From the NCBI GenBank assembly GCA_017656505.1, contig JACDNU010000010.1, positions 1-58,105 on the forward strand: DNA of 58,105 nucleotides, read 5' to 3'. Below are positions 1 to 58,105 of this stretch, piece after piece. The notes under the pieces are model-generated. The model ran no database searches, was not told the origin of the DNA, and saw nothing but the letters and a program-made list of their open reading frames with translations. The stretch's first letter is position 1. Each line of letters opens with the position of its first letter. This stretch comes from Archaeoglobus sp. GTDB taxonomy: Archaea > Halobacteriota > Archaeoglobi > Archaeoglobales > Archaeoglobaceae. A program made the translations under genes and the position numbers.

Positions 1-1096
1 CATTTATGAAATAGTAAGTTCTTATCTGCTGCATCTGCCTGTAAACGCTGAGCAATGGCCTATGATCCCAGATTCTGATGTTATCTATGGTACCACGATT
101 TCTTTCAATTGTATCAACGCTGAGGTTGTCTTCGGCAGAATAGTACATCTTCTTAACGTCCAAGCCATAGGCGAATCTCGTGAAGTCTATTCCGTATCGT
201 ATGTATTCCTCCTCCTTAGCAAGTTCATTCGGCTCAACTTTAAGCCTCTGAACCACAACAGGAGCAATAACAATTGAAAGGAGTATCACAACTGCCATAA
301 CGGCGAAGAGTGCGGGCATCGCATTGATGTTTCGTTTATAGCCGAAATAGATACTTCCCGCGGCGAAAAGAAGTGATAGTATCGCAACCAACCCCATTGC
401 AGGAAGTCTTACGTATACGTCCGTATAACCAGCACCCATCACGGCTCCGCGTGGAGAGGTTAGCAGATCAAACCTCGCGAACCAGAAGTATGCCGCTATG
501 AAGATGAAGATGCCGGCCAGGAGCAGAGAGATGTGAACGTATCCTGCTTGAGGGAACTTATCCTTGAATTCATCAAAACTTTCCACCCATCTGAACGTGA
601 AAGCGTAGTACGCTACCGAAATTAGGGTGATAAGTAAGAGCAATGCGAGGAAAGAGAAAAGTATACTCTGAATGAATGGGAGCTTGAAAACATAGAAAGA
701 GACATCAAGCCCAAAAATCGGATCTTTAAGGTTGAAGTCAACAGAGTTCGTGAAATAAACGTATTGCAACCATGTGCGGGAAAAGAGCAGGGCTACGATT
801 AAGGCTAGCAATACATCTGCCCAGAATGGCATTTTAAGAGGTTCACCAAGCTCATGACTCGCTTTTTTAAGGATAAAATGATTGAGGCTGAGGACAACAA
901 GAGCAAAGACAAAGAAGATCACAAACAGGATGACCTTGTAATACAGTATGGCTATGAAGACGGAATCGAGATTGAGAGACTCAAACCAGAGGAATTCCGT
1001 GTAGAGATGTAGGAGGATGCTTAGAAAAATCAGAAGCGCAACGAATATAACTGGGATTATTCTCACATCTTTTACTATTCTAAATTTTTTCTCCAT
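1..1096 (-). CDS. UPF0182 family integral membrane protein, 3' part cut by window edge
   Basis: Reading the minus strand from an ATG at 1096 gives an open frame that runs off the left edge, about 365 codons. It starts MEKKFRIVKDVRIIPV and carries about seven hydrophobic segments in its first 280 residues. After these come DTIERNRGTIDNIRIWDHRP, the kind of sequence that begins the extracytoplasmic part of UPF0182 (COG1615) proteins. Family members are about 900 residues, so over half the gene lies outside the window. The function of the family is unknown; it is a large membrane protein with a big external domain. The frame was checked at two internal points and is continuous. No Shine-Dalgarno site is evident; AT-rich sequence upstream (1100-1150) could hold the promoter. 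Confidence 0.85.
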   Translation of the reverse strand, partial: MEKKFRIVKDVRIIPVIFVALLIFLSILLHLYTEFLWFESLNLDSVFIAILYYKVILFVIFFVFALVVLSLNHFILKKASHELGEPLKMPFWADVLLALIVALLFSRTWLQYVYFTNSVDFNLKDPIFGLDVSFYVFKLPFIQSILFSFLALLLLITLISVAYYAFTFRWVESFDEFKDKFPQAGYVHISLLLAGIFIFIAAYFWFARFDLLTSPRGAVMGAGYTDVYVRLPAMGLVAILSLLFAAGSIYFGYKRNINAMPALFAVMAVVILLSIVIAPVVVQRLKVEPNELAKEEEYIRYGIDFTRFAYGLDVKKMYYSAEDNLSVDTIERNRGTIDNIRIWDHRPLLSVYRQMQQIRTYYFIN

Positions 1097-1187
1097 CCTT
1101 AAAAACTGTCCTCATTGTATTTATTTTTACCTATATACTATTTTAAATTTATATAATTTCTAGCAAGTTTAAAAATTAAAATTGAAA

Positions 1188-2348
1188 CTAGATAACTCCC
1201 TCGTAAAACCTCTGTACAACCCTCTTGTCGAGAACAAGCTCTTTATCCTTTATCACCTGTCTTTCGAGCTTGTTCAAAGCCGCGTGAGCTGCGAACTCCA
1301 CACCCCATGTTTCACCAGTAACGAAGAAAACTCCATGATCACTCCTCAACCTCATACTTACATGGATGAGGGGGGTCCTTCTGTAGTACGTCTTAAGTTT
1401 TTTCACATAAACGAAGAGGTGCGCCTTTCCAAGGGAGCCTTTGAACCTTCTCAAAAACTTGTTTAAGTCGTCTAAGAGCTTTTCCAGTTCAAAATCATCT
1501 AGAGTTATATCCTTCGTGATGATTTGTACCTCATATTCCTTCGGAATTGCCTTTTTTAGGTAATGTTCGAGAACATCCTTCTTTATCACGATTCCCTCTG
1601 GAATGTTGTTCCTTGCGACTACAATGCTTGATACTTCATTCTCAACCATTAGATCGATAACCTCAGCGATTGTATCATCTTTTTCAACTGTTACGACTGG
1701 AGTGGTCATTATACCTTCGACCATTATCGAGAGTGTTTTCTCTTTTTCTTTCTTGCTCAAATACCCAAGCCTTGCGTCTTTCTTTAAGGATATAACCCTG
1801 TCTATTATATCCTTGCCAGTTACAATTCCAGCAATTTTATTTGCCTCATCAACTACAACAACTCTGCTTATCCCATGCTCCCTCATCGTAGCCAAGGCTT
1901 TTGCCGCTCCATCGTTCATCCCTACGGTGATAACCTCGGGACTCATGACCTCTCTGACTATAGCATCGAATTCGGGTTTTATTTTCTGGAGAAAATCGTC
2001 AATGTAAATAACTCCAAATTTTCCGTTAAGTTTTACAAGAACAAAAGGTGTGGAATCCTCTATAAACCTTCTCGCCACCTTTTCTGGTTTTAACTCGTTG
2101 ACATGAAAGGCTCCGGTTTTCACGAGGAAGTTCTTGATCTTCGTTTCATCAGGATTCGTCATTAAGCCCGCTCTAATTAGATCTTTTTCCCTCGCAACGC
2201 CGATGATTTTACCATCCTCTTCAACAAGCACAGCTTTGTCATGTTCTTCCAACATGGAGAGAACCTTCGAAATCGCCTCGTTTGAATTGACGACCTTATA
2301 GTTTTCTTTAATTAACTTTTTTAACCCTTCCAATTCTTCAAAATCCAT
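1188..2348 (-). CDS. Four-CBS-domain protein with C-terminal HPF/YfiA-like ribosome-binding domain
   Basis: This 386-residue protein has four CBS repeats (about residues 1-265) arranged as two Bateman pairs, with typical VREVMSPEVITV and VEGIMTTPVVTV repeat starts. CBS pairs usually bind adenine nucleotides. The last ~105 residues, after YEVQIITKDI, look like the hibernation-promoting-factor fold and end in AHAALNKLERQVIKDKE, close to the C-terminal helix of bacterial HPF. I infer a nucleotide-sensing ribosome-silencing factor; CBS-containing archaeal hibernation factors have been described. A TTG 30 nt upstream would add ten residues, but the ATG at 2348 is preferred because a TATA element lies about 35 nt upstream and GGT precedes it. 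It is transcribed alone, with a 3' end near the UPF0182 gene. Confidence 0.85.
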   Translation of the reverse strand: MDFEELEGLKKLIKENYKVVNSNEAISKVLSMLEEHDKAVLVEEDGKIIGVAREKDLIRAGLMTNPDETKIKNFLVKTGAFHVNELKPEKVARRFIEDSTPFVLVKLNGKFGVIYIDDFLQKIKPEFDAIVREVMSPEVITVGMNDGAAKALATMREHGISRVVVVDEANKIAGIVTGKDIIDRVISLKKDARLGYLSKKEKEKTLSIMVEGIMTTPVVTVEKDDTIAEVIDLMVENEVSSIVVARNNIPEGIVIKKDVLEHYLKKAIPKEYEVQIITKDITLDDFELEKLLDDLNKFLRRFKGSLGKAHLFVYVKKLKTYYRRTPLIHVSMRLRSDHGVFFVTGETWGVEFAAHAALNKLERQVIKDKELVLDKRVVQRFYEGVI

Positions 2349-2379
2349 CTTTTTTACCTTTATTATCGTTAACTGCAAA

Positions 2380-2389
2380 GTATAAAAAT
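2380..2389 (-). promoter_or_regulatory. TATA element for the CBS-HPF gene
   Basis: On the minus strand the sequence reads ATTTTTATACTTT. It lies about 35 nt upstream of the ATG at 2348, giving a transcript start near 2355-2360 and a very short leader. This supports the ATG over the upstream TTG, which would sit inside the promoter. Confidence 0.5.
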
Positions 2390-2390
2390 G

Positions 2391-2700
2391 TGGTTATGGT
2401 CTTGCTATCAAAGGAGTTATGACTATAAAAATGCTTTAGCAAAATGCTTTAGCCTTTAGCCCAAGAAGACGGAAAAACTCGAGGGGCGGGGATTAAAAGT
2501 GTGTCCCGTAATTGGAGCGAAATAATGACAACTGCAAAATTTCGGTTTACAATTCCAATTTAGGGAAAAATCCTTCAAGCGATCTGGGGGGTTTCTTCTC
2601 AATAGCCGAAAAAGAAAATGTTAGGGGAAGCTAATTTACGGCAATTCAAACCAACAAAATTCAAATTTCACGTGAGTTACCGGCAAATTTTTTTATTTTA
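2391..2700. other. Intergenic stretch, no gene recognised
   Basis: About 310 bases between the divergent CBS-HPF and DHH genes. No open frame with a plausible start and no tRNA-like structure is visible. The word AAATGCTTTAGC occurs nearly twice in tandem around 2430-2455, and a G-rich patch (GAGGGGCGGGG) lies near 2480. The last 25 bases, an A/T run ending TTTTATTTTAAATCA, probably hold the DHH promoter. Confidence 0.4.
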
Positions 2701-2715
2701 AATCATACCGAAACT

Positions 2716-3945
2716 ATGGAAGAACTACTCAATAGAGAATTCTTTGAAGAGATAAGGGAAGTAGCTGAGAGAATAAAGAGCTATGAAGAGGACGAAATCA
2801 CAGTTGTCCACCATAACGATGCAGATGGTTTGGCATCAGGAGCAATACTTTCCCATTTCTGCAATTGTGTTGACAAAAAGGTTGAAAGGATATGCATAGA
2901 GAAAGTCCACCCTAAAATAGTGGAAAAAATACATGAGGGAAAAAAAGGAAAAATTATATTCTACACAGATTTGGCCGGTTTGGCAGCAGACATGATAGAT
3001 AAGGTTGATGCAGGGAGAAATCAGATTATAATCATTGATCACCATCCAGCAAAGGCCATAGAGAGTGATAATGTCCTAGTTTTTGATTCAGAGCTTATAG
3101 GAATTTCTGGAGATCTTTTTACCTCGGCTTCAACGCTCAACTACTTTGTGTCAAGTGCTATAAACGATGAGATGAGAAAGTACGCTTATCTTGCTGTAGT
3201 TGGAGCGGTTGGAGACTACCACGATCGAAGCGGTGGAGTTCTAGGTCTAGATAGGATTGCTCTTGATGACGCCCTACATCAGGGACAGGTTAAGATAAAG
3301 ATTGAAAAGGCGAGAGAAAGATACTACATCGAATTTTTTGAGGAGTTTGCTGATGTTGTTGCGAGGAGGTTAACGAACTTAGGGGCCATAGGCTACGAGA
3401 AAGCTGACTACAAGCTTGGTGTTAAAGCATGCATCCATGGCTTTGATGAGAAAACAATAAAGGAATCTGAAAGACTCGAAAAAATGAAAAACGAGAAATT
3501 CGATGAGGCGATTGAGAGGCTGAAGGAGGGTGAGTTGCATCAGGAACGATACACTCAGTGGTTCAATTTGGGAGATACTTTCTCTCCAATGGGTGTTAAG
3601 GCTGTAGGAGAGTTCATGCAGCTTTCCAAGGACATGACTTTCTTCGATGAGAACAAATACATCGTTGGCTTTCAGAACATGCCTGATTACATCCCCGATC
3701 TGGGGAAGCTGGATCTGAACGCCTCGAAGATGAGTGGCAGAATTCCTGTCCCGCTGGAAAGGAGAATCATCCATGGTCAAGCTCCGGGCTTGGATTATTT
3801 GGTTCCCAAAGCTAGCGAGATAATCGGAGCTTTTGCCGATGCAACCCACCGCATTGCTGCAGCAACAGTTCTGGAAAAAGGAAAGGAAAGGGAGTTCGTT
3901 AAGGTGTTCGAGTCATTGGTTGACGAATTTTACAGATCCAGATGA
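2716..3945 (+). CDS. DHH-family phosphoesterase, archaeal RecJ-like nuclease
   Basis: The 409-residue product has the DHH-family motifs in order: HNDADGLASG near residue 35 (motif I, metal-binding Asp), YTDLAG (motif II), IIIDHHPA near residue 110 (the DHH signature) and VGAVGDYHDR (motif IV). The C-terminal DHHA1-type region has ATHRIAAA in place of the usual GGHxxAAG. RecJ-like archaeal proteins act as manganese-dependent exonucleases on single-stranded DNA or RNA, and some partner with the GINS/CMG replication complex. Whether this is that GINS-associated nuclease or an RNA-directed paralogue cannot be told from sequence. It starts at an ATG just after an A/T-rich promoter, apparently leaderless, and is transcribed alone. 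Confidence 0.85.
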   Translation: MEELLNREFFEEIREVAERIKSYEEDEITVVHHNDADGLASGAILSHFCNCVDKKVERICIEKVHPKIVEKIHEGKKGKIIFYTDLAGLAADMIDKVDAGRNQIIIIDHHPAKAIESDNVLVFDSELIGISGDLFTSASTLNYFVSSAINDEMRKYAYLAVVGAVGDYHDRSGGVLGLDRIALDDALHQGQVKIKIEKARERYYIEFFEEFADVVARRLTNLGAIGYEKADYKLGVKACIHGFDEKTIKESERLEKMKNEKFDEAIERLKEGELHQERYTQWFNLGDTFSPMGVKAVGEFMQLSKDMTFFDENKYIVGFQNMPDYIPDLGKLDLNASKMSGRIPVPLERRIIHGQAPGLDYLVPKASEIIGAFADATHRIAAATVLEKGKEREFVKVFESLVDEFYRSR

Positions 3946-4033
3946 GAGCATCATTCTAAAAAACATCAAACTATCGCCAGAACATCAAAATTGATTCTGT
4001 AAATTTTTAATCCCAAAGCCAAAAGGTTGGTTT

Positions 4034-4498
4034 ATGAAAAAAGCCTTTAAAGCATCCGTGGTGGTACTGCTAGCTGGCTTTTCGAATTCTCTTCTGCCGA
4101 TGTATCCTTGGAAATCCCTTTTCATTAAACTCTTGATTTTTTCATTTGTTACTGGAATTTACTTCGCCTTATGGATCTTGATTTTCTTCGTTCTCTCCAT
4201 TTTAACCCCGTGGAGGGAGAATAATTCGATTCTCGCATCCTATCCACTGATTCCGAAGATAATCGAGGGATTTTCCATAGCATATGTTGTTTATGAAAAG
4301 GGAATTAATTTCAATCCCGAACCTTCAATTTGGTTTTTCTTTAAGTTACTGTCTTTTACCCCATTTTCTCCAATTTTCAGTCTGATTTCAACAATTCTAG
4401 TCTTATCAATAACCATAGTGCTTTTAAAACCAGTTAAATTAACCATCAAAGCGGTTTTATTAGCACTAATCCCGGCTTTACTTGCTTACTTCCTGTAG
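4034..4498 (+). CDS. Hypothetical four-helix membrane protein
   Basis: This 154-residue protein is strongly hydrophobic, with about four membrane segments (roughly residues 6-22, 30-60, 105-128 and 132-154) and short loops. No motif or family is recognised. The ATG follows AAGGTTGG, a weak ribosome-binding site. It lies between the DHH nuclease and hisG, on the same strand as both but separated by 88 and 122 bases, so it is probably its own unit. Codon use resembles its neighbours, so there is no sign of recent transfer. Confidence 0.6.
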   Translation: MKKAFKASVVVLLAGFSNSLLPMYPWKSLFIKLLIFSFVTGIYFALWILIFFVLSILTPWRENNSILASYPLIPKIIEGFSIAYVVYEKGINFNPEPSIWFFFKLLSFTPFSPIFSLISTILVLSITIVLLKPVKLTIKAVLLALIPALLAYFL

Positions 4499-4620
4499 CT
4501 GGGTGTGGCAATTAAATCTGGAATGATGCAAGAAGTAATCAAGGGTAAAAATATGGTAAAAATGAGAGGGCCAACAAAGAGACAAAAAGATTATAAAAAG
4601 CGAAGGTATCTGCTTTCAGG

Positions 4621-5547
4621 ATGTCGATGGTTGAAATCGTGAAGATATACTTCCCCGATGGCCACCTAGAAAAGCCTGTGTGGGAGGCGATGATTAAGGC
4701 AGGTTACAAACTCAAGAGGAGCGAGAGGGGTTATCACATTAGCGTTGATCATCCTAACCTTATTTTAAAGCAGGTAAGGCCTCAGATTATGCCCTTCTAC
4801 GTTATGAGGGGAAAGGGCGATGGAGGGTTTACCGGCGAAGACATCCTTGAAAATTCCATGCTGAGATATGAAAATCTAAAAGAAAAGGTTGTTGTGGTTG
4901 AAAAACTCCCTTTCCGCCCGACAAAGCTTGTAGTTGCTGTTTCGGAGGAAATTTACCCTGATGTGAGATCGATTGAAGATTTAAAGGAAGTGGTTGGAGA
5001 TCGTGAGCTGATGTTCGCCTCCGAATTCCCGGAGCTTGCAAGGAAGTACTGCCAGGAAAAAGGTATTAATGCTGTTGTTTTCGATCCCATAGGCAAAACT
5101 GAGGCGGCTATTTTGCCCCCCGAGCCAGAGGCGGATCTGATTTTGGAAGTAACCGAATTCGGTACAACGCTACGCGAAAACGGGTGCAGAATAATAGATG
5201 TTGTTAAAGAGACAGTGCACTCCGTTTTCATAGCAAACAAAGAATCCTATGCCAATCCGGAAAAGAGAAAGCTCATGGAAAACGTGATAACAGACATAAA
5301 GGAGGTTGTGGATTCAAGAAACCTGATAAGTTTTCTCTTCAATGTTCCCGATGAGAAAGACATACCGCAGATAATAGATTTTCTTACCAAAGAAGGATTC
5401 GATCCTACCGTTTCAAAGCTTGCTAAAGGTGGTGTTGCTATCCACATAATTCTCGACAGAGCTAGAGTGAAATTCTTGAAGCCGAAGATAAGGGAGATGG
5501 GAGGAAAAAGAATAGCAACCGCCCCACTTATAGCATTTGGGGAATAG
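4621..5547 (+). CDS. hisG: ATP phosphoribosyltransferase, long form (HisG)
   Basis: HisG catalyses the first step of histidine synthesis, joining ATP and PRPP to give phosphoribosyl-ATP. The 308-residue length fits the long form with a C-terminal regulatory ACT-like domain (about residues 225-305). Supporting blocks are QVRPQIMPFYVMRGKGDGGF near residue 55 (the family's region after the N-lobe), FRPTKLVVAVSEE, EFPELARKY, and EVTEFGTTLRENGCRIIDV, which matches the PRPP-binding loop TGTTLR. The N-terminus, VKIYFPDGHL, differs from the usual ALPKGRL. Other his genes are not nearby. It starts MSMVE; the second Met, two codons on, is equally possible. Confidence 0.82.
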   Translation: MSMVEIVKIYFPDGHLEKPVWEAMIKAGYKLKRSERGYHISVDHPNLILKQVRPQIMPFYVMRGKGDGGFTGEDILENSMLRYENLKEKVVVVEKLPFRPTKLVVAVSEEIYPDVRSIEDLKEVVGDRELMFASEFPELARKYCQEKGINAVVFDPIGKTEAAILPPEPEADLILEVTEFGTTLRENGCRIIDVVKETVHSVFIANKESYANPEKRKLMENVITDIKEVVDSRNLISFLFNVPDEKDIPQIIDFLTKEGFDPTVSKLAKGGVAIHIILDRARVKFLKPKIREMGGKRIATAPLIAFGE

Positions 5548-5576
5548 ATTGAAGATTAATCTGTTAAATACCAAAA

Positions 5577-6743
5577 CTAAGCTGAAGAAACTATCTTTAT
5601 CACATCGTTGTGCTTGAGTTCGTAGTCGTCAGCTATTCGCATTTTTTTCCTTGCATCTATTGCATGGATGAAATGCTTGCCTATATCTGTGTGGATTAGA
5701 AATGCGAGCTCCTTAGCTGTTGTTCCCTTTTTAACAAGCAAAGCATCCGGCAAAACGTTTCCTTTCGTATCAGTATATTTGTTCTCATCCTCAACGGGAT
5801 AAACGACTATGTAATTCAGAATGTCGAAAACCATTTTGTTCAAAGCTTCCTGCACACCAGTTCCACCATTTTTCTTCAAGAAGTTCCTTATGAGTTCCAA
5901 AGCTTTCAGCTGCTTTTCATTCAACTCCTTAAGAATCTCAAAGTCCTTATCACCGGGATAATACTTTATGTATCCATTTTTGCTTGCCGTTCGCAGAGTC
6001 AGCTCAACCTCGGCCGAGGTAGGGATCACAACTTCATCCAAACCAAGCAACCTTTCTACCAGTTCTTCCGGAGCTTTATCCGCTTTGTTTGCCGCTATAA
6101 GCATCTTCATTCTTCTCCTCCTCAGTTCAGTCGAGAATGCTAGTAGATCATCATCGCTGTAATTCTCCACCTCTTTCCCAACACCCCTCAAAGCCTCTTT
6201 AACCTGAATCTCATCAAAGCCCAAACCTCCAAGCTGCTCGGCAATAAGTTTGTGGGCTGCAATCTTTTCCATACTTATTCTTCTAACCAGCCTCCCCCAG
6301 TTTCTCTTCAGGATGTTGAAAATCCACATATCAAGCTCGTGGTACAAAAATTTCACATCCTCAACCGGATTTCTCTCTCCAATTCCGATTTCGTTCCCCT
6401 CGGCATCCGTGGAGCCGGAAGCATCGACGACATGAATAATCCCTTCGCTTTGGCGGAGATTGTCAAGAAATTCATTGCCTAAGCCTCTTCCCTTGTGAGC
6501 TTCCGGAACAAGTCCGGCAACATCAATCAGCTTTATCGGGATGTACCTCCTGCCTTCGATGCATTCCTTGCATTCCACACCAAGCTCTTTGCAAACACAC
6601 TCGGTTCTTACGTAAGCAACTCCAACGTTCGGCTGAATTGTTGTGAACGGATAGCTTGCAATCTCAACATCAGCCATAGTTGCAGCCTTAAAAAAGGTCG
6701 ATTTCCCGGCATTGGGTTTTCCCGCCAAACCTATTTCTATCAA
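5577..6743 (-). CDS. ychF: YchF/OBG-family translation-associated GTPase/ATPase
   Basis: The 388-residue protein carries the Obg-type G domain with GKPNAGKST (G1, residue ~8), DVAGLVPEAHKGRG (G3 with the OBG extension), AANKAD (G4), and a C-terminal TGS domain ending GDYELKHNDVIKIV-like sequence. YchF/OLA1 proteins bind ATP better than GTP, associate with ribosomes and take part in stress responses. The archaeal form has a cysteine-rich insert (CVCKELGVECKEC) after switch I. I place the start at the TTG at 6743, which gives MIEIGLAGKP as in homologues. GGGAGGGG lies six bases ahead of it, a strong Shine-Dalgarno site; an upstream TTG at 6764 would read through that site. Confidence 0.9.
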   Translation of the reverse strand: MIEIGLAGKPNAGKSTFFKAATMADVEIASYPFTTIQPNVGVAYVRTECVCKELGVECKECIEGRRYIPIKLIDVAGLVPEAHKGRGLGNEFLDNLRQSEGIIHVVDASGSTDAEGNEIGIGERNPVEDVKFLYHELDMWIFNILKRNWGRLVRRISMEKIAAHKLIAEQLGGLGFDEIQVKEALRGVGKEVENYSDDDLLAFSTELRRRRMKMLIAANKADKAPEELVERLLGLDEVVIPTSAEVELTLRTASKNGYIKYYPGDKDFEILKELNEKQLKALELIRNFLKKNGGTGVQEALNKMVFDILNYIVVYPVEDENKYTDTKGNVLPDALLVKKGTTAKELAFLIHTDIGKHFIHAIDARKKMRIADDYELKHNDVIKIVSSA

Positions 6744-6803
6744 ATTACCCCTCCCACCGATCAAGTCTTCTTTATTTCACTACTTTACACTTTTGTTACA
6801 GAT

Positions 6804-6832
6804 TACAGTCCATTACAGTCCTACTACAGTCC
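6804..6832. repeat. Three tandem copies of TACAGTCC between two genes
   Basis: TACAGTCC occurs at 6804-6811, 6814-6821 and 6825-6832, spaced 10-11 bases. The third copy covers the stop codon and last codons of the small gene upstream (in transcription), so the array looks like a decayed tandem expansion of that gene's 3' end. Confidence 0.6.
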
Positions 6833-7084
6833 TCTTCTCTCGTAATCTCCAGCCTTCCTCGTTCCAAAAAGCTCCTTGTATTTAGAGATATTTGCTCTGA
6901 GGTAATTTGCCATCTCTTCCGTTATTTCTCCCTCTTTTTCGAAGAAATCGATTATTTCCAATGCTTCACTTTCATTTCTGCATTTCTCAAAGTGGTCGAG
7001 AATCGTGGGTATCTTAGTCCCATCTACTTCATGCTTCAAATTGGGAAACATCCGCTTGAACTTCTTTAGCTCCCATTCCAGCAT
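6824..7084 (-). CDS. Small conserved archaeal protein, DUF2095-like
   Basis: An 86-residue soluble, charged, all-helical protein beginning MLEWELKKFKRMFPNLKHEV. The KxFKxMFPNL start and a second helical hairpin (IDFFEKEGEITEEMANYLR) resemble the uncharacterised archaeal family DUF2095; this assignment is from memory and moderate. It sits 22 bases after the polymer-forming protein gene and 80 bases before ychF on the same strand, so it may belong to one transcript running apgM - polymer-forming protein - this gene - ychF. No function is known. Confidence 0.65.
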   Translation of the reverse strand: MLEWELKKFKRMFPNLKHEVDGTKIPTILDHFEKCRNESEALEIIDFFEKEGEITEEMANYLRANISKYKELFGTRKAGDYERRGL

Positions 7085-7106
7085 TTAATTGTAATTTAAT
7101 CTAAAA

Positions 7107-8561
7107 CTATTTCTTTGTTTTCGTTGCCTTTTTGGTTGCCCTTGTCTTCCGGGTTTTCTGAGTTTTCTTAGTTTTCTGGGTCTTCTGAATTTTCTTAGTT
7201 TTTGTTTTTGCCTCCTTTGCACCTTTAGTTCCTTTCCCCTTCGTCGCTTTTTCATTTCTCTTTTTCCCCTTCTTGCTCGACTTTTTTGCCACTTTGATTT
7301 CTTCTCCAACCTCCCTGATTTCCCCTCTGACTTCCTCTCTGACCTCCTCTCCGACCTCCCCGGCTTCCTTGATTTCTTTTTCTACTTCTGCCTCCTTTTC
7401 TGGTTTCTTCGCTTTTCCAAGTTTTTCCTCTTCCCGTGCTTTCCCCGCTTTCCCTGCTTTTTCCTGCTGTGCCTTCTTGGCTCTCTGGATCCTTCGCATT
7501 TTCAATCTTCTCCATTTGCTGGTTCTGGATTTTAGCCGACGTCTTCCTTTCCTAGCGCTTTCCCTGCCTCTCCGCTCTTCTTCCGTCTTTTCCTGATCGA
7601 CCTTATTTTTATCTACTATCTCCACCTTAGCAAGTCTTCCAACCACTTCGCCAGCTTTCCTCTCCGCATCTTCGAGTAGCTGCGTTATCGATCTGTCAGG
7701 GAGCTCAATTCTCCTCTTTATCCATACCCCATCCTTCCCAACGATCGATGCATCAACCGTGCAGTTGTCCTCCATGTATATCCTCTCACCCCTAACAGAA
7801 CCGTAAACCTCCGTTCCGTTGAGGAGGTAGATCGTCTTGCCCTCAATGGAGCCATGAACTCTGCATCCATCAACTGTGATCCTCTCACCCCTTATGCTGC
7901 CGAAGATCTCGCACCCTTCCACCCTCACATTTTTAACCCTGAGGTTTCCAAGAATTCTGCTCCCAACCGCTTCTAAGTCGGTGTTAGATCGGATAACTTC
8001 CAGATTCACATTGCTGTTCTCTGGAATTACTAGAGGACTCTCAATCTCATCCACAACCTCGAAAAGTTTCTCAGCTTCCTCCAGTCTTCCAAGCCTTAAA
8101 AGCTCTAGTAAGTAAAGGAAAATGAATATTAGAACGGGTAGCGGATCCTGAATCGTTATAAGGCCTTTCGCCTCAAATCCGTTTTTTATCTTGACGTTTC
8201 TACCAATTTCGAGATCCCCGAAAACGGTAAGCCTTCCCTCTATAGTAGTGAACTCCCCGATGTAAGCATCTCCTCTACATATAACGTTTCCCTTCACGGT
8301 GTTCCAAGAATCGAGCCTCACTTCCTCGCCTACAACATCTCCACCAACTGTGGTTTTTTCTCCAACTATAACCTTCCTCCCCATCAGGCCATAACCGATG
8401 TTGCAGCCCGCGCCAACAACAACATCTTTCTCAACGATGATGTTTCGCTCTTCAAATTTCGTATTCGCGGGGATAAGGAGCTTATTGAAAGTAAAACTCT
8501 CCTCTTCTCCTTTCCCTACTCCCTCCACATTAACCAATTTCTCGTCTCTAATCTCTTCCAT
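7107..8561 (-). CDS. Polymer-forming, bactofilin/LbetaH-type protein with lysine-rich histone-H1-like tail
   Basis: The 484-residue protein begins with left-handed beta-helix-type repeats (IIVEKDVVVGAGCNIGYG, MGRKVIVGEKTTVGGDV, AYIGEFTTIEGRLTVFGDL), the fold of bactofilins and hexapeptide acyltransferases. A hydrophobic helix follows (LPVLIFIFLYLLELL, near residue 145), then more beta-helix repeats (GSIRGERITVDGCRVHGSI). A helical region and a ~150-residue tail made almost only of Lys, Glu, Arg, Thr, Ala and Gly end the protein, the last 60 residues being KTKK-type repeats like those of histone H1. I infer a scaffold or filament whose tail may bind nucleic acid or an acidic partner. The ATG at 8561 follows GGTGGAAAG and lies 8 bases after apgM; a longer frame from 8645 would overlap apgM. 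Confidence 0.75.
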   Translation of the reverse strand: MEEIRDEKLVNVEGVGKGEEESFTFNKLLIPANTKFEERNIIVEKDVVVGAGCNIGYGLMGRKVIVGEKTTVGGDVVGEEVRLDSWNTVKGNVICRGDAYIGEFTTIEGRLTVFGDLEIGRNVKIKNGFEAKGLITIQDPLPVLIFIFLYLLELLRLGRLEEAEKLFEVVDEIESPLVIPENSNVNLEVIRSNTDLEAVGSRILGNLRVKNVRVEGCEIFGSIRGERITVDGCRVHGSIEGKTIYLLNGTEVYGSVRGERIYMEDNCTVDASIVGKDGVWIKRRIELPDRSITQLLEDAERKAGEVVGRLAKVEIVDKNKVDQEKTEEERRGRESARKGRRRLKSRTSKWRRLKMRRIQRAKKAQQEKAGKAGKAREEEKLGKAKKPEKEAEVEKEIKEAGEVGEEVREEVRGEIREVGEEIKVAKKSSKKGKKRNEKATKGKGTKGAKEAKTKTKKIQKTQKTKKTQKTRKTRATKKATKTKK

Positions 8562-8569
8562 CTTTCCAC

Positions 8570-9811
8570 CTAAGCCCCGAACTTTTTGGCTCTGTTTGTC
8601 AGATCCAAAGCTATGTTGAAAAGATCCTTCCCACTGATTCTGCATAATCCGCCTTTGTAGGCAACAAATTCCGAAAATCTATCCGCTTCATCAACCCTTA
8701 CCCCTTCATGAACAATGGCAACCGGAACGGGATCTGCAGTATGATCCCTTACGTTTATCGGCGTGGAATGATCTGCTGTCACAATTAGACAAACCTCTGA
8801 GAAATCCAAGTTTTTAAGAATCCCTATCTCGCTGTCAACCCTCTCAATGAACTCCCTTTTGCCTTCAAAATCTCCATCATGGCCGAGCTCATCTGTTGCC
8901 TTTATGTGAACAAGAACCACATCGTGAGTCTCCAATGCTTTAACCGCCGATTCAAACTTGGCTTTGAGATTCGTGAACTTATTTCCAGTTGCTCCCTCAA
9001 CCTCGATTAAATCAGCCCCTATGAACTTTCCTATCCCTTTAATGAGGGTTGTTCCGGTTATGAAAGCAAGCTTCATCCCGAATTTTTCTTCGAAAGGTTG
9101 AACTTTCCTTACCTTCCCCCCTCCCCTCAGTAAAAGGACATTTGCCTTCAAAAGGCCATTTTTCTCCCTTTCAGCATTTTTTGGATGCTTTTCAAGGATT
9201 TTATGTGCCTCTTCCATGAAGTAATTTATTGCTTCAGCCGTAAGCTTTGCCTCCTCGCTGTCGTCGAGGGGTTTGGCTCTCTTAACCTTCAGACCCATCT
9301 CTTTGGGATCGGTATCAGAAACTTTATCCGAAACTTTTCCCTTGAATACGATCGCACCTCTATGGCCAGATCCCCTCTTAAAAACGAAATCTACTCCGAA
9401 TTTGCTCAAGTCAATCTTGCTTACCGCTTCAACGAGATCATCTGTGTCTGAAATCCTTCCCGCTCTCCTGTCGACGACGGTTTTATCGAAAACGCTACCT
9501 TCCCCCTCAACAGTTCCAAAGTTAACTCTAAAAGCGAGATCCCCTTCTTCAAGCCGGATTCCCGCTCCTGCTGCCTCGATAGGCCCTCTGCCGGAGTAGC
9601 ATTCAAAGGGATCGTAGCCGAACAAAGCCAGATGAGAAGTATCACTGCCCGGCCTGATGCCGGGAGCTATCGTATCCATAATCCCGTTGATTCCGATGCT
9701 TGCAAAGTAATCCAGATTTGGAGTTGAAGCAGAATCAAGGGGTGTTTTTCCGTCTATTGGCCTGTCTGAAACCCCATCTATGATAACAAAAAGGATTTTT
9801 TTTGGATTCAT
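8570..9811 (-). CDS. apgM: 2,3-bisphosphoglycerate-independent phosphoglycerate mutase, archaeal type
   Basis: ApgM interconverts 3- and 2-phosphoglycerate in glycolysis and gluconeogenesis. The 413-residue protein is an alkaline-phosphatase-superfamily member: VIIDGVSDRP holds the first metal-binding Asp, PGSDTSHLALFGYDP the catalytic Ser, HIKATDELGHDGD and TADHST the second metal site. The length is typical of the archaeal family. A TTG one codon earlier is less likely than the ATG at 9811. A TATA-like TTTAAAAATC lies about 25 nt upstream, so the transcript is probably leaderless. It is first in a minus-strand run with the polymer-forming protein gene 8 bases downstream. Confidence 0.93.
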   Translation of the reverse strand: MNPKKILFVIIDGVSDRPIDGKTPLDSASTPNLDYFASIGINGIMDTIAPGIRPGSDTSHLALFGYDPFECYSGRGPIEAAGAGIRLEEGDLAFRVNFGTVEGEGSVFDKTVVDRRAGRISDTDDLVEAVSKIDLSKFGVDFVFKRGSGHRGAIVFKGKVSDKVSDTDPKEMGLKVKRAKPLDDSEEAKLTAEAINYFMEEAHKILEKHPKNAEREKNGLLKANVLLLRGGGKVRKVQPFEEKFGMKLAFITGTTLIKGIGKFIGADLIEVEGATGNKFTNLKAKFESAVKALETHDVVLVHIKATDELGHDGDFEGKREFIERVDSEIGILKNLDFSEVCLIVTADHSTPINVRDHTADPVPVAIVHEGVRVDEADRFSEFVAYKGGLCRISGKDLFNIALDLTNRAKKFGA

Positions 9812-10014
9812 CAAAGGTAGATTAACTTCTGATTTTTAAACGTTATCTTTATTTCGAAAGTTATTTTGCATTTCTTATTTTGCCTTTCTTTCTCTTCCCT
9901 GATTTTGTTAGTCTGTTTTGTTTGGTCCGTGTTGGTAATTTATATCCAATTCAAATAATTCAAATAGCGTTCTAGAGCTAAAATGTCTAAACTCCTGACC
10001 TCCTAACCCAATAC

Positions 10015-10635
10015 CTACTTCAAAACCTTCCCTGTCGAAAGATACCAGAGGTACAAATCGAGCTCACCGGCCTGTATTCTCAGCTTTCCCGCCAATTTCA
10101 GAAATTTTTGTTCGATCTCCAGGTACTTTTTCCTCGTTAGGCTATTGGGCACCTCTATTATCCCATTTTTCTCCAGAATTCTCAGGATGTGTCTGTCGAG
10201 GATGGCAAGCTCCAAGTTGCCAGTGTTCCGCAAAAAATGGCTTGCCTCCTTATAGCCTATTCCTTTCACATTATTAACAAGCCATTCCCTAGCTTCCCGG
10301 GCATTCAAGCCATGAATCCTGTCCTTTATGTCAAGATACTCCCTCGCTTTGACTATGTAGCCTGCCCTGACATTGTAAAAGCGGTATCCTAACTCTTTCA
10401 GCCTTATGGCAAGCTCTCTCTCGCTTAACTCAGCAAAACCCTCATACCCGAGCTCGTTTTGAATTCGAATCCCTACTTCAGCAGACGAATTAGCCGTGAG
10501 AATGCAGAAACAGAGCTCACTGAACCACTCCTCATTTCCCTTAAATTTGAAAGAAATGAATTCATCAATTCTTTTTTTAACCAAGCCTTGGATTGCTGGC
10601 TTTAGCTTTTCGACTTGACTTATGAGCTTTAACAT
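10015..10635 (-). CDS. ogg: 8-oxoguanine DNA glycosylase/AP lyase, Ogg2 family
   Basis: The 206-residue enzyme removes 8-oxoguanine from DNA and cuts the abasic site. The helix-hairpin-helix is VKGIGYKEASHFLRN near residue 125, whose Lys matches the Schiff-base lysine of Ogg2 proteins such as that of Methanocaldococcus jannaschii. AILDRHILR, about 18 residues on, carries the catalytic Asp. The short length with no extra N-terminal domain fits Ogg2 rather than Ogg1. It lies 13 bases after the S27e gene on the same strand, so it probably ends the L44e-S27e transcript; a repair gene there is a mild oddity, but I know no functional reason for it. Confidence 0.9.
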   Translation of the reverse strand: MLKLISQVEKLKPAIQGLVKKRIDEFISFKFKGNEEWFSELCFCILTANSSAEVGIRIQNELGYEGFAELSERELAIRLKELGYRFYNVRAGYIVKAREYLDIKDRIHGLNAREAREWLVNNVKGIGYKEASHFLRNTGNLELAILDRHILRILEKNGIIEVPNSLTRKKYLEIEQKFLKLAGKLRIQAGELDLYLWYLSTGKVLK

Positions 10636-10648
10636 CTAAATGTCTAAT

Positions 10649-10825
10649 TTACTCAAGAACCTCAACGACCTCGGCCTTGATTATCCCCTTCCCGCCAGTA
10701 TGCTCGACGAGAGTTCTCCCACAGATTAGGCATTTAACGTCTATAGAGGGGTGATCAAAGACGATTTGCAAATTCTCGCAGTCTGGACATTTTACCTTTA
10801 CAAACTTGCTCTTTTTCACTCCCAC
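10649..10825 (-). CDS. rps27e: Ribosomal protein S27e
   Basis: A 58-residue small-subunit protein with a C4 zinc ribbon: [10 protein letters not shown] and [10 protein letters not shown] hold the four cysteines, with the typical ending [16 protein letters not shown] place the start at the GTG at 10825, giving [16 protein letters not shown]. It lies 10 bases after the L44e stop and follows AGGGGTGA. An in-frame extension further upstream only reads L44e out of frame. L44e and S27e are adjacent in most archaea. Confidence 0.93.
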
Positions 10826-10835
10826 GATCTCACCC

Positions 10836-11111
10836 CTAGACGAGTTCAAATCTCTTCGCCCTCCATGTCGGCCTATGTTCAGCTTTCTTACATTCCGTGC
10901 ATCTGTACCTGATGTTAACTCTCTTCGTCGGCTTATCTCCACCCGGCACTTTGCTGAACTTACCGAGATTTCCAACTTTACCCCGTCTCGCCTTCTGTCG
11001 ATTAATCCATCTAAGAGAGCTTTGCTTACCCTTGCTAACCTTTTCAACTTCATGCACGGTGTGCTTTCCACAATACTTGCAATAGGTTCTTACCTTCTTT
11101 GGATACTTCAT
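10836..11111 (-). CDS. rpl44e: Ribosomal protein L44e
   Basis: A 91-residue basic large-subunit protein found in archaea and eukaryotes, near the E site. It begins [20 protein letters not shown] and has a second zinc pair in [14 protein letters not shown], making the C4 zinc site. Its ATG overlaps the stop of the GINS gene by 4 bases (ATGA), so the two are translationally coupled. Length and order (GINS, L44e, S27e) match other archaea. Confidence 0.95.
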
Positions 11112-11689
11112 TTGCTATCACCCCAGTCAATTGGCTCGGCAGCATCAGCCTTAATCAAAGCCTTTGCATTCAACTTTGGGAGCGTTACCACGTCTTCCCT
11201 ACTCAATTTATATGTTTTTCCATCAACTCCCTCGAATTTGCCAATGTTCGTTTTAACCCTCACAAGCTCAAAGTCTTTAGAAGCTTCATTAATAACTTCG
11301 TTAATAACTTTGGCTGTCTGATTTTTTGTGTTTTCCGCTGCTACTTCTCCGGTTATCGAATCTCTAAACTCTGAGATCAGCTCGGTCAGCTTCATTAGAA
11401 GGTTTTTCTCAGCGGTAGTGAGGTTTTCAACGTTAACTGCCTCCCCACAAACCTTTGCCCATGCCGCGCGGATTATCTTGCTCGTTCTAGTCTCGAAAAT
11501 CTTCCTTTGAATTCTTTTTATCGTTCTTATTTCGTCATCTATTCTGGAAACCTCATCATCGTCCGCATCTTTCCTGAGCTCTTCCAGTTCCAAAATTTTT
11601 CTCCGAATATTTTGATAAAAATCATCCTCAAGCTTTGTCAGCTTCGATCTGTTCTTTTCAAGAACTATAAGGAGTTCATCAATGTCCAT
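11108..11689 (-). CDS. GINS complex subunit, archaeal Gins51-type
   Basis: GINS is part of the replicative helicase complex with MCM and Cdc45/RecJ. The 193-residue protein has a helical A domain (residues 1-125, with long charged helices such as [19 protein letters not shown]) followed by a short beta B domain ([32 protein letters not shown]), the A-B order of Gins51/Sld5-type subunits. It overlaps priS by 11 bases and L44e by 4. Neighbouring priS is the usual archaeal arrangement and gives most of the confidence, since GINS proteins diverge strongly. GGGGGGTAG before the ATG is a good ribosome-binding site. Confidence 0.85.
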
Positions 11690-12791
11690 ATCTTGCTACC
11701 CCCCTGCAAAGGAGATGGATTGCAACGAATTCTGGAGCTTCAACTTTTTCACCCGCTTTAAAACGAAAGTTTTCGCCCCCCATTCGAACATTTATATCAC
11801 TCTCAGGCAGTATTGTTAATTTAACCTTTTCATCTCCGAAAGCAATTGCATCCTCAAAGGGATCAAAATCATCGATGCTGTTTAATTCAACTTCCATCGT
11901 TTTCAGACCGCTTTTCCCATGGATTGAGCCGGGAAATCTGATGAGTCTTTTGATGTCTGCCGTAACAGGGGCGTCTATATGAATCGAGTGTTTTGAGGCG
12001 CAGGTCTCGAAGAGTTTTGAAACCATTTCCTGGAATTTCTTTCCCCTACTTATTCTCTTAAGATCGTACTCACCGCGAATAAACCTTTTTCCAAGCTCTT
12101 TATCTCTGGCTAGTATTTCCAAAGCCTTTTTTGTCTTGTCAGCTCTTATACCATTTTTTTTCAAAAATTCCGCAAGTTCTCCCTTCTTATCTTTATTCTT
12201 GAAAAAGGCAAGAACACACCTTCTGATCCTAGCAATTTGTAAGCTTCTTCCTTCAGCAGGCGAGTTTATCGATAGGTAATCAACGATCTCCCTCCTCTCC
12301 GGAGAACCCAGAAGCTGAAAGTCTCTGTCATACACATGGATATGATACCCTCTCCCACCCGAGAATACTATCTTCATGTCCTTCTCTGCGATTCCAAAAT
12401 CCTTCTGAAGTGTCTCTGAAAGCTTAATTATCTCTTTTTTTGCAACCTTAAGTGCATTCTCCATACTCTTATCTTTCAAAGGCAAATGATCTGCATCAAT
12501 ATCAAATATTAAGTCTGCATAAAGCCAGCCTTTCTTTTCCATCGGCTCTTCGGGATTTGTGTAACATGCTGAGGAGTAGAAAATATGGACTGGGGGAGAG
12601 GAGAGAATGTGGGCCTTAAGCTCCTCAAGAGATCCAAAGCTTATGTGCCTCTGCATGAAGAAGTCAGGCAATTTTTCAAAGGGAACGAAAGCCCATTCCC
12701 TCCGCTCAAAATTTGGAGGAGGGATCAGATCAGCTTTCTCGTAGTACTCTTTAAACTTCTTTGAAAGGTAGGCTTTGGTGAAATCATCCAC
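11679..12791 (-). CDS. priS: DNA primase small (catalytic) subunit PriS
   Basis: PriS makes RNA/DNA primers together with PriL. The 370-residue protein carries the catalytic triad motif DIDADHLP near residue 95 and the nucleotide-binding motif FSGGRGYHIHVYD near residue 145, followed by RRCVLAFF and the late motif TADIKRLIRFPGSIHGKSGL, all typical of archaeo-eukaryotic primases. The start is a GTG at 12791. It is first in a tightly overlapping minus-strand run priS-GINS-L44e-S27e-ogg, with dnaG about 80 bases upstream on the same strand. priL is not in the window. Confidence 0.95.
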   Translation of the reverse strand: MDDFTKAYLSKKFKEYYEKADLIPPPNFERREWAFVPFEKLPDFFMQRHISFGSLEELKAHILSSPPVHIFYSSACYTNPEEPMEKKGWLYADLIFDIDADHLPLKDKSMENALKVAKKEIIKLSETLQKDFGIAEKDMKIVFSGGRGYHIHVYDRDFQLLGSPERREIVDYLSINSPAEGRSLQIARIRRCVLAFFKNKDKKGELAEFLKKNGIRADKTKKALEILARDKELGKRFIRGEYDLKRISRGKKFQEMVSKLFETCASKHSIHIDAPVTADIKRLIRFPGSIHGKSGLKTMEVELNSIDDFDPFEDAIAFGDEKVKLTILPESDINVRMGGENFRFKAGEKVEAPEFVAIHLLCRGVARYGH

Positions 12792-12872
12792 GGAAAATCT
12801 TTTTTAGGAAACTATAAAATTTTAACTTTGAAAAATGGGTTAAAAAAATAAAAATGATGAGATTTAAGTCTT

Positions 12873-14105
12873 TTAAAGCTCATCGAACGTGATTATCCTG
12901 ATACTGGTCGGGACTTTCACAACGCTTCCCAATCTCACGCCAATTAGATAACTAATGTTTCTTTTGGCAGCGAGGTCAACGACTCTCTGGGTTATGACTC
13001 CATCGAACACTATTGTTTCTCCTTTCGTGTTGTTTGATTTTAGCGTTTTGACAAGATCCCTAACCGGAATCTCCTTCACGAGGTTGTGTCCCTTGTCGAG
13101 GATTCTAGCGATCAGTTTTCCTTCAACCTCTTCCTTGTGCTTTCTGAATACGCTGAGTGTGTCTTCCCTCTTCTCTTCCTTGGCTTTCTCCTCTTTCGTT
13201 TCTTTTAATTCTTTAGATTCTCTTTCAGCTTCTCTCTCCCTCTCCCTTGCTTCTCTTCGATTCTCCTTCAGATCCTTTACTTTTACAAGATGAACTTGTT
13301 CAACCGGAATCTTGTTTCTGAGGGATTTGATTATCTCCTTCTGCGTAAGGTCTTCGACCCCTTTTCCTTCCGGAGCTCTCGCAACATAATCTATCTCTGC
13401 CACCTGGAGAAGCTCCTTCAGGATCAGATCTCCACCTCTGTCTCCGTCCAAGAAAGCCGTCACCGTTTTCTTCTTGCTTAACTCGATTATTGTTTTAGGA
13501 ACATTCGTGCCTTCAACTGCTATAACATTCCTTATGCCGGTCTTAAGCAGATTTAGCACGTCTGCCCTTCCTTCTACTACGATTATCGCATCAGATTCAT
13601 CAACTGTTGGGCCGGCAGGTAGCTTTTCCTCGCCATACTCGATTATTTCCTCAGCCCTTGCAGCTTGCCTTACGAGGTCTCCGATCTTCTCAGATTCAAT
13701 CTCTGGCTCTTCGAAAAGATCTCTAAGCACGTCTTTTGCCCTCTCGACTATCTTCTTCCTCTTCGTTGCTCTAACATCCTCGATCTTGATGACTTTGATT
13801 TTAGCAGCGCAAGGCCCTACTCTCTCTATAGTTTCCAAAGCCGCCGCAAGTATTGCCGTTTCAATCTTGTCCAAGCTGGAAGGAACTTTAATCTCTCCAT
13901 AGCTCCTTCCTCCCTTGCTCTCTATTTTAACCTCTATTCTCCCAATTCTGCCGGTTTTCTGAAGTTCTCTGAGATCCAGTTCATCCCCAAGCAAGCCCTC
14001 TGTTTGCCCGAATATCGCCCCGACCACATCAGGTCTCTCAACAACGCCCTCAGCTATGATCTCAGCATAAATGAGGTATTTTGTGGTATCGCTTGGTGCC
14101 TTCAT
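12873..14105 (-). CDS. dnaG: Archaeal DnaG primase-like protein
   Basis: The 410-residue protein has the archaeal DnaG N-terminal region ([20 protein letters not shown]), then a TOPRIM domain with [20 protein letters not shown] near residue 165 (catalytic Glu) and [16 protein letters not shown] (DxD). A charged [16 protein letters not shown]-type stretch follows. Archaeal DnaG can make primers but is best known as a component of the RNA exosome, where it helps poly(A)-rich RNA binding; the exosome gene csl4 is elsewhere in this window. I start it at the ATG at 14105, preceded by AAGGAGTGATAGCT; a GTG three codons earlier lies inside that Shine-Dalgarno site. Confidence 0.95.
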
Positions 14106-14335
14106 AGCTATCACTCCTTTTTCGCAGCCTCCTTACTTATTTTCGGTGTTTTTCCGCTACTTTCACTACCTTTTACTCTCTATACAATTCTCTGGTGTCC
14201 TAGAGAACCATTAGATACTCTTCACTTGTATTATAAATAGTTATTTGTGAATGGTAAAAGGCTTTAAGAAAAATTATCGTGACATCTAATTTAAACCACC
14301 GGAGAAGTTTTTTATCTGAAGGAGAAATTTGAGAC

Positions 14336-14944
14336 GTGAAGCTAAGGCTCAAGCTAAGGTTAAAGGTGATGCTTTCCTTAATCTGGATTTTCTTCGTTCT
14401 GTATCCGAATCCAGCCCTTCTTTTTGTGAGTGTTGAAAGACTCTCAACTCCCCAGCTTGATTGTCCGCTGAATGTCAGCAGCATGCCTTCAGATCCGAAA
14501 GAAATTGAGAAGTTCGTAATAAGGTATGTAAAGTACGATTACGATTTCAACGTTTATGGAGTGCCATGGTACATTCCAGAACCAAAGGAAGTTGTAGAGC
14601 ACAAGAAAGGAGATTGTAAAAGCAGGGCGATTCTTCTTGCTTCGATTTTAAAAGAGAAAGGTATTCCCTTCTCTTTCAAAGCATCTCCAATTCATTTCTG
14701 GGTAGATTATGAGGGGAAAGAGAAAACGGATTTCGTCAAAAAATTTGAGAATTCCTCTGCAGCGATATACGCAGACGGAAAGTGGAAGCTTCCTGAGATT
14801 GTAGACGTTGAAGAATATCTGAGAGTTTGGAAGGATGTTCTATGGGATGCGATGCCCATGTTGAGAAAGGCCATTCTCATAATTGGATTGATTTCAATTT
14901 TCTTTGTAGATAAAGTACACAGATTTCGTAGATACAAGAGCTAA
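14336..14944 (+). CDS. Membrane-anchored transglutaminase-like protein
   Basis: The 202-residue protein has an N-terminal hydrophobic segment (LSLIWIFFVLYPNPALLFV), an external-type domain, and a second membrane helix near the end (KAILIIGLISIFFVD) followed by a basic tail. The middle holds the transglutaminase-like core: KKGDCKSRAILLASILKEKG near residue 90 with the nucleophile Cys, and SPIHFWVDYEGK with the catalytic His, 25 residues on. Such cores act as cysteine peptidases or amidases; the substrate is unknown. It starts at a GTG with AAGGAG 14 bases upstream. TATTATAAATAG around 14230 may be its promoter. Confidence 0.75.
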   Translation: MKLRLKLRLKVMLSLIWIFFVLYPNPALLFVSVERLSTPQLDCPLNVSSMPSDPKEIEKFVIRYVKYDYDFNVYGVPWYIPEPKEVVEHKKGDCKSRAILLASILKEKGIPFSFKASPIHFWVDYEGKEKTDFVKKFENSSAAIYADGKWKLPEIVDVEEYLRVWKDVLWDAMPMLRKAILIIGLISIFFVDKVHRFRRYKS

Positions 14945-14998
14945 AGCGGGAAAGCTAATACCAGAAACCATTTTTAGAGAGTTAGATGTAATTGAAGT

Positions 14999-15679
14999 AT
15001 GGTAAAAAAGATCAGAAACCAAAACCATAGCTTAATCGACCTATCCCATGAGATTGACGAGAATATACCCACTTTCCCCGGGATAGAACCTCCAAAGATC
15101 TATCCTGCCCTAACCCATGCTGAATCTAGAGGAAGGTATCGAAATCTGGCGGAATTTGAGCTCACGAAGGTTGAGATGGTGACGAGTGTCGCAACTTATC
15201 TCGACTCCCCCTACCACCGCTTTAAAGACATGCGGGATATTTCCGAACTGACTTTGGAGGAAACTATTCTGGAGGGGATTGTGGTAGATGTAAGGGGAGT
15301 TAGCGAGATAAAACCAGAACATGTCAGGGGCAAAAATTTGAAAGAAAGTTTGGAAGAAAAGGCTGTTCTAATTTACACGGGCTGGGACAGATTCTGGGGG
15401 AAGAAAGAGTACTTCAACCATCCTTTTGTAACCAGAGAGCTTGCTGAACATCTTGTTGAGATGGGGGTGAAATTGGTCGGCATAGATACGATAAACATCG
15501 ATAATCCAAAAGATTTTTCGAGGCCAGCTCACACGATACTGTTAAAAAATGAGATCCTAATTGTTGAGAACCTTACAAACATCGGAAAGTTGGTGGGCAA
15601 AAAATTCAGGTTCTTTGCAGTTCCCCTCAAAATTAGAGCTGCAGCTTTTCCAGTAAGAGCTTTTGCAGAGGTTCTTTAA
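14999..15679 (+). CDS. Cyclase/kynurenine-formamidase-like metal hydrolase with altered metal motif
   Basis: The 226-residue protein belongs to the cyclase family (PF04199), which includes kynurenine formamidase and isatin hydrolase. It shows the family start SLIDLSHEIDENIPTFPG, the GIDTINID block and the late SRPAHTILLKNEILIVENL, which supplies the His and Glu metal ligands. The usual HxGTHxDxPxH motif reads SVATYLDSPYH here: the Asp and last His are kept, but both early His positions are replaced, by Ser and Tyr. A changed metal site or a changed reaction is likely. It lies 54 bases after the transglutaminase-like gene. The substrate is unknown. Confidence 0.8.
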   Translation: MVKKIRNQNHSLIDLSHEIDENIPTFPGIEPPKIYPALTHAESRGRYRNLAEFELTKVEMVTSVATYLDSPYHRFKDMRDISELTLEETILEGIVVDVRGVSEIKPEHVRGKNLKESLEEKAVLIYTGWDRFWGKKEYFNHPFVTRELAEHLVEMGVKLVGIDTINIDNPKDFSRPAHTILLKNEILIVENLTNIGKLVGKKFRFFAVPLKIRAAAFPVRAFAEVL

Positions 15680-15688
15680 AATTCTAGG

Positions 15689-18451
15689 CTACTTTTGCGG
15701 TCTCCTCAGGAAGTTTCTGATTTGCTCGGACTCGAGCCATCCCCTGTCGAGTCTTTCAACAACCTCCTCTATCCTTCTTGCCGCATCATCTATCGTCCTT
15801 TTCACATCCTCGTTACTAATTTCAAGTTCAGCCGTGCCCGTGATTATTGCAAGGGGATTCCTTATGTGATCTACGAGTATCGCATATTCTTCGATGTTCT
15901 TCTCCAGCCTCTCAATGGATTTCATTCTCATTTCAAAGAGCTCAGCCTCGTGGAGCGCTATGGCGAGCTGGTCGGATATCTCTCTGATGAACTGCAATTT
16001 CTCCTCGAAGGCATTCGGTTTCCTTGCAGCCAAGCACAGCACTCCCACGAGCTCATCCCTGACTATAAGCGGGATGTGAATGTATGTACGCAATCCCATT
16101 CTGATAAGTTCCCTCTCAAACCCCGTTAAGCTGGAGATTTCGAGAAGATTGCCTATGTGGGAGATCCTGCCTTCCTTCAGATCTTCCATTGAGGTTCTGG
16201 AAATGAATTGCGGTGAGATTCCTTCCAGTCCCTCCGAATCGTGGCATTCGAGAACCATTTCATCTTTATCTTTGTCGTACTTGAAGAGGCTCGCCAGTTC
16301 GAAGTTCAAAAGTGATCTGAGCCTTTTTAAGGCGAGTTTTGATATCTCACTGAAGGACTTTCCTTCGATTATGCTCACATCGAGTTCATGGAGGACTTTT
16401 AATCTCTCGAGGGAGGATTTAAGTTCCTCCTCAAGTTTCTTCCTCTCCGTTATGTCCCTGACTATGTTGAGGATCGCGAATGGCTCGCCGTCTTTTCTTA
16501 GCGTTGTAGGGGAGACCTCAATCCATCTGCTTCCCCTTTTGAACCTCACCTTAAGCTCGAGGGTGCCGATGTTCTCTTTCAAACCCCTGTAAAAGTTTTC
16601 TATAATCGCGGGAATGTCTTCCTTTGAAAGGACTCCGAGCTCCAGAAACGATTTTCCCACAACATCTTCCCTTTCCATTCCGCTCAATGACAGTGCAGCC
16701 ACATTGCAGTCCAGTATTTTCATTTCTAGATCAGTTAGAATTATTGCATCCCTCGATTTCTCGAAAAGGGTTCTGTATCTCTCTTCACTTTCCCTCAGCA
16801 TCTCCTGGGTTTTCCTCAACTCCGTTATGTCTATGAAGGACGCTATTCGATCCTTGGAGCCGGGGATCATTGAGATGTTGATCAAAATCTGCCTCACCTT
16901 CCCATCCCTCCCCACAATCCTGGTTTCAAAGATTTCAGGGGCTAAGGATGGATCTATATCCCTTAATCTCGTGTATTCGAGCAGCTTTTCAAGTTCATCC
17001 TTGAAAACGAACTCCGTCCAGCTTTTCCCTACGATTTCATCCTCCGGCAACCCGAACAATTTTTCCGCTTCCCTGTTAACGAACTTTATTTCGGTCGTGC
17101 TGTCTGAGATAAGCATGGCGGTGCCGGTGTTTTCTATAAGCGTCCGGTACATCTCCTCCATTCCCTTTTTCTCAAGCATTCCCTGAGCATTTTTCATAAA
17201 GAATTCGACCATCTCCGCATCCTCTTCAGTGTAATCTCCGCTTTTGTTGGCAACTCCGGCGATGTAAACGGTCTGCTTCTTAACCACGGGAACGATCAGA
17301 AATCTCTCGAGCGGAATGTGTCCTTCAGGCAGCCGTTTCTCCGGCCAGCTCCCATAATCGTTTGTTATGATCTTCCTTCTTTTCCTTATGGCTTCAGCCC
17401 AGAAACCCCTGTCAACGGAAAGTCTGAAATCCGGTAGTTTGCATTCGTCCATTACCTCCTCAGACCATGCAAGAACGATCAGTTCCCTTTCATCCCCGCT
17501 CAAGACACCAAAAAAGCCGTATTCACTCTCCGTAATCTCCAGTATCCCCTTAAGAAGTTCCTTCAAAAAAGATCCGTATTTCAGGTCGCTGATCACAAGG
17601 TTCCAGAGGAGATCCATGATCTCCTTGATCCTTTCCTCCCTCCTCTTACTTCTCAGCATCGCAATTGCATAGCCGAGGTTGTTCGCGACCTCATGCAGGA
17701 GTTTGACCTCCTCTTCGCCAAATGCATCCTTCTCAAAAGCGTAGACGTTAAGAGCGCCAAAGACGGTGCTTCGATAAAGTATCGGCAGAGCTATGCTCGA
17801 TGCAAACCCCCTTTTCGCAGCCTCCTTTCTCCAGGGATGGAATGTGGGGTCGCTGGAGATGTCCCTTGCTATCGTAACCCTCTTCTCCCTTATCGCCCTT
17901 CCGGTCGGGCCGGAGCCCCTTTCACTCTCATCCCAGCTTACAGTAATCGATTTCGCATATCCCCTTTTTCCAGCCTCAGCAACGGGCTTAACGCTCCTGT
18001 CCTCCATCGCATAACCGATCCACGAGTAAGCGTAGCCTTCATCAACCACAATCTCGCATATGCTTTCCAGCAATTCCTTCTCGCTTCTTGCCCGGGTTAT
18101 TGCCTGATTTGTTTTGCTGAGGACGTTTAAGGCACGATCGGTCTTTTTCCTTTTCCCATCCCAAACTTCCCTCAAAACAGCCACGTAAATTCCATCGAAC
18201 GGTGTTATTGAAAGCTCCGCATGAAATTCAGAACCGTCCTTCCTTCGGAATTTTCCAGAATTTCTGCAGCAATGAAGAATGGAGATGTGCTTTCCCAGAA
18301 TTTCCTTTGCCGTGTATCCGAAAAACCTCTCAGCACCTCTGTCCCATCCTTTTATGCTTCCCTCTTCATCGAACAAGATGATCGCAAGATCATCAACCCC
18401 ATCAAAAATCCCAAATTCCGGAGAAAACGAAACGTTACTGCCTATTTTCAT
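15689..18451 (-). CDS. Multi-PAS/GAF sensor protein with H-box but no HATPase domain
   Basis: A 920-residue cytoplasmic sensor with no membrane segment. Rough domain order: PAS (17-100, AERFFGYTAKEILGKHI), GAF (120-265), GAF (280-430), PAS (435-550), PAS (560-685, ending NIVRDITERKKLEEEL), GAF (700-840), then a dimerisation region with VDHIRNPLAIITGTAELE near residue 855, which has the His of a histidine-kinase H-box. Only about 65 residues follow and none form the N, G1 or G2 boxes of an ATPase domain; no such domain is encoded next door. It may be a phosphotransfer or signal hub served by another kinase. The neighbouring MEDS-PAS protein on the same strand may be a partner. Confidence 0.85.
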   Translation of the reverse strand: MKIGSNVSFSPEFGIFDGVDDLAIILFDEEGSIKGWDRGAERFFGYTAKEILGKHISILHCCRNSGKFRRKDGSEFHAELSITPFDGIYVAVLREVWDGKRKKTDRALNVLSKTNQAITRARSEKELLESICEIVVDEGYAYSWIGYAMEDRSVKPVAEAGKRGYAKSITVSWDESERGSGPTGRAIREKRVTIARDISSDPTFHPWRKEAAKRGFASSIALPILYRSTVFGALNVYAFEKDAFGEEEVKLLHEVANNLGYAIAMLRSKRREERIKEIMDLLWNLVISDLKYGSFLKELLKGILEITESEYGFFGVLSGDERELIVLAWSEEVMDECKLPDFRLSVDRGFWAEAIRKRRKIITNDYGSWPEKRLPEGHIPLERFLIVPVVKKQTVYIAGVANKSGDYTEEDAEMVEFFMKNAQGMLEKKGMEEMYRTLIENTGTAMLISDSTTEIKFVNREAEKLFGLPEDEIVGKSWTEFVFKDELEKLLEYTRLRDIDPSLAPEIFETRIVGRDGKVRQILINISMIPGSKDRIASFIDITELRKTQEMLRESEERYRTLFEKSRDAIILTDLEMKILDCNVAALSLSGMEREDVVGKSFLELGVLSKEDIPAIIENFYRGLKENIGTLELKVRFKRGSRWIEVSPTTLRKDGEPFAILNIVRDITERKKLEEELKSSLERLKVLHELDVSIIEGKSFSEISKLALKRLRSLLNFELASLFKYDKDKDEMVLECHDSEGLEGISPQFISRTSMEDLKEGRISHIGNLLEISSLTGFERELIRMGLRTYIHIPLIVRDELVGVLCLAARKPNAFEEKLQFIREISDQLAIALHEAELFEMRMKSIERLEKNIEEYAILVDHIRNPLAIITGTAELEISNEDVKRTIDDAARRIEEVVERLDRGWLESEQIRNFLRRPQK

Positions 18452-18573
18452 AAAATCCGGACACCCTGAAAGTCAAATTCATCATCATGAAATTTTCCAC
18501 CTCACCATATCAAGATTCTGTGCCAAAAGGACTCATATAAAGGTTTTGCTGTGCCCCATGATGAGAATCCCCC

Positions 18574-19539
18574 TTAATTCGAAACATCCCTGGCAACGCC
18601 AAAAAGGTGATCCTCTCCATCCAGCCTGAACTTTACGAGAGAGATCTCAGCATCTAAGAAGCCATCCCCCTTCTTAAACCTCCATACGAAGAGGTGATTT
18701 CCCTTCTCCATAGATTCACGCGTAACCTCGGCAGCTTTGTCTTTTGAATTCTTACCATCGGGCTGCTTTCCCGGAGAGAGGTCCTGGAGCCTCTTCCCGA
18801 GTATTTCGCTGGGCTGAAGTCCAAGCATGGTTGCAAATCTCTTGCTAACCTCAACGATGGTATCGCCCTTAAGGGTGAAAATTCCGTCGGAGATCGAGCT
18901 GTAGATCGCTCTATAACGCTCACGGAGTTGTTCAAGCTCCCTTGTTGTTTCATGTAACTCGACTATTCTTTTTATCAAAAGAGAGTAGTCTTTTTCCCCT
19001 ATTTCTTTTCCCAAAATGAAATTAGATGGAGTAGGACAAAACAAATTTTCTACAGTTTTTTTCCGAATAATAAGCTTTGGGTGTACCATTAGGAGTTTAG
19101 CGAGAGTTTCGTATCCGAATTTCTCTTCATCAAACATACAAAGGGCGATTCCTTTCCCCCAATGTATCAACTCAGACTCATACTCAAGAACGTTTTCCTC
19201 CGAAACAGGATCGAAATTGATGAGGTACCTGAGTCCTTTAAATCCTTTTTCCGCAACTTCTGCTTCAATCTTCTTCAGCTCGTCAATAAGCCTTCTATAG
19301 TCAAAATCATAACTGCTGGCATCAAGAAAAACTAGCTGTCCTCTCGAAACACTATATTCAATGTCAATGAACTCCTTCAGAAGATCTTTTACGTCCTCGT
19401 CGATAGCTACAACAATCTCACCTTTTCTTAATCCATCAAGGATGAAAAGGATAGCTGAGTAGAATCTTTCTTTATCCGTGTGGTAGATCAAACAAAGATG
19501 ATCACCAGCGGTTAAAAAATCGAACTGCCTTTGGGGCAT
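18574..19539 (-). CDS. MEDS-PAS sensory protein
   Basis: The 321-residue protein starts with a MEDS domain (about 1-185; MPQRQFDFLTAGDHLCLIYH, then a RecA-like sensory fold with GLRKGEIVVAIDED), known from methanogen and methylotroph regulators such as DcmR. A short coiled-coil linker (LHETTRELEQLRERYRAI) leads to one PAS domain (210-321; SISDGIFTLKGDTIVEVSKRF to VARDVSN). It has no output domain, so it probably signals through a partner, perhaps the 920-residue sensor 122 bases downstream. MEDS domains are thought to sense small hydrocarbon derivatives; this is inference for the present protein. Confidence 0.8.
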   Translation of the reverse strand: MPQRQFDFLTAGDHLCLIYHTDKERFYSAILFILDGLRKGEIVVAIDEDVKDLLKEFIDIEYSVSRGQLVFLDASSYDFDYRRLIDELKKIEAEVAEKGFKGLRYLINFDPVSEENVLEYESELIHWGKGIALCMFDEEKFGYETLAKLLMVHPKLIIRKKTVENLFCPTPSNFILGKEIGEKDYSLLIKRIVELHETTRELEQLRERYRAIYSSISDGIFTLKGDTIVEVSKRFATMLGLQPSEILGKRLQDLSPGKQPDGKNSKDKAAEVTRESMEKGNHLFVWRFKKGDGFLDAEISLVKFRLDGEDHLFGVARDVSN

Positions 19540-19599
19540 GGTTTGGATATGATAGCATAGTTTAAAAATGTTTTTTAAGAATTTATTAAAAACTTTTTA

Positions 19600-19625
19600 T
19601 GATGATGAGTAAAACCTCATCATCA
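19600..19625 (-). terminator. Hairpin at the end of the feoB transcript
   Basis: TGATGATGAG (19600-19609) and CTCATCATCA (19616-19625) form a perfect 10-bp stem with a 6-base loop. Read on the minus strand it begins at the stop codon of the membrane-protein gene and is followed by TAAAAAGTTTTTAATAAATTC with further T runs. This is a plausible transcription end for feoB plus the small gene, although archaeal termination mainly needs the T tracts. Confidence 0.5.
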
Positions 19626-19943
19626 CTTTTGAATTGTCTTTCTAAAGAGCATAGGGAGACAAACTAATCCAACAAGAGCCCATTCAAAGCTTAATCTAAA
19701 TTCTTCCCCAAGTAAAAGGCTGTTTGCATAAGAAGCGATCAGAGTGAGGAGAGAAAGAAGTGCAAATGTCGATGCAACGAGAGATGCAGAAAAAATGTAG
19801 CTTTCCCCCCTTTGAATGCTTCTAAAGAAAATCAAGGCGGTCACAAAAAGAACGAATGCATTTATCGGGTTTGTGCTTGCTTCCATTACCCCAAGGAGAA
19901 GGAAAATCAGAGACATCACAATTCCAAGTATGTTAGCGTTCAA
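19623..19943 (-). CDS. Small membrane protein downstream of feoB
   Basis: A 106-residue protein with about four hydrophobic segments (residues 4-20, 26-42, 52-72 and 85-98) and a basic end (MLFRKTIQK). Its start overlaps the feoB stop by 4 bases, so it is translationally coupled to FeoB and probably controlled by the same iron box. No family is recognised. Other organisms place small proteins such as FeoC beside FeoB, but those are soluble winged helices, so this is not FeoC. A role as a FeoB accessory is inferred from position only. Confidence 0.7.
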   Translation of the reverse strand: MNANILGIVMSLIFLLLGVMEASTNPINAFVLFVTALIFFRSIQRGESYIFSASLVASTFALLSLLTLIASYANSLLLGEEFRLSFEWALVGLVCLPMLFRKTIQK

Positions 19944-21643
19944 AATATCAGACCTCCTAAGGCAGTTACAATGAAAGCTAAGGTGTAAGCAATAAGGATG
20001 CCATAGCTAACTGCAAAAATTGTCCACTTCCAGCTTTCCGTTTCCGCTTTGATTGCTGCCAGTGTTGCAAGACACGGCATGTAAAGCAGGGTGAAGACCA
20101 TAAAGCCGAGAGCTTGGGCCGGAGTTAGCAGGCCAGCGATCGCAGCCGGATTTCCAAGCACTATTCCTAGGGTTTCAACAACAACCTCTTTCGCAACGAA
20201 ACCCATGATTAGAGCTAGGCTTAACTCCCACCCCCAGCCCATCGGGGCGAAGATTGGTTGTATAAAATACCCAAGCATCCCTGCATAGCTGTATCGAATC
20301 TCACTGCTTGGATAGTTTGTGAGAAACCATATGACGATAGACATAGCAAAAATCACTGTGCCAGCTTTTTGGAGGAAATGCTTCGTCCGATTCCACGTCA
20401 GAAGCCAAACATCCTTCAACCTAGGGAACCTATAAGACGGAAACTCCATTATGAATTGTCCTTCACCCTTGAAAACGAATTTTCGCAGGAGTAAAGCTGA
20501 GAAAAGCGCAACCAAAACACCAAGTAGGTACATCGCCATGATAACAGCGCTCTCCATCCCAGCAAAAAATGCCCCTGCAAAAAGAACATAGATTGGTAAT
20601 CTTGCGCTGCATGAGATAAACGGGTTGACCAGGATCGTGACGATTCTAGCATTCTTGTCTTCTATAGCTCGAGCTGCCATTATTGCTGGCACGTTGCATC
20701 CGAATCCCATGATTAATGGCACAACAGACCTGCCGTTAAGCCCAAATCTCTCCATGGTCTTATCCATGATGAAGACGGCCCTTGCCATGTAACCGCTCAG
20801 CTCGAGGATCGCTAAGGCGATAAATAGAAAGGCGATGTTCGGTACGAAAACGAGAACACTTCCAACACCCGTTATAACTCCATCAGAGATGACAGGATAG
20901 GCTGAAAAAAGTTCGGAAAGCTGGGTTATGACCAAATCGATAAGAGTTACGAGAGGTGATGCAACATCATAGGTAAACCGAAAGGCCATCCACATAAACG
21001 CAAAAAAGATGGGGATGCCGAGATACTTGTCTGTGAAAACTTCATCAAGCATGTCTCCAACAGATTTCGCAACCACTTTCTTCTTCGTAACCTTTCTCGC
21101 GATTTCCTCAGCCTTCTCTATCCTCTCTTCGAGTGTTTTAACGTGGATTATCCCTTTTTTTCCACCTTCCAAAATTTTTCTCTTTAACTCATCCACACCG
21201 ATATTCTCAACGGCTACAGTCTCAACAACCGGCATGCCAAGAATCTTTCCAAGTTTTTCCGAATCAATCTCGATGCCCTTTTTCTTCGCCTCATCGACAA
21301 GATTCAGAGCAACGATTATTGGACGACCAAATTCCATAAGCTGAAGGGTGAGGTAGAGGTTCCTTTCGAGATTGGAGGCGTCAACAACATTTAGAATCAG
21401 ATCGGGTTTCTCGTTCAGAATGTAGTCGCGGGCAATTTTTTCATCAGGGGAGCTAACATCTTCCAAGCCATAGGTTCCGGGCAGATCTATGAATTCAACC
21501 TCAACGCCATCTATCTTTCCTTTCCCTTCCTTTTTCTCCACAGTTGTGCCGGGGAAATTTCCAATAATGAAATCTCCTCCCGTGATGGCGTTAAGTAGGG
21601 CTGTCTTACCAACATTGGGATTTCCGACCATTGCAACCTTCAT
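19940..21643 (-). CDS. feoB: Ferrous iron transporter FeoB
   Basis: FeoB moves Fe(II) across the cytoplasmic membrane. The 567-residue protein has an N-terminal G domain with GNPNVGKT (G1, residues 7-14), the switch region NFPGTTVEKKEG, DLPGTYGL (G3) and NLVD (G4), a short helical linker, then a membrane domain with Gate-type repeats including MGFGCNVPAI and NPFISCSARLPIY, whose cysteines are conserved in FeoB channels. The length is somewhat short compared with bacterial FeoB. The ATG at 21643 is preceded by a TATA element near 21685-21694 and a DtxR-like palindrome at 21655-21670. Confidence 0.96.
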   Translation of the reverse strand: MKVAMVGNPNVGKTALLNAITGGDFIIGNFPGTTVEKKEGKGKIDGVEVEFIDLPGTYGLEDVSSPDEKIARDYILNEKPDLILNVVDASNLERNLYLTLQLMEFGRPIIVALNLVDEAKKKGIEIDSEKLGKILGMPVVETVAVENIGVDELKRKILEGGKKGIIHVKTLEERIEKAEEIARKVTKKKVVAKSVGDMLDEVFTDKYLGIPIFFAFMWMAFRFTYDVASPLVTLIDLVITQLSELFSAYPVISDGVITGVGSVLVFVPNIAFLFIALAILELSGYMARAVFIMDKTMERFGLNGRSVVPLIMGFGCNVPAIMAARAIEDKNARIVTILVNPFISCSARLPIYVLFAGAFFAGMESAVIMAMYLLGVLVALFSALLLRKFVFKGEGQFIMEFPSYRFPRLKDVWLLTWNRTKHFLQKAGTVIFAMSIVIWFLTNYPSSEIRYSYAGMLGYFIQPIFAPMGWGWELSLALIMGFVAKEVVVETLGIVLGNPAAIAGLLTPAQALGFMVFTLLYMPCLATLAAIKAETESWKWTIFAVSYGILIAYTLAFIVTALGGLIF

Positions 21644-21654
21644 CTTTTAGCACC

Positions 21655-21670
21655 TTTAGGCACTCCTAAA
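21655..21670. promoter_or_regulatory. DtxR-like iron operator in the feoB promoter
   Basis: TTTAGGCACTCCTAAA: perfect 6-base arms around a 4-base spacer. It sits between the minus-strand TATA element (AGTATAAAAA, about 21683-21694) and the feoB ATG at 21643, so bound repressor would block transcription initiation. The same arms occur before feoA-dtxR. Confidence 0.75.
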
Positions 21671-21716
21671 AAAATGAATTTAGCTTTTTTTATACTTAGG
21701 TTCTTCGTAATTTAAT

Positions 21717-22988
21717 CTAAAAACCTATCAAATCATTTTTAACGATTTTAACGATTCTGCCCCCTTTCACAACGAGTTTTATTTTTCTTTTGTCAAGCAA
21801 AATCTCAGGACTGAGGGGGTCTCCTTCAACCACAATTATATCAGCGACCTTCCCCTTCTCAAGAGAGCCAGCGTTCAAGTGCGCCGCTTTGGCAGCGTTA
21901 AGTGTTGCAGCCTTCAAAACCTCCATTCCCTCCATACCAACCTTCTCCGCCAGAAGCTTGATCTCCAAGCTATTCATGCCATAGAGCTGGATTTCCTTAG
22001 AACCTATGAAAAAATCCGTTCCGGTTGCTATTCTAACTCCAGCCTCATAAGCCCTCTTAATCGACTCGATGTGAATTTCATGAACTTCTTCCGTTTTCTC
22101 TATTGCCCAGTCCGGCAAACCAGCTGCCTCCCCAAATTTGAGAATTATGTCCGCTATTGTTAGCGTAGGGATTAGAGTTATATCCTTCTCGATGGACAGA
22201 TTGATTGCATCGTCGTTCAAATCCATTCCATGGGCCAAGACTTCAACTCCCTCCTCAACAGCGTTGATGTAGCCTTCTGACGATTCGGCATGGGCATGAA
22301 CAAATCTTCCAGCTCTTTTTGCCTCCTCAACGATTGCTGCAATCTCTTTCCTCGTTAGCTGAGGGTATTCGGGTCTATCTCTCTGGGATGCAACTCCTCC
22401 GGTGACGAATATTTTAATGAAGTCCGCTCCCTCCCTTAAAGCGTGTCTCGCTGCTTTTCTGCATTCATCCTCACCATCACAAAGCAAAGACTGAAAAGGG
22501 AAGTTTAGCAGCGACTCTCTAGCATCAACGAGTTTTGGATGCAGAAAATGGAAGTCCCCATGCCCAAAAGTCTGGGAAATAGGATAGCCTGCAGCAATTA
22601 TTCTCGGCCCTCTGACTGTTCCTTCATTAACAGCCTCGCGAAGATGCAAGGCAACGATACTTCCAGCATCGCAGACAGTTGTGTAGCCGGCATCCAGTGT
22701 GGCTTCTAAATCCTTTATCGCCCTCGCTACGAAGAGTCCAAGAGGTGTAAGAAGTCCTTCTTTGATGTAATCTCCGGTTCTGAAGCCAGTGAAATGGACG
22801 TGTGCATCGATTAAACCGGGCATAATCGTTGCCTTTGCTTTCGTTTCAATAACCTCTGCCCCCTCAGGAATCTCAACTTCTCCTTTGCTCCCCACATCCT
22901 TTATTTTACCATTCTCAACAACTATCCTCCCTTTGCCCACAAACTCGGTTGCAGGGTTGAGAATTCTACCTTCCAGAACTAAACTCAT
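21717..22988 (-). CDS. Amidohydrolase-superfamily metal-dependent hydrolase
   Basis: The 423-residue protein has the amidohydrolase layout: an N-terminal beta-sandwich start (VLEGRILNPATEFVGKGRIVVENG), PGLIDAHVHFTG near residue 57 (first two metal His), FVHAHAESSEGY and VLAHGMDLND (further metal ligands), ATGTDFF (catalytic Asp), and the closing sandwich strand VADIIVVEGDPL. It most resembles the Xaa-Pro dipeptidase/imidazolonepropionase-related cluster of metal-dependent hydrolases. The substrate is unknown. It lies between feoB and dtxR on the same strand but has 74- and 106-base gaps on each side, so a link to iron is positional only. Confidence 0.85.
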   Translation of the reverse strand: MSLVLEGRILNPATEFVGKGRIVVENGKIKDVGSKGEVEIPEGAEVIETKAKATIMPGLIDAHVHFTGFRTGDYIKEGLLTPLGLFVARAIKDLEATLDAGYTTVCDAGSIVALHLREAVNEGTVRGPRIIAAGYPISQTFGHGDFHFLHPKLVDARESLLNFPFQSLLCDGEDECRKAARHALREGADFIKIFVTGGVASQRDRPEYPQLTRKEIAAIVEEAKRAGRFVHAHAESSEGYINAVEEGVEVLAHGMDLNDDAINLSIEKDITLIPTLTIADIILKFGEAAGLPDWAIEKTEEVHEIHIESIKRAYEAGVRIATGTDFFIGSKEIQLYGMNSLEIKLLAEKVGMEGMEVLKAATLNAAKAAHLNAGSLEKGKVADIIVVEGDPLSPEILLDKRKIKLVVKGGRIVKIVKNDLIGF

Positions 22989-23094
22989 GAGAATAGATTT
23001 CTTTTAAAGAAGATAATCTTAACTGTTTAACTGTTAACTGTCCTAACTGATAGCTGATTTATAATAGCCAAAGCTAAAAGCTAAACTGAAAAAC

Positions 23095-23562
23095 CTAACA
23101 TCTAACGCTGGCATGTTCGCAGGGATGAATGCCTTTTTGGCAGAATTCCCGAAAGTGCTTAAGCCACTTCGGATTTATAGCAGGCGAGTCTTCCACAAAT
23201 TTTACAAAATTCTTGAGCTGCTTTACCGTTTCAGGATTCAAAACATGCTCTATTGTGCAAGCATCTTCCTCTGCGATTTCCCTCGGAACTCCGAGGGTTG
23301 TCAGGAATTTTACTAGGATCTCTCTCCTCTCCTTAACGCTTTCAGCCACCTCTCTACCCTTAGGCGTTAGGCCTACAAAAAGCCTCTTTCCATAAACGAC
23401 GTAACCTTGCTTCGAGAGCTTCGAGACCATCTCTGAAACGCTTGCAGGCTTTACGTTGAGCTTGGCTGAGATGTCCTTTATTTTCGTGTACCCTTTCTCC
23501 TTGCTAAGCTCATGTATGGTTTCCAGATAATCCTCAGCTCTTCTCCCTATCCTTGCTAACAT
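23095..23562 (-). CDS. DtxR/IdeR-type iron-dependent repressor
   Basis: The 155-residue protein has an N-terminal winged helix (EDYLETIHELSKEKGYTKIKDI, then SVSEMVSKLSKQGYV as recognition helix) and a helical dimer/metal domain. DACTIEHVL places Cys102, Glu105 and His106 exactly where DtxR has its primary iron ligands; manganese sensors of the MntR group have Glu rather than Cys there. It lacks the C-terminal SH3-like domain of full DtxR, ending with a Cys/His-bearing tail (CQKGIHPCEHASVRC). It overlaps feoA by 29 bases. It probably represses feoB and its own operon through the TTTAGG-N4-CCTAAA sites when iron is plentiful. Confidence 0.92.
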   Translation of the reverse strand: MLARIGRRAEDYLETIHELSKEKGYTKIKDISAKLNVKPASVSEMVSKLSKQGYVVYGKRLFVGLTPKGREVAESVKERREILVKFLTTLGVPREIAEEDACTIEHVLNPETVKQLKNFVKFVEDSPAINPKWLKHFREFCQKGIHPCEHASVRC

Positions 23563-23770
23563 CCACCATCACCTTCATCGCAAGCCCTCTACCAACAACG
23601 AATTTTGTCCCGTTAACTGCAACAAGCAAAGCGCCTGAGCTCCTTAGAACCTTTATTTCCTTTCCCCTCGTGATACCCATCTCTTGGAGCTTTACATAAG
23701 CTCCTCTACCGCCCACTATTTCTCTGACAACTCCCTTGCTTCCCTCTTTCATTAGTGCCAGTGGAACCAT
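23534..23770 (-). CDS. feoA: FeoA-type SH3-like protein
   Basis: A 78-residue FeoA-domain protein: the pattern MKEGSKGVVREIVGGRGAYVKLQEMGI, TRGKEIKVL and FVVGRGLAMKV is typical. FeoA proteins assist FeoB. Here the gene is not next to feoB but overlaps the repressor gene dtxR by 29 bases. The ATG at 23770 lies about 26 bases from the centre of a TATA element (ACATAAATAAATTTA), so the transcript should be leaderless; a second ATG six codons on has no ribosome-binding site. The SH3-like fold is the same as DtxR's missing third domain, so it could instead act with the repressor. Confidence 0.9.
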   Translation of the reverse strand: MVPLALMKEGSKGVVREIVGGRGAYVKLQEMGITRGKEIKVLRSSGALLVAVNGTKFVVGRGLAMKVMVDVSKDREKS

Positions 23771-23773
23771 ATA

Positions 23774-23789
23774 TTTAGGTTACCCTAAA
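23774..23789. promoter_or_regulatory. DtxR-like iron operator 1 of feoA-dtxR
   Basis: TTTAGGTTACCCTAAA: perfect 6-base arms, 4-base spacer, placed between the TATA element and the feoA start codon. It agrees well with the bacterial DtxR box (TTAGGTTAGCCTAACCTAA) over its first half. Binding here would block initiation. Confidence 0.8.
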
Positions 23790-23801
23790 TTTATTTATGT
23801 T

Positions 23802-23817
23802 TTTCGGTTTGCCTAAA
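23802..23817. promoter_or_regulatory. DtxR-like iron operator 2 of feoA-dtxR
   Basis: TTTCGGTTTGCCTAAA: one arm mismatch to the palindrome, 28 bp from operator 1, on the other side of the TATA element. A further half site TTAGG lies at 23825-23829. These are also within 60 bases of the divergent gene at 23859 and could regulate it. Confidence 0.6.
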
Positions 23818-23858
23818 TTTTGAGTTAGGTTTTTCAACATAGCTCCAGCATAGACGTT

Positions 23859-24518
23859 ATGCTTCTGGAAAAATTAACGGAGGGCTTCGCTAAGGTTCCG
23901 GATTTAAAATTTTTCTGCGACAGATGTTTAAGGACTGAAAGATACAACGGCAACGTTACGCTTATGGTGGTTGATGCCGCCTTCGTTTCCATCGGTGTGA
24001 ACTACTTCGCCGTAATCGTTCCCGCGGTTCTCAAATTTGGAGAGCTGTTATCCAGATTGGGTTCAGCGAGCCTTAACGATTTTTTAAAGCTTCCCGAGGA
24101 TGTTCTCTTTTCTGTCTGGAGAAATAAGCGAAGCTGGAGAGTTGCAAGAGAGATTGCTGGTTATCTGACAAGTATCAGCAACGATGACAGAGAAGCTTTG
24201 AGGAAATGGGCAGCTGAATCAAGGCTTGAAGGCTGGAAAGACGATCCGATTGGAAGGATAAAGGGTGTTGGAATAAACACCTACCAGTATCTGAGGATGA
24301 TGGGGGGCATCGATACCGTAATGCCCGATAAGATCGTGAGGAGGTACTTCTCCAGCCTGGCAGATACTCCAGAAGATGACCTTGCTTTCATAAAATGGGT
24401 GGAAGAGCTAAGCAAAGAAACCGGTTACAGAGCGATCGAGCTCTGCTGGCTGACTTGGTTTGTGCAGTACGATGAAGCTAAGATGAAAGCCTATCGCGAG
24501 CTGATGAAGAAGATCTAA
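23859..24518 (+). CDS. HhH-GPD-like protein of unknown function
   Basis: The 219-residue soluble protein has a helix-hairpin-helix block, IGRIKGVGINTYQYLRMMGG, followed by IDTVMPDKIVRRYF, where the Asp lines up with the catalytic Asp of HhH-GPD base-excision glycosylases (LPGVGxxTA...VDTHVxR). There is no lyase Lys in the hairpin and no C-terminal iron-sulfur cysteine cluster; an N-terminal CDRC pair may bind metal. It may be a non-catalytic or unusual DNA-binding relative. It is divergent from feoA and shares its 88-base promoter region, so it may be iron-regulated. No gene name is justified. Confidence 0.6.
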   Translation: MLLEKLTEGFAKVPDLKFFCDRCLRTERYNGNVTLMVVDAAFVSIGVNYFAVIVPAVLKFGELLSRLGSASLNDFLKLPEDVLFSVWRNKRSWRVAREIAGYLTSISNDDREALRKWAAESRLEGWKDDPIGRIKGVGINTYQYLRMMGGIDTVMPDKIVRRYFSSLADTPEDDLAFIKWVEELSKETGYRAIELCWLTWFVQYDEAKMKAYRELMKKI

Positions 24519-24579
24519 GGCTTAATCCAAATGATAAAAGCTGATAAATATTAAGGGTAAAATATTTATACTGCCACAT

Positions 24580-24594
24580 TGCCACACAGTGGCA
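24580..24594. promoter_or_regulatory. Palindrome at the start of the phenylacetate-CoA ligase gene
   Basis: TGCCACACAGTGGCA has perfect 6-base arms and a 3-base centre, and a further half site TGCCAC lies at 24572-24577. It abuts the ATG (24594-24596) and follows a TATA element (TATTTATA, 24563-24570). A repressor bound here would cover the expected transcription start. Confidence 0.55.
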
Positions 24595-25850
24595 TGGATG
24601 TTGAAAGGCTGCGAACAGAAGAGTTGGAGAAGATTCAGGAGAGGAAGTTGAAAGTACTCGTGCACTATGTCTATTCAAATTCATCCTTTTACAGGAAGAG
24701 ATTTAAGGAAGCGGGAGTAAATCCCTGGGATTTTAAAGGTTTAAGAGATTTAGAGAAACTTCCGTTCACCAAAAAACAGGATTTACGAGACACCTATCCT
24801 ACAGGAATGTTCGCCGTCCCTCCATCAAAGATTGTAAGATTTCATGCATCGAGCGGGACAACCGGTAAGCCCACTGTAGTGGGATACACGGCTAAGGATC
24901 TGGAGACCTGGGCAGAATGCTTGGCAAGAGGGCTTGCATCCTGCGGGCTAACGAAGGAGGATGTTCTGCAGATTTCCTATGGCTATGGACTGTTTACGGG
25001 TGGTTTTGGATTTCATTATGCCGCTGAAAAATTAGGAACTGCGGTGATTCCTGCTTCCACTGGGAATACGCGAAGACAGCTCGAGCTGATGAGGGATTTG
25101 AAAACTACCGCCATAGCATGCACACCATCGTATATGCTCTATCTTGCTGAGAGTATGGATGCAGCAGACATCAACCTCAGAATGGGATTCTTTGGAGCAG
25201 AGCCGTGGAGTGAGGAAACGAGGAAGAGGATAGAAGAAAAAACCGGGATGGATGCCTTCGATTGCTATGGTAGTTCTGAACTCTCCGGCCCACTTTTCAC
25301 CGAATGCAGGGAAAAAGCGGGCTTTCATATCTGGGCCGATCACTTCTTAATCGAAATCATAGACCCGGAAACGGGTGAGAGGCTTGGAGAGGGTGAAAAG
25401 GGAGAGCTCGTTGTTACAACTCTATCTAAAGAGGCTTTACCCCTTATCAGGTGGAGAACTGGCGACATTACCCACATTGACTCAGAAAGATGTGCATGCG
25501 GAAGAACCCACCCCAGAGTTGGAAGAATAGCCGGCAGAAGTGATGATATGCTTATTGTAAGAGGCGTTAATGTTTTTCCAAGCCAGATCGAGCACGTGCT
25601 GATGGAGATTCCCGAGCTGGCAGAGCATTACATGATATTCCTCGACAGGGAAAAAGGGCTTGATGTTATGAAGATTCAAGTAGAGCTGAGAAGTGAAAAT
25701 AATTTGGACACCGATATCCTGCGAAAGAAGGTGGCAAGAAGGCTTAAAAGCGTCCTTAACCTAGCAACAGAAATTGAAATCGTAAGTCCAGGAAAGCTTC
25801 AAAGGTTTGAAGGAAAGGCAAGGAGGGTTGTGGACAGAAGGGAAATCTAA
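24594..25850 (+). CDS. paaK: Phenylacetate-CoA ligase
   Basis: PaaK-type enzymes activate phenylacetate (or a related aryl acid) to its CoA thioester with ATP giving AMP. The 418-residue protein carries HASSGTTGKPTVVGYT (AMP-binding motif, about residue 85), YGSSELSGPLFTEC, WRTGDITHID and the C-terminal IAGRSDDMLIVRGVNVFPSQ block typical of the family. The usual short length (~430) fits. An upstream TTG would add five residues, but the ATG at 24594 is 25-30 bases after a TATA element and is probably leaderless. No other aromatic-catabolism genes are adjacent. The substrate is inferred; indolepyruvate-derived aryl acids from amino-acid fermentation are another source. Confidence 0.92.
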   Translation: MDVERLRTEELEKIQERKLKVLVHYVYSNSSFYRKRFKEAGVNPWDFKGLRDLEKLPFTKKQDLRDTYPTGMFAVPPSKIVRFHASSGTTGKPTVVGYTAKDLETWAECLARGLASCGLTKEDVLQISYGYGLFTGGFGFHYAAEKLGTAVIPASTGNTRRQLELMRDLKTTAIACTPSYMLYLAESMDAADINLRMGFFGAEPWSEETRKRIEEKTGMDAFDCYGSSELSGPLFTECREKAGFHIWADHFLIEIIDPETGERLGEGEKGELVVTTLSKEALPLIRWRTGDITHIDSERCACGRTHPRVGRIAGRSDDMLIVRGVNVFPSQIEHVLMEIPELAEHYMIFLDREKGLDVMKIQVELRSENNLDTDILRKKVARRLKSVLNLATEIEIVSPGKLQRFEGKARRVVDRREI

Positions 25851-25862
25851 TGGATTAACTTC

Positions 25863-26435
25863 CTATACCTTTCCCCTGGACTCTCCATGGACTATCGCGG
25901 TTGCAACCATATGGGCGAGCCTCAAAGGCTCGGGAACGTGGCTTTCAGCGGTTGAAAGCTTGAGAAAAGATTCGGCATCCTCGGCCGAGCATCCCTTCAG
26001 CTGGACGTAAACCTTTCCCACTCTAAAAACCTCTCCCGCCGCTTCGATTGCTTTCCACCTCTCCTCCTTTTCCGATACGTTCTCCAGAGCCTTTTTTATC
26101 GCATCGAAATCCGGTTGCCGGCGCATCACAACAACGACAGGAATGGCCGTTTCCTCATTCAGCCTTGAGATGTTTACGGTGTTGAAGCCGCCGAGAGTTA
26201 AACCGCTGAGAAAGATGCACTTTATCTGCTCTCTGAACTTGGATCGCTTAACCATTGCAACGATCTTCTCGGTTGAATCCATGCCATCGATTTTTATTCT
26301 GTCGAACATGAAGCCTTCGGGAAGCGTTCCCGCAGTCACGCAGCCAACAACCACAGCCTCGCTTCCCTTCAGCTCAGAAATACTTCCATAAATTCTAAAA
26401 CTGTCGTCAAAACCGACAAACCGCCATTTCTTCAT
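25863..26435 (-). CDS. DUF99 (UPF0215) family protein, endonuclease V-like fold
   Basis: The 190-residue protein begins MKKWRFVGFDDSF and has CIFLSGLTLGGFNTVNI, IPVVVVMRRQPD and PLRLAHMVATAIVHGESRGK, all DUF99 signatures. The family is archaeal and structurally related to endonuclease V, so a role in removing deaminated bases is possible. Its start overlaps the rpoL stop by four bases, so it is in the csl4-rpoL neighbourhood often seen in archaea. It converges with paaK, 12 bases apart. Confidence 0.85.
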   Translation of the reverse strand: MKKWRFVGFDDSFRIYGSISELKGSEAVVVGCVTAGTLPEGFMFDRIKIDGMDSTEKIVAMVKRSKFREQIKCIFLSGLTLGGFNTVNISRLNEETAIPVVVVMRRQPDFDAIKKALENVSEKEERWKAIEAAGEVFRVGKVYVQLKGCSAEDAESFLKLSTAESHVPEPLRLAHMVATAIVHGESRGKV

Positions 26436-26695
26436 TCCAAGACCTTAAGCAGTGTGTCACACTCTTTAATTATCATCTCGTTCGCTTTCTTTATGGCCTC
26501 TATCGGGTTGATGTTGTCGGTGCGGATCACGAGTTCGGCCTCCTCAATGAGCGGGTGTGGGATATCGTATTTCGTCATGACAACGCCTTCCACCTCCAGC
26601 AGGAAGTGCTGCAGGAGGTTTAAGAAGGTGTGATCTTCGCCCCTTATCTTTATCCTTGCAAAGTTGTCATCAAGCTCGGTTATCTTTATCTCCAT
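26432..26695 (-). CDS. rpoL: DNA-directed RNA polymerase subunit L
   Basis: An 87-residue protein equivalent to eukaryotic Rpb11, which pairs with subunit D to start RNA polymerase assembly. The family block GEDHTFLNLLQHFLLEVEGV and YDIPHPLIEEAELVIRT are clear. AGGTGATTAG precedes the ATG. It is coupled to DUF99 downstream by an ATGA overlap and follows csl4 by 66 bases. Confidence 0.95.
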   Translation of the reverse strand: MEIKITELDDNFARIKIRGEDHTFLNLLQHFLLEVEGVVMTKYDIPHPLIEEAELVIRTDNINPIEAIKKANEMIIKECDTLLKVLE

Positions 26696-26761
26696 CTAAT
26701 CACCTTTCTAGTTGATTTCGCTCTACTTTTCACTTTACTTTTCACTACACTTTGCACCAAC

Positions 26762-27307
26762 CTACTCCCATTTTCCTTTACCGTAGTCTGAGGAGATCTT
26801 TCTGCTTTCAACGTTTCCACATTTCGGACATTTAAGCTTATCCCCTTTAACCTCAAGCTCGGTTTTGCAATTCGTGCAAATTGCCTTTACAACTCCCATA
26901 TCCCTTCCTTTGGTTGAAAGCTTAAGCAGATCGGCATCTATCACCCTAGCTTTTATTATGTCCATGTACTTGATTGCCGAATCAAAATCCTTCAAGTACC
27001 CATCCTGCACGTTTGATATGTGCAGAGCAGCTATTCCCGTATGCCTTAGTTCCCGATCATTTCCAGACTTTCGCGAAAGTTCAACCAAGGCAATAGAATT
27101 TCTTACATCCACAACCCTTCCTAAAACGATGTCTCCTTTATTAATTTCAGGAATCTTTTTTACAGATTCGATGCTTACAACTCTATCTTCAATCTTCAAT
27201 CTCCCAGCCACCGCAGCGTAAAGTTCTCCGTTTTCTTCATAAACCCCTTCCCCCCCAACAAATTCCTCTGCATATCCAATTTTATCTCCGGGGAACACGA
27301 ATTTCAT
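26762..27307 (-). CDS. csl4: Exosome complex RNA-binding protein Csl4
   Basis: Csl4 caps the archaeal RNA exosome and recruits substrates and DnaG. The 181-residue protein has the N-terminal ECR1-type domain (FVFPGDKIGYAEEFVGGEGV), an S1 domain (NKGDIVLGRVVDVRNSIALVEL to ALHISNVQDGY), and a C-terminal zinc ribbon with CTNCKTEL and LKCPKCGN. I start it at the ATG at 27307, preceded by GGAGGT five bases away; an upstream TTG frame would read through that site. The dnaG gene at 12873 encodes its likely exosome partner. Confidence 0.94.
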   Translation of the reverse strand: MKFVFPGDKIGYAEEFVGGEGVYEENGELYAAVAGRLKIEDRVVSIESVKKIPEINKGDIVLGRVVDVRNSIALVELSRKSGNDRELRHTGIAALHISNVQDGYLKDFDSAIKYMDIIKARVIDADLLKLSTKGRDMGVVKAICTNCKTELEVKGDKLKCPKCGNVESRKISSDYGKGKWE

Positions 27308-27368
27308 CAAATACCTCCTTCTCAAATTTTCTCATTTCTACACTTTCCCGATATTTCTCCTAAACTTC

Positions 27369-27962
27369 CTAAACTTTCTCGATCCTGTAAACCTCTACAG
27401 GGATATACTTAAATTCTTTTTCATGGAATTCGTAAGTTCTTCTCAAAGGAATGCTGAATCTCCAAAGATGGGTAATTTCAAAGCCCTCTTCAGATGAAAG
27501 CTTCCTCACGAAACTCTCACTTCCCGCTGAATGGATCGTGTAAATAACTGCGGAGATCTCAAGGGCTTTTGCGAGAAAGGGCCTATCAGCATGTCTCTTT
27601 TGGATTCCGAAAGGTGGGTTCATAATTGTCGTGAAATCCTTCTTCTTCACCCAGAATCTGCCAATCTCAGCCTGAATGAGATCCACTTTAACTCCAAGCT
27701 TTTCTGAGTTATCTTTTGCGATTAACAAAGCTTTTCTATCAATATCAACCCCCATTGCTTCGGCCCCAAGCTTCGCGGCAGCTATCGCAAGCATCCCAGT
27801 CCCGCATCCCAGATCGATGACTTCTTCGAGGTCTGAGAGAAGGTAGGCATTTGAAACAATAAAGGCCGCAAGCGATGGAGGTGTTACATACTGTTCGAGT
27901 TTTATATCCGGCGATTGAAAACCAGAAAGTCTCTCCAATTCAATTTCCAGCTCCTTCTTCAC
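27369..27962 (-). CDS. METTL5-like RNA N6-adenine methyltransferase
   Basis: The 197-residue class I SAM methyltransferase has [19 protein letters not shown] (SAM-binding motif I, near residue 50), GVDIDRKAL (motif II) and [17 protein letters not shown] (motif IV, NPPF, typical of N6-adenine and related amino methyltransferases). The [11 protein letters not shown] start and the ADRPFL block match the METTL5 family, which methylates small-subunit rRNA in eukaryotes. It starts at a GTG with an A/T-rich element about 25 bases upstream and lies just before csl4 on the same strand. Confidence 0.88.
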
Positions 27963-28026
27963 GGTAAAACACTCACATTGTAAAAATAAATTCTTTTGTA
28001 TTGTACGTGTTTACGTGTTATACGTA

Positions 28027-28167
28027 TTACAACCCAAAGTAGATTAGAACAGCCTTAACGAAACTCAGAGTTTTCAGAACGAGAATAATAGCGAAGAAGT
28101 TTTCAGCCGTAAACCTTAGTTTGTTTTTAACTACATGCCTCGCTGATTCTATGCAAATGTACTCCAT
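28027..28167 (-). CDS. 46-residue predicted membrane peptide
   Basis: A short frame starting at the ATG at 28167: MEYICIESARHVVKNKLR, then a hydrophobic stretch FFAIILVLKTLSFVKAVLIY and stop. The amphipathic basic start plus a single hydrophobic helix suggests a membrane peptide. A TATA-like ATTATATTATAA (about 28183-28198) lies 25 bases upstream of the ATG, as expected of a leaderless archaeal gene. No homologue is recognised, and a chance frame is possible in 495 bases without other genes. Confidence 0.45.
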   Translation of the reverse strand: MEYICIESARHVVKNKLRFTAENFFAIILVLKTLSFVKAVLIYFGL

Positions 28168-28440
28168 AAACCACTTTACGGATTATTATAATATAATTTT
28201 TTTGGTGGAAAAAAATAATTATTGTCATAATTTTAATCATGATGATGAGATTAATTGAAAAATTTTTGAGATGAGCGGCACGAAGTAAAAAATATTATTT
28301 GATATATTATATTTTTATTAATTGTTGAAATTTTTACCAGAGACAAGAAAAGAAGAAATAGAGGCAATTTCAATCCCTGATTTCTTTTTAAATTCTCATG
28401 ATGTCTTATTCAAAAACCCTTTTAAATTATGATAATGATG
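28168..28440. other. AT-rich intergenic region before the KaiC-like operon
   Basis: No gene is seen. The region holds TATA-like sequence near 28183-28198 for the small peptide gene and near 28418-28432 (CTTTTAAATTATG) for the KaiC-like operon. TTAATC (28233-28238) and GATTAA (28249-28254) are inverted arms flanking ATGATGATGA, a possible regulator site. Confidence 0.4.
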
Positions 28441-28457
28441 CAATTTTTGGTGGTTGA

Positions 28458-29165
28458 ATGAAGCTTGCCTTCGGAATAGAAAAGCTCGATGAAGCACTAG
28501 GAGGAGGTCTGGACAAGGACTCAGTTAACCTCATTCTAGGAAGGAGTGGAGCAGGAAAGACTATTCTAGCGTCCCACTGGGCTGCAGAAGGAGCGAGGAA
28601 AGGAGAGAGTGTTGTTTATTTGGCAACAACAATGGGGAGAAAGAGCTGTGAGAGCTACTTAGGAAAAATGAAATTTATGGAAGACGTTTTCAGTAAGATC
28701 CACTGGAGGTTTGTCAGAATTGAGGCGAAGTTCCTGTTGCCTTTAACTCCCGAGAAGCTTGAAGAATCTGTAATTTCAACGATAAAAATGGAACCCGATG
28801 AAGTTGATAGGATAATTTTTGACTCCGTTACCGACATGGACAAAGCTTTGGGTGATCCAGTGCTTTACCGAACAGCTCTCCGGTATCTGTCTAGGCTTTG
28901 TTACAAGAATGATATTACAGCCCTCTTCGTTGAGGAGGCTCCCCTGATGAAAGAGTGGAGCGAAACCAAAAACATAGCGGAATCGGTAATACTTCTCGAC
29001 ATCCTGAGAGTCCCAGACGGCTATGCCAGAGCCCTCAGAATTCTCAAAAAGTACCGAACCGCTCATCCTCTGGACTACATTCCATTTGAGATTACAGACG
29101 AGGGCATAGTGATTAAAGACGGGAAGTACGTAAGGAAGAATTACGAGTTCGAGTATCGTGCATGA
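28458..29165 (+). CDS. KaiC/RAD55-like RecA-superfamily ATPase, intact P-loop
   Basis: First of four overlapping or near-abutting RecA-fold genes. The 235-residue protein has the KaiC-type start FGIEKLDEALGGGLDKDSV, Walker A GRSGAGKT (residues 28-35) and Walker B RIIFDSVTD. It is a single-domain KaiC-like protein; archaeal relatives act in signalling, motility (FlaH) or DNA transactions, so a specific role cannot be given. GGTGGTTG precedes the ATG. The next gene overlaps its stop by 4 bases, indicating a coupled set. Confidence 0.85.
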   Translation: MKLAFGIEKLDEALGGGLDKDSVNLILGRSGAGKTILASHWAAEGARKGESVVYLATTMGRKSCESYLGKMKFMEDVFSKIHWRFVRIEAKFLLPLTPEKLEESVISTIKMEPDEVDRIIFDSVTDMDKALGDPVLYRTALRYLSRLCYKNDITALFVEEAPLMKEWSETKNIAESVILLDILRVPDGYARALRILKKYRTAHPLDYIPFEITDEGIVIKDGKYVRKNYEFEYRA

Positions 29166-29728
29166 ACATGAAAATAGTCGAAAGGATAGATGAGGCTATC
29201 CAGAACGGGGCAGAGATAATTCTAGTGATCGTTGAATCAAAAATGTACGTAAAGGCTAGTCTAGAGATTCTCAAATATCTAACTGAGAAAGCTGAGGGTG
29301 TTTTTGTAACTTTAAACAGACCCTACTCCTCGATGAAAAAACTCATGGAGAAAGAAGGAATCAATGTAGATAGAATAACCTTCATAGACGCGATAACTAG
29401 ACAGCTTGGGGGAGATGAGCTTGATCCGGAGAAATGCATATACCTGAATTCACCCGACCCAACTCAAATCCAGATGGCAATAGAACAAACGATGGATCGA
29501 ATTCTTGCTGAGAACCGCTTTATCTACATCGATTCGCTCTCAACAATCTCCCTCTACAAATCCTTCGAAACGCTTCTGAAATTCATCAGATATATAACAG
29601 GTAAAATAAGGATTAAGGGATTCATAGGAACAATTTTTTCGGTGGAAAAGGAGATTGACGACGTTTACTACTCCCAGATATCCCTCATGGTTGACGAGGT
29701 CATTGAGGTTGAGGGATATGGTGCCTGA
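29162..29728 (+). CDS. KaiC-like paralogue lacking the P-loop
   Basis: The 188-residue protein keeps a RecA-like core: an opening strand IILVIVESKMYVKASLEIL where Walker A should be, but with no glycine-rich loop, and RFIYIDSLSTISLYKSFETLLKFI at the Walker B position, as in gene C of this cluster (LIVIDSLTSL). It therefore cannot bind ATP in the normal way. It overlaps the upstream ATPase by 4 bases and the next by 11. The likely role is a partner that forms mixed assemblies with the intact ATPases; this is inference. Confidence 0.75.
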   Translation: MNMKIVERIDEAIQNGAEIILVIVESKMYVKASLEILKYLTEKAEGVFVTLNRPYSSMKKLMEKEGINVDRITFIDAITRQLGGDELDPEKCIYLNSPDPTQIQMAIEQTMDRILAENRFIYIDSLSTISLYKSFETLLKFIRYITGKIRIKGFIGTIFSVEKEIDDVYYSQISLMVDEVIEVEGYGA

Positions 29729-30494
29729 GACGGAAAAGTTTCAGACGGGAATCGATGTGTTCGATACGAATACGGGAGGGGTTTACCCGGGATTAGTTCT
29801 GCTTGTCGAAGAGACCGGAGCGGGAGGCAGAGAGTTCGCCCTCACATCGCTGATGAATCTTAGCAGTAGAAAGCTGTTCTACGTTTCAATGACGGCAAGC
29901 AATGAGGAGGTAAGAAGGGAATTCATTCTTTCTTTTCCCCAATCAGAAAAAGACTGGGTTGAAAGGGTTGAGATAGTAAGCTTGTCTAAAGAGTATTTTG
30001 CAAGAACAATAATCCCTGTCTCATGGATTTTTGAGGAGAAACCTACTCTTGCATCCCTGAAATCGGAATCTTTGCTTGAAAGGTTGATAGACCTCTTCGA
30101 ACGTGTTCCTGAAGGAAGTCTGATCGTTATAGATTCTCTAACTTCTCTAGCCAGAAAAACAGAGGTGCTAGGGGGGGACGAGATAGCTTGGAAGGATCTT
30201 ATGGATTTTTTGATGGGAATAAGGAAAATAGTGATCAAGAAAAAACTGCTTGCATATCTGCTTCTCACAAGGGGTGTTGTCGGCAAGTCAAGGGAGGAAG
30301 AGATTTTTTCCACCACAGACGGCATAATAATGTTCGAATGGATCGAGGAAAGAGAGACTATGAAGAGAACTATGTACATAAAGAAACTGGTTGGAACGCT
30401 TGCAGTTCTTGAAAAGCAACGATTTACTAGGTTTGATATTTCCATTGATCCCGTTGCAGGCTTTACAATTTCAAAACTCCATAGAATAATATGA
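29718..30494 (+). CDS. KaiC-like protein with degenerate P-loop
   Basis: The 258-residue protein starts MVPETEKFQTGIDVFDTNTGG, matching the TGxxxFDxxxGGG opening of KaiC-type domains. At the P-loop it reads EETGAGGRE, so the lysine and threonine needed for ATP are missing. Walker B is kept as LIVIDSLTSLARKTE. The ATG at 29718 overlaps the end of the previous gene by 11 bases; an upstream in-frame start at 29655 would overlap by 74 and lacks a ribosome-binding site. Probably an inactive subunit beside the active ATPase encoded immediately downstream. Confidence 0.75.
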   Translation: MVPETEKFQTGIDVFDTNTGGVYPGLVLLVEETGAGGREFALTSLMNLSSRKLFYVSMTASNEEVRREFILSFPQSEKDWVERVEIVSLSKEYFARTIIPVSWIFEEKPTLASLKSESLLERLIDLFERVPEGSLIVIDSLTSLARKTEVLGGDEIAWKDLMDFLMGIRKIVIKKKLLAYLLLTRGVVGKSREEEIFSTTDGIIMFEWIEERETMKRTMYIKKLVGTLAVLEKQRFTRFDISIDPVAGFTISKLHRII

Positions 30495-30503
30495 GGTGGT
30501 CTT

Positions 30504-31205
30504 GTGAGTGATTTCACGATGGTTTCAAGGGTTTCAACGGGTGTTGAAGGTTTTGACTCGATTATAGGGGGAGGAATCCCAGAAGGCCACATTGTGACAA
30601 TTTTTGGAACGTATGGCACTGGAAAAACAACCTTCGGCCTGCATTTTATCTACGAAGGTCTGAAGAATGGCGAAAATGCGATTTACATAAGCCTTGATGA
30701 GGATGAGGAAAGCATCAGAGATACGGCGAGCGGTTTTGGAATGGACTTGGAAGCTTTCAAAGATAGCTTGGAAATAATCAGACTCGATCCCGTGTCAGTG
30801 AAGGAATCTCTTGAGAAGGTAAGAAACGAGATGCTTCAGGCAATTCTTGAGATGGGAGCGAAAAGGCTTGTTGTCGACACGATCAGCGTTCTCGAAGGAT
30901 TATTCGATGAGAAAGAGAGGTGGCTGCCCCTCTCTTACCTCCGCAACATCATTAAAAAATCGGGAGTTACAGCTATTCTGACTTCCGAGGCTGATAAAAC
31001 CCAGTCTAGCAGCAAATACGGTATTCTCGAATACATTTCCGATGGAGCGGTAGCACTCAGATTCCTCAGGAAATCAGAGATCGAAGAGCCGATACTCGCT
31101 TTAGAGGTAATAAAAATGAGGAGGGTCAAACACTCGAGGAAGCCCACTCCCTACATAATAACGGAAAAAGGGATAAAAGTATTGGAGGGTGCGGAGCTTT
31201 TCTGA
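30504..31205 (+). CDS. KaiC-like RecA-superfamily ATPase, intact P-loop
   Basis: Last of the four. The 233-residue protein has VSTGVEGFDSIIGGGIPEGH, Walker A GTYGTGKT (residues 35-42), Walker B KRLVVDTISVLE, and a late ILEYISDGAVAL block typical of archaeal KaiC/GvpD-like ATPases. It starts at a GTG preceded by GAGGTGG; an ATG five codons later is possible. It ends 4 bases before the convergent P1 gene. With the three genes before it, it forms a set of two active and two inactive RecA folds. Confidence 0.88.
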   Translation: MSDFTMVSRVSTGVEGFDSIIGGGIPEGHIVTIFGTYGTGKTTFGLHFIYEGLKNGENAIYISLDEDEESIRDTASGFGMDLEAFKDSLEIIRLDPVSVKESLEKVRNEMLQAILEMGAKRLVVDTISVLEGLFDEKERWLPLSYLRNIIKKSGVTAILTSEADKTQSSSKYGILEYISDGAVALRFLRKSEIEEPILALEVIKMRRVKHSRKPTPYIITEKGIKVLEGAELF

Positions 31206-31209
31206 TAGC

Positions 31210-31530
31210 TTAACCAAACAAAGCTCCAAGGCCCTCTATAGCCTCTTCTTCCTTCTTCTCTTCCTCCTCTTCCTCTTCTTCCTTCTTTTCCTCCTTGACT
31301 TCTTCCTCTACTGCTGCTGGAGCTGCTGCTGGAGCTGGAGCAACTGCAAAGCTTGCCTTTTCGATTGCCTCATCGATGTTGACATCCTCCAAGGCGGAAA
31401 CCAAAGCCTTAACCCTTGCCTCGTTTACCTCCACTCCTGCAGCCTCGAGCACTGCCTTCAGATTTTCCTCGTTTATCTCCTTTCCTGCTGAATGCAGAAC
31501 CAGAGCAGCATATACGTATTCCATCTCCAT
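31210..31530 (-). CDS. rpl12: Ribosomal protein P1 (L12e), stalk protein
   Basis: A 106-residue acidic stalk protein: [20 protein letters not shown] dimerisation start, an alanine-proline hinge ([10 protein letters not shown]), a Glu/Lys tract and the conserved factor-binding end [12 protein letters not shown]. It binds P0 on the large subunit and recruits translation factors. It is 29 bases after P0 on the same strand. Its last 82 bases are identical to the end of P0. Confidence 0.97.
31212..31293 (-). repeat. 82-bp exact repeat, copy in rpl12
   Basis: Identical to 31562-31643 at the end of the P0 gene. It codes the acidic tract and GLGALFG end that both stalk proteins need. Identity even at silent positions points to recent gene conversion. 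Confidence 0.85.
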
Positions 31531-31559
31531 AACCTCCTTTAATTTTTAATTAACCATAA

Positions 31560-32576
31560 TCAACCAAACAAAGCTCCAAGGCCCTCTATAGCCTCTTCTT
31601 CCTTCTTCTCTTCCTCCTCTTCCTCTTCTTCCTTCTTTTCCTCTTCTTTTACCTCCTCCACAACTTCCTCAACCTTCTCAACCACTCTCACCTGAAGCGA
31701 GGCGGATAGCTCTTCATCAAGAGCGTCAGATGGAAGTTGGGAGGCTAAAGAAAGCATATCACTATGAGCTTTAGCAAGAAGATCGGCTATCACATCTCTC
31801 TCCGGTATCGCAGCGTTAACGGCGAGATTCTTCGCTTGCGTAACAGCTTTAATTAGAAGTACTTCTGCAGTCTCAGGTGTTACGTAGGCAGCGTTAACGG
31901 CAAGATTCAAAGCCTTTGTGTAAGCTTCGGTGAATTGCTTGGAGATTGCTTCAACGTCAATTCTTAGATCTTCCGGTGTGAAGACTATTCCCTTCTCTAT
32001 AAGAACCCTCGTGTCAAGTCCAAGTTTGACCGGCTTTATCTCGAGCATTTCTAATGCTTTGGCAACCTCCGGCTTTACAACCTCTCCTGCCTTAACAACC
32101 GTAACCGTATCCTTTATCACGATCTTCCCCTTTTCTATCGCAGCTGGCAAGCCGGCAAGCTGCAGATCTCCAAGCACTGGGCCAGGTGGGAAGGATGTTG
32201 GGCCTTTCTCCACAACAACATCCACCGGCGATATCTGCCTGGGTTTAAGGGGAGAGGGCACCTTCGTCTTCTCAAGCTCCTTGAAAAGCTTGAAAGGATT
32301 TAACTCGGATGCGACGAATGCAACCTGATCGCCCAAGAAGTCTTCAAGCTTTTTGAAGTCTCCTCCCTCCTCTTCCAAGGCTTTCTTGATGAGATTGTTC
32401 TTCACAACTCTCAGCTTTATCTTATCTCTGAAGTCCCTCCTTATCTTCGCCATCTGCATCGCTGTAACGCCTCTGAAACTAACTAAGCCCACAACTGGAT
32501 ATTCTTTAAGATATCTCCTTATCTCCTCGACATCCCTTAGCTTCCATTGGGGTACAGCACCTTTCACGGCTGCCAT
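31560..32576 (-). CDS. rplP0: Ribosomal protein P0 (L10e)
   Basis: P0 anchors the P1 dimers on the ribosome. The 338-residue protein has the L10 domain (QWKLRDVEEIRRYLKEYPVVG, RVVKNNLIKKALEE), the archaeal insertion (KPRQISPVDVVVEKGPTSFPPGPVL), helical spine repeats for P1 dimers, and the acidic GLGALFG end. I use the second of two tandem ATGs, spaced 5 bases from GAGGGTG; its A overlaps the L1 stop. Confidence 0.96.
   Translation of the reverse strand: MAAVKGAVPQWKLRDVEEIRRYLKEYPVVGLVSFRGVTAMQMAKIRRDFRDKIKLRVVKNNLIKKALEEEGGDFKKLEDFLGDQVAFVASELNPFKLFKELEKTKVPSPLKPRQISPVDVVVEKGPTSFPPGPVLGDLQLAGLPAAIEKGKIVIKDTVTVVKAGEVVKPEVAKALEMLEIKPVKLGLDTRVLIEKGIVFTPEDLRIDVEAISKQFTEAYTKALNLAVNAAYVTPETAEVLLIKAVTQAKNLAVNAAIPERDVIADLLAKAHSDMLSLASQLPSDALDEELSASLQVRVVEKVEEVVEEVKEEEKKEEEEEEEEKKEEEAIEGLGALFG
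31562..31643 (-). repeat. 82-bp exact repeat, copy in rplP0
   Basis: Second copy of the sequence at 31212-31293, in the same orientation, 350 bases apart. Confidence 0.85.
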
Positions 32577-33223
32577 CATATCACCCTCACTGCTGGGCCC
32601 ATGGTTGTTTTAACGTAAACGGATTTCACGTTATTTATCGCGTTTTCGTATTTGTTTTCTACCACTTTCAGAATCTCAAGGATGTTGTCTGATATTTTGT
32701 CTGCATCGAGCTCCTTTGTGCCTACAGGGGCGTGGAAGGTTAGCTTGTCCCTCGTTCTTATTTTGACAGATTTCTTTAACCTCTGAATAACTGGCGTTGG
32801 ATCGGAAAGCGGAGGAATCGGCTGGGGGATTTTCCCTCTCGGGCCGAGAATCGGGCCAAGTTTCTTACCTATCTCGGGCATGAGTGGAGCTTCGGCGATA
32901 AAGAAGTCGATCTCGTTAGCTATCTTCCTGAGCCTTCTCTTGTCCTTTGCAAGCTCGTCTATGTCTTCCGGAGAGAGAACTACATCCGCTCCAGCCTCCT
33001 TCGCTTTCAAAGCTGTGTCACCTTTGGCAAAAACGCCAACCTTCCTGTCCTTGCCCGTTCCATGTGGTAAAGTAATAAGAGCATCGATTCTGTTCTCGGG
33101 CTTCTTCATGTCGAGGTTCTTGAGATTTACGGCAATCTCTACAGTCTCCACAAAATTTCTCTGTTTGGAATTCTCCACTGCCCTCTCTACAGCCTCTTTT
33201 ACCTTACTCTTTTCCACCAACAT
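32576..33223 (-). CDS. rpl1: Ribosomal protein L1
   Basis: The 215-residue protein forms the L1 stalk at the ribosomal E site and in several archaea represses its own operon. Typical blocks are ALITLPHGTGKDRKVGVFAKG, FIAEAPLMPEIGKKLGPILGPRGKIP and ITFHAPVGTKELDADK-like sequence. I start it at the ATG at 33223, after GGTGGTGAAA; a GTG three codons up lies within the Shine-Dalgarno site. It begins L1-P0-P1; L11, often first in archaea, is not adjacent. Confidence 0.96.
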   Translation of the reverse strand: MLVEKSKVKEAVERAVENSKQRNFVETVEIAVNLKNLDMKKPENRIDALITLPHGTGKDRKVGVFAKGDTALKAKEAGADVVLSPEDIDELAKDKRRLRKIANEIDFFIAEAPLMPEIGKKLGPILGPRGKIPQPIPPLSDPTPVIQRLKKSVKIRTRDKLTFHAPVGTKELDADKISDNILEILKVVENKYENAINNVKSVYVKTTMGPAVRVI

Positions 33224-33231
33224 TTTCACCA

Positions 33232-33262
33232 CCGTAGTCCGAGCGGCACGAGCCTCCTACGG
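33232..33262 (-). promoter_or_regulatory. Hairpin in the L1 leader next to the ribosome-binding site
   Basis: On the minus strand CCGTAG (33262-33257) pairs with CTACGG (33237-33232), with an inner GAG/CTC pairing. The closing GG of the stem is the first part of the GGTGGTG ribosome-binding site of rpl1. The placement suits autogenous control by L1, although I cannot confirm the L1 recognition bases. Confidence 0.45.
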
Positions 33263-33381
33263 GAACTAACGGAAACTCAGCAATAACGCTTACCGGATGG
33301 GTATTTTAACTTAACGGTAACCTTGATGCTACTACTTTATTATTACATCAAAGTATATCCAAATAGAAAATAAATGTTTAT

Positions 33382-33395
33382 CCCAAAATTTTGGG
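33382..33395. promoter_or_regulatory. Perfect palindrome upstream of tusA-iscS-iscU
   Basis: CCCAAAATTTTGGG is a perfect 14-base palindrome just upstream of a TATA element (TTTTATTTATATTAG, 33401-33415) for tusA. It is in the place of an activator site or a repressor that competes with TFB. It is also about 160 bases upstream of rpl1. Confidence 0.55.
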
Positions 33396-33431
33396 GAAAC
33401 TTTTATTTATATTAGTATTAACTTTCTAACT

Positions 33432-33680
33432 ATGGATGAGAGTTCGAAGATTAAAGCTGATTCGGTTGTGGATTGCTTGGGTTTGTTCTGTCCTGAACCG
33501 ATTCTTCGAACGAGGCTCGCAATAGATGAGGTTGAAGTGGGCCAGATAATCGAAGTTATAGCTGATGATCCCTCTGCCGAGAACGACATCAAAGCATGGG
33601 CGAAGCATACGGGACATGAAATCCTGAAAATAGAGAAGATAGATGGTGAATTTCATTTCTTCATCAAGAGGGTAAAATGA
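33432..33680 (+). CDS. TusA-family sulfur carrier
   Basis: An 82-residue protein with the TusA signature VVDCLGLFCPEPILRTRLAI; the Cys of CPEP carries persulfide sulfur. It ends in EFHFFIKRVK as family members do. TusA proteins accept sulfur from cysteine desulfurases, and iscS and iscU follow here, so sulfur relay for tRNA or Fe-S work is likely. The ATG is about 25 bases from a TATA element and probably leaderless. Confidence 0.9.
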   Translation: MDESSKIKADSVVDCLGLFCPEPILRTRLAIDEVEVGQIIEVIADDPSAENDIKAWAKHTGHEILKIEKIDGEFHFFIKRVK

Positions 33681-33748
33681 ACGAGATGAGCGAGATTAGA
33701 AAGATGAACGAAGAGGAAATGTAAAAGTTAAGACAAAAAGGTGATTTT

Positions 33749-34912
33749 ATGGCGTATTTTGATTACGCAAACGGCTGTCCGGTAGACGAAAGGGTAATCG
33801 AGGCGATGATGCCCTACATGACCGATGAAATAGGAAATCCCTCCTCAGTTCATTCTCTTGGCTTGAAAGCGAGAAAAGCTTTGGATGATGCAAGAGAAAA
33901 AGTGTCTATGCTGATAAATGGTGCTGAAGGAGATATAATTTTCACATCCGGAGCTACAGAAGCGAACAATCTTGCCATAATAGGCTACGGAATGAGATAT
34001 AAAAGAAAAGGGAACCATATCATTGCATCCTCGATCGAGCATATGTCCGTGATTAATTCCTGCAAGTTCCTTCAAAAGAATGGGTTTGAAGTTACGTTCA
34101 TTCCGGTTGACAGGAATGGAATTGTAGATGTAGAGGAAATTGAGAAGAGCATAAGGCCAGATACGATTTTGGTTACGGTTCAGCACGCAAATGGCGAAAT
34201 AGGCACGATCCAGCCGGTTGAAGAAATAGGCAAGATCGTAAAGGAGAAAGGCGTGGCCTTCCACGTCGATGCGAGCGCCTCCCTTGGAAAGATAGAAGTT
34301 GATGTGGAAAGGATGGGTGCGGATCTGGTAACTCTCTCATCAAACGACATATATGGGCCAAGAGGAGTGGGTGGGCTTTTCATAAGAAGAGGCATAAGAG
34401 TTCAGCCCATAATCGTTGGTGGAGGACAGGAGAAGGGTTTGAGGAGTGGAACCGAAAACGTTGCTGGAATAGTTGGTTTTGGAAAGGCTGCCGAAATTGC
34501 GAAAGAGGAGTACAAGGAGGAGGCAAGGAGGGAGGAGAAGCTCAGGGATGAACTGATAGCAAGAATTCTAGAAATAGAGGAAACCTATCTCAATGGTCAT
34601 CCTGAGCTTAGGCTACCGAACAATGTGAACGTGAGATTTAGCTACATAGAAGGTGAGTCTCTCGTTTTAAGCCTTGACATGGAGGGAATCTACGCTTCTA
34701 CAGCTTCAGCCTGCACATCTAAAACTCTCGAACCCAGCCACGTGCTGATAGCTTGCGGGTTGAAACATGAGGAGGCTCATGGATCATTGCTGTTCACTCT
34801 TGGTAAGGGAAATACCGAAGAGGACATTGACAGACTCATGGAAGTTCTGCCAAAAGTTGTGGAGAGGTTGAGGATGATGTCGCCCCTCTACAGAAAGAGC
34901 AAAGGGGGCTGA
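33749..34912 (+). CDS. iscS: IscS/NifS-type cysteine desulfurase without the PLP lysine
   Basis: IscS takes sulfur from cysteine for Fe-S cluster assembly. The 387-residue protein keeps [41 protein letters not shown] (PLP-binding Asp) and the mobile-loop Cys322 in [14 protein letters not shown]. But where the PLP Schiff-base lysine belongs (SxHKxYGPKG) it reads [10 protein letters not shown] with Asp200. The same change (Asp199) is known from Archaeoglobus fulgidus IscS, which has been studied structurally, so this is a lineage trait rather than a broken gene. It is followed by iscU and preceded by tusA. Confidence 0.93.
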
Positions 34913-34946
34913 AAAATGAAATTAAGATTGCTTGGAAGGTGGTGAG

Positions 34947-35411
34947 ATGTATTCAGAAAAAGTGATGGAGCATTTCAGAAATCCGAGGAATGTAGGCGAA
35001 ATTCCCGATGCCGACGGGGTGGGAGAAGTTGGTAATCCCGTTTGCGGAGATTTAATGAAAATAACGATAAAGGTGGAGGATGATCGAATAAAAGATATAA
35101 AATTCCAGACTTTCGGCTGCGGAGCTGCAATAGCGACGAGCTCGATGGTTACGGAGCTTGCAAAGGGGCTAACGCTGGAGGAGGCTTTGAAGATCTCAAA
35201 GCAAAAGGTGGCCGAAGAGTTGGGAGGCTTACCTCCTCAAAAAATGCATTGCTCAAATCTAGCAGCAGATGGCTTAAGAAGGGCGATCGTGGACTACTTA
35301 AAGAAAAGCGAAAGGATGGACAGGATAAAAGAGCTTGGGTTGGAGAAGGAACTGGAAAAAATGGAGAAAGGAGAATTGGACGATCACGGCGAGCTGTGTG
35401 AGGGGGTTTAG
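34947..35411 (+). CDS. iscU: IscU-type Fe-S cluster scaffold
   Basis: IscU builds [2Fe-2S] clusters from IscS-derived sulfur. The 154-residue protein has the three ligand cysteines in GNPVCGDLM (with the conserved Asp two residues on), FGCGAAIATSSM and MHCSNLAADGL. After the normal end near AIVDYLKK it has an extra charged helical tail of about 35 residues (RIKELGLEKELEKMEKGELD) ending DDHGELCEGV. The ATG at 34947 directly follows GGTGGTGAG, an excellent ribosome-binding site; an upstream in-frame TTG would use that site as coding sequence. Confidence 0.93.
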   Translation: MYSEKVMEHFRNPRNVGEIPDADGVGEVGNPVCGDLMKITIKVEDDRIKDIKFQTFGCGAAIATSSMVTELAKGLTLEEALKISKQKVAEELGGLPPQKMHCSNLAADGLRRAIVDYLKKSERMDRIKELGLEKELEKMEKGELDDHGELCEGV

Positions 35412-35517
35412 GATTAGAGTTTTAGGATTTCTTTACGATAGTGCTTTTTCAAAGCCTAGCTCTTGCTAAATAAAACGCATAACAGGTTCTGAAGACGGAA
35501 GACAATCATTCAGGAAC

Positions 35518-36783
35518 TCAGGAAAACAAGAATTCCGGAATTTTCTGTTTTCCAACGATGTCGCCGAAGTTCTCTCTTTCCCTTATAACAAAAATCTCCC
35601 CATCCTTAACGAGCACCTCCGCGCATCTTGGCCTGCCGTTGTACTGGCTGCTCATAACGAATCCATATGCTCCGGCGTCGAATATCGCTATAACGTCTCC
35701 CTTCTCCACCTTGGGCAGTTTTCTGTCCTCAGCCAGAATGTCTCCGCTCTCGCATATTGGCCCGGCGATGGTGTAGGTTTCTTCAGCTTCGCGATCCATT
35801 TTGTTAGCCACTGCAACCCTGTGGTAAGCGCCATACATCGCAGGCCGGATTAGGAGGTTAAAGCCCGCATCCACATTCACGAAGTTCTTGTAAGCCCTCT
35901 TGACAGAATTCACCCCTGCAAGCAGAACCGTTGTGTTGCCAACGATGCTCCTCCCCGGCTCCAGATGCAGTTCGATATCCGGATTTATCTCGGCCTTTCT
36001 TTTCTCAAAAACGGGCAGAATTGCTTTAGAAAAATCATCTGGAGTTAATGCTCCCTTTCCATCGTAATCGATTCCCGGGCCGCCTCCCAAATCGATGAAT
36101 TCAAGGTTTATTCCCTCCTTCTTCAGCTCCGCAACCAGATCGAAGATCTTGTTTAAAGCCTCAATGAACGGACTCGCGTCGAGTATCTGACTACCGATAT
36201 GGCAGTGAATGCCCTTAGGAACTACATTCGGAAGTTCCGCAGCTTTTCTGTAAGCTTCGATAACCTCATCCTTCGGTATGCCGAATTTGGAAGTTTTCAG
36301 CCCGGTTGCAATTTTCGGATGCGTTTCCGGCGAGACATCTGGATTTACCCTGAAGGTTATCTCAACATCCTTGCCAAGCTTTGAAGCTATATCCGAGATC
36401 GCATGAAGCTCATCCAAGCTATCAACGCTAAACGCAACCCCTGCTTTTATTCCCATCTCTATCTCCCAGTCTGCCTTGCTGTTCCCATTGAAGAGGATTT
36501 TTTCCGGGGGAAAGCCTGCGAGCAAAGCAAGATAAAGCTCTCCAGCGCTAAAAACATCTGCCCCAAAGCCCTCTTTCAATATTATTTTAAGAATCGCAAG
36601 GTTGAAGTTGGCTTTAACGGCGTAGAGGATTTTTTGTTCTTTAAAAGCCCGTTTGTAAGCTTCGATGTTCTCTTTAAGCTTGGAGTAAGATGTAACGTAA
36701 ACTGGAGTGCCTGTTGCTTTTATTATTTCGTCAAATCTTACACCATCGATCGTCAAAACCCCATTCTCAACTGAAAAACCCAT
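35518..36783 (-). CDS. lysA: Diaminopimelate decarboxylase
   Basis: LysA makes lysine from meso-diaminopimelate. The 421-residue fold-type III PLP enzyme has ILYAVKANFNLAILK (PLP Lys, near residue 55), IHCHIGSQILD, GGGPGIDYDG, HLEPGRSIVGN and the second-subunit CESGDIL block. It lies 26 bases downstream of dapL on the same strand, so dapL-lysA forms a lysine pathway pair using the aminotransferase variant. Confidence 0.95.
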   Translation of the reverse strand: MGFSVENGVLTIDGVRFDEIIKATGTPVYVTSYSKLKENIEAYKRAFKEQKILYAVKANFNLAILKIILKEGFGADVFSAGELYLALLAGFPPEKILFNGNSKADWEIEMGIKAGVAFSVDSLDELHAISDIASKLGKDVEITFRVNPDVSPETHPKIATGLKTSKFGIPKDEVIEAYRKAAELPNVVPKGIHCHIGSQILDASPFIEALNKIFDLVAELKKEGINLEFIDLGGGPGIDYDGKGALTPDDFSKAILPVFEKRKAEINPDIELHLEPGRSIVGNTTVLLAGVNSVKRAYKNFVNVDAGFNLLIRPAMYGAYHRVAVANKMDREAEETYTIAGPICESGDILAEDRKLPKVEKGDVIAIFDAGAYGFVMSSQYNGRPRCAEVLVKDGEIFVIRERENFGDIVGKQKIPEFLFS

Positions 36784-36809
36784 AAAACCACCTAACCAAC
36801 CTATCCAAT

Positions 36810-37988
36810 CTATCCAGCCTCTCCAGCCTCTCCAATTTCCAGCCTTTCCAGCCTCTCAACCGCCTCTCTGATAACTGAAACGTCTCTCGTTAAGGCGAAT
36901 CTGATGAATCCCTCTCCTCCTACCCCAAACCCAACTCCCGGTGTTGCGAGAATTCCTGCCTCGTCCAGGAGCTTTTTCACGAAACTCATGCTGTCGTATG
37001 CAGCGGGAACCTTCGCCCAGACGTAGAAGGTTGCCTTGGGAGCGTAAACCTCGATTCCAGCTTTTCGCAGCCCTTCAACGAGTAGATCTCTTCTCTCCTT
37101 GTAAATCCGATTGTTTTCTTCAATAACGCTATCATCTCCAAGCAAAGCGGCTATGGCTGCTTCCTGAATCGCCTGGAATACACCACTATCCACATTCGTC
37201 TTCACCTTCAGCAAACCCTCCAAAGCCTCTTTGTTTCCAGCCGCGAATGCTACTCTCCAACCAGTCATGTTGTAAGTTTTTGATAGCGAATTAAACTCCA
37301 GCGTTACCTCGAACTCCGAATCAACTTCAAGAAAGCTCAGCGGCCTTTCCTCGAAGTAAACATCAGTATAGGCTGCATCGTGAGCGAGGATTATTTTGTG
37401 ATCGTAACAGAAATCCACCGCCTCCTTGATGAATTCTTTCTCGCATATTGCTGAGGTGGGGTTGTTTGGATAGTTCAGAAACATTATCTTTGCCTTCTTC
37501 GCAACATCAGCCGGGATCTTCTCAAAATCCGGAAGAAACCCTTTTTCTTCCTCCAATTTAACGGAAAAAGGCTTCCCTCCCGCAAGAATGGTTGCACCGC
37601 TGTAAACCGGATACCCGGGATCCGGAACTATCGCGTAATCCCCGCTATCGATGAAGGCAAGAGGTAAATGAGCGATTCCCTCCTTAGAACCAATGAGTGA
37701 GATTATCTCATCATCCTCAAGCTTCACACCTTTTCTTCTGAGATAGTAGGCAGCTACCGCTTCTCTAAAAGCTTGCATACCTTCGTAAGTTGGATACTTC
37801 TGATTTTCTACTTTTTTTGCGGCATTGCAAAGAGCATCGACCACATGAGATGGAGTTGGAAGATCTGGATCGCCAACGCCAAAGTCTATAACCTTTACAC
37901 CTTCTCTCAGCTTCTCAGCTTTCATCCTGTCGATTTCTGCGAAAAGGTAAGGTGGTAAGGCCTTTAGTTTCTCGGACAAATCGAACAT
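36810..37988 (-). CDS. dapL: LL-diaminopimelate aminotransferase-type enzyme
   Basis: DapL converts tetrahydrodipicolinate directly to LL-diaminopimelate. The 392-residue class I aminotransferase begins MFDLSEKLKALPPYLFAEID, has YPNNPTSAICEK (PLP-ring Asn) and FNSLSKTYNMTGWRVAF (PLP Lys). Adjacent lysA supports the assignment over a general aminotransferase. I choose the ATG at 37988, following GGTGATGGA; another ATG 12 bases upstream is possible. The last codons are made of a tandem repeat (ERLERLEIGEAGEAG). Confidence 0.85.
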   Translation of the reverse strand: MFDLSEKLKALPPYLFAEIDRMKAEKLREGVKVIDFGVGDPDLPTPSHVVDALCNAAKKVENQKYPTYEGMQAFREAVAAYYLRRKGVKLEDDEIISLIGSKEGIAHLPLAFIDSGDYAIVPDPGYPVYSGATILAGGKPFSVKLEEEKGFLPDFEKIPADVAKKAKIMFLNYPNNPTSAICEKEFIKEAVDFCYDHKIILAHDAAYTDVYFEERPLSFLEVDSEFEVTLEFNSLSKTYNMTGWRVAFAAGNKEALEGLLKVKTNVDSGVFQAIQEAAIAALLGDDSVIEENNRIYKERRDLLVEGLRKAGIEVYAPKATFYVWAKVPAAYDSMSFVKKLLDEAGILATPGVGFGVGGEGFIRFALTRDVSVIREAVERLERLEIGEAGEAG

Positions 37989-38165
37989 TCCATCACCCAT
38001 CTGACTTTCTCATGAAGTATAAAAAATTTTGCCGTAAACTGACGAATTTAAGAAAAACGATCAGTAAAATTAGGAAAATTTTGAGGAAATCAATTTTTTT
38101 ACGGTATTTTTAGGAATTTTGTTCAAATCCTAAGGTTCTTTTAAGTTGGGGTTGTTTTTTTCAAA

Positions 38166-39326
38166 TTAAGGCCTTTCATCGAGCGGAATGTAGCTTCTCC
38201 TTTCCGGCCCAATATAGTCTGCCCTCGGTCTTATCAGTCGATTATTCTCATACTGCTCGATAACATGAGCACACCATCCGGCTATCCTTCCGATAGCAAA
38301 GATGTTGACGTAAAGATCGTCGGGAATTCCGAGGGTTGCGTAAACGCTTGCGGAATAGAAGTCAACGTTGGGCAGCAGTCCCTTGTACTTGTAAACGGCC
38401 TCTTCAACAGCCTCGCTTATCTCATACCACTTGGGGTTTCTCTCTTCAGCAAGCCTTTTTGCCAAACTCTTAAGCTCCAGGGTTCGGGGATCCATAACTC
38501 TACGATACACCCTATGCCCGAACCCCATTATTCTCTCTCCCCGCTCTAGTTTTTCTCTGACGTAGCTATCAGCTCTCCATGGAACGGCTATCTCTCTCAG
38601 CATCTCCATAACCTTTTGGCTCGCCCCACCATGCAATGGGCCAAGCAGGGTTCCTGTGGCTGCGACTATACTCGCATAGATGTCTGCAAGGGTCGAGGCT
38701 GCTATTCTTGCTGCAAACGTGGAGGCGTTGAGCTCATGTTCTGCATGCAGAATCATGTCCAGATCTAAGCATTTCGCCATTGTTTGCGTAGGTTCTTCGC
38801 CGTGGAGCATGTAAAGGAAGTTGGCTGCATGATCCAGATCTTCCCTTGGATGCACAAGATGCTGTCCGCTCCGTATACGATGGAAGTAAGCCACTATCGT
38901 CGGAAATTTGGCAATAAGGCTGATAGACTTCTCTATGGTCATCTCATGGGTCTTGTGATGGATGTACTTGTCCATCGAGCCGAGGTACGAGGTTGCTGTT
39001 CTCAGCACGACCATCGGATGGGTGAACGGGGGGAGATGGGTTAGTAAACCGATTATTTGTGGAGGAAGGGATCTCTGCATTGCAAGAAGCTCCTTAAACT
39101 TCTCCAGCTCCCTCTTACTCGGCAAATCGCCGAAGAGCAGCAGATACGCCACCTCCTCGTAGCTTGAATTCTTTGCGAGATCGTGTATGTCATAGCCCCG
39201 ATACTCCAGAACTCCTCTCCCGCTCTCCACCGCTATTCTGCAAATCGATGAGCTGCACGCAACGACATCTTCAAGTCCCGAATTGCTTCTCAGCTCCTTC
39301 ACACCTTCACTAACCTCGCCTTTCAT
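38166..39326 (-). CDS. gltA: Citrate synthase
   Basis: The 386-residue enzyme condenses acetyl-CoA and oxaloacetate. It has YRGYDIHDLAKNSSYEEVAYLLL-type start, LHAEHELNASTFAAR (catalytic His), LLGPLHGGASQKVME (second His) and GFGHRVYRRVMDPR (catalytic Asp and citrate-binding Arg). The length fits type II archaeal enzymes. Its ATG overlaps the stop of the AMP phosphorylase gene upstream by four bases, so the two are coupled. A related 2-methylcitrate activity is possible, since an MmgE/PrpD gene occurs at 52308. Confidence 0.94.
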   Translation of the reverse strand: MKGEVSEGVKELRSNSGLEDVVACSSSICRIAVESGRGVLEYRGYDIHDLAKNSSYEEVAYLLLFGDLPSKRELEKFKELLAMQRSLPPQIIGLLTHLPPFTHPMVVLRTATSYLGSMDKYIHHKTHEMTIEKSISLIAKFPTIVAYFHRIRSGQHLVHPREDLDHAANFLYMLHGEEPTQTMAKCLDLDMILHAEHELNASTFAARIAASTLADIYASIVAATGTLLGPLHGGASQKVMEMLREIAVPWRADSYVREKLERGERIMGFGHRVYRRVMDPRTLELKSLAKRLAEERNPKWYEISEAVEEAVYKYKGLLPNVDFYSASVYATLGIPDDLYVNIFAIGRIAGWCAHVIEQYENNRLIRPRADYIGPERRSYIPLDERP

Positions 39327-40849
39327 GTTCCACCTTCCAAATACCTCACGGACGGAAATCTCTCCAAGATCATGCCGGTAATTTCGACTGCTGGTTCTTG
39401 TAGGGCGATGTCTATTGCATTCTCAAGCTTCCATTCCTTCTCTGCGTATATTGTGAGTATTTTGTCTCCTTCCTTGACAACTTCTCCCCTCTTCTTGTGG
39501 ATGTAGACTCCCGCTCCTTTGTCTTTTGGAGCTCCTGCTGCCCTTGCTATTTTTACGAGGGTTTTGTTGTACACTGCTTCAATCGCTCCCTCCTTCTTCG
39601 CCTCGAGGGTGTATGTTTTATCCCCAACGGGGACATCCTTATAGCTGAATATCTCTCCTCCTTGGGCTTCTATTATCTCCTTCATCTTCTCCATTGCCTT
39701 TCCGGAGGTGAAGATTTCCTTTGCATCTTCATAGCCATTCTTGCTTCTTCCTGCCATTTCTAGCAGAATTCCCGCTAGGCCCAGAGATTTTTCTATGAGG
39801 GAGGATGAACCCTTTCTCTTTTCAAGGGTTTCTAAGGCTTCTCTTGCTTCCAAGGCTGGGCCTATGGCTCTTCCTACTGGCTGACCTCCATACGAAAGAG
39901 CACAGAAAACGTTCAATCCAAGCCTCCTTCCAAGTTCGACGAAGTTGTTTGCAAGCTCCCTTCCCATGTCGACGCTTGGCACCTTGCTCCCCTCTCCAAC
40001 CGGGATGTCGATGACAACATGCTTCGCCCCCTCCGAAGCCTTCTTGGAGAGTAGGCTGGCGATCATATTCGGCTTTGGACTCATCTGCAGAATGTATTCA
40101 ACATGAATGAGCTGATCGTCAGCGGGAGCCAGCCTTGTCGCCCCACTCCAGGCGATGACTCCTCCCACTCTCTCCGTTATCTCCTTTATCTCGTCAACAG
40201 TCAGATTCACATTGGCAAGAACTTCAAAGGTGTCTGCTGTGCCTGTGGCTGAGGTTATGGCTCGTGAGGCTGTTTTCGGGATTAGCAAGCCGGATGCTGC
40301 TATTATTGGCACCACAAGCAAGGCAGTTTTGTTGCCCGGCACACCACCTATGCTGTGCTTGTCAACGACAGTCCCCCTTTCGAAGGTTATTCTTTCGCCG
40401 CTCTCAATCATGGCTTTCGTCATCCACTCGATTTCGTCGAAATCCATTTTCAGCATGTAGCTTGCAGAGACAAAGGCTGCAATCTCCACCTCGTTGAGGG
40501 AGCCTGAGGCTATATCGTTTATTATCTCGTAAACTTCCTCCTTGCTGAGCTTTCCACCCATAATCTTCTTCTTTATGTGCTCAAAGGATCTGGGTTTGGG
40601 AACAGGAGAAACCTCTGCCACTTCCCCCTCTTCCGCCTCCAGTTCCGGAAAGAGGAACCTGCTTATGGCACACTCCCCATTCTTCACCATCCCCGGAATT
40701 ATTCCAATCTCGGCAACTATGCTCTTTCTTCTGACCGAAATTTTTACCCTGTCACCGCTCAATATCCCGAGATCATTAGAGTCCTCCTCAGACAAAGCAA
40801 CAAAATGCTTCCTCACCTCAAAAGGAAGGGAAATCAGCTTAAGTTTCAT
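39323..40849 (-). CDS. deoA: AMP phosphorylase (DeoA-like), copy 1
   Basis: Archaeal AMP phosphorylase splits nucleoside monophosphates to ribose-1,5-bisphosphate and base, feeding the type III RuBisCO route of AMP use. The 508-residue protein has an N-terminal archaeal domain (residues 1-85), then the thymidine-phosphorylase-type core with KHSIGGVPGNKTALL, SRAITSATGTADT and EKRKGSSSLIEKS. GAGGATGATAGG precedes the ATG. From residue ~142 on it is nearly identical to copy 2, while the N-terminal parts are clearly different. It is coupled to gltA by a 4-base overlap. Confidence 0.88.
   Translation of the reverse strand: MKLKLISLPFEVRKHFVALSEEDSNDLGILSGDRVKISVRRKSIVAEIGIIPGMVKNGECAISRFLFPELEAEEGEVAEVSPVPKPRSFEHIKKKIMGGKLSKEEVYEIINDIASGSLNEVEIAAFVSASYMLKMDFDEIEWMTKAMIESGERITFERGTVVDKHSIGGVPGNKTALLVVPIIAASGLLIPKTASRAITSATGTADTFEVLANVNLTVDEIKEITERVGGVIAWSGATRLAPADDQLIHVEYILQMSPKPNMIASLLSKKASEGAKHVVIDIPVGEGSKVPSVDMGRELANNFVELGRRLGLNVFCALSYGGQPVGRAIGPALEAREALETLEKRKGSSSLIEKSLGLAGILLEMAGRSKNGYEDAKEIFTSGKAMEKMKEIIEAQGGEIFSYKDVPVGDKTYTLEAKKEGAIEAVYNKTLVKIARAAGAPKDKGAGVYIHKKRGEVVKEGDKILTIYAEKEWKLENAIDIALQEPAVEITGMILERFPSVRYLEGGT
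39381..40426 (-). repeat. 1,046-bp near-exact direct repeat, copy 1
   Basis: Matches 40952-41997 at a constant offset of 1,571 bases, and appears identical wherever I compared it, including silent sites. Single differences appear just outside both ends (for example A/G at 39380 and C/T at 40427). The borders fall inside the two AMP phosphorylase genes, as expected of gene conversion. Confidence 0.9.
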
Positions 40850-40899
40850 CCTATCATCCTCTTATTTTCATCTTTACCTTCCATCTTTCCACCTCGAAA

Positions 40900-42414
40900 T
40901 CACACCTCAAAGTACCTCACGGACGGAAATCTCTCCAAGATTATGCCGGTGATTTCGACTGCTGGTTCTTGTAGGGCGATGTCTATTGCATTCTCAAGCT
41001 TCCATTCCTTCTCTGCGTATATTGTGAGTATTTTGTCTCCTTCCTTGACAACTTCTCCCCTCTTCTTGTGGATGTAGACTCCCGCTCCTTTGTCTTTTGG
41101 AGCTCCTGCTGCCCTTGCTATTTTTACGAGGGTTTTGTTGTACACTGCTTCAATCGCTCCCTCCTTCTTCGCCTCGAGGGTGTATGTTTTATCCCCAACG
41201 GGGACATCCTTATAGCTGAATATCTCTCCTCCTTGGGCTTCTATTATCTCCTTCATCTTCTCCATTGCCTTTCCGGAGGTGAAGATTTCCTTTGCATCTT
41301 CATAGCCATTCTTGCTTCTTCCTGCCATTTCTAGCAGAATTCCCGCTAGGCCCAGAGATTTTTCTATGAGGGAGGATGAACCCTTTCTCTTTTCAAGGGT
41401 TTCTAAGGCTTCTCTTGCTTCCAAGGCTGGGCCTATGGCTCTTCCTACTGGCTGACCTCCATACGAAAGAGCACAGAAAACGTTCAATCCAAGCCTCCTT
41501 CCAAGTTCGACGAAGTTGTTTGCAAGCTCCCTTCCCATGTCGACGCTTGGCACCTTGCTCCCCTCTCCAACCGGGATGTCGATGACAACATGCTTCGCCC
41601 CCTCCGAAGCCTTCTTGGAGAGTAGGCTGGCGATCATATTCGGCTTTGGACTCATCTGCAGAATGTATTCAACATGAATGAGCTGATCGTCAGCGGGAGC
41701 CAGCCTTGTCGCCCCACTCCAGGCGATGACTCCTCCCACTCTCTCCGTTATCTCCTTTATCTCGTCAACAGTCAGATTCACATTGGCAAGAACTTCAAAG
41801 GTGTCTGCTGTGCCTGTGGCTGAGGTTATGGCTCGTGAGGCTGTTTTCGGGATTAGCAAGCCGGATGCTGCTATTATTGGCACCACAAGCAAGGCAGTTT
41901 TGTTGCCCGGCACACCACCTATGCTGTGCTTGTCAACGACAGTCCCCCTTTCGAAGGTTATTCTTTCGCCGCTCTCAATCATGGCTTTCGTCATCCATTC
42001 TATCTCATCAAGATCCATTCCATGGATGAAATTGGAAAGAATCAAGGCTGCAAGCTCGATGTTGCTCAGGCTCTGAGCTGTAATATCAGAAATTATAGAA
42101 CGAATCTCTTCCTTCGAGAGCTTTTCCCCATCCATCTTTTTCTTGATAAACGTTACCGACTCGGGCCTAGGAATTGGAAAGACGTCAACCTCGTCTCCAT
42201 CTCTGACGGAAATCTCTTCTGCCAGATGAGATGGAAAGCCAACCTCCCCTTTCTTAACGAGACCTATGCTCGTTTGAAGCTCGGCCGTGCAAAATGCCTT
42301 CCCTTTACAAATCCTTATCCTGTCTCCCTCCATAAGGCCCAGCTCATCGGCATCGGATTTGTTAAGTATCACGGCTTTTCCAAGCTCAAAGGGGAGGACT
42401 CTGGCGATAACCAT
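40900..42414 (-). CDS. deoA: AMP phosphorylase (DeoA-like), copy 2
   Basis: The 504-residue paralogue has the same fold and core as copy 1, with which it shares 1,046 identical bases, but its first ~140 residues (MVIARVLPFELGKAVILNKS) differ at most positions. The ATG at 42414 matches the start of copy 1 in alignment and lies 25 bases after a TATA-like TTTAAA at about 42437-42442, so it is probably leaderless; an ATG 15 bases upstream falls too close to that TATA. Copy 1 begins 50 bases downstream. Confidence 0.87.
   Translation of the reverse strand: MVIARVLPFELGKAVILNKSDADELGLMEGDRIRICKGKAFCTAELQTSIGLVKKGEVGFPSHLAEEISVRDGDEVDVFPIPRPESVTFIKKKMDGEKLSKEEIRSIISDITAQSLSNIELAALILSNFIHGMDLDEIEWMTKAMIESGERITFERGTVVDKHSIGGVPGNKTALLVVPIIAASGLLIPKTASRAITSATGTADTFEVLANVNLTVDEIKEITERVGGVIAWSGATRLAPADDQLIHVEYILQMSPKPNMIASLLSKKASEGAKHVVIDIPVGEGSKVPSVDMGRELANNFVELGRRLGLNVFCALSYGGQPVGRAIGPALEAREALETLEKRKGSSSLIEKSLGLAGILLEMAGRSKNGYEDAKEIFTSGKAMEKMKEIIEAQGGEIFSYKDVPVGDKTYTLEAKKEGAIEAVYNKTLVKIARAAGAPKDKGAGVYIHKKRGEVVKEGDKILTIYAEKEWKLENAIDIALQEPAVEITGIILERFPSVRYFEV
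40952..41997 (-). repeat. 1,046-bp near-exact direct repeat, copy 2
   Basis: Second member of the repeat at 39381-40426, within AMP phosphorylase copy 2. A direct repeat of this size could delete or amplify by recombination, leaving a single fused gene. Confidence 0.9.
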
Positions 42415-42495
42415 GCTGGAGAATTGCATTCAGGATTTTTAAATCTTTTTGTATTTACGTATTCTACTTGAAAATACGTTCTATTTTAATGCATA

Positions 42496-43332
42496 TTAAT
42501 ATATACAAAACTCCCGCTTCACCTGCTTGGACTTGAGAATCTCCGTTCCAAAGCTTTCCGAGATTGCTTGAAGCATTTTCTTAATCGATGACGTCGTTGA
42601 TTTCTCATCGATAATTATCGTGTTCGTCTCTGTGATTTCGAGAGCCTTGCGTATGAAGTCTTCGGTGAGATGAGGAAACGTGTACTTCGCAAAATTGTGG
42701 CCAAAGGTGAAAGTGGTGGAGAGGATTATCTCTGTTTGCCGGGGAGCGTAATGGGTGCCTCCTACTCCAACGGCTACATGCCAATCATTTCTCTTATCCC
42801 CTATAGCCTCGAATATCGATTCTGCCACGATTTTGGCCGCCTCCTCATCCCTCCACTCCTCCTCCGTTGAGCCTATTTCATAAAAGGCCGAAGGAGTTGA
42901 GATCTCTGAGGGGCCGTGATGTGTGACTTCCATCGTGAACTGAAATTCTGGTTTTCTATGGAGTTTTTCTTTTAGAGCAAGGACGTAGTTCTTCATCGTG
43001 AAGGGATCGGGTTTCGCAAGGGAGTATGGTTTCCCGCCATAGTCAGCTGTGCCTATGTTTCCGGAAACATGAACGCTGAAGATCTTTCTCTCATCCTTGC
43101 TGCTGTGTCTCGATGCAAAAATGATTTTGTCGAAATCGACATATTTTTTAAGCTCGAGATCGATCCCGTCAACATATATCAGCCTTTTTTTAACTTCTGC
43201 CAAGTGGAAGTTACCTCCGAAATACAAAGTAAAGTCGTTAAGCCTTTTTTCTTCAAAATCACCCATTGTAAGAAGCCAGTCTTTTATGTTCATTCCCGCA
43301 ATATCTTCTTTGCTGACGATTACTAGGTGCAT
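42496..43332 (-). CDS. dtdA: D-aminoacyl-tRNA deacylase, archaeal/plant DTD2 type
   Basis: DTD2 removes D-amino acids, and N-ethyl adducts from aldehydes, from mischarged tRNA. The 278-residue protein has MHLVIVSKEDIAGMNI, ASRHSSKDERKIFSVHVSGN, TMEVTHHGPSEISTPSAFYEIGS and VGVGGTHYAPRQTEI, which are signatures of the GEK1/DTD2 family. The His residues in the last two are the metal ligands. It is transcribed alone on the minus strand, just upstream of the AMP phosphorylase pair. A TATA-like region precedes AGGTGG-free sequence, so the start rests on homology. Confidence 0.93.
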   Translation of the reverse strand: MHLVIVSKEDIAGMNIKDWLLTMGDFEEKRLNDFTLYFGGNFHLAEVKKRLIYVDGIDLELKKYVDFDKIIFASRHSSKDERKIFSVHVSGNIGTADYGGKPYSLAKPDPFTMKNYVLALKEKLHRKPEFQFTMEVTHHGPSEISTPSAFYEIGSTEEEWRDEEAAKIVAESIFEAIGDKRNDWHVAVGVGGTHYAPRQTEIILSTTFTFGHNFAKYTFPHLTEDFIRKALEITETNTIIIDEKSTTSSIKKMLQAISESFGTEILKSKQVKREFCIY

Positions 43333-43488
43333 ACGCTGAATAAGGAGGTGGATTAAATAATTGTTTAGGTTATTGGTTAGATTAGAGTCTATGTTAGCTA
43401 GGGATCGTTCGTGACTCGAAATTGAATAGTTGAAAGGTGGTTTAAATTGGAGCGATGCAGGTTCGCCAGATGCTGCCCATTCATTCCT

Positions 43489-44436
43489 TCAAAGCTTTAA
43501 CCCCTCTACCATATAAAAGCAGTCTCCCGAATATACCTTCTCTATCCCACCGTCGACCTCCAAGAGTAGCCCTCCATCCAAGTCAAGCCCGATCGCTTTT
43601 CCAACATAAGTTCTACCTGCTGCGGTCACCTTAACCCTCTTACCGATCGTGTCGGCAAGCTCGATCCATCTCTGTCTTATTTTTTCCCATTTACCGTTGC
43701 ATAGCTCGACGTATCTCGTTACTAAACTGTTAACGACCTCCCTGAAAACTTCCTCCATGGTGACCCCAAAACTCGCCAGATTTACTGCCCCATCAGGTAC
43801 GGGGTTTCTCACGTTGATTCCAACTCCAACGATGACCTTTGGCCTTTCTACCTCTCCAGAGATCTCGGAAAGTATTCCACAGACCTTTTTTCCATCTATG
43901 AGGACATCGTTCGGCCATTTAAGCCTCGCTTTGAAATTGAGCAATGCATCCGCCACGGCAACTCCGGCTGCGAGAGTTATTTTTGGGACATCCTCTATTG
44001 GAAGGGGGGGTTCGAGAACGATTGAGAAGTACAGCCCTCCTTTCTCGCTCAGCCATTCCCTTCCCAACCTCCCTTTTCCTGCAAGCTGCCTCTCTGCTAT
44101 TACCAGCGAGCCTGCATCCAGATTTTTGGCACGATTGTTCGTTGAGTCGGTTTCGGTGTAATAATAAACCCTTCTTATAATCCTTTCAGCTTTGGCAGCT
44201 TTGATTGCTTGCAGAACCGATACAACGGAGAATTCAGGCAAATACTTTACCCGGTAACCCTTTCCCTTCCTAGCTTCGATCTCAAAGCCCATCTCCTTCA
44301 GCCTTTGAATTTTCTTCCAGACCGCATTTCTAGATATGCCGAATCTGGCGGCGAGCTCCTCCCCACTCCGCCAATCCCTCAGGAGTTCTACCAGCTCGTC
44401 TAGTTCATCTTCGATTTCAACCTTCAGGGGGTACAA
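43489..44436 (-). CDS. birA: Biotin-protein ligase with N-terminal HTH (BirA)
   Basis: BirA attaches biotin to carboxylase carrier domains and may also repress genes. The 315-residue protein has a winged helix (residues 10-65; LAARFGISRNAVWKKIQRLK), the ligase core with TETDSTNNRAKNL, QLAGKGRLGREWLSEKGGLYFS (biotinyl-AMP loop), LKWPNDVLIDGKKVCGILSE, and a C-terminal SH3-like domain (IGKRVKVTAAGRTYVGKAIG). The presence of the HTH suggests a bifunctional enzyme-repressor. It is transcribed alone. Confidence 0.94.
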   Translation of the reverse strand: MYPLKVEIEDELDELVELLRDWRSGEELAARFGISRNAVWKKIQRLKEMGFEIEARKGKGYRVKYLPEFSVVSVLQAIKAAKAERIIRRVYYYTETDSTNNRAKNLDAGSLVIAERQLAGKGRLGREWLSEKGGLYFSIVLEPPLPIEDVPKITLAAGVAVADALLNFKARLKWPNDVLIDGKKVCGILSEISGEVERPKVIVGVGINVRNPVPDGAVNLASFGVTMEEVFREVVNSLVTRYVELCNGKWEKIRQRWIELADTIGKRVKVTAAGRTYVGKAIGLDLDGGLLLEVDGGIEKVYSGDCFYMVEGLKL

Positions 44437-44594
44437 GTTACCACCATTTCAAGTTGGAATTCGGGGTAAAAATTGTTTGTGTGATTAAATTGTCCGACTA
44501 AGTCAAGTTATTCGATCGGTTTCTCGAAAAGTTTTCCGAAATTGAATTAATTTTCCAACGACTTCAATTCAGAATGTACAAATTGGAATTGAAC

Positions 44595-44855
44595 TTATTC
44601 CAGCTTCCAGAAGTCATCGTCGATTTTGTTCACCGCTGCTACATCTGTGCGACCAAAGTTACCTGCACCTGAATCCTTTTTCGTTGCTTTGTATCCCGCG
44701 AAAGCCTGAAAAAGTAAAGCAACGAGCCAAACAGCGGTAACCCAATAAAACCACCATCCTTCGCCTGTTACAAAATCGATTAGAAATAGGATTAGGTTCA
44801 GCAGTAAAAAGATTGCCAGATGAATTTTGAGGGCAATAGCGTAAAGCGATTCCAT
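44595..44855 (-). CDS. 2TM-domain small membrane protein
   Basis: An 86-residue protein with two membrane helices (about residues 10-28, LAIFLLLNLILFLIDF, and 34-54, WWFYWVTAVWLVALLF) joined by a short loop, then a soluble tail ending DDFWKLE. This matches the 2TM family (PF13239), sometimes found beside histidine kinases. No function is known. It is divergent from the HD-domain gene with about 70 bases between them. Confidence 0.7.
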   Translation of the reverse strand: MESLYAIALKIHLAIFLLLNLILFLIDFVTGEGWWFYWVTAVWLVALLFQAFAGYKATKKDSGAGNFGRTDVAAVNKIDDDFWKLE

Positions 44856-44928
44856 AAACTTAATTTAGAGTCAGAATAATAACGTTTTCTGAATTTCAAA
44901 TGATCAGATTTTGTCTGTGGTGAAGATC

Positions 44929-45474
44929 ATGGAAGTCATGGAGGCTGATTTCGGGAATCTGGCGAGATTTATTCAGGAAGCAATGACCCTGAAAAATGTT
45001 CCGAGGGCAGGATGGCTCAAAGCCGGGATCAAAAACCCTGAGAGCGTCGCAGAACATTCGATGTCAACTGCTGTAATCTCTTTCATCTTAGCTTTCTTGG
45101 AGACTTCAAACTTCGATTTGGCTGCAAAAGCAGCATTGCATGCTCTCTTGCACGATCTGCCAGAAGCGAGAACCTTAGACCTGCACAAGCTCGCTAAAAA
45201 GTATGCGAAGATTGATTCGAAGAAAGCGTTTGAGGATCAGCTCAGCCTTCTGCCGGGCATTCTCGCCTCCAAAGTCAAATCATCCTATGAAGAAGTAAGA
45301 AATTTTGTCGAGGATGCTGACAGGCTCGAGCTTATTTTTCAGGCCAAAGAATATTCTAAATGCTTTCCAGAAGTTATGGAATACGTTAAGGGTTTGGAGC
45401 TCAAGACGGATGCGGCGAGGAAGATAAAGGAGGCCATGGAAAAAGAAAAGAGCTGGTGGTTGTACTTTGAATAG
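44929..45474 (+). CDS. HD-domain nucleotidase-like hydrolase (YfbR/HDDC2 type)
   Basis: The 181-residue protein shows the HD metal motif in AEHSMSTAVISFILA and HALLHDLPEARTLDLHKLAKK, and a later FVEDADRLELIFQAKEY block with the final Asp. Members of this group hydrolyse deoxynucleoside monophosphates. I start it at the ATG at 44929, after GGTGAAGATC; a TTG 18 bases upstream lacks a ribosome-binding site. The Mut7-C gene follows 15 bases downstream on the same strand, so the two may be co-transcribed. Confidence 0.88.
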   Translation: MEVMEADFGNLARFIQEAMTLKNVPRAGWLKAGIKNPESVAEHSMSTAVISFILAFLETSNFDLAAKAALHALLHDLPEARTLDLHKLAKKYAKIDSKKAFEDQLSLLPGILASKVKSSYEEVRNFVEDADRLELIFQAKEYSKCFPEVMEYVKGLELKTDAARKIKEAMEKEKSWWLYFE

Positions 45475-45489
45475 TTTCGTAAACTTAGC

Positions 45490-45990
45490 ATGAAAAAATT
45501 CGTCTGCGACAGGATGCTCGGGAAGCTTGCCACGTGGCTGAGAATTTCCGGATACGATACAGTATACATTGGCGATTTGAACCTGAACAACAAGAACAAG
45601 GAGGATACGTTCATACTCAGAAGTTTCAGGGACAGAGTTGTTCTCACGAGGGACAGGGAACTTTTCAGGAGGTGTTTGCAGGAGGGAAGAGAGGTTATTT
45701 TCGTGAAGTCGGACGTTGTGTTAGAGCAGCTCAGGGAGCTGGAGGAGAAGGGAATTGAATTTAAGATAGTTATGGACAGGTGCAGCGTGTGCAATGGATT
45801 GCTCAGAAAGCCGACGGAAGAGGAGATAAGTAGAGTCCTAAAACGGGAGGGAATCTCAGAGGATCTGAAAGAGAGATATGAGCTCTGGTACTGCGAAAGA
45901 TGTGACAAGCTCTACTGGATGGGAGGACACTGGAAAAACATGGTCAAATTCCTCGAGCGGGTAAAAAGTGAAAGCAAGAGTGAAAATTAA
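45490..45990 (+). CDS. Mut7-C PIN-like RNase-domain protein
   Basis: The 166-residue protein starts MKKFVCDRMLGKLATWLRISGYDT, the Mut7-C signature, with the acidic active site in VCDRMLG and VVLTRDREL typical of PIN-fold RNases. A C-terminal zinc ribbon (DRCSVCNGLLRK and WYCERCDKLYWMG) completes it. The family is predicted to cleave RNA. It ends 3 bases before the convergent leuS gene. Confidence 0.9.
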   Translation: MKKFVCDRMLGKLATWLRISGYDTVYIGDLNLNNKNKEDTFILRSFRDRVVLTRDRELFRRCLQEGREVIFVKSDVVLEQLRELEEKGIEFKIVMDRCSVCNGLLRKPTEEEISRVLKREGISEDLKERYELWYCERCDKLYWMGGHWKNMVKFLERVKSESKSEN

Positions 45991-45993
45991 AAA

Positions 45994-48771
45994 TCAAACA
46001 GCGTAGAGAGCTGGTTTTCCAGGCATTGCAAGCTTCCTTTTCTCTTCAGGAACTTCGTCGCTTAATTCGAGCTTTACTCCCGTCTCTTTTGAAATGAATT
46101 CGATGTTCTCACGGATTATTCTTTCCTCATCGAGCAGTTTGAAACCATCCTTCAGAGCTTTTTTAACGAAGTTTGACACTTCCTTGCCCATTTTCCTAAA
46201 CCTTTCATCCTTCATTATCTCCTTCATCGCGCTCTTGAAGTCTCCTGCTTTAACCGCTAAGTTCAAAACCTCAAGCTTCCATGGCTCAGCCAGCGAAACG
46301 TAAACCTTCTTTGCATCTACAAATTTCAAAATCTCTTTTATGTCCGAGATAAGATCTTTTAAATACTCCTCCGCAGCTTCTGCCTCTTCATCAACCCTGC
46401 TCTCATCGTACTCCGGATATTTCTCAAGGCTCACAAAGCTTTCATGGCGGAGATGCCAAAGTTCCTCACATACATGGGGGATAAAAGGAGAGAGCAGCTT
46501 CAGCCAGTCATCGATGATCAGGCTGAGATTTTTGCCCCCTCTCCGGAGATACCACCTCACATCTGCCATCATCTCGAAAAAGGCTGAATTTACAGCTCTT
46601 CTCGTTTGCAAACTTTCCATAGCCTCGTTGGTCTCCTTTACAACCTTCTGAAATCTGCTCACCAGCCATCGATCGAGCATGCTCAAGTTTTCCCAGTCCT
46701 TAGACTCATAATTCTCTCTGACGAGTTCATAGAACCTTTTCAGGTGGGTTGCAAGGCTTTCCACATCCTTCCGCCTCCAGTCAGCATCGCTGTCATATTC
46801 AGCTGCATAGAGAATGTAGAGCCTCGTAACATCCGCTCCGTTTTCTTTTACAGCTCTCTTCATCGTCAGCAATGGTCCTTTGCTCTTCGACATCTTCTCC
46901 CCTTCCAAGCTCACGTAGCCGTTCACAGCTATCGCTCTCGGCCAGAATTCTTGATTAAAGATGGCTATGTGGTGGAAGAGGAAGAACAACAGGTGATTTG
47001 CAACCAGATCCTTCCCTGAACTCCTCAAATCGACGGGATACCAGTAGAGGAAATCCCGTCTTATTCTCTCAACGGTTTCCCTATCGAGAGATGTTTCGGG
47101 CTCACCTTCTCCCAAGAGCACGTAGCTAAGAAAGCTTTCAGTCATGTGCTCGGCTTTAAGCTTCCCTTCGTTGATGTACTTCGCTAAGATGTAATACGCC
47201 ATGTAAATTGTTGAGTCGGAAAGGCTCTCGATCAGCCATTCCTTGTCCCAAGGAATTCTCGTGCCCAGACCTTTCCTCCTGGCGCATGCCTTGTCCTTCA
47301 GCCATTCGATCTTGTTTCTGAACTCCTCCTTGTAGTAATCGGGGATTATTTGCATTCTTTCGAGGTGCTCCAAAACTTTGCCTTTCCATTCGGGATTCGA
47401 ATAGTTCAGGAACCACTGATCCTTAACGAGCTTGACAACGCACTTCGTTCCGCATCTGCAAACAACCGGCCTTTCGCTGAACTCGTAAAAGATATCGCCG
47501 ATTCCTTTCTCAATCAGATCTCTCTGTAGTCTATCCTTTATCTGCGAAACCTGCATTCCGCTGTATTCGCCCGTTACATCGAGCAGCACTCCCTTATGGA
47601 ACTCTTTCTTGTAGAGAAGTTTCGTTGCCCTTTCAAGAGCTGGATCGTTCTGGTCTTTTATATCCATCTCTTCCACGATGTTCTTTGCTGGAATTCCGCT
47701 CTCTCCAGCTGAAATTAAAACAATTGGCTGGATCTTTTCAAGGATTTCTTTCAGACCGTACTTTTCTGCCAGTTCGCTTTTTTTCAGATCCTCTATTGCC
47801 ACGTAGTCATAGGGCGCATGAGCTGGAACGCTCATAACTATTCCCGTCGCATTATCGGTATCGACAAATTCAGCCGGCAGAATGGGGATCTTTGTTTGCG
47901 TTACAGGATTAACCGCAAATCTGCCGAAAAGTTCCTCGGCATTAATTTCCCCTATTTCTTCAACCTCCTTGTCGGTATAGGTTAACTTCTCATACGCTTC
48001 CCTGCTAACGAGCCATTTTTCGCCATTAACCCTTGCAAGCACATACTTCGTGGGCTTAAGCCATATGTTCGTAACCCCGAACACCGTTTCAGGGCGAAGA
48101 GTTGCGCAGGGCAGGATTATCTTCTCGCCTTCTTCTTCGTAATAGAATTTTATAACGGTATAGTCGATTACCGTCGCGTTCTCGCCATGAAGCAGATCGT
48201 GATCCTCAACTGGATTTCGATCATGAGGACAGTATCTCACAGGATGCGAACCCTTAACAACGTATCCGAGCTTTTTAAGCCTGTAAAACTGCCACTCGAT
48301 GAATTTTTGGTAGGTTTCGTCTGTTGTCGTGAAAACCCTCCTCCAGTCAATTGAGTAACCTATACCCCTCATAGCCTCCAGAGCTTCCTTGGAGAAGTAC
48401 TCAACTATCTTTTCCGGTGTATCAAGAGTCAGTAAGACATCTTCTGGCACATCGTGAAACTTGCTGTAAACCTCCACCGTTTTGGGATCCCTCCGCTGAA
48501 TCAGCTCGGCAAGCCCGATGATTGGGGTACCTGTTACATGGAAGCCCATGGGGAAGAGAACGTTATACCCTCTCATCCTTTTGAATCTCGCAACGGCATC
48601 GCCTATCGTAAAGGTTCTCGTATGACCTGCATGCAGATTACCGTTAAGGTATGGATAGGGGATCGTTATGAAGAATTTGGGTTTTTCAGAGGGTTCGGGC
48701 TGAAAAATTCTTTCTTTTTCCCAGAGGCTCTGCCACTTCTTTTCGATCTCCCTGAAGTCGATTTCGACCAT
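45994..48771 (-). CDS. leuS: Leucyl-tRNA synthetase
   Basis: The 925-residue class I synthetase has the HIGH motif in PYPYLNGNLHAGHTRT (near residue 40), a CP1 editing domain with the archaeal layout, GEKMSKSKGPLLTMKRA (KMSKS) and an anticodon-binding helical end. Zinc-type cysteines occur in VCRCGTKCVV. The length and C-terminal extension are those of archaeal LeuRS. It starts at an ATG and is transcribed alone. Confidence 0.97.
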   Translation of the reverse strand: MVEIDFREIEKKWQSLWEKERIFQPEPSEKPKFFITIPYPYLNGNLHAGHTRTFTIGDAVARFKRMRGYNVLFPMGFHVTGTPIIGLAELIQRRDPKTVEVYSKFHDVPEDVLLTLDTPEKIVEYFSKEALEAMRGIGYSIDWRRVFTTTDETYQKFIEWQFYRLKKLGYVVKGSHPVRYCPHDRNPVEDHDLLHGENATVIDYTVIKFYYEEEGEKIILPCATLRPETVFGVTNIWLKPTKYVLARVNGEKWLVSREAYEKLTYTDKEVEEIGEINAEELFGRFAVNPVTQTKIPILPAEFVDTDNATGIVMSVPAHAPYDYVAIEDLKKSELAEKYGLKEILEKIQPIVLISAGESGIPAKNIVEEMDIKDQNDPALERATKLLYKKEFHKGVLLDVTGEYSGMQVSQIKDRLQRDLIEKGIGDIFYEFSERPVVCRCGTKCVVKLVKDQWFLNYSNPEWKGKVLEHLERMQIIPDYYKEEFRNKIEWLKDKACARRKGLGTRIPWDKEWLIESLSDSTIYMAYYILAKYINEGKLKAEHMTESFLSYVLLGEGEPETSLDRETVERIRRDFLYWYPVDLRSSGKDLVANHLLFFLFHHIAIFNQEFWPRAIAVNGYVSLEGEKMSKSKGPLLTMKRAVKENGADVTRLYILYAAEYDSDADWRRKDVESLATHLKRFYELVRENYESKDWENLSMLDRWLVSRFQKVVKETNEAMESLQTRRAVNSAFFEMMADVRWYLRRGGKNLSLIIDDWLKLLSPFIPHVCEELWHLRHESFVSLEKYPEYDESRVDEEAEAAEEYLKDLISDIKEILKFVDAKKVYVSLAEPWKLEVLNLAVKAGDFKSAMKEIMKDERFRKMGKEVSNFVKKALKDGFKLLDEERIIRENIEFISKETGVKLELSDEVPEEKRKLAMPGKPALYAV

Positions 48772-48930
48772 GCTATGAGGCTAGGCAGATTGCTTAAAAA
48801 TATTTTTGATGGACAATTCTGACTTACCCAAGGCGAATTTTGAGGTTTTTATCAATATAAATAATTTTCGGTACTAATTAACGAAATACTTAAATATTAG
48901 AAATTTGAATCAATTAAAAGTGATTTTCCG

Positions 48931-50214
48931 ATGGTCAAGCTTTTTGAGTACCAAGGAAAGGAAATTCTGAAAAAGGAAGGAATAAGGGTTCCTGAAGGAA
49001 GAGTTGTGTCAGATCTCAATGAGTTGATGAAAAGAGCGAAGGAGTTGAACTTTCCAATTGTCTTAAAGGCTCAAGTTCTAACGACAGGCAGACTCAAAGC
49101 TGGAGCGATAAGGTTTGCTCGGACCTTGAAAGAGGCTGAAGAGGTAGGAAAGGAGCTTTTCGGGAAGGAAATTAAGGGTTTAAGGGTTGAAAAAATTCTG
49201 TTGGAGGAAAAACTGGATTATGAGGAGGAATTTTATCTCAGCATAATCGTGAACGATTCTTACAAGGTGAAGGCTCCTGAAATCATTTTCAGCTTGATTG
49301 GCGGAGTCGATATTGAAAGTATTGCTGAAAAAAGCCCTGAGAAAATCGTGAGGCTCAAAGTTGATTACCTAAGACCATCTGAAGTTTTGGAAACGGAGTT
49401 CAGGGAGATGCTTGCAAATAAGCTTGCGAAACTCAGAGATGCTGACAAAATAGTGGAGTTTGTGAAAAAAGCGTACAGGGTTTTTGTTGACTGCGATGCT
49501 AGAGTGCTTGAAATAAATCCGATTTTTCTCTCAAAGGGAGATCTTATCGCTGGGGACTGCAAGATGACCATCGATGACTCATCCGTTTTCAGACATCCTG
49601 AATTCAGGTTGGATGTCCCGAGGGATATGGAAAGGTCAGCAACGGAGCTTGAGAAGATAGCTTGGAAAATAGAGGAGAATGATTACAGGGGAACGGCCTA
49701 TTTCATTCAGCTGAATGAATTTAACAAGCTTCAAAGCAAAGGTAAAGGCTACATAGCCTTTCACGGGATTGGAGGGGGGGCTTCGATGCTTGCTGCTGAT
49801 GCTTTGATCAAAAGCGGTCTTGTTCTTGCAAACTATGCGGATAGCAGTGGAAACCCCCCTGCAAGCAAGATTTACAGACTTATAAGGGTGATCATGGCGC
49901 AAGAAGGGATTGAAGGCTACGTAATGATGGGGGCTGTGTTTGCTTCCCAAGAGCAGTGGCATCATGCCCATGCTCTCGTGAAAGCGTTTAAGGAAATTGA
50001 GAGAGAAAACCCTGAAAAGATGAAAGGTTTCCCCGTTGTAATTCTTCTGGCGGGAAACAAAGAGAGAGAAAGTCATGAAATCCTTAGGAAAGAATTCGAG
50101 AAGATGAACTACAATTTTGAACTTTACGGCAGAGATTACATCTACAAACCAGAGTTCATTGCCGAAAGGGTTGTGGAGCTTGTTGGAAACTACAGGGGGC
50201 TTGGAAATGGTTGA
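48931..50214 (+). CDS. Succinyl-CoA-synthetase-beta-like ATP-grasp acyl-CoA ligase subunit
   Basis: First gene of the large plus-strand cluster. The 427-residue protein opens like SucC, MVKLFEYQGKEILKKEGI, with KAQVLTTGRLKAGAIRF (ATP-grasp) and RVLEINPIFLSKGDLIAGDCK (Mg/nucleotide residues). In the CoA-ligase half the usual NGAGLAMATMD reads HGIGGGASMLAADAL, unlike standard SucC. This suggests another acid, for example malate, citrate, itaconate or a methyl-branched diacid. An A/T-rich TATA (near 48889-48898) lies upstream. The start of the ferredoxin gene overlaps its end by 8 bases. Confidence 0.82.
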   Translation: MVKLFEYQGKEILKKEGIRVPEGRVVSDLNELMKRAKELNFPIVLKAQVLTTGRLKAGAIRFARTLKEAEEVGKELFGKEIKGLRVEKILLEEKLDYEEEFYLSIIVNDSYKVKAPEIIFSLIGGVDIESIAEKSPEKIVRLKVDYLRPSEVLETEFREMLANKLAKLRDADKIVEFVKKAYRVFVDCDARVLEINPIFLSKGDLIAGDCKMTIDDSSVFRHPEFRLDVPRDMERSATELEKIAWKIEENDYRGTAYFIQLNEFNKLQSKGKGYIAFHGIGGGASMLAADALIKSGLVLANYADSSGNPPASKIYRLIRVIMAQEGIEGYVMMGAVFASQEQWHHAHALVKAFKEIERENPEKMKGFPVVILLAGNKERESHEILRKEFEKMNYNFELYGRDYIYKPEFIAERVVELVGNYRGLGNG

Positions 50215-50491
50215 TACGGTTGATATGGTCGACGTGGTTGACTACGTTATCCCTATACGAACCGGCAAAATAGTCATCAACCACAAAAAATGCGAGGAAT
50301 GCGAGGTTTATGAATGTGCAAAGGCATGCTCCCTTTATGGAAGGAACATAATCCGGATTAAAAACGGAAAGCCTATAACCTTTCTGAGCGAGGAAGAAAT
50401 TCGAAGAAGGGATAACGAATGCCTTGCTTGCGAAATCCATTGTCCATATGATGCAGTTAAAATAATTCTGGATTTTCCGGAGTTGGATTAG
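50207..50491 (+). CDS. Seven-cysteine ferredoxin-like protein between the two CoA-ligase genes
   Basis: The 94-residue protein starts MVDTVDMVDVVDYV, a tandem repeat, then carries C29, C32, C37 and C41 (KCEECEVYECAKAC) and C72, C75, C79 followed by Pro (ECLACEIHCPYDAV). This fits one [4Fe-4S] cluster, perhaps two with unusual ligands. It overlaps the ligase beta gene by 8 bases and lies 9 bases before the alpha gene, so it is part of the coding plan. It may carry electrons to or from the flavoprotein encoded at 55226; this is inference. Confidence 0.85.
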   Translation: MVDTVDMVDVVDYVIPIRTGKIVINHKKCEECEVYECAKACSLYGRNIIRIKNGKPITFLSEEEIRRRDNECLACEIHCPYDAVKIILDFPELD

Positions 50492-50500
50492 GGTGGTATA

Positions 50501-51394
50501 ATGGCATTTCTGATCGATGAGAGGACGTCAGTCATTATACAGGGGATAACTGGCAGAGAGGGAAGTGCTAGGGCAAGATTCATGCTGGAGTATGGGACGA
50601 AAGTTATTGCAGGGGTAACACCTGGGAGAGGAGGACAGGATGTCTGGGGGATTCCCGTTTATGACAGCGTTAAGGAGGTAATCGAGGAGTTTGGAGAGAT
50701 AGATGCCAGCGTTACTTTTGTTCCGGGACCACAACTCAAGGATGCAGCTCTGGAAGCGATTGAAGCTGGCATCAAGAAGATATTCATGCCGGTGGAGAGA
50801 GTTCCACTCCATGACATCCTTACAATAATCGCGTCAGCAAACGCAGCCAAAGATTCCATCCTCGTCGGCCCCGGATCGCTCGGCGTTATAAGCCCGGGGA
50901 AGGCTGTTGCCGGATGGCTTGGGGGGAGCGATGAGGCTGCAAGAGAAGCTTTCAAACCTGGATGCGTCGCAGTTCTGTCGAGGAGCGGTGGACAGACCGC
51001 AACGATTTCATGGGCTCTCTCGTCTGCGGGAATTGGGGTTTCGACCGCTGTTCATGTTGGAACGGAGCCCGTACTTGGTACAACGCTTGCAGAATACCTT
51101 TCGATGTGCGAGGAGGATAGAGAAACGAAGGCCATCGTAATTTTCGGAGAGATAGGTGGGGTTGCGGAGGAGGAGGCAGCCGAAGTCATCAAAGAGTACG
51201 GAATTGAGAAGCCGATCGTCGCATATATAGCCGGATCATCTCTGCCTTCGGGAATAAGGTTCTCCCATGCCAGTGCAATAGTTGAAGGCGGGAAGGGAAC
51301 ATTTGAAAGCAAAAGGAGAGCTCTTGAAAGAGCTGGAGTTTATGTTGTGGAGAGGCCTATTGAAATCGTTGAAAAGGTAAAGGAGGTTCTTTAA
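50501..51394 (+). CDS. Succinyl-CoA-synthetase-alpha-like acyl-CoA ligase subunit
   Basis: The 297-residue SucD-like protein has GITGREGSARARFMLEYGT (CoA-binding Rossmann start), VGPGSLGVISPGKAVAGW, and the phosphohistidine loop RFSHASAIVEGGKGT (His256). All catalytic parts of the alpha subunit are kept, so with the beta protein it should form an ADP-forming acyl-CoA synthetase. The substrate is not known; the neighbouring CitE-like lyase suggests malate, citramalate, itaconate or a relative. GGTGGTATA precedes the ATG. Confidence 0.88.
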   Translation: MAFLIDERTSVIIQGITGREGSARARFMLEYGTKVIAGVTPGRGGQDVWGIPVYDSVKEVIEEFGEIDASVTFVPGPQLKDAALEAIEAGIKKIFMPVERVPLHDILTIIASANAAKDSILVGPGSLGVISPGKAVAGWLGGSDEAAREAFKPGCVAVLSRSGGQTATISWALSSAGIGVSTAVHVGTEPVLGTTLAEYLSMCEEDRETKAIVIFGEIGGVAEEEAAEVIKEYGIEKPIVAYIAGSSLPSGIRFSHASAIVEGGKGTFESKRRALERAGVYVVERPIEIVEKVKEVL

Positions 51395-51405
51395 GAGGGA
51401 TAAAC

Positions 51406-52308
51406 ATGCTCCTGAGAAGCTGTCTTTTTGTTCCCGGCAATAATTATCGGGCAATCCTGAAAACTGAGAAGCTCGAGTTTGATGCTGCGATATTCGATCT
51501 AGAAGATGCGGTACCGATTGAAGACAAGGAAACGGCCAGAATTTTTGTCAGAGATGCCATTGAAAAGCTAAAGTTCGATGGAAGGCTCAAGATCGTGAGA
51601 GTAAACGGCTGGGAAACGGGAATGCTTGAGGAAGATCTAGAATTTATTTTCAGGGGGACTTCAGAAGGCTTAGATGGAACTTTGGACGGAATAATGCTAC
51701 CGAAAACGGAGAGTGCTGCTGATGTTTTAAAGTTGGAGAGGTTGATTGATAAGTTTAAACGAGGAAAAGAGAAAGTCAAACCCTTCATCATAGCACTCAT
51801 CGAATCGGCAAAAGGGGTTATAAAGGCTGAGGAGATAGCTGAATGCAAGAGCGTGGCAGCGATTGCTTTTGGTGCCTTAGATTACTATAGAACCCTTGGG
51901 AGGAGTTATTTTAAATTCTCTCCTGAACAGACGGAGCTTCTCTTCGCCAGATCAAAGATCGTGAATTCGGCAAAAGCATATGGAAAGAAAGCTCTGGACT
52001 CGCCTTTTTTTGGATTGATAATCGATAGAGAAGGTCTTCTTAAGGAAGCAAAGCTTGCTTGGCAGCTTGGCTTTGATGGGAAGCTTGTCATTCATCCAAA
52101 TCATGTTCCCATAGTAAATGAGGTCTTTTCCCCCTCTGAGGAAGACGTTAAGCTCGCTCAAGAGATCGTGGCAGAGTTTGAGAAAGAAGGAAAGCCAACA
52201 ACCGTCGGAGGGAGAATGATAGATTATGCGAGCTACGTTCAGGCGAAGGAGGTTATTAGCATTTACGAAGAAGTGAAGCGAAGGGGGAAGGGGAAGGAGG
52301 AAGGATAA
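51406..52308 (+). CDS. CitE/HpcH-family aldolase (malyl- or citramalyl-CoA lyase type)
   Basis: The 300-residue TIM-barrel enzyme has SCLFVPGNN, FDAAIFDLEDAVPIEDKETAR (Mg-binding Glu/Asp), GIMLPKTES, IALIESAKGV and LVIHPNHVPIVNEVF, the family's signatures. Such proteins cleave malyl-, methylmalyl-, citramalyl- or citryl-CoA. A preceding ADP-forming CoA ligase fits a malate-CoA ligase plus malyl-CoA lyase pair, or itaconate/citramalate use. It is not likely to be a citrate lyase subunit, as the alpha and acyl-carrier subunits are absent. The next gene overlaps its stop by one base. Confidence 0.85.
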   Translation: MLLRSCLFVPGNNYRAILKTEKLEFDAAIFDLEDAVPIEDKETARIFVRDAIEKLKFDGRLKIVRVNGWETGMLEEDLEFIFRGTSEGLDGTLDGIMLPKTESAADVLKLERLIDKFKRGKEKVKPFIIALIESAKGVIKAEEIAECKSVAAIAFGALDYYRTLGRSYFKFSPEQTELLFARSKIVNSAKAYGKKALDSPFFGLIIDREGLLKEAKLAWQLGFDGKLVIHPNHVPIVNEVFSPSEEDVKLAQEIVAEFEKEGKPTTVGGRMIDYASYVQAKEVISIYEEVKRRGKGKEEG

Positions 52309-53687
52309 TGAGTGGGATGGAAACTTATAAGGAAACTGATAAATCGATTACTGAAGCTTTTGTCGACCACATAATGAAAATGAAATTCTCCAAGCTTCCG
52401 GAGACGGTTGTTGAGAAGTGCAAGATCCTCTTCCTCGACTTCCTCGGAATTCCCTTCAAGGCTGCCGAGCTGGACTCCAGCAAAATCTTGATGAGATCCA
52501 TAGCAAAAGAAAAGGGAAAAAGCACGGTCCTCGGATTCGGAGTAAAAACAACCCGGAGGAATGCCGCTCTGATAAACGGAACCCTCGCCCATTCTTTGGA
52601 CTTCGATGATACCCATAGAGAATCTTCGATTCACCCTGGAGCGAGTATAATTCCTTTGCTACTCGCTTTCGAGCCAGATGGAAAATCTTTCATTGAAGCG
52701 ATGGTTGTTGGCTATGACGTTGCTTGCAGGTTGGGAATGGCGATAAATCCGGCCGAGCATTACGCGAGGGGATTTCATGGAACCGCAACATGCGGCCTTT
52801 TCGGCTGCATTGCTGCGGGGAGCAAGATTCTAGAGTTTGGAGCGGAAAAAATCGAAAATGCTTTCGGGATCGCTTTAAGCATGGCCGCTGGATCGATGCA
52901 ATTTCTCGAAAATGGTTCATGGAACAAGAGATTGCATCCCGGCTTGGCGGCCCATAATGCTATTCTCGCTTTAAATCTTGCCGAAAATGGGTTTATCGGG
53001 GCTGCAAAACCCTTTGAAGGAAAGTATGGTTTCCTCAATTCCTACTCCGCCAAACCCCAGCCTGGGAAAGCCCTAGAGATCGGAAAAAGATATGAAGTTC
53101 TCTTCACTGGAATAAAGCCGTATCCATGCTGTAGGTACATTCATCCAGCAGTAGATCTTATCCTTCAGAATCCTCTCGATCCTGAGGAGATATTGAACGT
53201 AGAGAACGTAGAGGTTAAACTAACCTCGGCGGGCTACAAGATAGTTGGTGAACCGCTAGAAAAGAAACAGAATCCAAAGAATGTTGTGGATGCGCAATTC
53301 AGCATGCCCTTTGCATTGGCTACTTCGCTTTTAAAAGGGAAACTTACGGTTTCCGAGTTCACCGAGGAAGTTATTCGGGATGAAAAGGTGAGGAGGCTTA
53401 TGAAAGAGATCGAAGTTATACCGAGTGAAGAGCTGGACAGAGAATACCCTGAAAAATGGCCGGTTATCGTTAAGATTAAAACAAAAGAGGATGAAACAGC
53501 TGAAATTGTTCTAAGAAAGGATTATCCGAGCGGTGAACCTGAGGATCCCTTGAACTTCGATCAGGTGGCAGAGAAATTCAAGAGTTTGGTCGGTGATAAA
53601 ATTGATGTTGATGCAGCTTTAAGTTTTATTAAAAAGCTTGAAAAGAGAGAGATTTCAGAGCTTTTTGAGGTTTTAAGGATGTTTTAA
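52308..53687 (+). CDS. MmgE/PrpD family protein
   Basis: The 459-residue protein has CKILFLDFLGIPFKAA, the substrate-binding block NGTLAHSLDFDDTHRESSIHPGA (near residue 88), GYDVACRLGMAINPAEHYARGFHGTAT, and KPYPCCRYIHPAVD. The family holds 2-methylcitrate dehydratase, cis-aconitate decarboxylase and iminodisuccinate epimerase; none can be chosen by sequence alone. A 2-methylcitrate or cis-aconitate role would tie it to the CoA ligase and lyase. AAGGAGGAAGGATA precedes the ATG. The stop is 26 bases before the next gene. Confidence 0.9.
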   Translation: MSGMETYKETDKSITEAFVDHIMKMKFSKLPETVVEKCKILFLDFLGIPFKAAELDSSKILMRSIAKEKGKSTVLGFGVKTTRRNAALINGTLAHSLDFDDTHRESSIHPGASIIPLLLAFEPDGKSFIEAMVVGYDVACRLGMAINPAEHYARGFHGTATCGLFGCIAAGSKILEFGAEKIENAFGIALSMAAGSMQFLENGSWNKRLHPGLAAHNAILALNLAENGFIGAAKPFEGKYGFLNSYSAKPQPGKALEIGKRYEVLFTGIKPYPCCRYIHPAVDLILQNPLDPEEILNVENVEVKLTSAGYKIVGEPLEKKQNPKNVVDAQFSMPFALATSLLKGKLTVSEFTEEVIRDEKVRRLMKEIEVIPSEELDREYPEKWPVIVKIKTKEDETAEIVLRKDYPSGEPEDPLNFDQVAEKFKSLVGDKIDVDAALSFIKKLEKREISELFEVLRMF

Positions 53688-53713
53688 GTTTATGTTTGTG
53701 AAGGGGGTAAAAC

Positions 53714-54379
53714 ATGCAGATTGATTGTGCGAGCTGCAAGGCCTTTGCATGCTATTTCAGAGGTAAAATCCCAGAAAACTGTCCAATGAATGATGAAGAA
53801 ATCCAGAGGATATATCGGGCATCCCTTGAGAAGTACAGAGAGGATGAAAAAATAAGGAATCTCGCCTTGAATGCTGCGAGGGTTGAAGGAGAGGGCTATC
53901 TGAAGTGGACGAGAATCGAGGAGACGATGGAATTTGCGAGGAGATGCGGGTTTAAAAAGCTTGGCATTGCATTCTGCATCGGCATGAGAAATGAGGCAAA
54001 AGCTCTGGCAGACGTTTTAAGGCACAACGGTTTTGAGGTTTTTTCCGTTTTGTGTAAGAGCGGTTCCATACCGAAAGAGGAGATAGGTCTGAAAAAGGAG
54101 GAGAAGATAAAACCAGACAGATTTGAGGCGATGTGCAATCCAATAGCTCAGGCTGAGATTCTGAATAAAGCAGGGACGGAGCTCAACTTAATTCTAGGCT
54201 TATGTGTGGGACATGACACGCTTTTCATAATGCATTCGAGAGCTCCTGTAACATGTATAGCAGTCAAAGACAGAGTTCTCGCCCATAACCCCCTTGGAGC
54301 ACTCTATGCCAAGCATTATTTCAGAAAAAGGCTCTACGAAGACCATTTGGAGTCGAGGCGAGATGACAGATACGGATAA
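53714..54379 (+). CDS. DUF1847 metal-binding-type protein
   Basis: The 221-residue protein starts MQIDCASCKAFACYFRGKIPENCP with four or five cysteines likely to bind metal, and later has AFCIGMRNEAKALADVL, AMCNPIAQAEILNKAGTELNLILGLCVGHDTLFIMHS and TCIAVKDRVLAHNP, typical of DUF1847. Its function is unknown. It is in the middle of the acid-pathway cluster and overlaps the next gene by 17 bases, so it is co-expressed. The conserved Cys and His suggest a redox or metal role. Confidence 0.88.
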   Translation: MQIDCASCKAFACYFRGKIPENCPMNDEEIQRIYRASLEKYREDEKIRNLALNAARVEGEGYLKWTRIEETMEFARRCGFKKLGIAFCIGMRNEAKALADVLRHNGFEVFSVLCKSGSIPKEEIGLKKEEKIKPDRFEAMCNPIAQAEILNKAGTELNLILGLCVGHDTLFIMHSRAPVTCIAVKDRVLAHNPLGALYAKHYFRKRLYEDHLESRRDDRYG

Positions 54380-55220
54380 GACAGAGAAAAATAGAATACA
54401 GGTAACTCTAACTCCGGCAGAATCAAAAAAGTTGATATCTCTGGCTTTACTGGAAAAGGAGAATTTTAAAAACGCCTTAAGAGGTGGAACAATCGTAATC
54501 CACCCTAGCAGCACCACTTACTTCCTGTACGAGTTACTGGCGGGAAAAAGTCCTGAAGTTTGGGTATGTGGGGTTATAGTTCCGGAGGGAACATGCATAA
54601 ATGAAGCAATGCTTCCAGAAATCTCCGAAATATCCAAATTCAGCCAGTTTTGGGTTTTCAGAAAAGGAAAGCTCGTTGAATCGCCCCCTGTGGATTCACT
54701 TGTTGAAGAGCTTGACGAAGGAGATATATACGTTAAAGCTGCAAACGCGGTCGATAACGAGGGAAATGCGGGTGTCCTCATCGGCGCTCCGGATGCGAAG
54801 GGGACAGCTGGCAGATTCATGGAATCGAAGAGGAATTTTGACACAATAATTCCGGTCGGTCTTGAGAAACTGATCCCCTCTGTCGAAGAAGCCACAAAAG
54901 CTAATCCTAAAAAGCTTAAATACTCGATGGGGATGCCAGTTTATTTCAGAAAGCTTGAAGGAGAGGTTGTAACTGAGATTGAAGCATTTAGAATACTCTT
55001 TAATTCAAAAGCCTATCCACTAGCCTGTGGGGGACTTTCTGGGGCCGAAGGGAGCGTTACGCTTGTTGTGGAGTCTGAAAGAGCTGAGAAAATTGAGGAA
55101 ATCAAAGATTTCGTTCTAGGGATAAAAGGAGCTGCAATTCCTCCACTTAAAACTCCAGAATGTCCTTGCAGCTGGAAAACCTGCTCCCTCTATGATGCCA
55201 AACTGATACTGAGAAGGTGA
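54363..55220 (+). CDS. Unrecognised protein in the acid-pathway cluster
   Basis: The 285-residue protein has no family I recognise. It starts MTDTDKTEKNRIQVTLTPAE, with hydrophobic strands and glycines in GGTIVIHPSSTTYFLYELL, VWVCGVIVPEGTCINEAML, VLIGAPDAKGTAGRFM and TIIPVGLEKLIPS. A cysteine cluster ends it (CPCSWKTCSLYDAK). The alternating fold reads as an alpha/beta enzyme. The start at 54363 is within the DUF1847 gene (17-base overlap); an upstream frame from 54294 would overlap further without a ribosome-binding site. Neighbours suggest a step of the same pathway. Confidence 0.8.
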   Translation: MTDTDKTEKNRIQVTLTPAESKKLISLALLEKENFKNALRGGTIVIHPSSTTYFLYELLAGKSPEVWVCGVIVPEGTCINEAMLPEISEISKFSQFWVFRKGKLVESPPVDSLVEELDEGDIYVKAANAVDNEGNAGVLIGAPDAKGTAGRFMESKRNFDTIIPVGLEKLIPSVEEATKANPKKLKYSMGMPVYFRKLEGEVVTEIEAFRILFNSKAYPLACGGLSGAEGSVTLVVESERAEKIEEIKDFVLGIKGAAIPPLKTPECPCSWKTCSLYDAKLILRR

Positions 55221-55225
55221 GCAAG

Positions 55226-56929
55226 ATGGAGAAAATCCAACACGACGTTGCAATCATTGGAACAGGGATTGCCGGCATGAGGGCTGCGATCGCTGCTGCT
55301 GAGAAAAGTGATAAGATCTCAATTGCTCTGATCTCGAAAACCTATCCGATAAGATGTCACAGCGTTTGTGCGGAGGGAGGGATAAACGTAGCTTTGAGAG
55401 AGGAAGACAGTTTCGAATCCCATGCGTGGGACACCGTTAAGGGTTCTGATTTTCTCGCAGATCAAGATGCCGTTGAATTTTTTGTTAAAGAGATTCCAAA
55501 AGAAATCTTGAGGCTCGACAACTGGGGGTGTCCGTGGAGCAGAACCGAGGATGGAAAAATAGCTCAGAGAATTCTAGGGGGGCATGCGGTAAACAGAACT
55601 GTTTTTGCTGCCGACAGAACTGGCTTTCACATAGTTCATACACTGTATGAAAGAAGCCTAAGATATCCGAGTATCCAGAAGTACAACGAGTTTTTCGTAA
55701 CCAGTTTGATCGTTGAGGATAAAGAAATCAGAGGGCTGACAGCAATAGATCTCAAAAATGGAGAGCTGGTTGTATTCGAAACCAAGGCAATCATTTTAGC
55801 AACTGGCGGGGCTGGAAGGCTGTACGGTTTCACATCGTGTAGCCACATCGTTACTGGAGATGGTATGGCCCTAGCATACACAGCTGGAGCGCCGCTAAAG
55901 GATATGGAGTTCATTCAGTTCCATCCTACCGGCCTTGTGCCTGCTGGAGGAATCCTGATTTCCGAGGCCTGCAGAGGAGAGGGCGGCTATTTGAAAAACA
56001 AGTTTGGCGAGAGATTCATGTCGAGATATGCTCCTGACAGAATGGAACTCGCCCCACGAGACATAGTTTCAAGGGCCATAGTAAGGGAAATCCTAGAAGG
56101 AAGGAGTTTTGAAGGCGAGCATGGCCCTTATGTGCTGCTCGATCTAACCCATCTCGGCGAAGAAAAGATAAACGAGAGATTACCCCTCATAAGGGAAGCA
56201 TCAATAAAATTCGCAGGGATAGATCCAGTTAACGAGCCTATTCCAGTTCGTCCGACCGTTCATTACACGATGGGAGGCGTTCATGCAAGCTTTACCGAAA
56301 CACCCATTAAGGGCCTTTTTGTTGCTGGAGAGGTTGCATGCCTGAGCATTCATGGGGCAAACAGACTGGGTGGAAACGCTTTGGCCGAATGTTTGGTTTT
56401 CGGAAAGGTTTCTGGCGAGAAAGCAGCTGAATACGTGCTGGGGAAAATGAGGAAAGAGTGGCATGTAAACAGGGAAACATATGAAAAGGAAGAGAAAAGT
56501 CTATCCGATTTACTTGGCAAGGAAGGGGATGAAAGTCCCTATGAGATAAAGAAGGAGCTTAATGCCGCTATGGAGAGATATTTTGGCGTCTTCAGGAATG
56601 AGGATGACATGAAAGAGGGTGTCAGAAGAATTAGGAGGTTAAAAGAAAGGTACCAAAACATCTCAATAGATGATAAATCTAATGCATTCAACACCGATCT
56701 GATTTTTACGATTGAAGTTGGTTACATGCTCGATTTAGCGGAGATAGTTGCAATAGGGGCTTTGAACAGGAAGGAGTCGAGAGGAGCCCACTATCGTCTT
56801 GACTATCCGAAGAGGGATGACGTTAACTGGTTGAAACACACGCTTGCTTACTACACGAAGGAGGGGCCAAGGTTCGATCACACTCCAATTACGATAACGA
56901 AGTGGAAGCCAGTGGAGAGGAAATATTAG
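55226..56929 (+). CDS. Fumarate-reductase/succinate-dehydrogenase-type flavoprotein
   Basis: The 567-residue protein has the FAD motif IIGTGIAGMRAAI, IRCHSVCAEGG with His45 at the position of covalent FAD attachment, GGHAVNRTVFAADRTG, MEFIQFHPTGL, and HYTMGGVHAS and GEVACLSIHGANRLGG, all as in SdhA/FrdA. No iron-sulfur or membrane subunit is nearby, so it may use the ferredoxin of the same cluster, or act on another diacid such as methylsuccinate. I start it at the ATG at 55226 after AAGGTGA; a GTG nine bases before is inside that site. Confidence 0.9.
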   Translation: MEKIQHDVAIIGTGIAGMRAAIAAAEKSDKISIALISKTYPIRCHSVCAEGGINVALREEDSFESHAWDTVKGSDFLADQDAVEFFVKEIPKEILRLDNWGCPWSRTEDGKIAQRILGGHAVNRTVFAADRTGFHIVHTLYERSLRYPSIQKYNEFFVTSLIVEDKEIRGLTAIDLKNGELVVFETKAIILATGGAGRLYGFTSCSHIVTGDGMALAYTAGAPLKDMEFIQFHPTGLVPAGGILISEACRGEGGYLKNKFGERFMSRYAPDRMELAPRDIVSRAIVREILEGRSFEGEHGPYVLLDLTHLGEEKINERLPLIREASIKFAGIDPVNEPIPVRPTVHYTMGGVHASFTETPIKGLFVAGEVACLSIHGANRLGGNALAECLVFGKVSGEKAAEYVLGKMRKEWHVNRETYEKEEKSLSDLLGKEGDESPYEIKKELNAAMERYFGVFRNEDDMKEGVRRIRRLKERYQNISIDDKSNAFNTDLIFTIEVGYMLDLAEIVAIGALNRKESRGAHYRLDYPKRDDVNWLKHTLAYYTKEGPRFDHTPITITKWKPVERKY

Positions 56930-56941
56930 TTAGGTGATGTT

Positions 56942-57913
56942 ATGAACGATACGGTTTATTTAGAAATTCTAAGAGTGATTTCTGAGGCGAGAATGGGTTT
57001 GAGGGTAAATAAAATAGAGAAGATGCTGAAGGAGAGAGGTCTAAAACTTAGCGAGAAAACCATCAGAAACAGACTGGAAAAGCTCTTGAAAGATGGATTT
57101 TTAGAAAAGGATAATGCTAGCTGGTTATTAACCGAAAAAGGAAGAGAAGTTCTGACCACGAAAATGGTTTTTGAAAGGCTTGGAGAGTTTTCCGAGACAG
57201 TTGAGTACAATCTCCTCCGCTCCACCTTCAATCTTTACACGATGGAAGGAACAGTTCCTACCAGTTTCGCGATAATTGACAAAGACAAATTTGAAAAAGC
57301 AATGGAAATACTTGCTTTGGTTCTAAACTCTGAAGTTTCTGCAACGAACCTCGTTGCAGTGTTCGATGAAGGCGAAATTGCTGATTCCATCGTGGTCGAA
57401 AACGGGAAAGTTGCCCTAGGAACGATTTCAAGTACCATATACGATATAATCATGCTCAACATAGGGGTTGTTCTGAAAGTTGAGTATGCAGGATTGCTGA
57501 AATATGTTGGGTCAAAGCCCTACGGGTTAGTTGAGCTAATTAACTACAGCGGCACGACAATCAGTCCGGGACTGCTCCTAGTGAGAGCGGGTTATACCTC
57601 TGTTTTCAACGTTGTAAAGAGCGGTGACGGATTCGTTGTTACGGCTATAAGGAGCTTCAACCCCCATGCTCTAGAGGAGGTTAGGAATGAAGTCATTCTC
57701 GCCGATTCGAGAGGGATAGGAAAAGTTATAGCCATATCCCCTCCGATGGCTGACATCTTCGGAATTCCAACAGGTAGAAGAGCGATGATGATGTTTCAAG
57801 CTGGAATTAACCAGCTATCACCGCTTTACGAATTAAGCCTCGATCCTGAGCTTAAAATCAATCAAGCTCTTATTGATTTTAAAATATTCAAGAGAGTAGA
57901 TAAACTCATCTAG
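56942..57913 (+). CDS. NrpR-like winged-helix regulator with DUF128 domain
   Basis: The 323-residue protein has an N-terminal winged helix (residues 5-70; EKMLKERGLKLSEKTIRNRLEKLLKDG) and one NrpR regulatory domain of the DUF128 type (about 85-320; ATNLVAVFDEGE, VELINYSGTTISPGLLLVRAG, GKVIAISPPMADIFGIPTGRRA). NrpR represses nitrogen genes in methanogens and senses 2-oxoglutarate. This relative closes the acid-pathway cluster, 12 bases after the flavoprotein gene, so it may sense a related diacid and control the cluster; that is inference. Confidence 0.85.
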   Translation: MNDTVYLEILRVISEARMGLRVNKIEKMLKERGLKLSEKTIRNRLEKLLKDGFLEKDNASWLLTEKGREVLTTKMVFERLGEFSETVEYNLLRSTFNLYTMEGTVPTSFAIIDKDKFEKAMEILALVLNSEVSATNLVAVFDEGEIADSIVVENGKVALGTISSTIYDIIMLNIGVVLKVEYAGLLKYVGSKPYGLVELINYSGTTISPGLLLVRAGYTSVFNVVKSGDGFVVTAIRSFNPHALEEVRNEVILADSRGIGKVIAISPPMADIFGIPTGRRAMMMFQAGINQLSPLYELSLDPELKINQALIDFKIFKRVDKLI

Positions 57914-58105
57914 GGTAAATATTTGTATTTTCTCACCAGTTAGTTAATTTCACATACAAATATCTTTAATTAAAATAAAGCTAGAACATAAAACATTTAA
58001 ATCCCTCTTTTGCTTGGAAAACTCGCAAAACCGAAAGTTTTTTAACTGAACTATAGTATCTGACATAACCAATTTAACCAATATCCAAAAACTTCTTAAC
58101 CCACT

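Follow-up and report, generated by a model that had tools for sequence, protein, structure and literature searches.

Organisation of the nine-gene cluster

Nine open reading frames, all on the plus strand, occupy positions 48931-57913 of the window (the whole 58,105-nucleotide stretch of Archaeoglobus DNA analysed here) with intergenic gaps of 26 bp or less. Their coordinates, together with Pfam matches to ATP-grasp_2, CoA_binding/Ligase_CoA, HpcH_HpaI, MmgE_PrpD (N- and C-terminal), DUF1847, FAD_binding_2/Succ_DH_flav_C and NRD1_2 (NrpR), confirmed the gene content, order, single strand and small gaps given in the initial annotation. The cluster and its upstream region comprise the following features:

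48865..48886, plus strand: dyad TTTTCG-N11-CGAAA, candidate operator, kept in genomes G003 and G004
48887..48900, plus strand: TATA-like element ACTTAAATATTA, approximately 30-40 bp before the sucC start, putative promoter element
48931..50214, plus strand: SucC-like ligase beta-type subunit with a citrate-binding-type C-terminal domain (Pfam, tree)
50207..50491, plus strand: ferredoxin-like small ligase subunit
50501..51394, plus strand: SucD-like ligase alpha-type subunit
51406..52308, plus strand: CitE/HpcH-family acyl-CoA lyase (Pfam, profile scores, tree)
52308..53687, plus strand: MmgE/PrpD family protein, probably a 2-substituted-succinate isomerase (Pfam, tree)
53714..54379, plus strand: DUF1847 protein, cysteine-rich (Pfam)
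54363..55220, plus strand: protein without known family
55217..56929, plus strand: FrdA/SdhA-type flavoprotein without its own FrdB, with Thr-to-Ser at the substrate-binding TE motif
56942..57913, plus strand: NrpR-domain winged-helix regulator (Pfam NRD1_2)

With the ferredoxin start placed at ATG 50207 (TTG 50117 upstream is possible), sucC and the ferredoxin gene overlap by 8 bp, followed by gaps of 9 bp (ferredoxin-sucD) and 11 bp (sucD-citE), a 1-bp citE/mmgE overlap and a gap of 26 bp before duf1847. The latter overlaps the gene of the family-less protein by 17 bp if this starts at ATG 54363 (TTG 54294 is also open); a 4-bp overlap with frdA and a 12-bp gap between frdA and nrpR complete the series.

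Conservation and sister clusters

A gene-order comparison recovered all nine genes in the same order and on one strand in genome G005, and eight genes in order in G003 (where a contig end cuts frdA), in G013 and in the metagenome-assembled genome carrying L032. This recurrence places the order beyond chance and bears out the proposal of one conserved gene unit. Besides G005, four Archaeoglobaceae genomes keep the order to the limits of their contigs (54-94% identity). Among 393 genomes from the phylum, the ligase clade was found in 6, each of them a member of Archaeoglobaceae; the contig scan for ligase relatives used two peptide patterns and surely missed members.

Related clusters combine the same parts differently. 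The same genome has a paralogous cluster, adjoined by a TRAP transporter, that retains the core (sucC-like, ferredoxin-like, sucD-like, citE) and frdA, and carries a class I fumarase (alpha/beta) in place of MmgE/PrpD. The G004 version, which spans two contigs whose ends overlap exactly over 123 bp within frdA, holds core, fumarase, FrdAB and MmgE/PrpD all together. Ten genomes were checked for a fumarase outside the clusters, and one was found in all but G004 (80% complete). Several modular Archaeoglobaceae clusters mix MmgE/PrpD, FrdAB, hydratase and lyase, among them one in G023 that has a PrpB-type lyase, an aconitase-family hydratase and two MmgE genes. In G001 and G002, which belong to the same genus and are devoid of the cluster, no MmgE/PrpD gene was found.

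A three-part ligase and a CitE-type lyase

Phylogenetic analysis placed the ligase in a clade of its own (99/97), apart from the clade of succinyl-CoA synthetase (SCS) and MtkA (100/99), in which MtkA pairs with bacterial SCS. The SucC-like subunit scored below the SCS equivalog cut-offs (207 bits versus 370 for PRK00696; 202 versus 375.6 for TIGR01016) and reached 145 bits against the malate-CoA ligase Mtk profile (cut-off 604). Judged by sequence, the enzyme is thus neither a succinyl-CoA synthetase nor a malate-CoA ligase. Its SucC-like subunit matches the citrate-binding domain PF16114 (37.5 bits, cut-off 26.8), where the canonical SucC of the genome matches PF00549, and the SHASAI motif of the SucD-like subunit aligns with GHAGAI, the phospho-histidine motif of solved SCS alpha chains. 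The small protein encoded between sucC and sucD in the archaeal clusters falls under every Fer4 cut-off, yet its cysteines are present. In Anaerolineae and Acidobacteria the SucC-like protein carries the corresponding domain as a C-terminal fusion, which marks this "ferredoxin" as a part of the ligase. The ligase type occurs in archaea and in several bacterial groups, paired with either of two unrelated lyases.

The CitE protein has the CitE/HpcH fold (PF03328, 165 bits), and its closest solved relative is human CLYBL, a citramalyl-CoA lyase. It lies outside the Mcl clade, so that the resemblance to malate-CoA ligase/malyl-CoA lyase seen in the initial annotation was upheld for neither enzyme; the pairing of an acyl-CoA ligase with a CitE-type lyase for a small diacid was supported. 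Counting against a C5 substrate, the lyase scored 160.8 against the RipC_Ccl equivalog (cut-off 375) and did not group with RipC/Ccl. Its nearest outgroup in the tree is E. coli CitE (84/83), and given this position and the citrate-binding-type domain of the ligase, citrate would fit too.

The MmgE/PrpD protein and a possible tricarboxylate route

The MmgE/PrpD protein matches PF03972/PF19305, and an alignment showed that the carboxylate-binding residues of the family are kept. In a tree where the isomerase side was represented by proteins of methylsuccinate-type clusters, biochemically characterised isomerases being left out, it grouped (97/94) with proteins from Caballeronia and Shinella clusters (CaiB + CitE + ACAD + MaoC) and not with PrpD-like proteins, Irg1 or IDS epimerase. 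A W-[NT]-K-R motif is common to the cluster protein and these relatives. Tyr152 aligns with the catalytic Tyr of two-base isomerases (HYLAGWH in IDS epimerase), a residue that the Caballeronia reference lacks. The MmgE proteins of bacterial methylsuccinate clusters are (S)-(R)-methylsuccinate isomerases (PMC12290011). Isomerases established by biochemistry include PA0881, Bxe_B2582 and Q0K3E6. The grouping with methylsuccinate/itaconate-cluster proteins fits the branched-diacid pathway proposed earlier, whereas the suggested roles as cis-aconitate decarboxylase or 2-methylcitrate dehydratase are disfavoured by the tree and by scores of 19-35 bits against PrpD profiles with cut-offs of 458-950.

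These scores also bear on a tricarboxylate route, in which tricarballylate or a similar acid would be oxidised by the FrdA-like protein, MmgE/PrpD would serve as aconitase/2-methylcitrate dehydratase, the ligase would be of the citryl-CoA synthetase type and CitE would be a citryl-CoA lyase yielding acetyl-CoA and oxaloacetate. The Citrate_bind domain above cut-off and the E. coli CitE neighbourhood speak for it, as do the tree, in which CcsA falls to the same side as the ligase (on a long branch, length 1.7), and the bacterial ligase relatives, whose neighbouring genes encode citryl-CoA lyase together with a PrpD-like protein or aconitase. We nevertheless consider this route improbable: the sister clusters carry class I fumarase and not aconitase, the MmgE protein is distant in its tree from the PrpD-like proteins of Acidobacteria and scores well below the PrpD cut-offs, and the flavoprotein is SdhA-like.

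The flavoprotein and a possible C4 substrate

The FrdA protein passes the cut-off of its flavoprotein subfamily (PRK06069, 919.5 versus 826). It is full-length, as are the succinate dehydrogenase/fumarate reductase flavoproteins, and shares approximately 72% identity with the SdhA whose gene adjoins the true SucCD of the genome, which identifies it, at the level of sequence, as an SdhA duplicate. It differs from these enzymes in a Thr-to-Ser exchange and in having no FrdB, FrdC or FrdD alongside; nrpR directly follows frdA in the nine-gene cluster, and FrdB was found only in the sister cluster L108. Ser occupies the substrate site in all five readable cluster FrdAs and Thr in nearly all non-cluster homologues, a divergence that supports a cluster-specific FrdA. 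In a sister FrdA (G000:C51) HPTG is changed to FPVG, so substrates probably differ between clusters.

A recent SdhA duplicate would also suit a C4 route of serine-cycle-type chemistry carried out by unrelated subfamilies, with FrdA forming fumarate, fumarase malate, the ligase malyl-CoA, and CitE acetyl-CoA plus glyoxylate. The enzyme classes are identical and sister clusters contain class I fumarase. We regard this route as unlikely, since the ligase does not belong to the MtkA clade nor the lyase to the Mcl clade, succinate is already served by the normal SucCD-SdhA locus (L030), unsubstituted succinate gives an MmgE isomerase nothing to do, the cluster has no glyoxylate-handling gene, and the substrate-site residue of FrdA is altered.

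DUF1847 and the family-less protein

The family-less protein gave zero Pfam or NCBIfam matches. Foldseek often returned the CoA-transferase/RpiA fold among its top matches (best E = 0.0098), but hhalign against the CoA transferases of a sister cluster gave less than 1% probability, and a CoA transferase was rejected. PDB profile searches with this protein and with DUF1847 gave no credible match; the AF2 model of DUF1847 (mean pLDDT 51.6) was unusable, and DUF1847 is not mentioned in the literature searched. Both genes are absent from the fumarase-bearing sister clusters. In G019, DUF1847 has FumAB, FrdAB and a nickel-dependent malate racemase as neighbours; its proximity to FumAB weakens the idea, prompted by that absence, that the two proteins replace a hydratase. 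The same idea for MmgE is weakened by the coexistence of fumarase and MmgE/PrpD in the G004 cluster.

Upstream region and regulator

The dyad and approximately 43 bp flanking it align in G003 and G004, while the remaining upstream region does not. The dyad region has its sole match in the 2.5 Mb genome at up to three mismatches; the dyad pattern by itself is not rare in the window. An A+T-rich TTAAAT core occupies the TATA-like position in all six upstream regions compared. We propose TTTTCGGTACTAATTAACGAAA as a candidate DNA target of the NrpR-like protein, whose gene is also last in G005 and lies nearby on the opposite strand in G013. The conserved footprint upstream of sucC fits autoregulation, in line with the suggested self-control by the last gene.

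A proposed route for branched C5 dicarboxylic acids

Together, these data suggest, tentatively, that the cluster may well be an operon by which a branched C5 dicarboxylic acid is used anaerobically, yielding acetyl-CoA and pyruvate; quite possibly, methylsuccinate or citramalate is the substrate. MmgE/PrpD would interconvert (S)- and (R)-methylsuccinate, and the FrdA variant would convert methylsuccinate to mesaconate by oxidation, with SdhB-type partners or menaquinone as electron acceptors. Against this route, FrdA has no FrdB encoded alongside and the cluster has no hydratase gene, so that mesaconate hydration must come from elsewhere or from an unassigned gene. Class I fumarases are known to act as mesaconases (PMC4682846); such an enzyme, encoded elsewhere in this genome and inside the cluster in its sisters, could form (S)-citramalate. 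The three-part ligase would then use ATP and CoA to make (S)-citramalyl-CoA via a phospho-histidine, and the CitE-type lyase would split it into acetyl-CoA and pyruvate, which enter central metabolism. DUF1847 and the family-less protein would be accessory, and the NrpR-like protein would repress its own operon through the dyad over the promoter. Of the general reading in the initial annotation, the conserved unit and the diacid ligase and lyase are supported and autoregulation fits; the Mtk/Mcl comparison is not supported.

There is a small probability that the substrate is a different 2-substituted succinate (ethylsuccinate, 2,3-dimethylsuccinate or a hydroxylated C5 acid), or that a general-purpose operon handles several of them. 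The modular clusters of Archaeoglobaceae, such as that of G023, and the altered site of the G000:C51 FrdA, by which substrates probably vary, would agree with it; however, the cluster has no specific marker for such acids, and the C5 route accounts for these observations by means of enzymes already characterised.

Comparison with known systems

The C5 route is best read as an anaerobic equivalent, dependent on ATP, of the pathway encoded by the itaconate/methylsuccinate cluster found in the proteobacteria Pseudomonas, Cupriavidus and Paraburkholderia (Ict, Ich, Ccl, Mcd, Msi; PMC12290011). Both have a CitE-type lyase and MmgE/PrpD, and both would combine an activating enzyme with a flavin dehydrogenase and end in acetyl-CoA and pyruvate. 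The proteobacterial cluster activates by CoA transferase and oxidises by acyl-CoA dehydrogenase, whereas the archaeal one has an ADP-forming three-part ligase and an SDH-type flavoprotein; oxidation and hydration would take place on free acids instead of CoA esters. None of the three proteobacterial enzymes CoA transferase, acyl-CoA dehydrogenase and MaoC hydratase is found in the nine-gene cluster, to which DUF1847 and the family-less protein are extra.

Branched C5 diacids (itaconate, methylsuccinate, citramalate) are relevant to immunity, gut and soil. No itaconate fermenters are known, and methylsuccinate isomerases are almost confined to Pseudomonadota (PMC12290011). If true, the proposed route would place a comparable pathway, with different chemistry, in hyperthermophilic archaea. 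More doubtfully, it could be a new, wholly anaerobic free-acid route for methylsuccinate, mesaconate and citramalate in sulfate-reducing archaea, with a previously undescribed three-part acyl-CoA ligase, and with DUF1847 and the family-less protein adding new steps.

The literature searched contained no account of a SucCD-like ligase with a ferredoxin part, and this enzyme represents a concrete, testable new type. As in MtkAB with malyl-CoA lyase, an ADP-forming ligase adjoins a CitE-superfamily lyase, although both enzymes belong to different clades. Citryl-CoA synthetase and ATP-citrate lyase likewise contain a SucCD-type ligase with a citrate-binding-type domain, from which the cluster ligase differs by its well-separated clade and ferredoxin-like part. 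It is paired here with a CitE-family lyase, and in its bacterial relatives with citryl-CoA lyase.

The cluster is conserved within Archaeoglobaceae

The window is contig C10 of an Archaeoglobaceae genome of 2.52 Mb in 95 contigs. Nine ORFs fill the cluster region; four junctions overlap and no gap exceeds 26 bp. The cluster and its upstream neighbour are:

45994-48771, - strand: leuS, divergent, upstream of the cluster
48931-57913, + strand: sucC-like, ferredoxin-like, sucD-like, citE, mmgE (MmgE/PrpD), DUF1847, unknown protein, frdA, nrpR

Pfam and NCBIfam agreed with the families of the initial annotation; in these profile searches the unknown protein (54363-55220) had no match, and the ferredoxin-like protein stayed under every Fer4 cut-off. 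The proposal that the cluster is a conserved unit was borne out, as its gene order recurs in genomes G003, G005 and G013 and in an Archaeoglobi MAG (locus L032). The order is complete through nrpR in G005 (L010) and reaches frdA in the MAG; in G003 (L009) a contig end cuts frdA and an nrpR orthologue (72%) starts another contig, and in G013 (L011) nrpR lies 1.6 kb further on the opposite strand. G004 (L028) shows the order up to citE, the fourth gene, where its contig ends. Searches of two congeners, G001 and G002, found neither this ligase clade nor MmgE/PrpD nor DUF1847. The ligase clade was found in 6 of the 393 genomes of the phylum, all six in Archaeoglobaceae. The cluster is a conserved, family-restricted unit, probably for diacid use.

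Ligase and lyase

The SucC-like protein scored far under the equivalog cut-offs of both SCS and Mtk, and its C-terminal domain is of the citrate-binding type; the true SucC of the same genome, encoded beside SucD and SdhA (L030), has a normal CoA-ligase domain there. In an ML tree, cluster SucC-like proteins, their paralogues and bacterial relatives formed one clade (99/97*). The suggested likeness to malate-CoA ligase did not hold, since MtkA falls with SCS in the other clade (100/99*). H. thermophilus CcsA lies on the cluster ligase's side, on a long branch (solved-protein sequences in the trees were taken from HMMER alignments). In Anaerolineae and Acidobacteria relatives the ferredoxin-like domain is fused to the SucC C-terminus (ORFs of 504-535 aa, one longer), and in others its gene always lies between sucC and sucD, which argues from sequence that this protein belongs to the ligase. 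We regard this as the firmest new point of the analysis. ECLACE is kept in most rows of the alignment; Acidobacteria have lost the first group of cysteines.

CitE adjoins the ligase in the branch of archaea, Deltaproteobacteria and locus L038, and a CitE match was absent from the Anaerolineae and Acidobacteria genomes searched. At loci L040, L042 and L043 a citrate-synthase-fold protein adjoins the ligase or lies within about 9 kb; the two tested both exceeded citryl-CoA-lyase subfamily cut-offs. Both pairings suit a ligase preparing an acyl-CoA for carbon-carbon cleavage. Window CitE forms a clade (99/97*) with its orthologues and a single paralogue; E. coli CitE joins this clade distantly (84/83) and Mcl lies elsewhere in the tree, so the proposed likeness to malyl-CoA lyase is not supported. 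Human CLYBL is its best match among solved proteins; CLYBL and RipC have long branches and unsure placement.

Sister clusters and FrdA

A second cluster, in the window genome (C51, L026) and in G003 (C36, L027), lies downstream of TRAP transporter genes. It holds sucC-like, ferredoxin-like, sucD-like and citE genes, both subunits (alpha, beta) of a class I fumarase, a DUF6282 protein, a pair of CoA-transferase subunits and frdA. Two G004 contigs with an exact 123-bp overlap inside frdA join into sucC-like (5' part missing), ferredoxin-like, sucD-like, citE, fumA, fumB, frdA, frdB, mmgE (product 56% identical to window MmgE) and cupin. The ligase/lyase core is thus constant and an FrdA-type oxidoreductase occurs in every cluster, while the hydratase/isomerase part varies.

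Cluster FrdA arose by duplication of SdhA and is 72% identical to the SdhA beside SucCD. The TE motif binds substrate in the SdhA/FrdA family; it reads SE in all five readable cluster FrdAs (window, G003, G005, G013, L032), and readable non-cluster homologues have Thr except in G015, whose SdhA (L064, ILISEAARGEG) is the sole non-cluster one read with Ser. In the sister FrdAs of C51 and C36, in two genomes, active-site HPTG is FPVG, which suggests that this paralogue (C51 copy, L026:14435-16129) may act on a non-succinate substrate. Both changes indicate that the cluster flavoproteins diverged from plain succinate dehydrogenase; this divergence may serve to accommodate a methyl group.

MmgE/PrpD and the proposed pathway

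PMC12290011 demonstrated (S)-(R)-methylsuccinate isomerase activity for the MmgE/PrpD protein that the itaconate cluster of proteobacteria encodes. Window MmgE groups with archaeal homologues and Shinella and Caballeronia proteins (97/94*), separate from acidobacterial PrpD-like proteins, mouse Irg1, IDS epimerase and B. subtilis MmgE. The Shinella relative comes from a CaiB, CitE, MmgE, ACAD and MaoC cluster, the Caballeronia relative from a MaoC, MFS, MmgE, ACAD, CaiB and CitE cluster (families assigned by eye from ORFs). Window MmgE retains His95, Asp98, His109, His157 and two lysines, and has the WNKR motif of the Shinella/Caballeronia/archaeal group.

The reading that fits best is an ATP-dependent route for branched C5 dicarboxylates, with the substrate inferred. 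In function the cluster would resemble the methylsuccinate pathway of proteobacteria, yet it does not belong to that pathway: three of the five genes defining it are absent.

Further MmgE/PrpD loci were seen. On C127 of G004 (L109), a gene 77% identical to the window's and a TRAP transporter diverge from genes for a methylmalonyl-CoA-mutase-type protein (large and small subunits). On C51 of G023 (L107), another branched-diacid pathway, e.g. for dimethylmalate, may be made up of aconitase-family large and small subunits, a TfrB-like FrdB, FrdA, a PrpB-type lyase, a TAXI-TRAP transporter and a pair of MmgE/PrpD genes.

DUF1847 has about ten invariant cysteines. In G019 its neighbours include FumAB, FrdAB and a malate racemase that depends on nickel; in G023 DUF1847 and the unknown protein adjoin an MmgE/PrpD gene, an acyl-CoA dehydrogenase and a TRAP transporter. 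Both thus often accompany diacid metabolism in Archaeoglobaceae, and relatives in other archaea occur in unrelated settings too. The G019 locus (L123, C36) comprises the racemase (LarAH5-type), FumAB, FrdAB, a galactarate/altronate-dehydratase-family gene, an Ldh2-family gene, DUF1847 and transporters.

Upstream region and a tandem gene pair

Upstream of sucC, TTTTCGGTACTAATTAACGAAA lies directly 5' of a TATA-like element. About 43 bp including it are near-identical in three genomes, where the remaining upstream region is unalignable, and a genome search allowing 3 mismatches matched this site only, the reversed control giving none. Since the bare dyad pattern is not unusual within the window, the case for an operator rests on conservation.

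Elsewhere in the window, two tandem AMP/thymidine-phosphorylase-type genes (39323-40849 and 40900-42429, - strand) match over 1118 bp at 99.0% identity, with one run of 1046 bp free of any difference, and differ in their 5' quarters; this likeness either arose through recent gene conversion or is an effect of the assembly.
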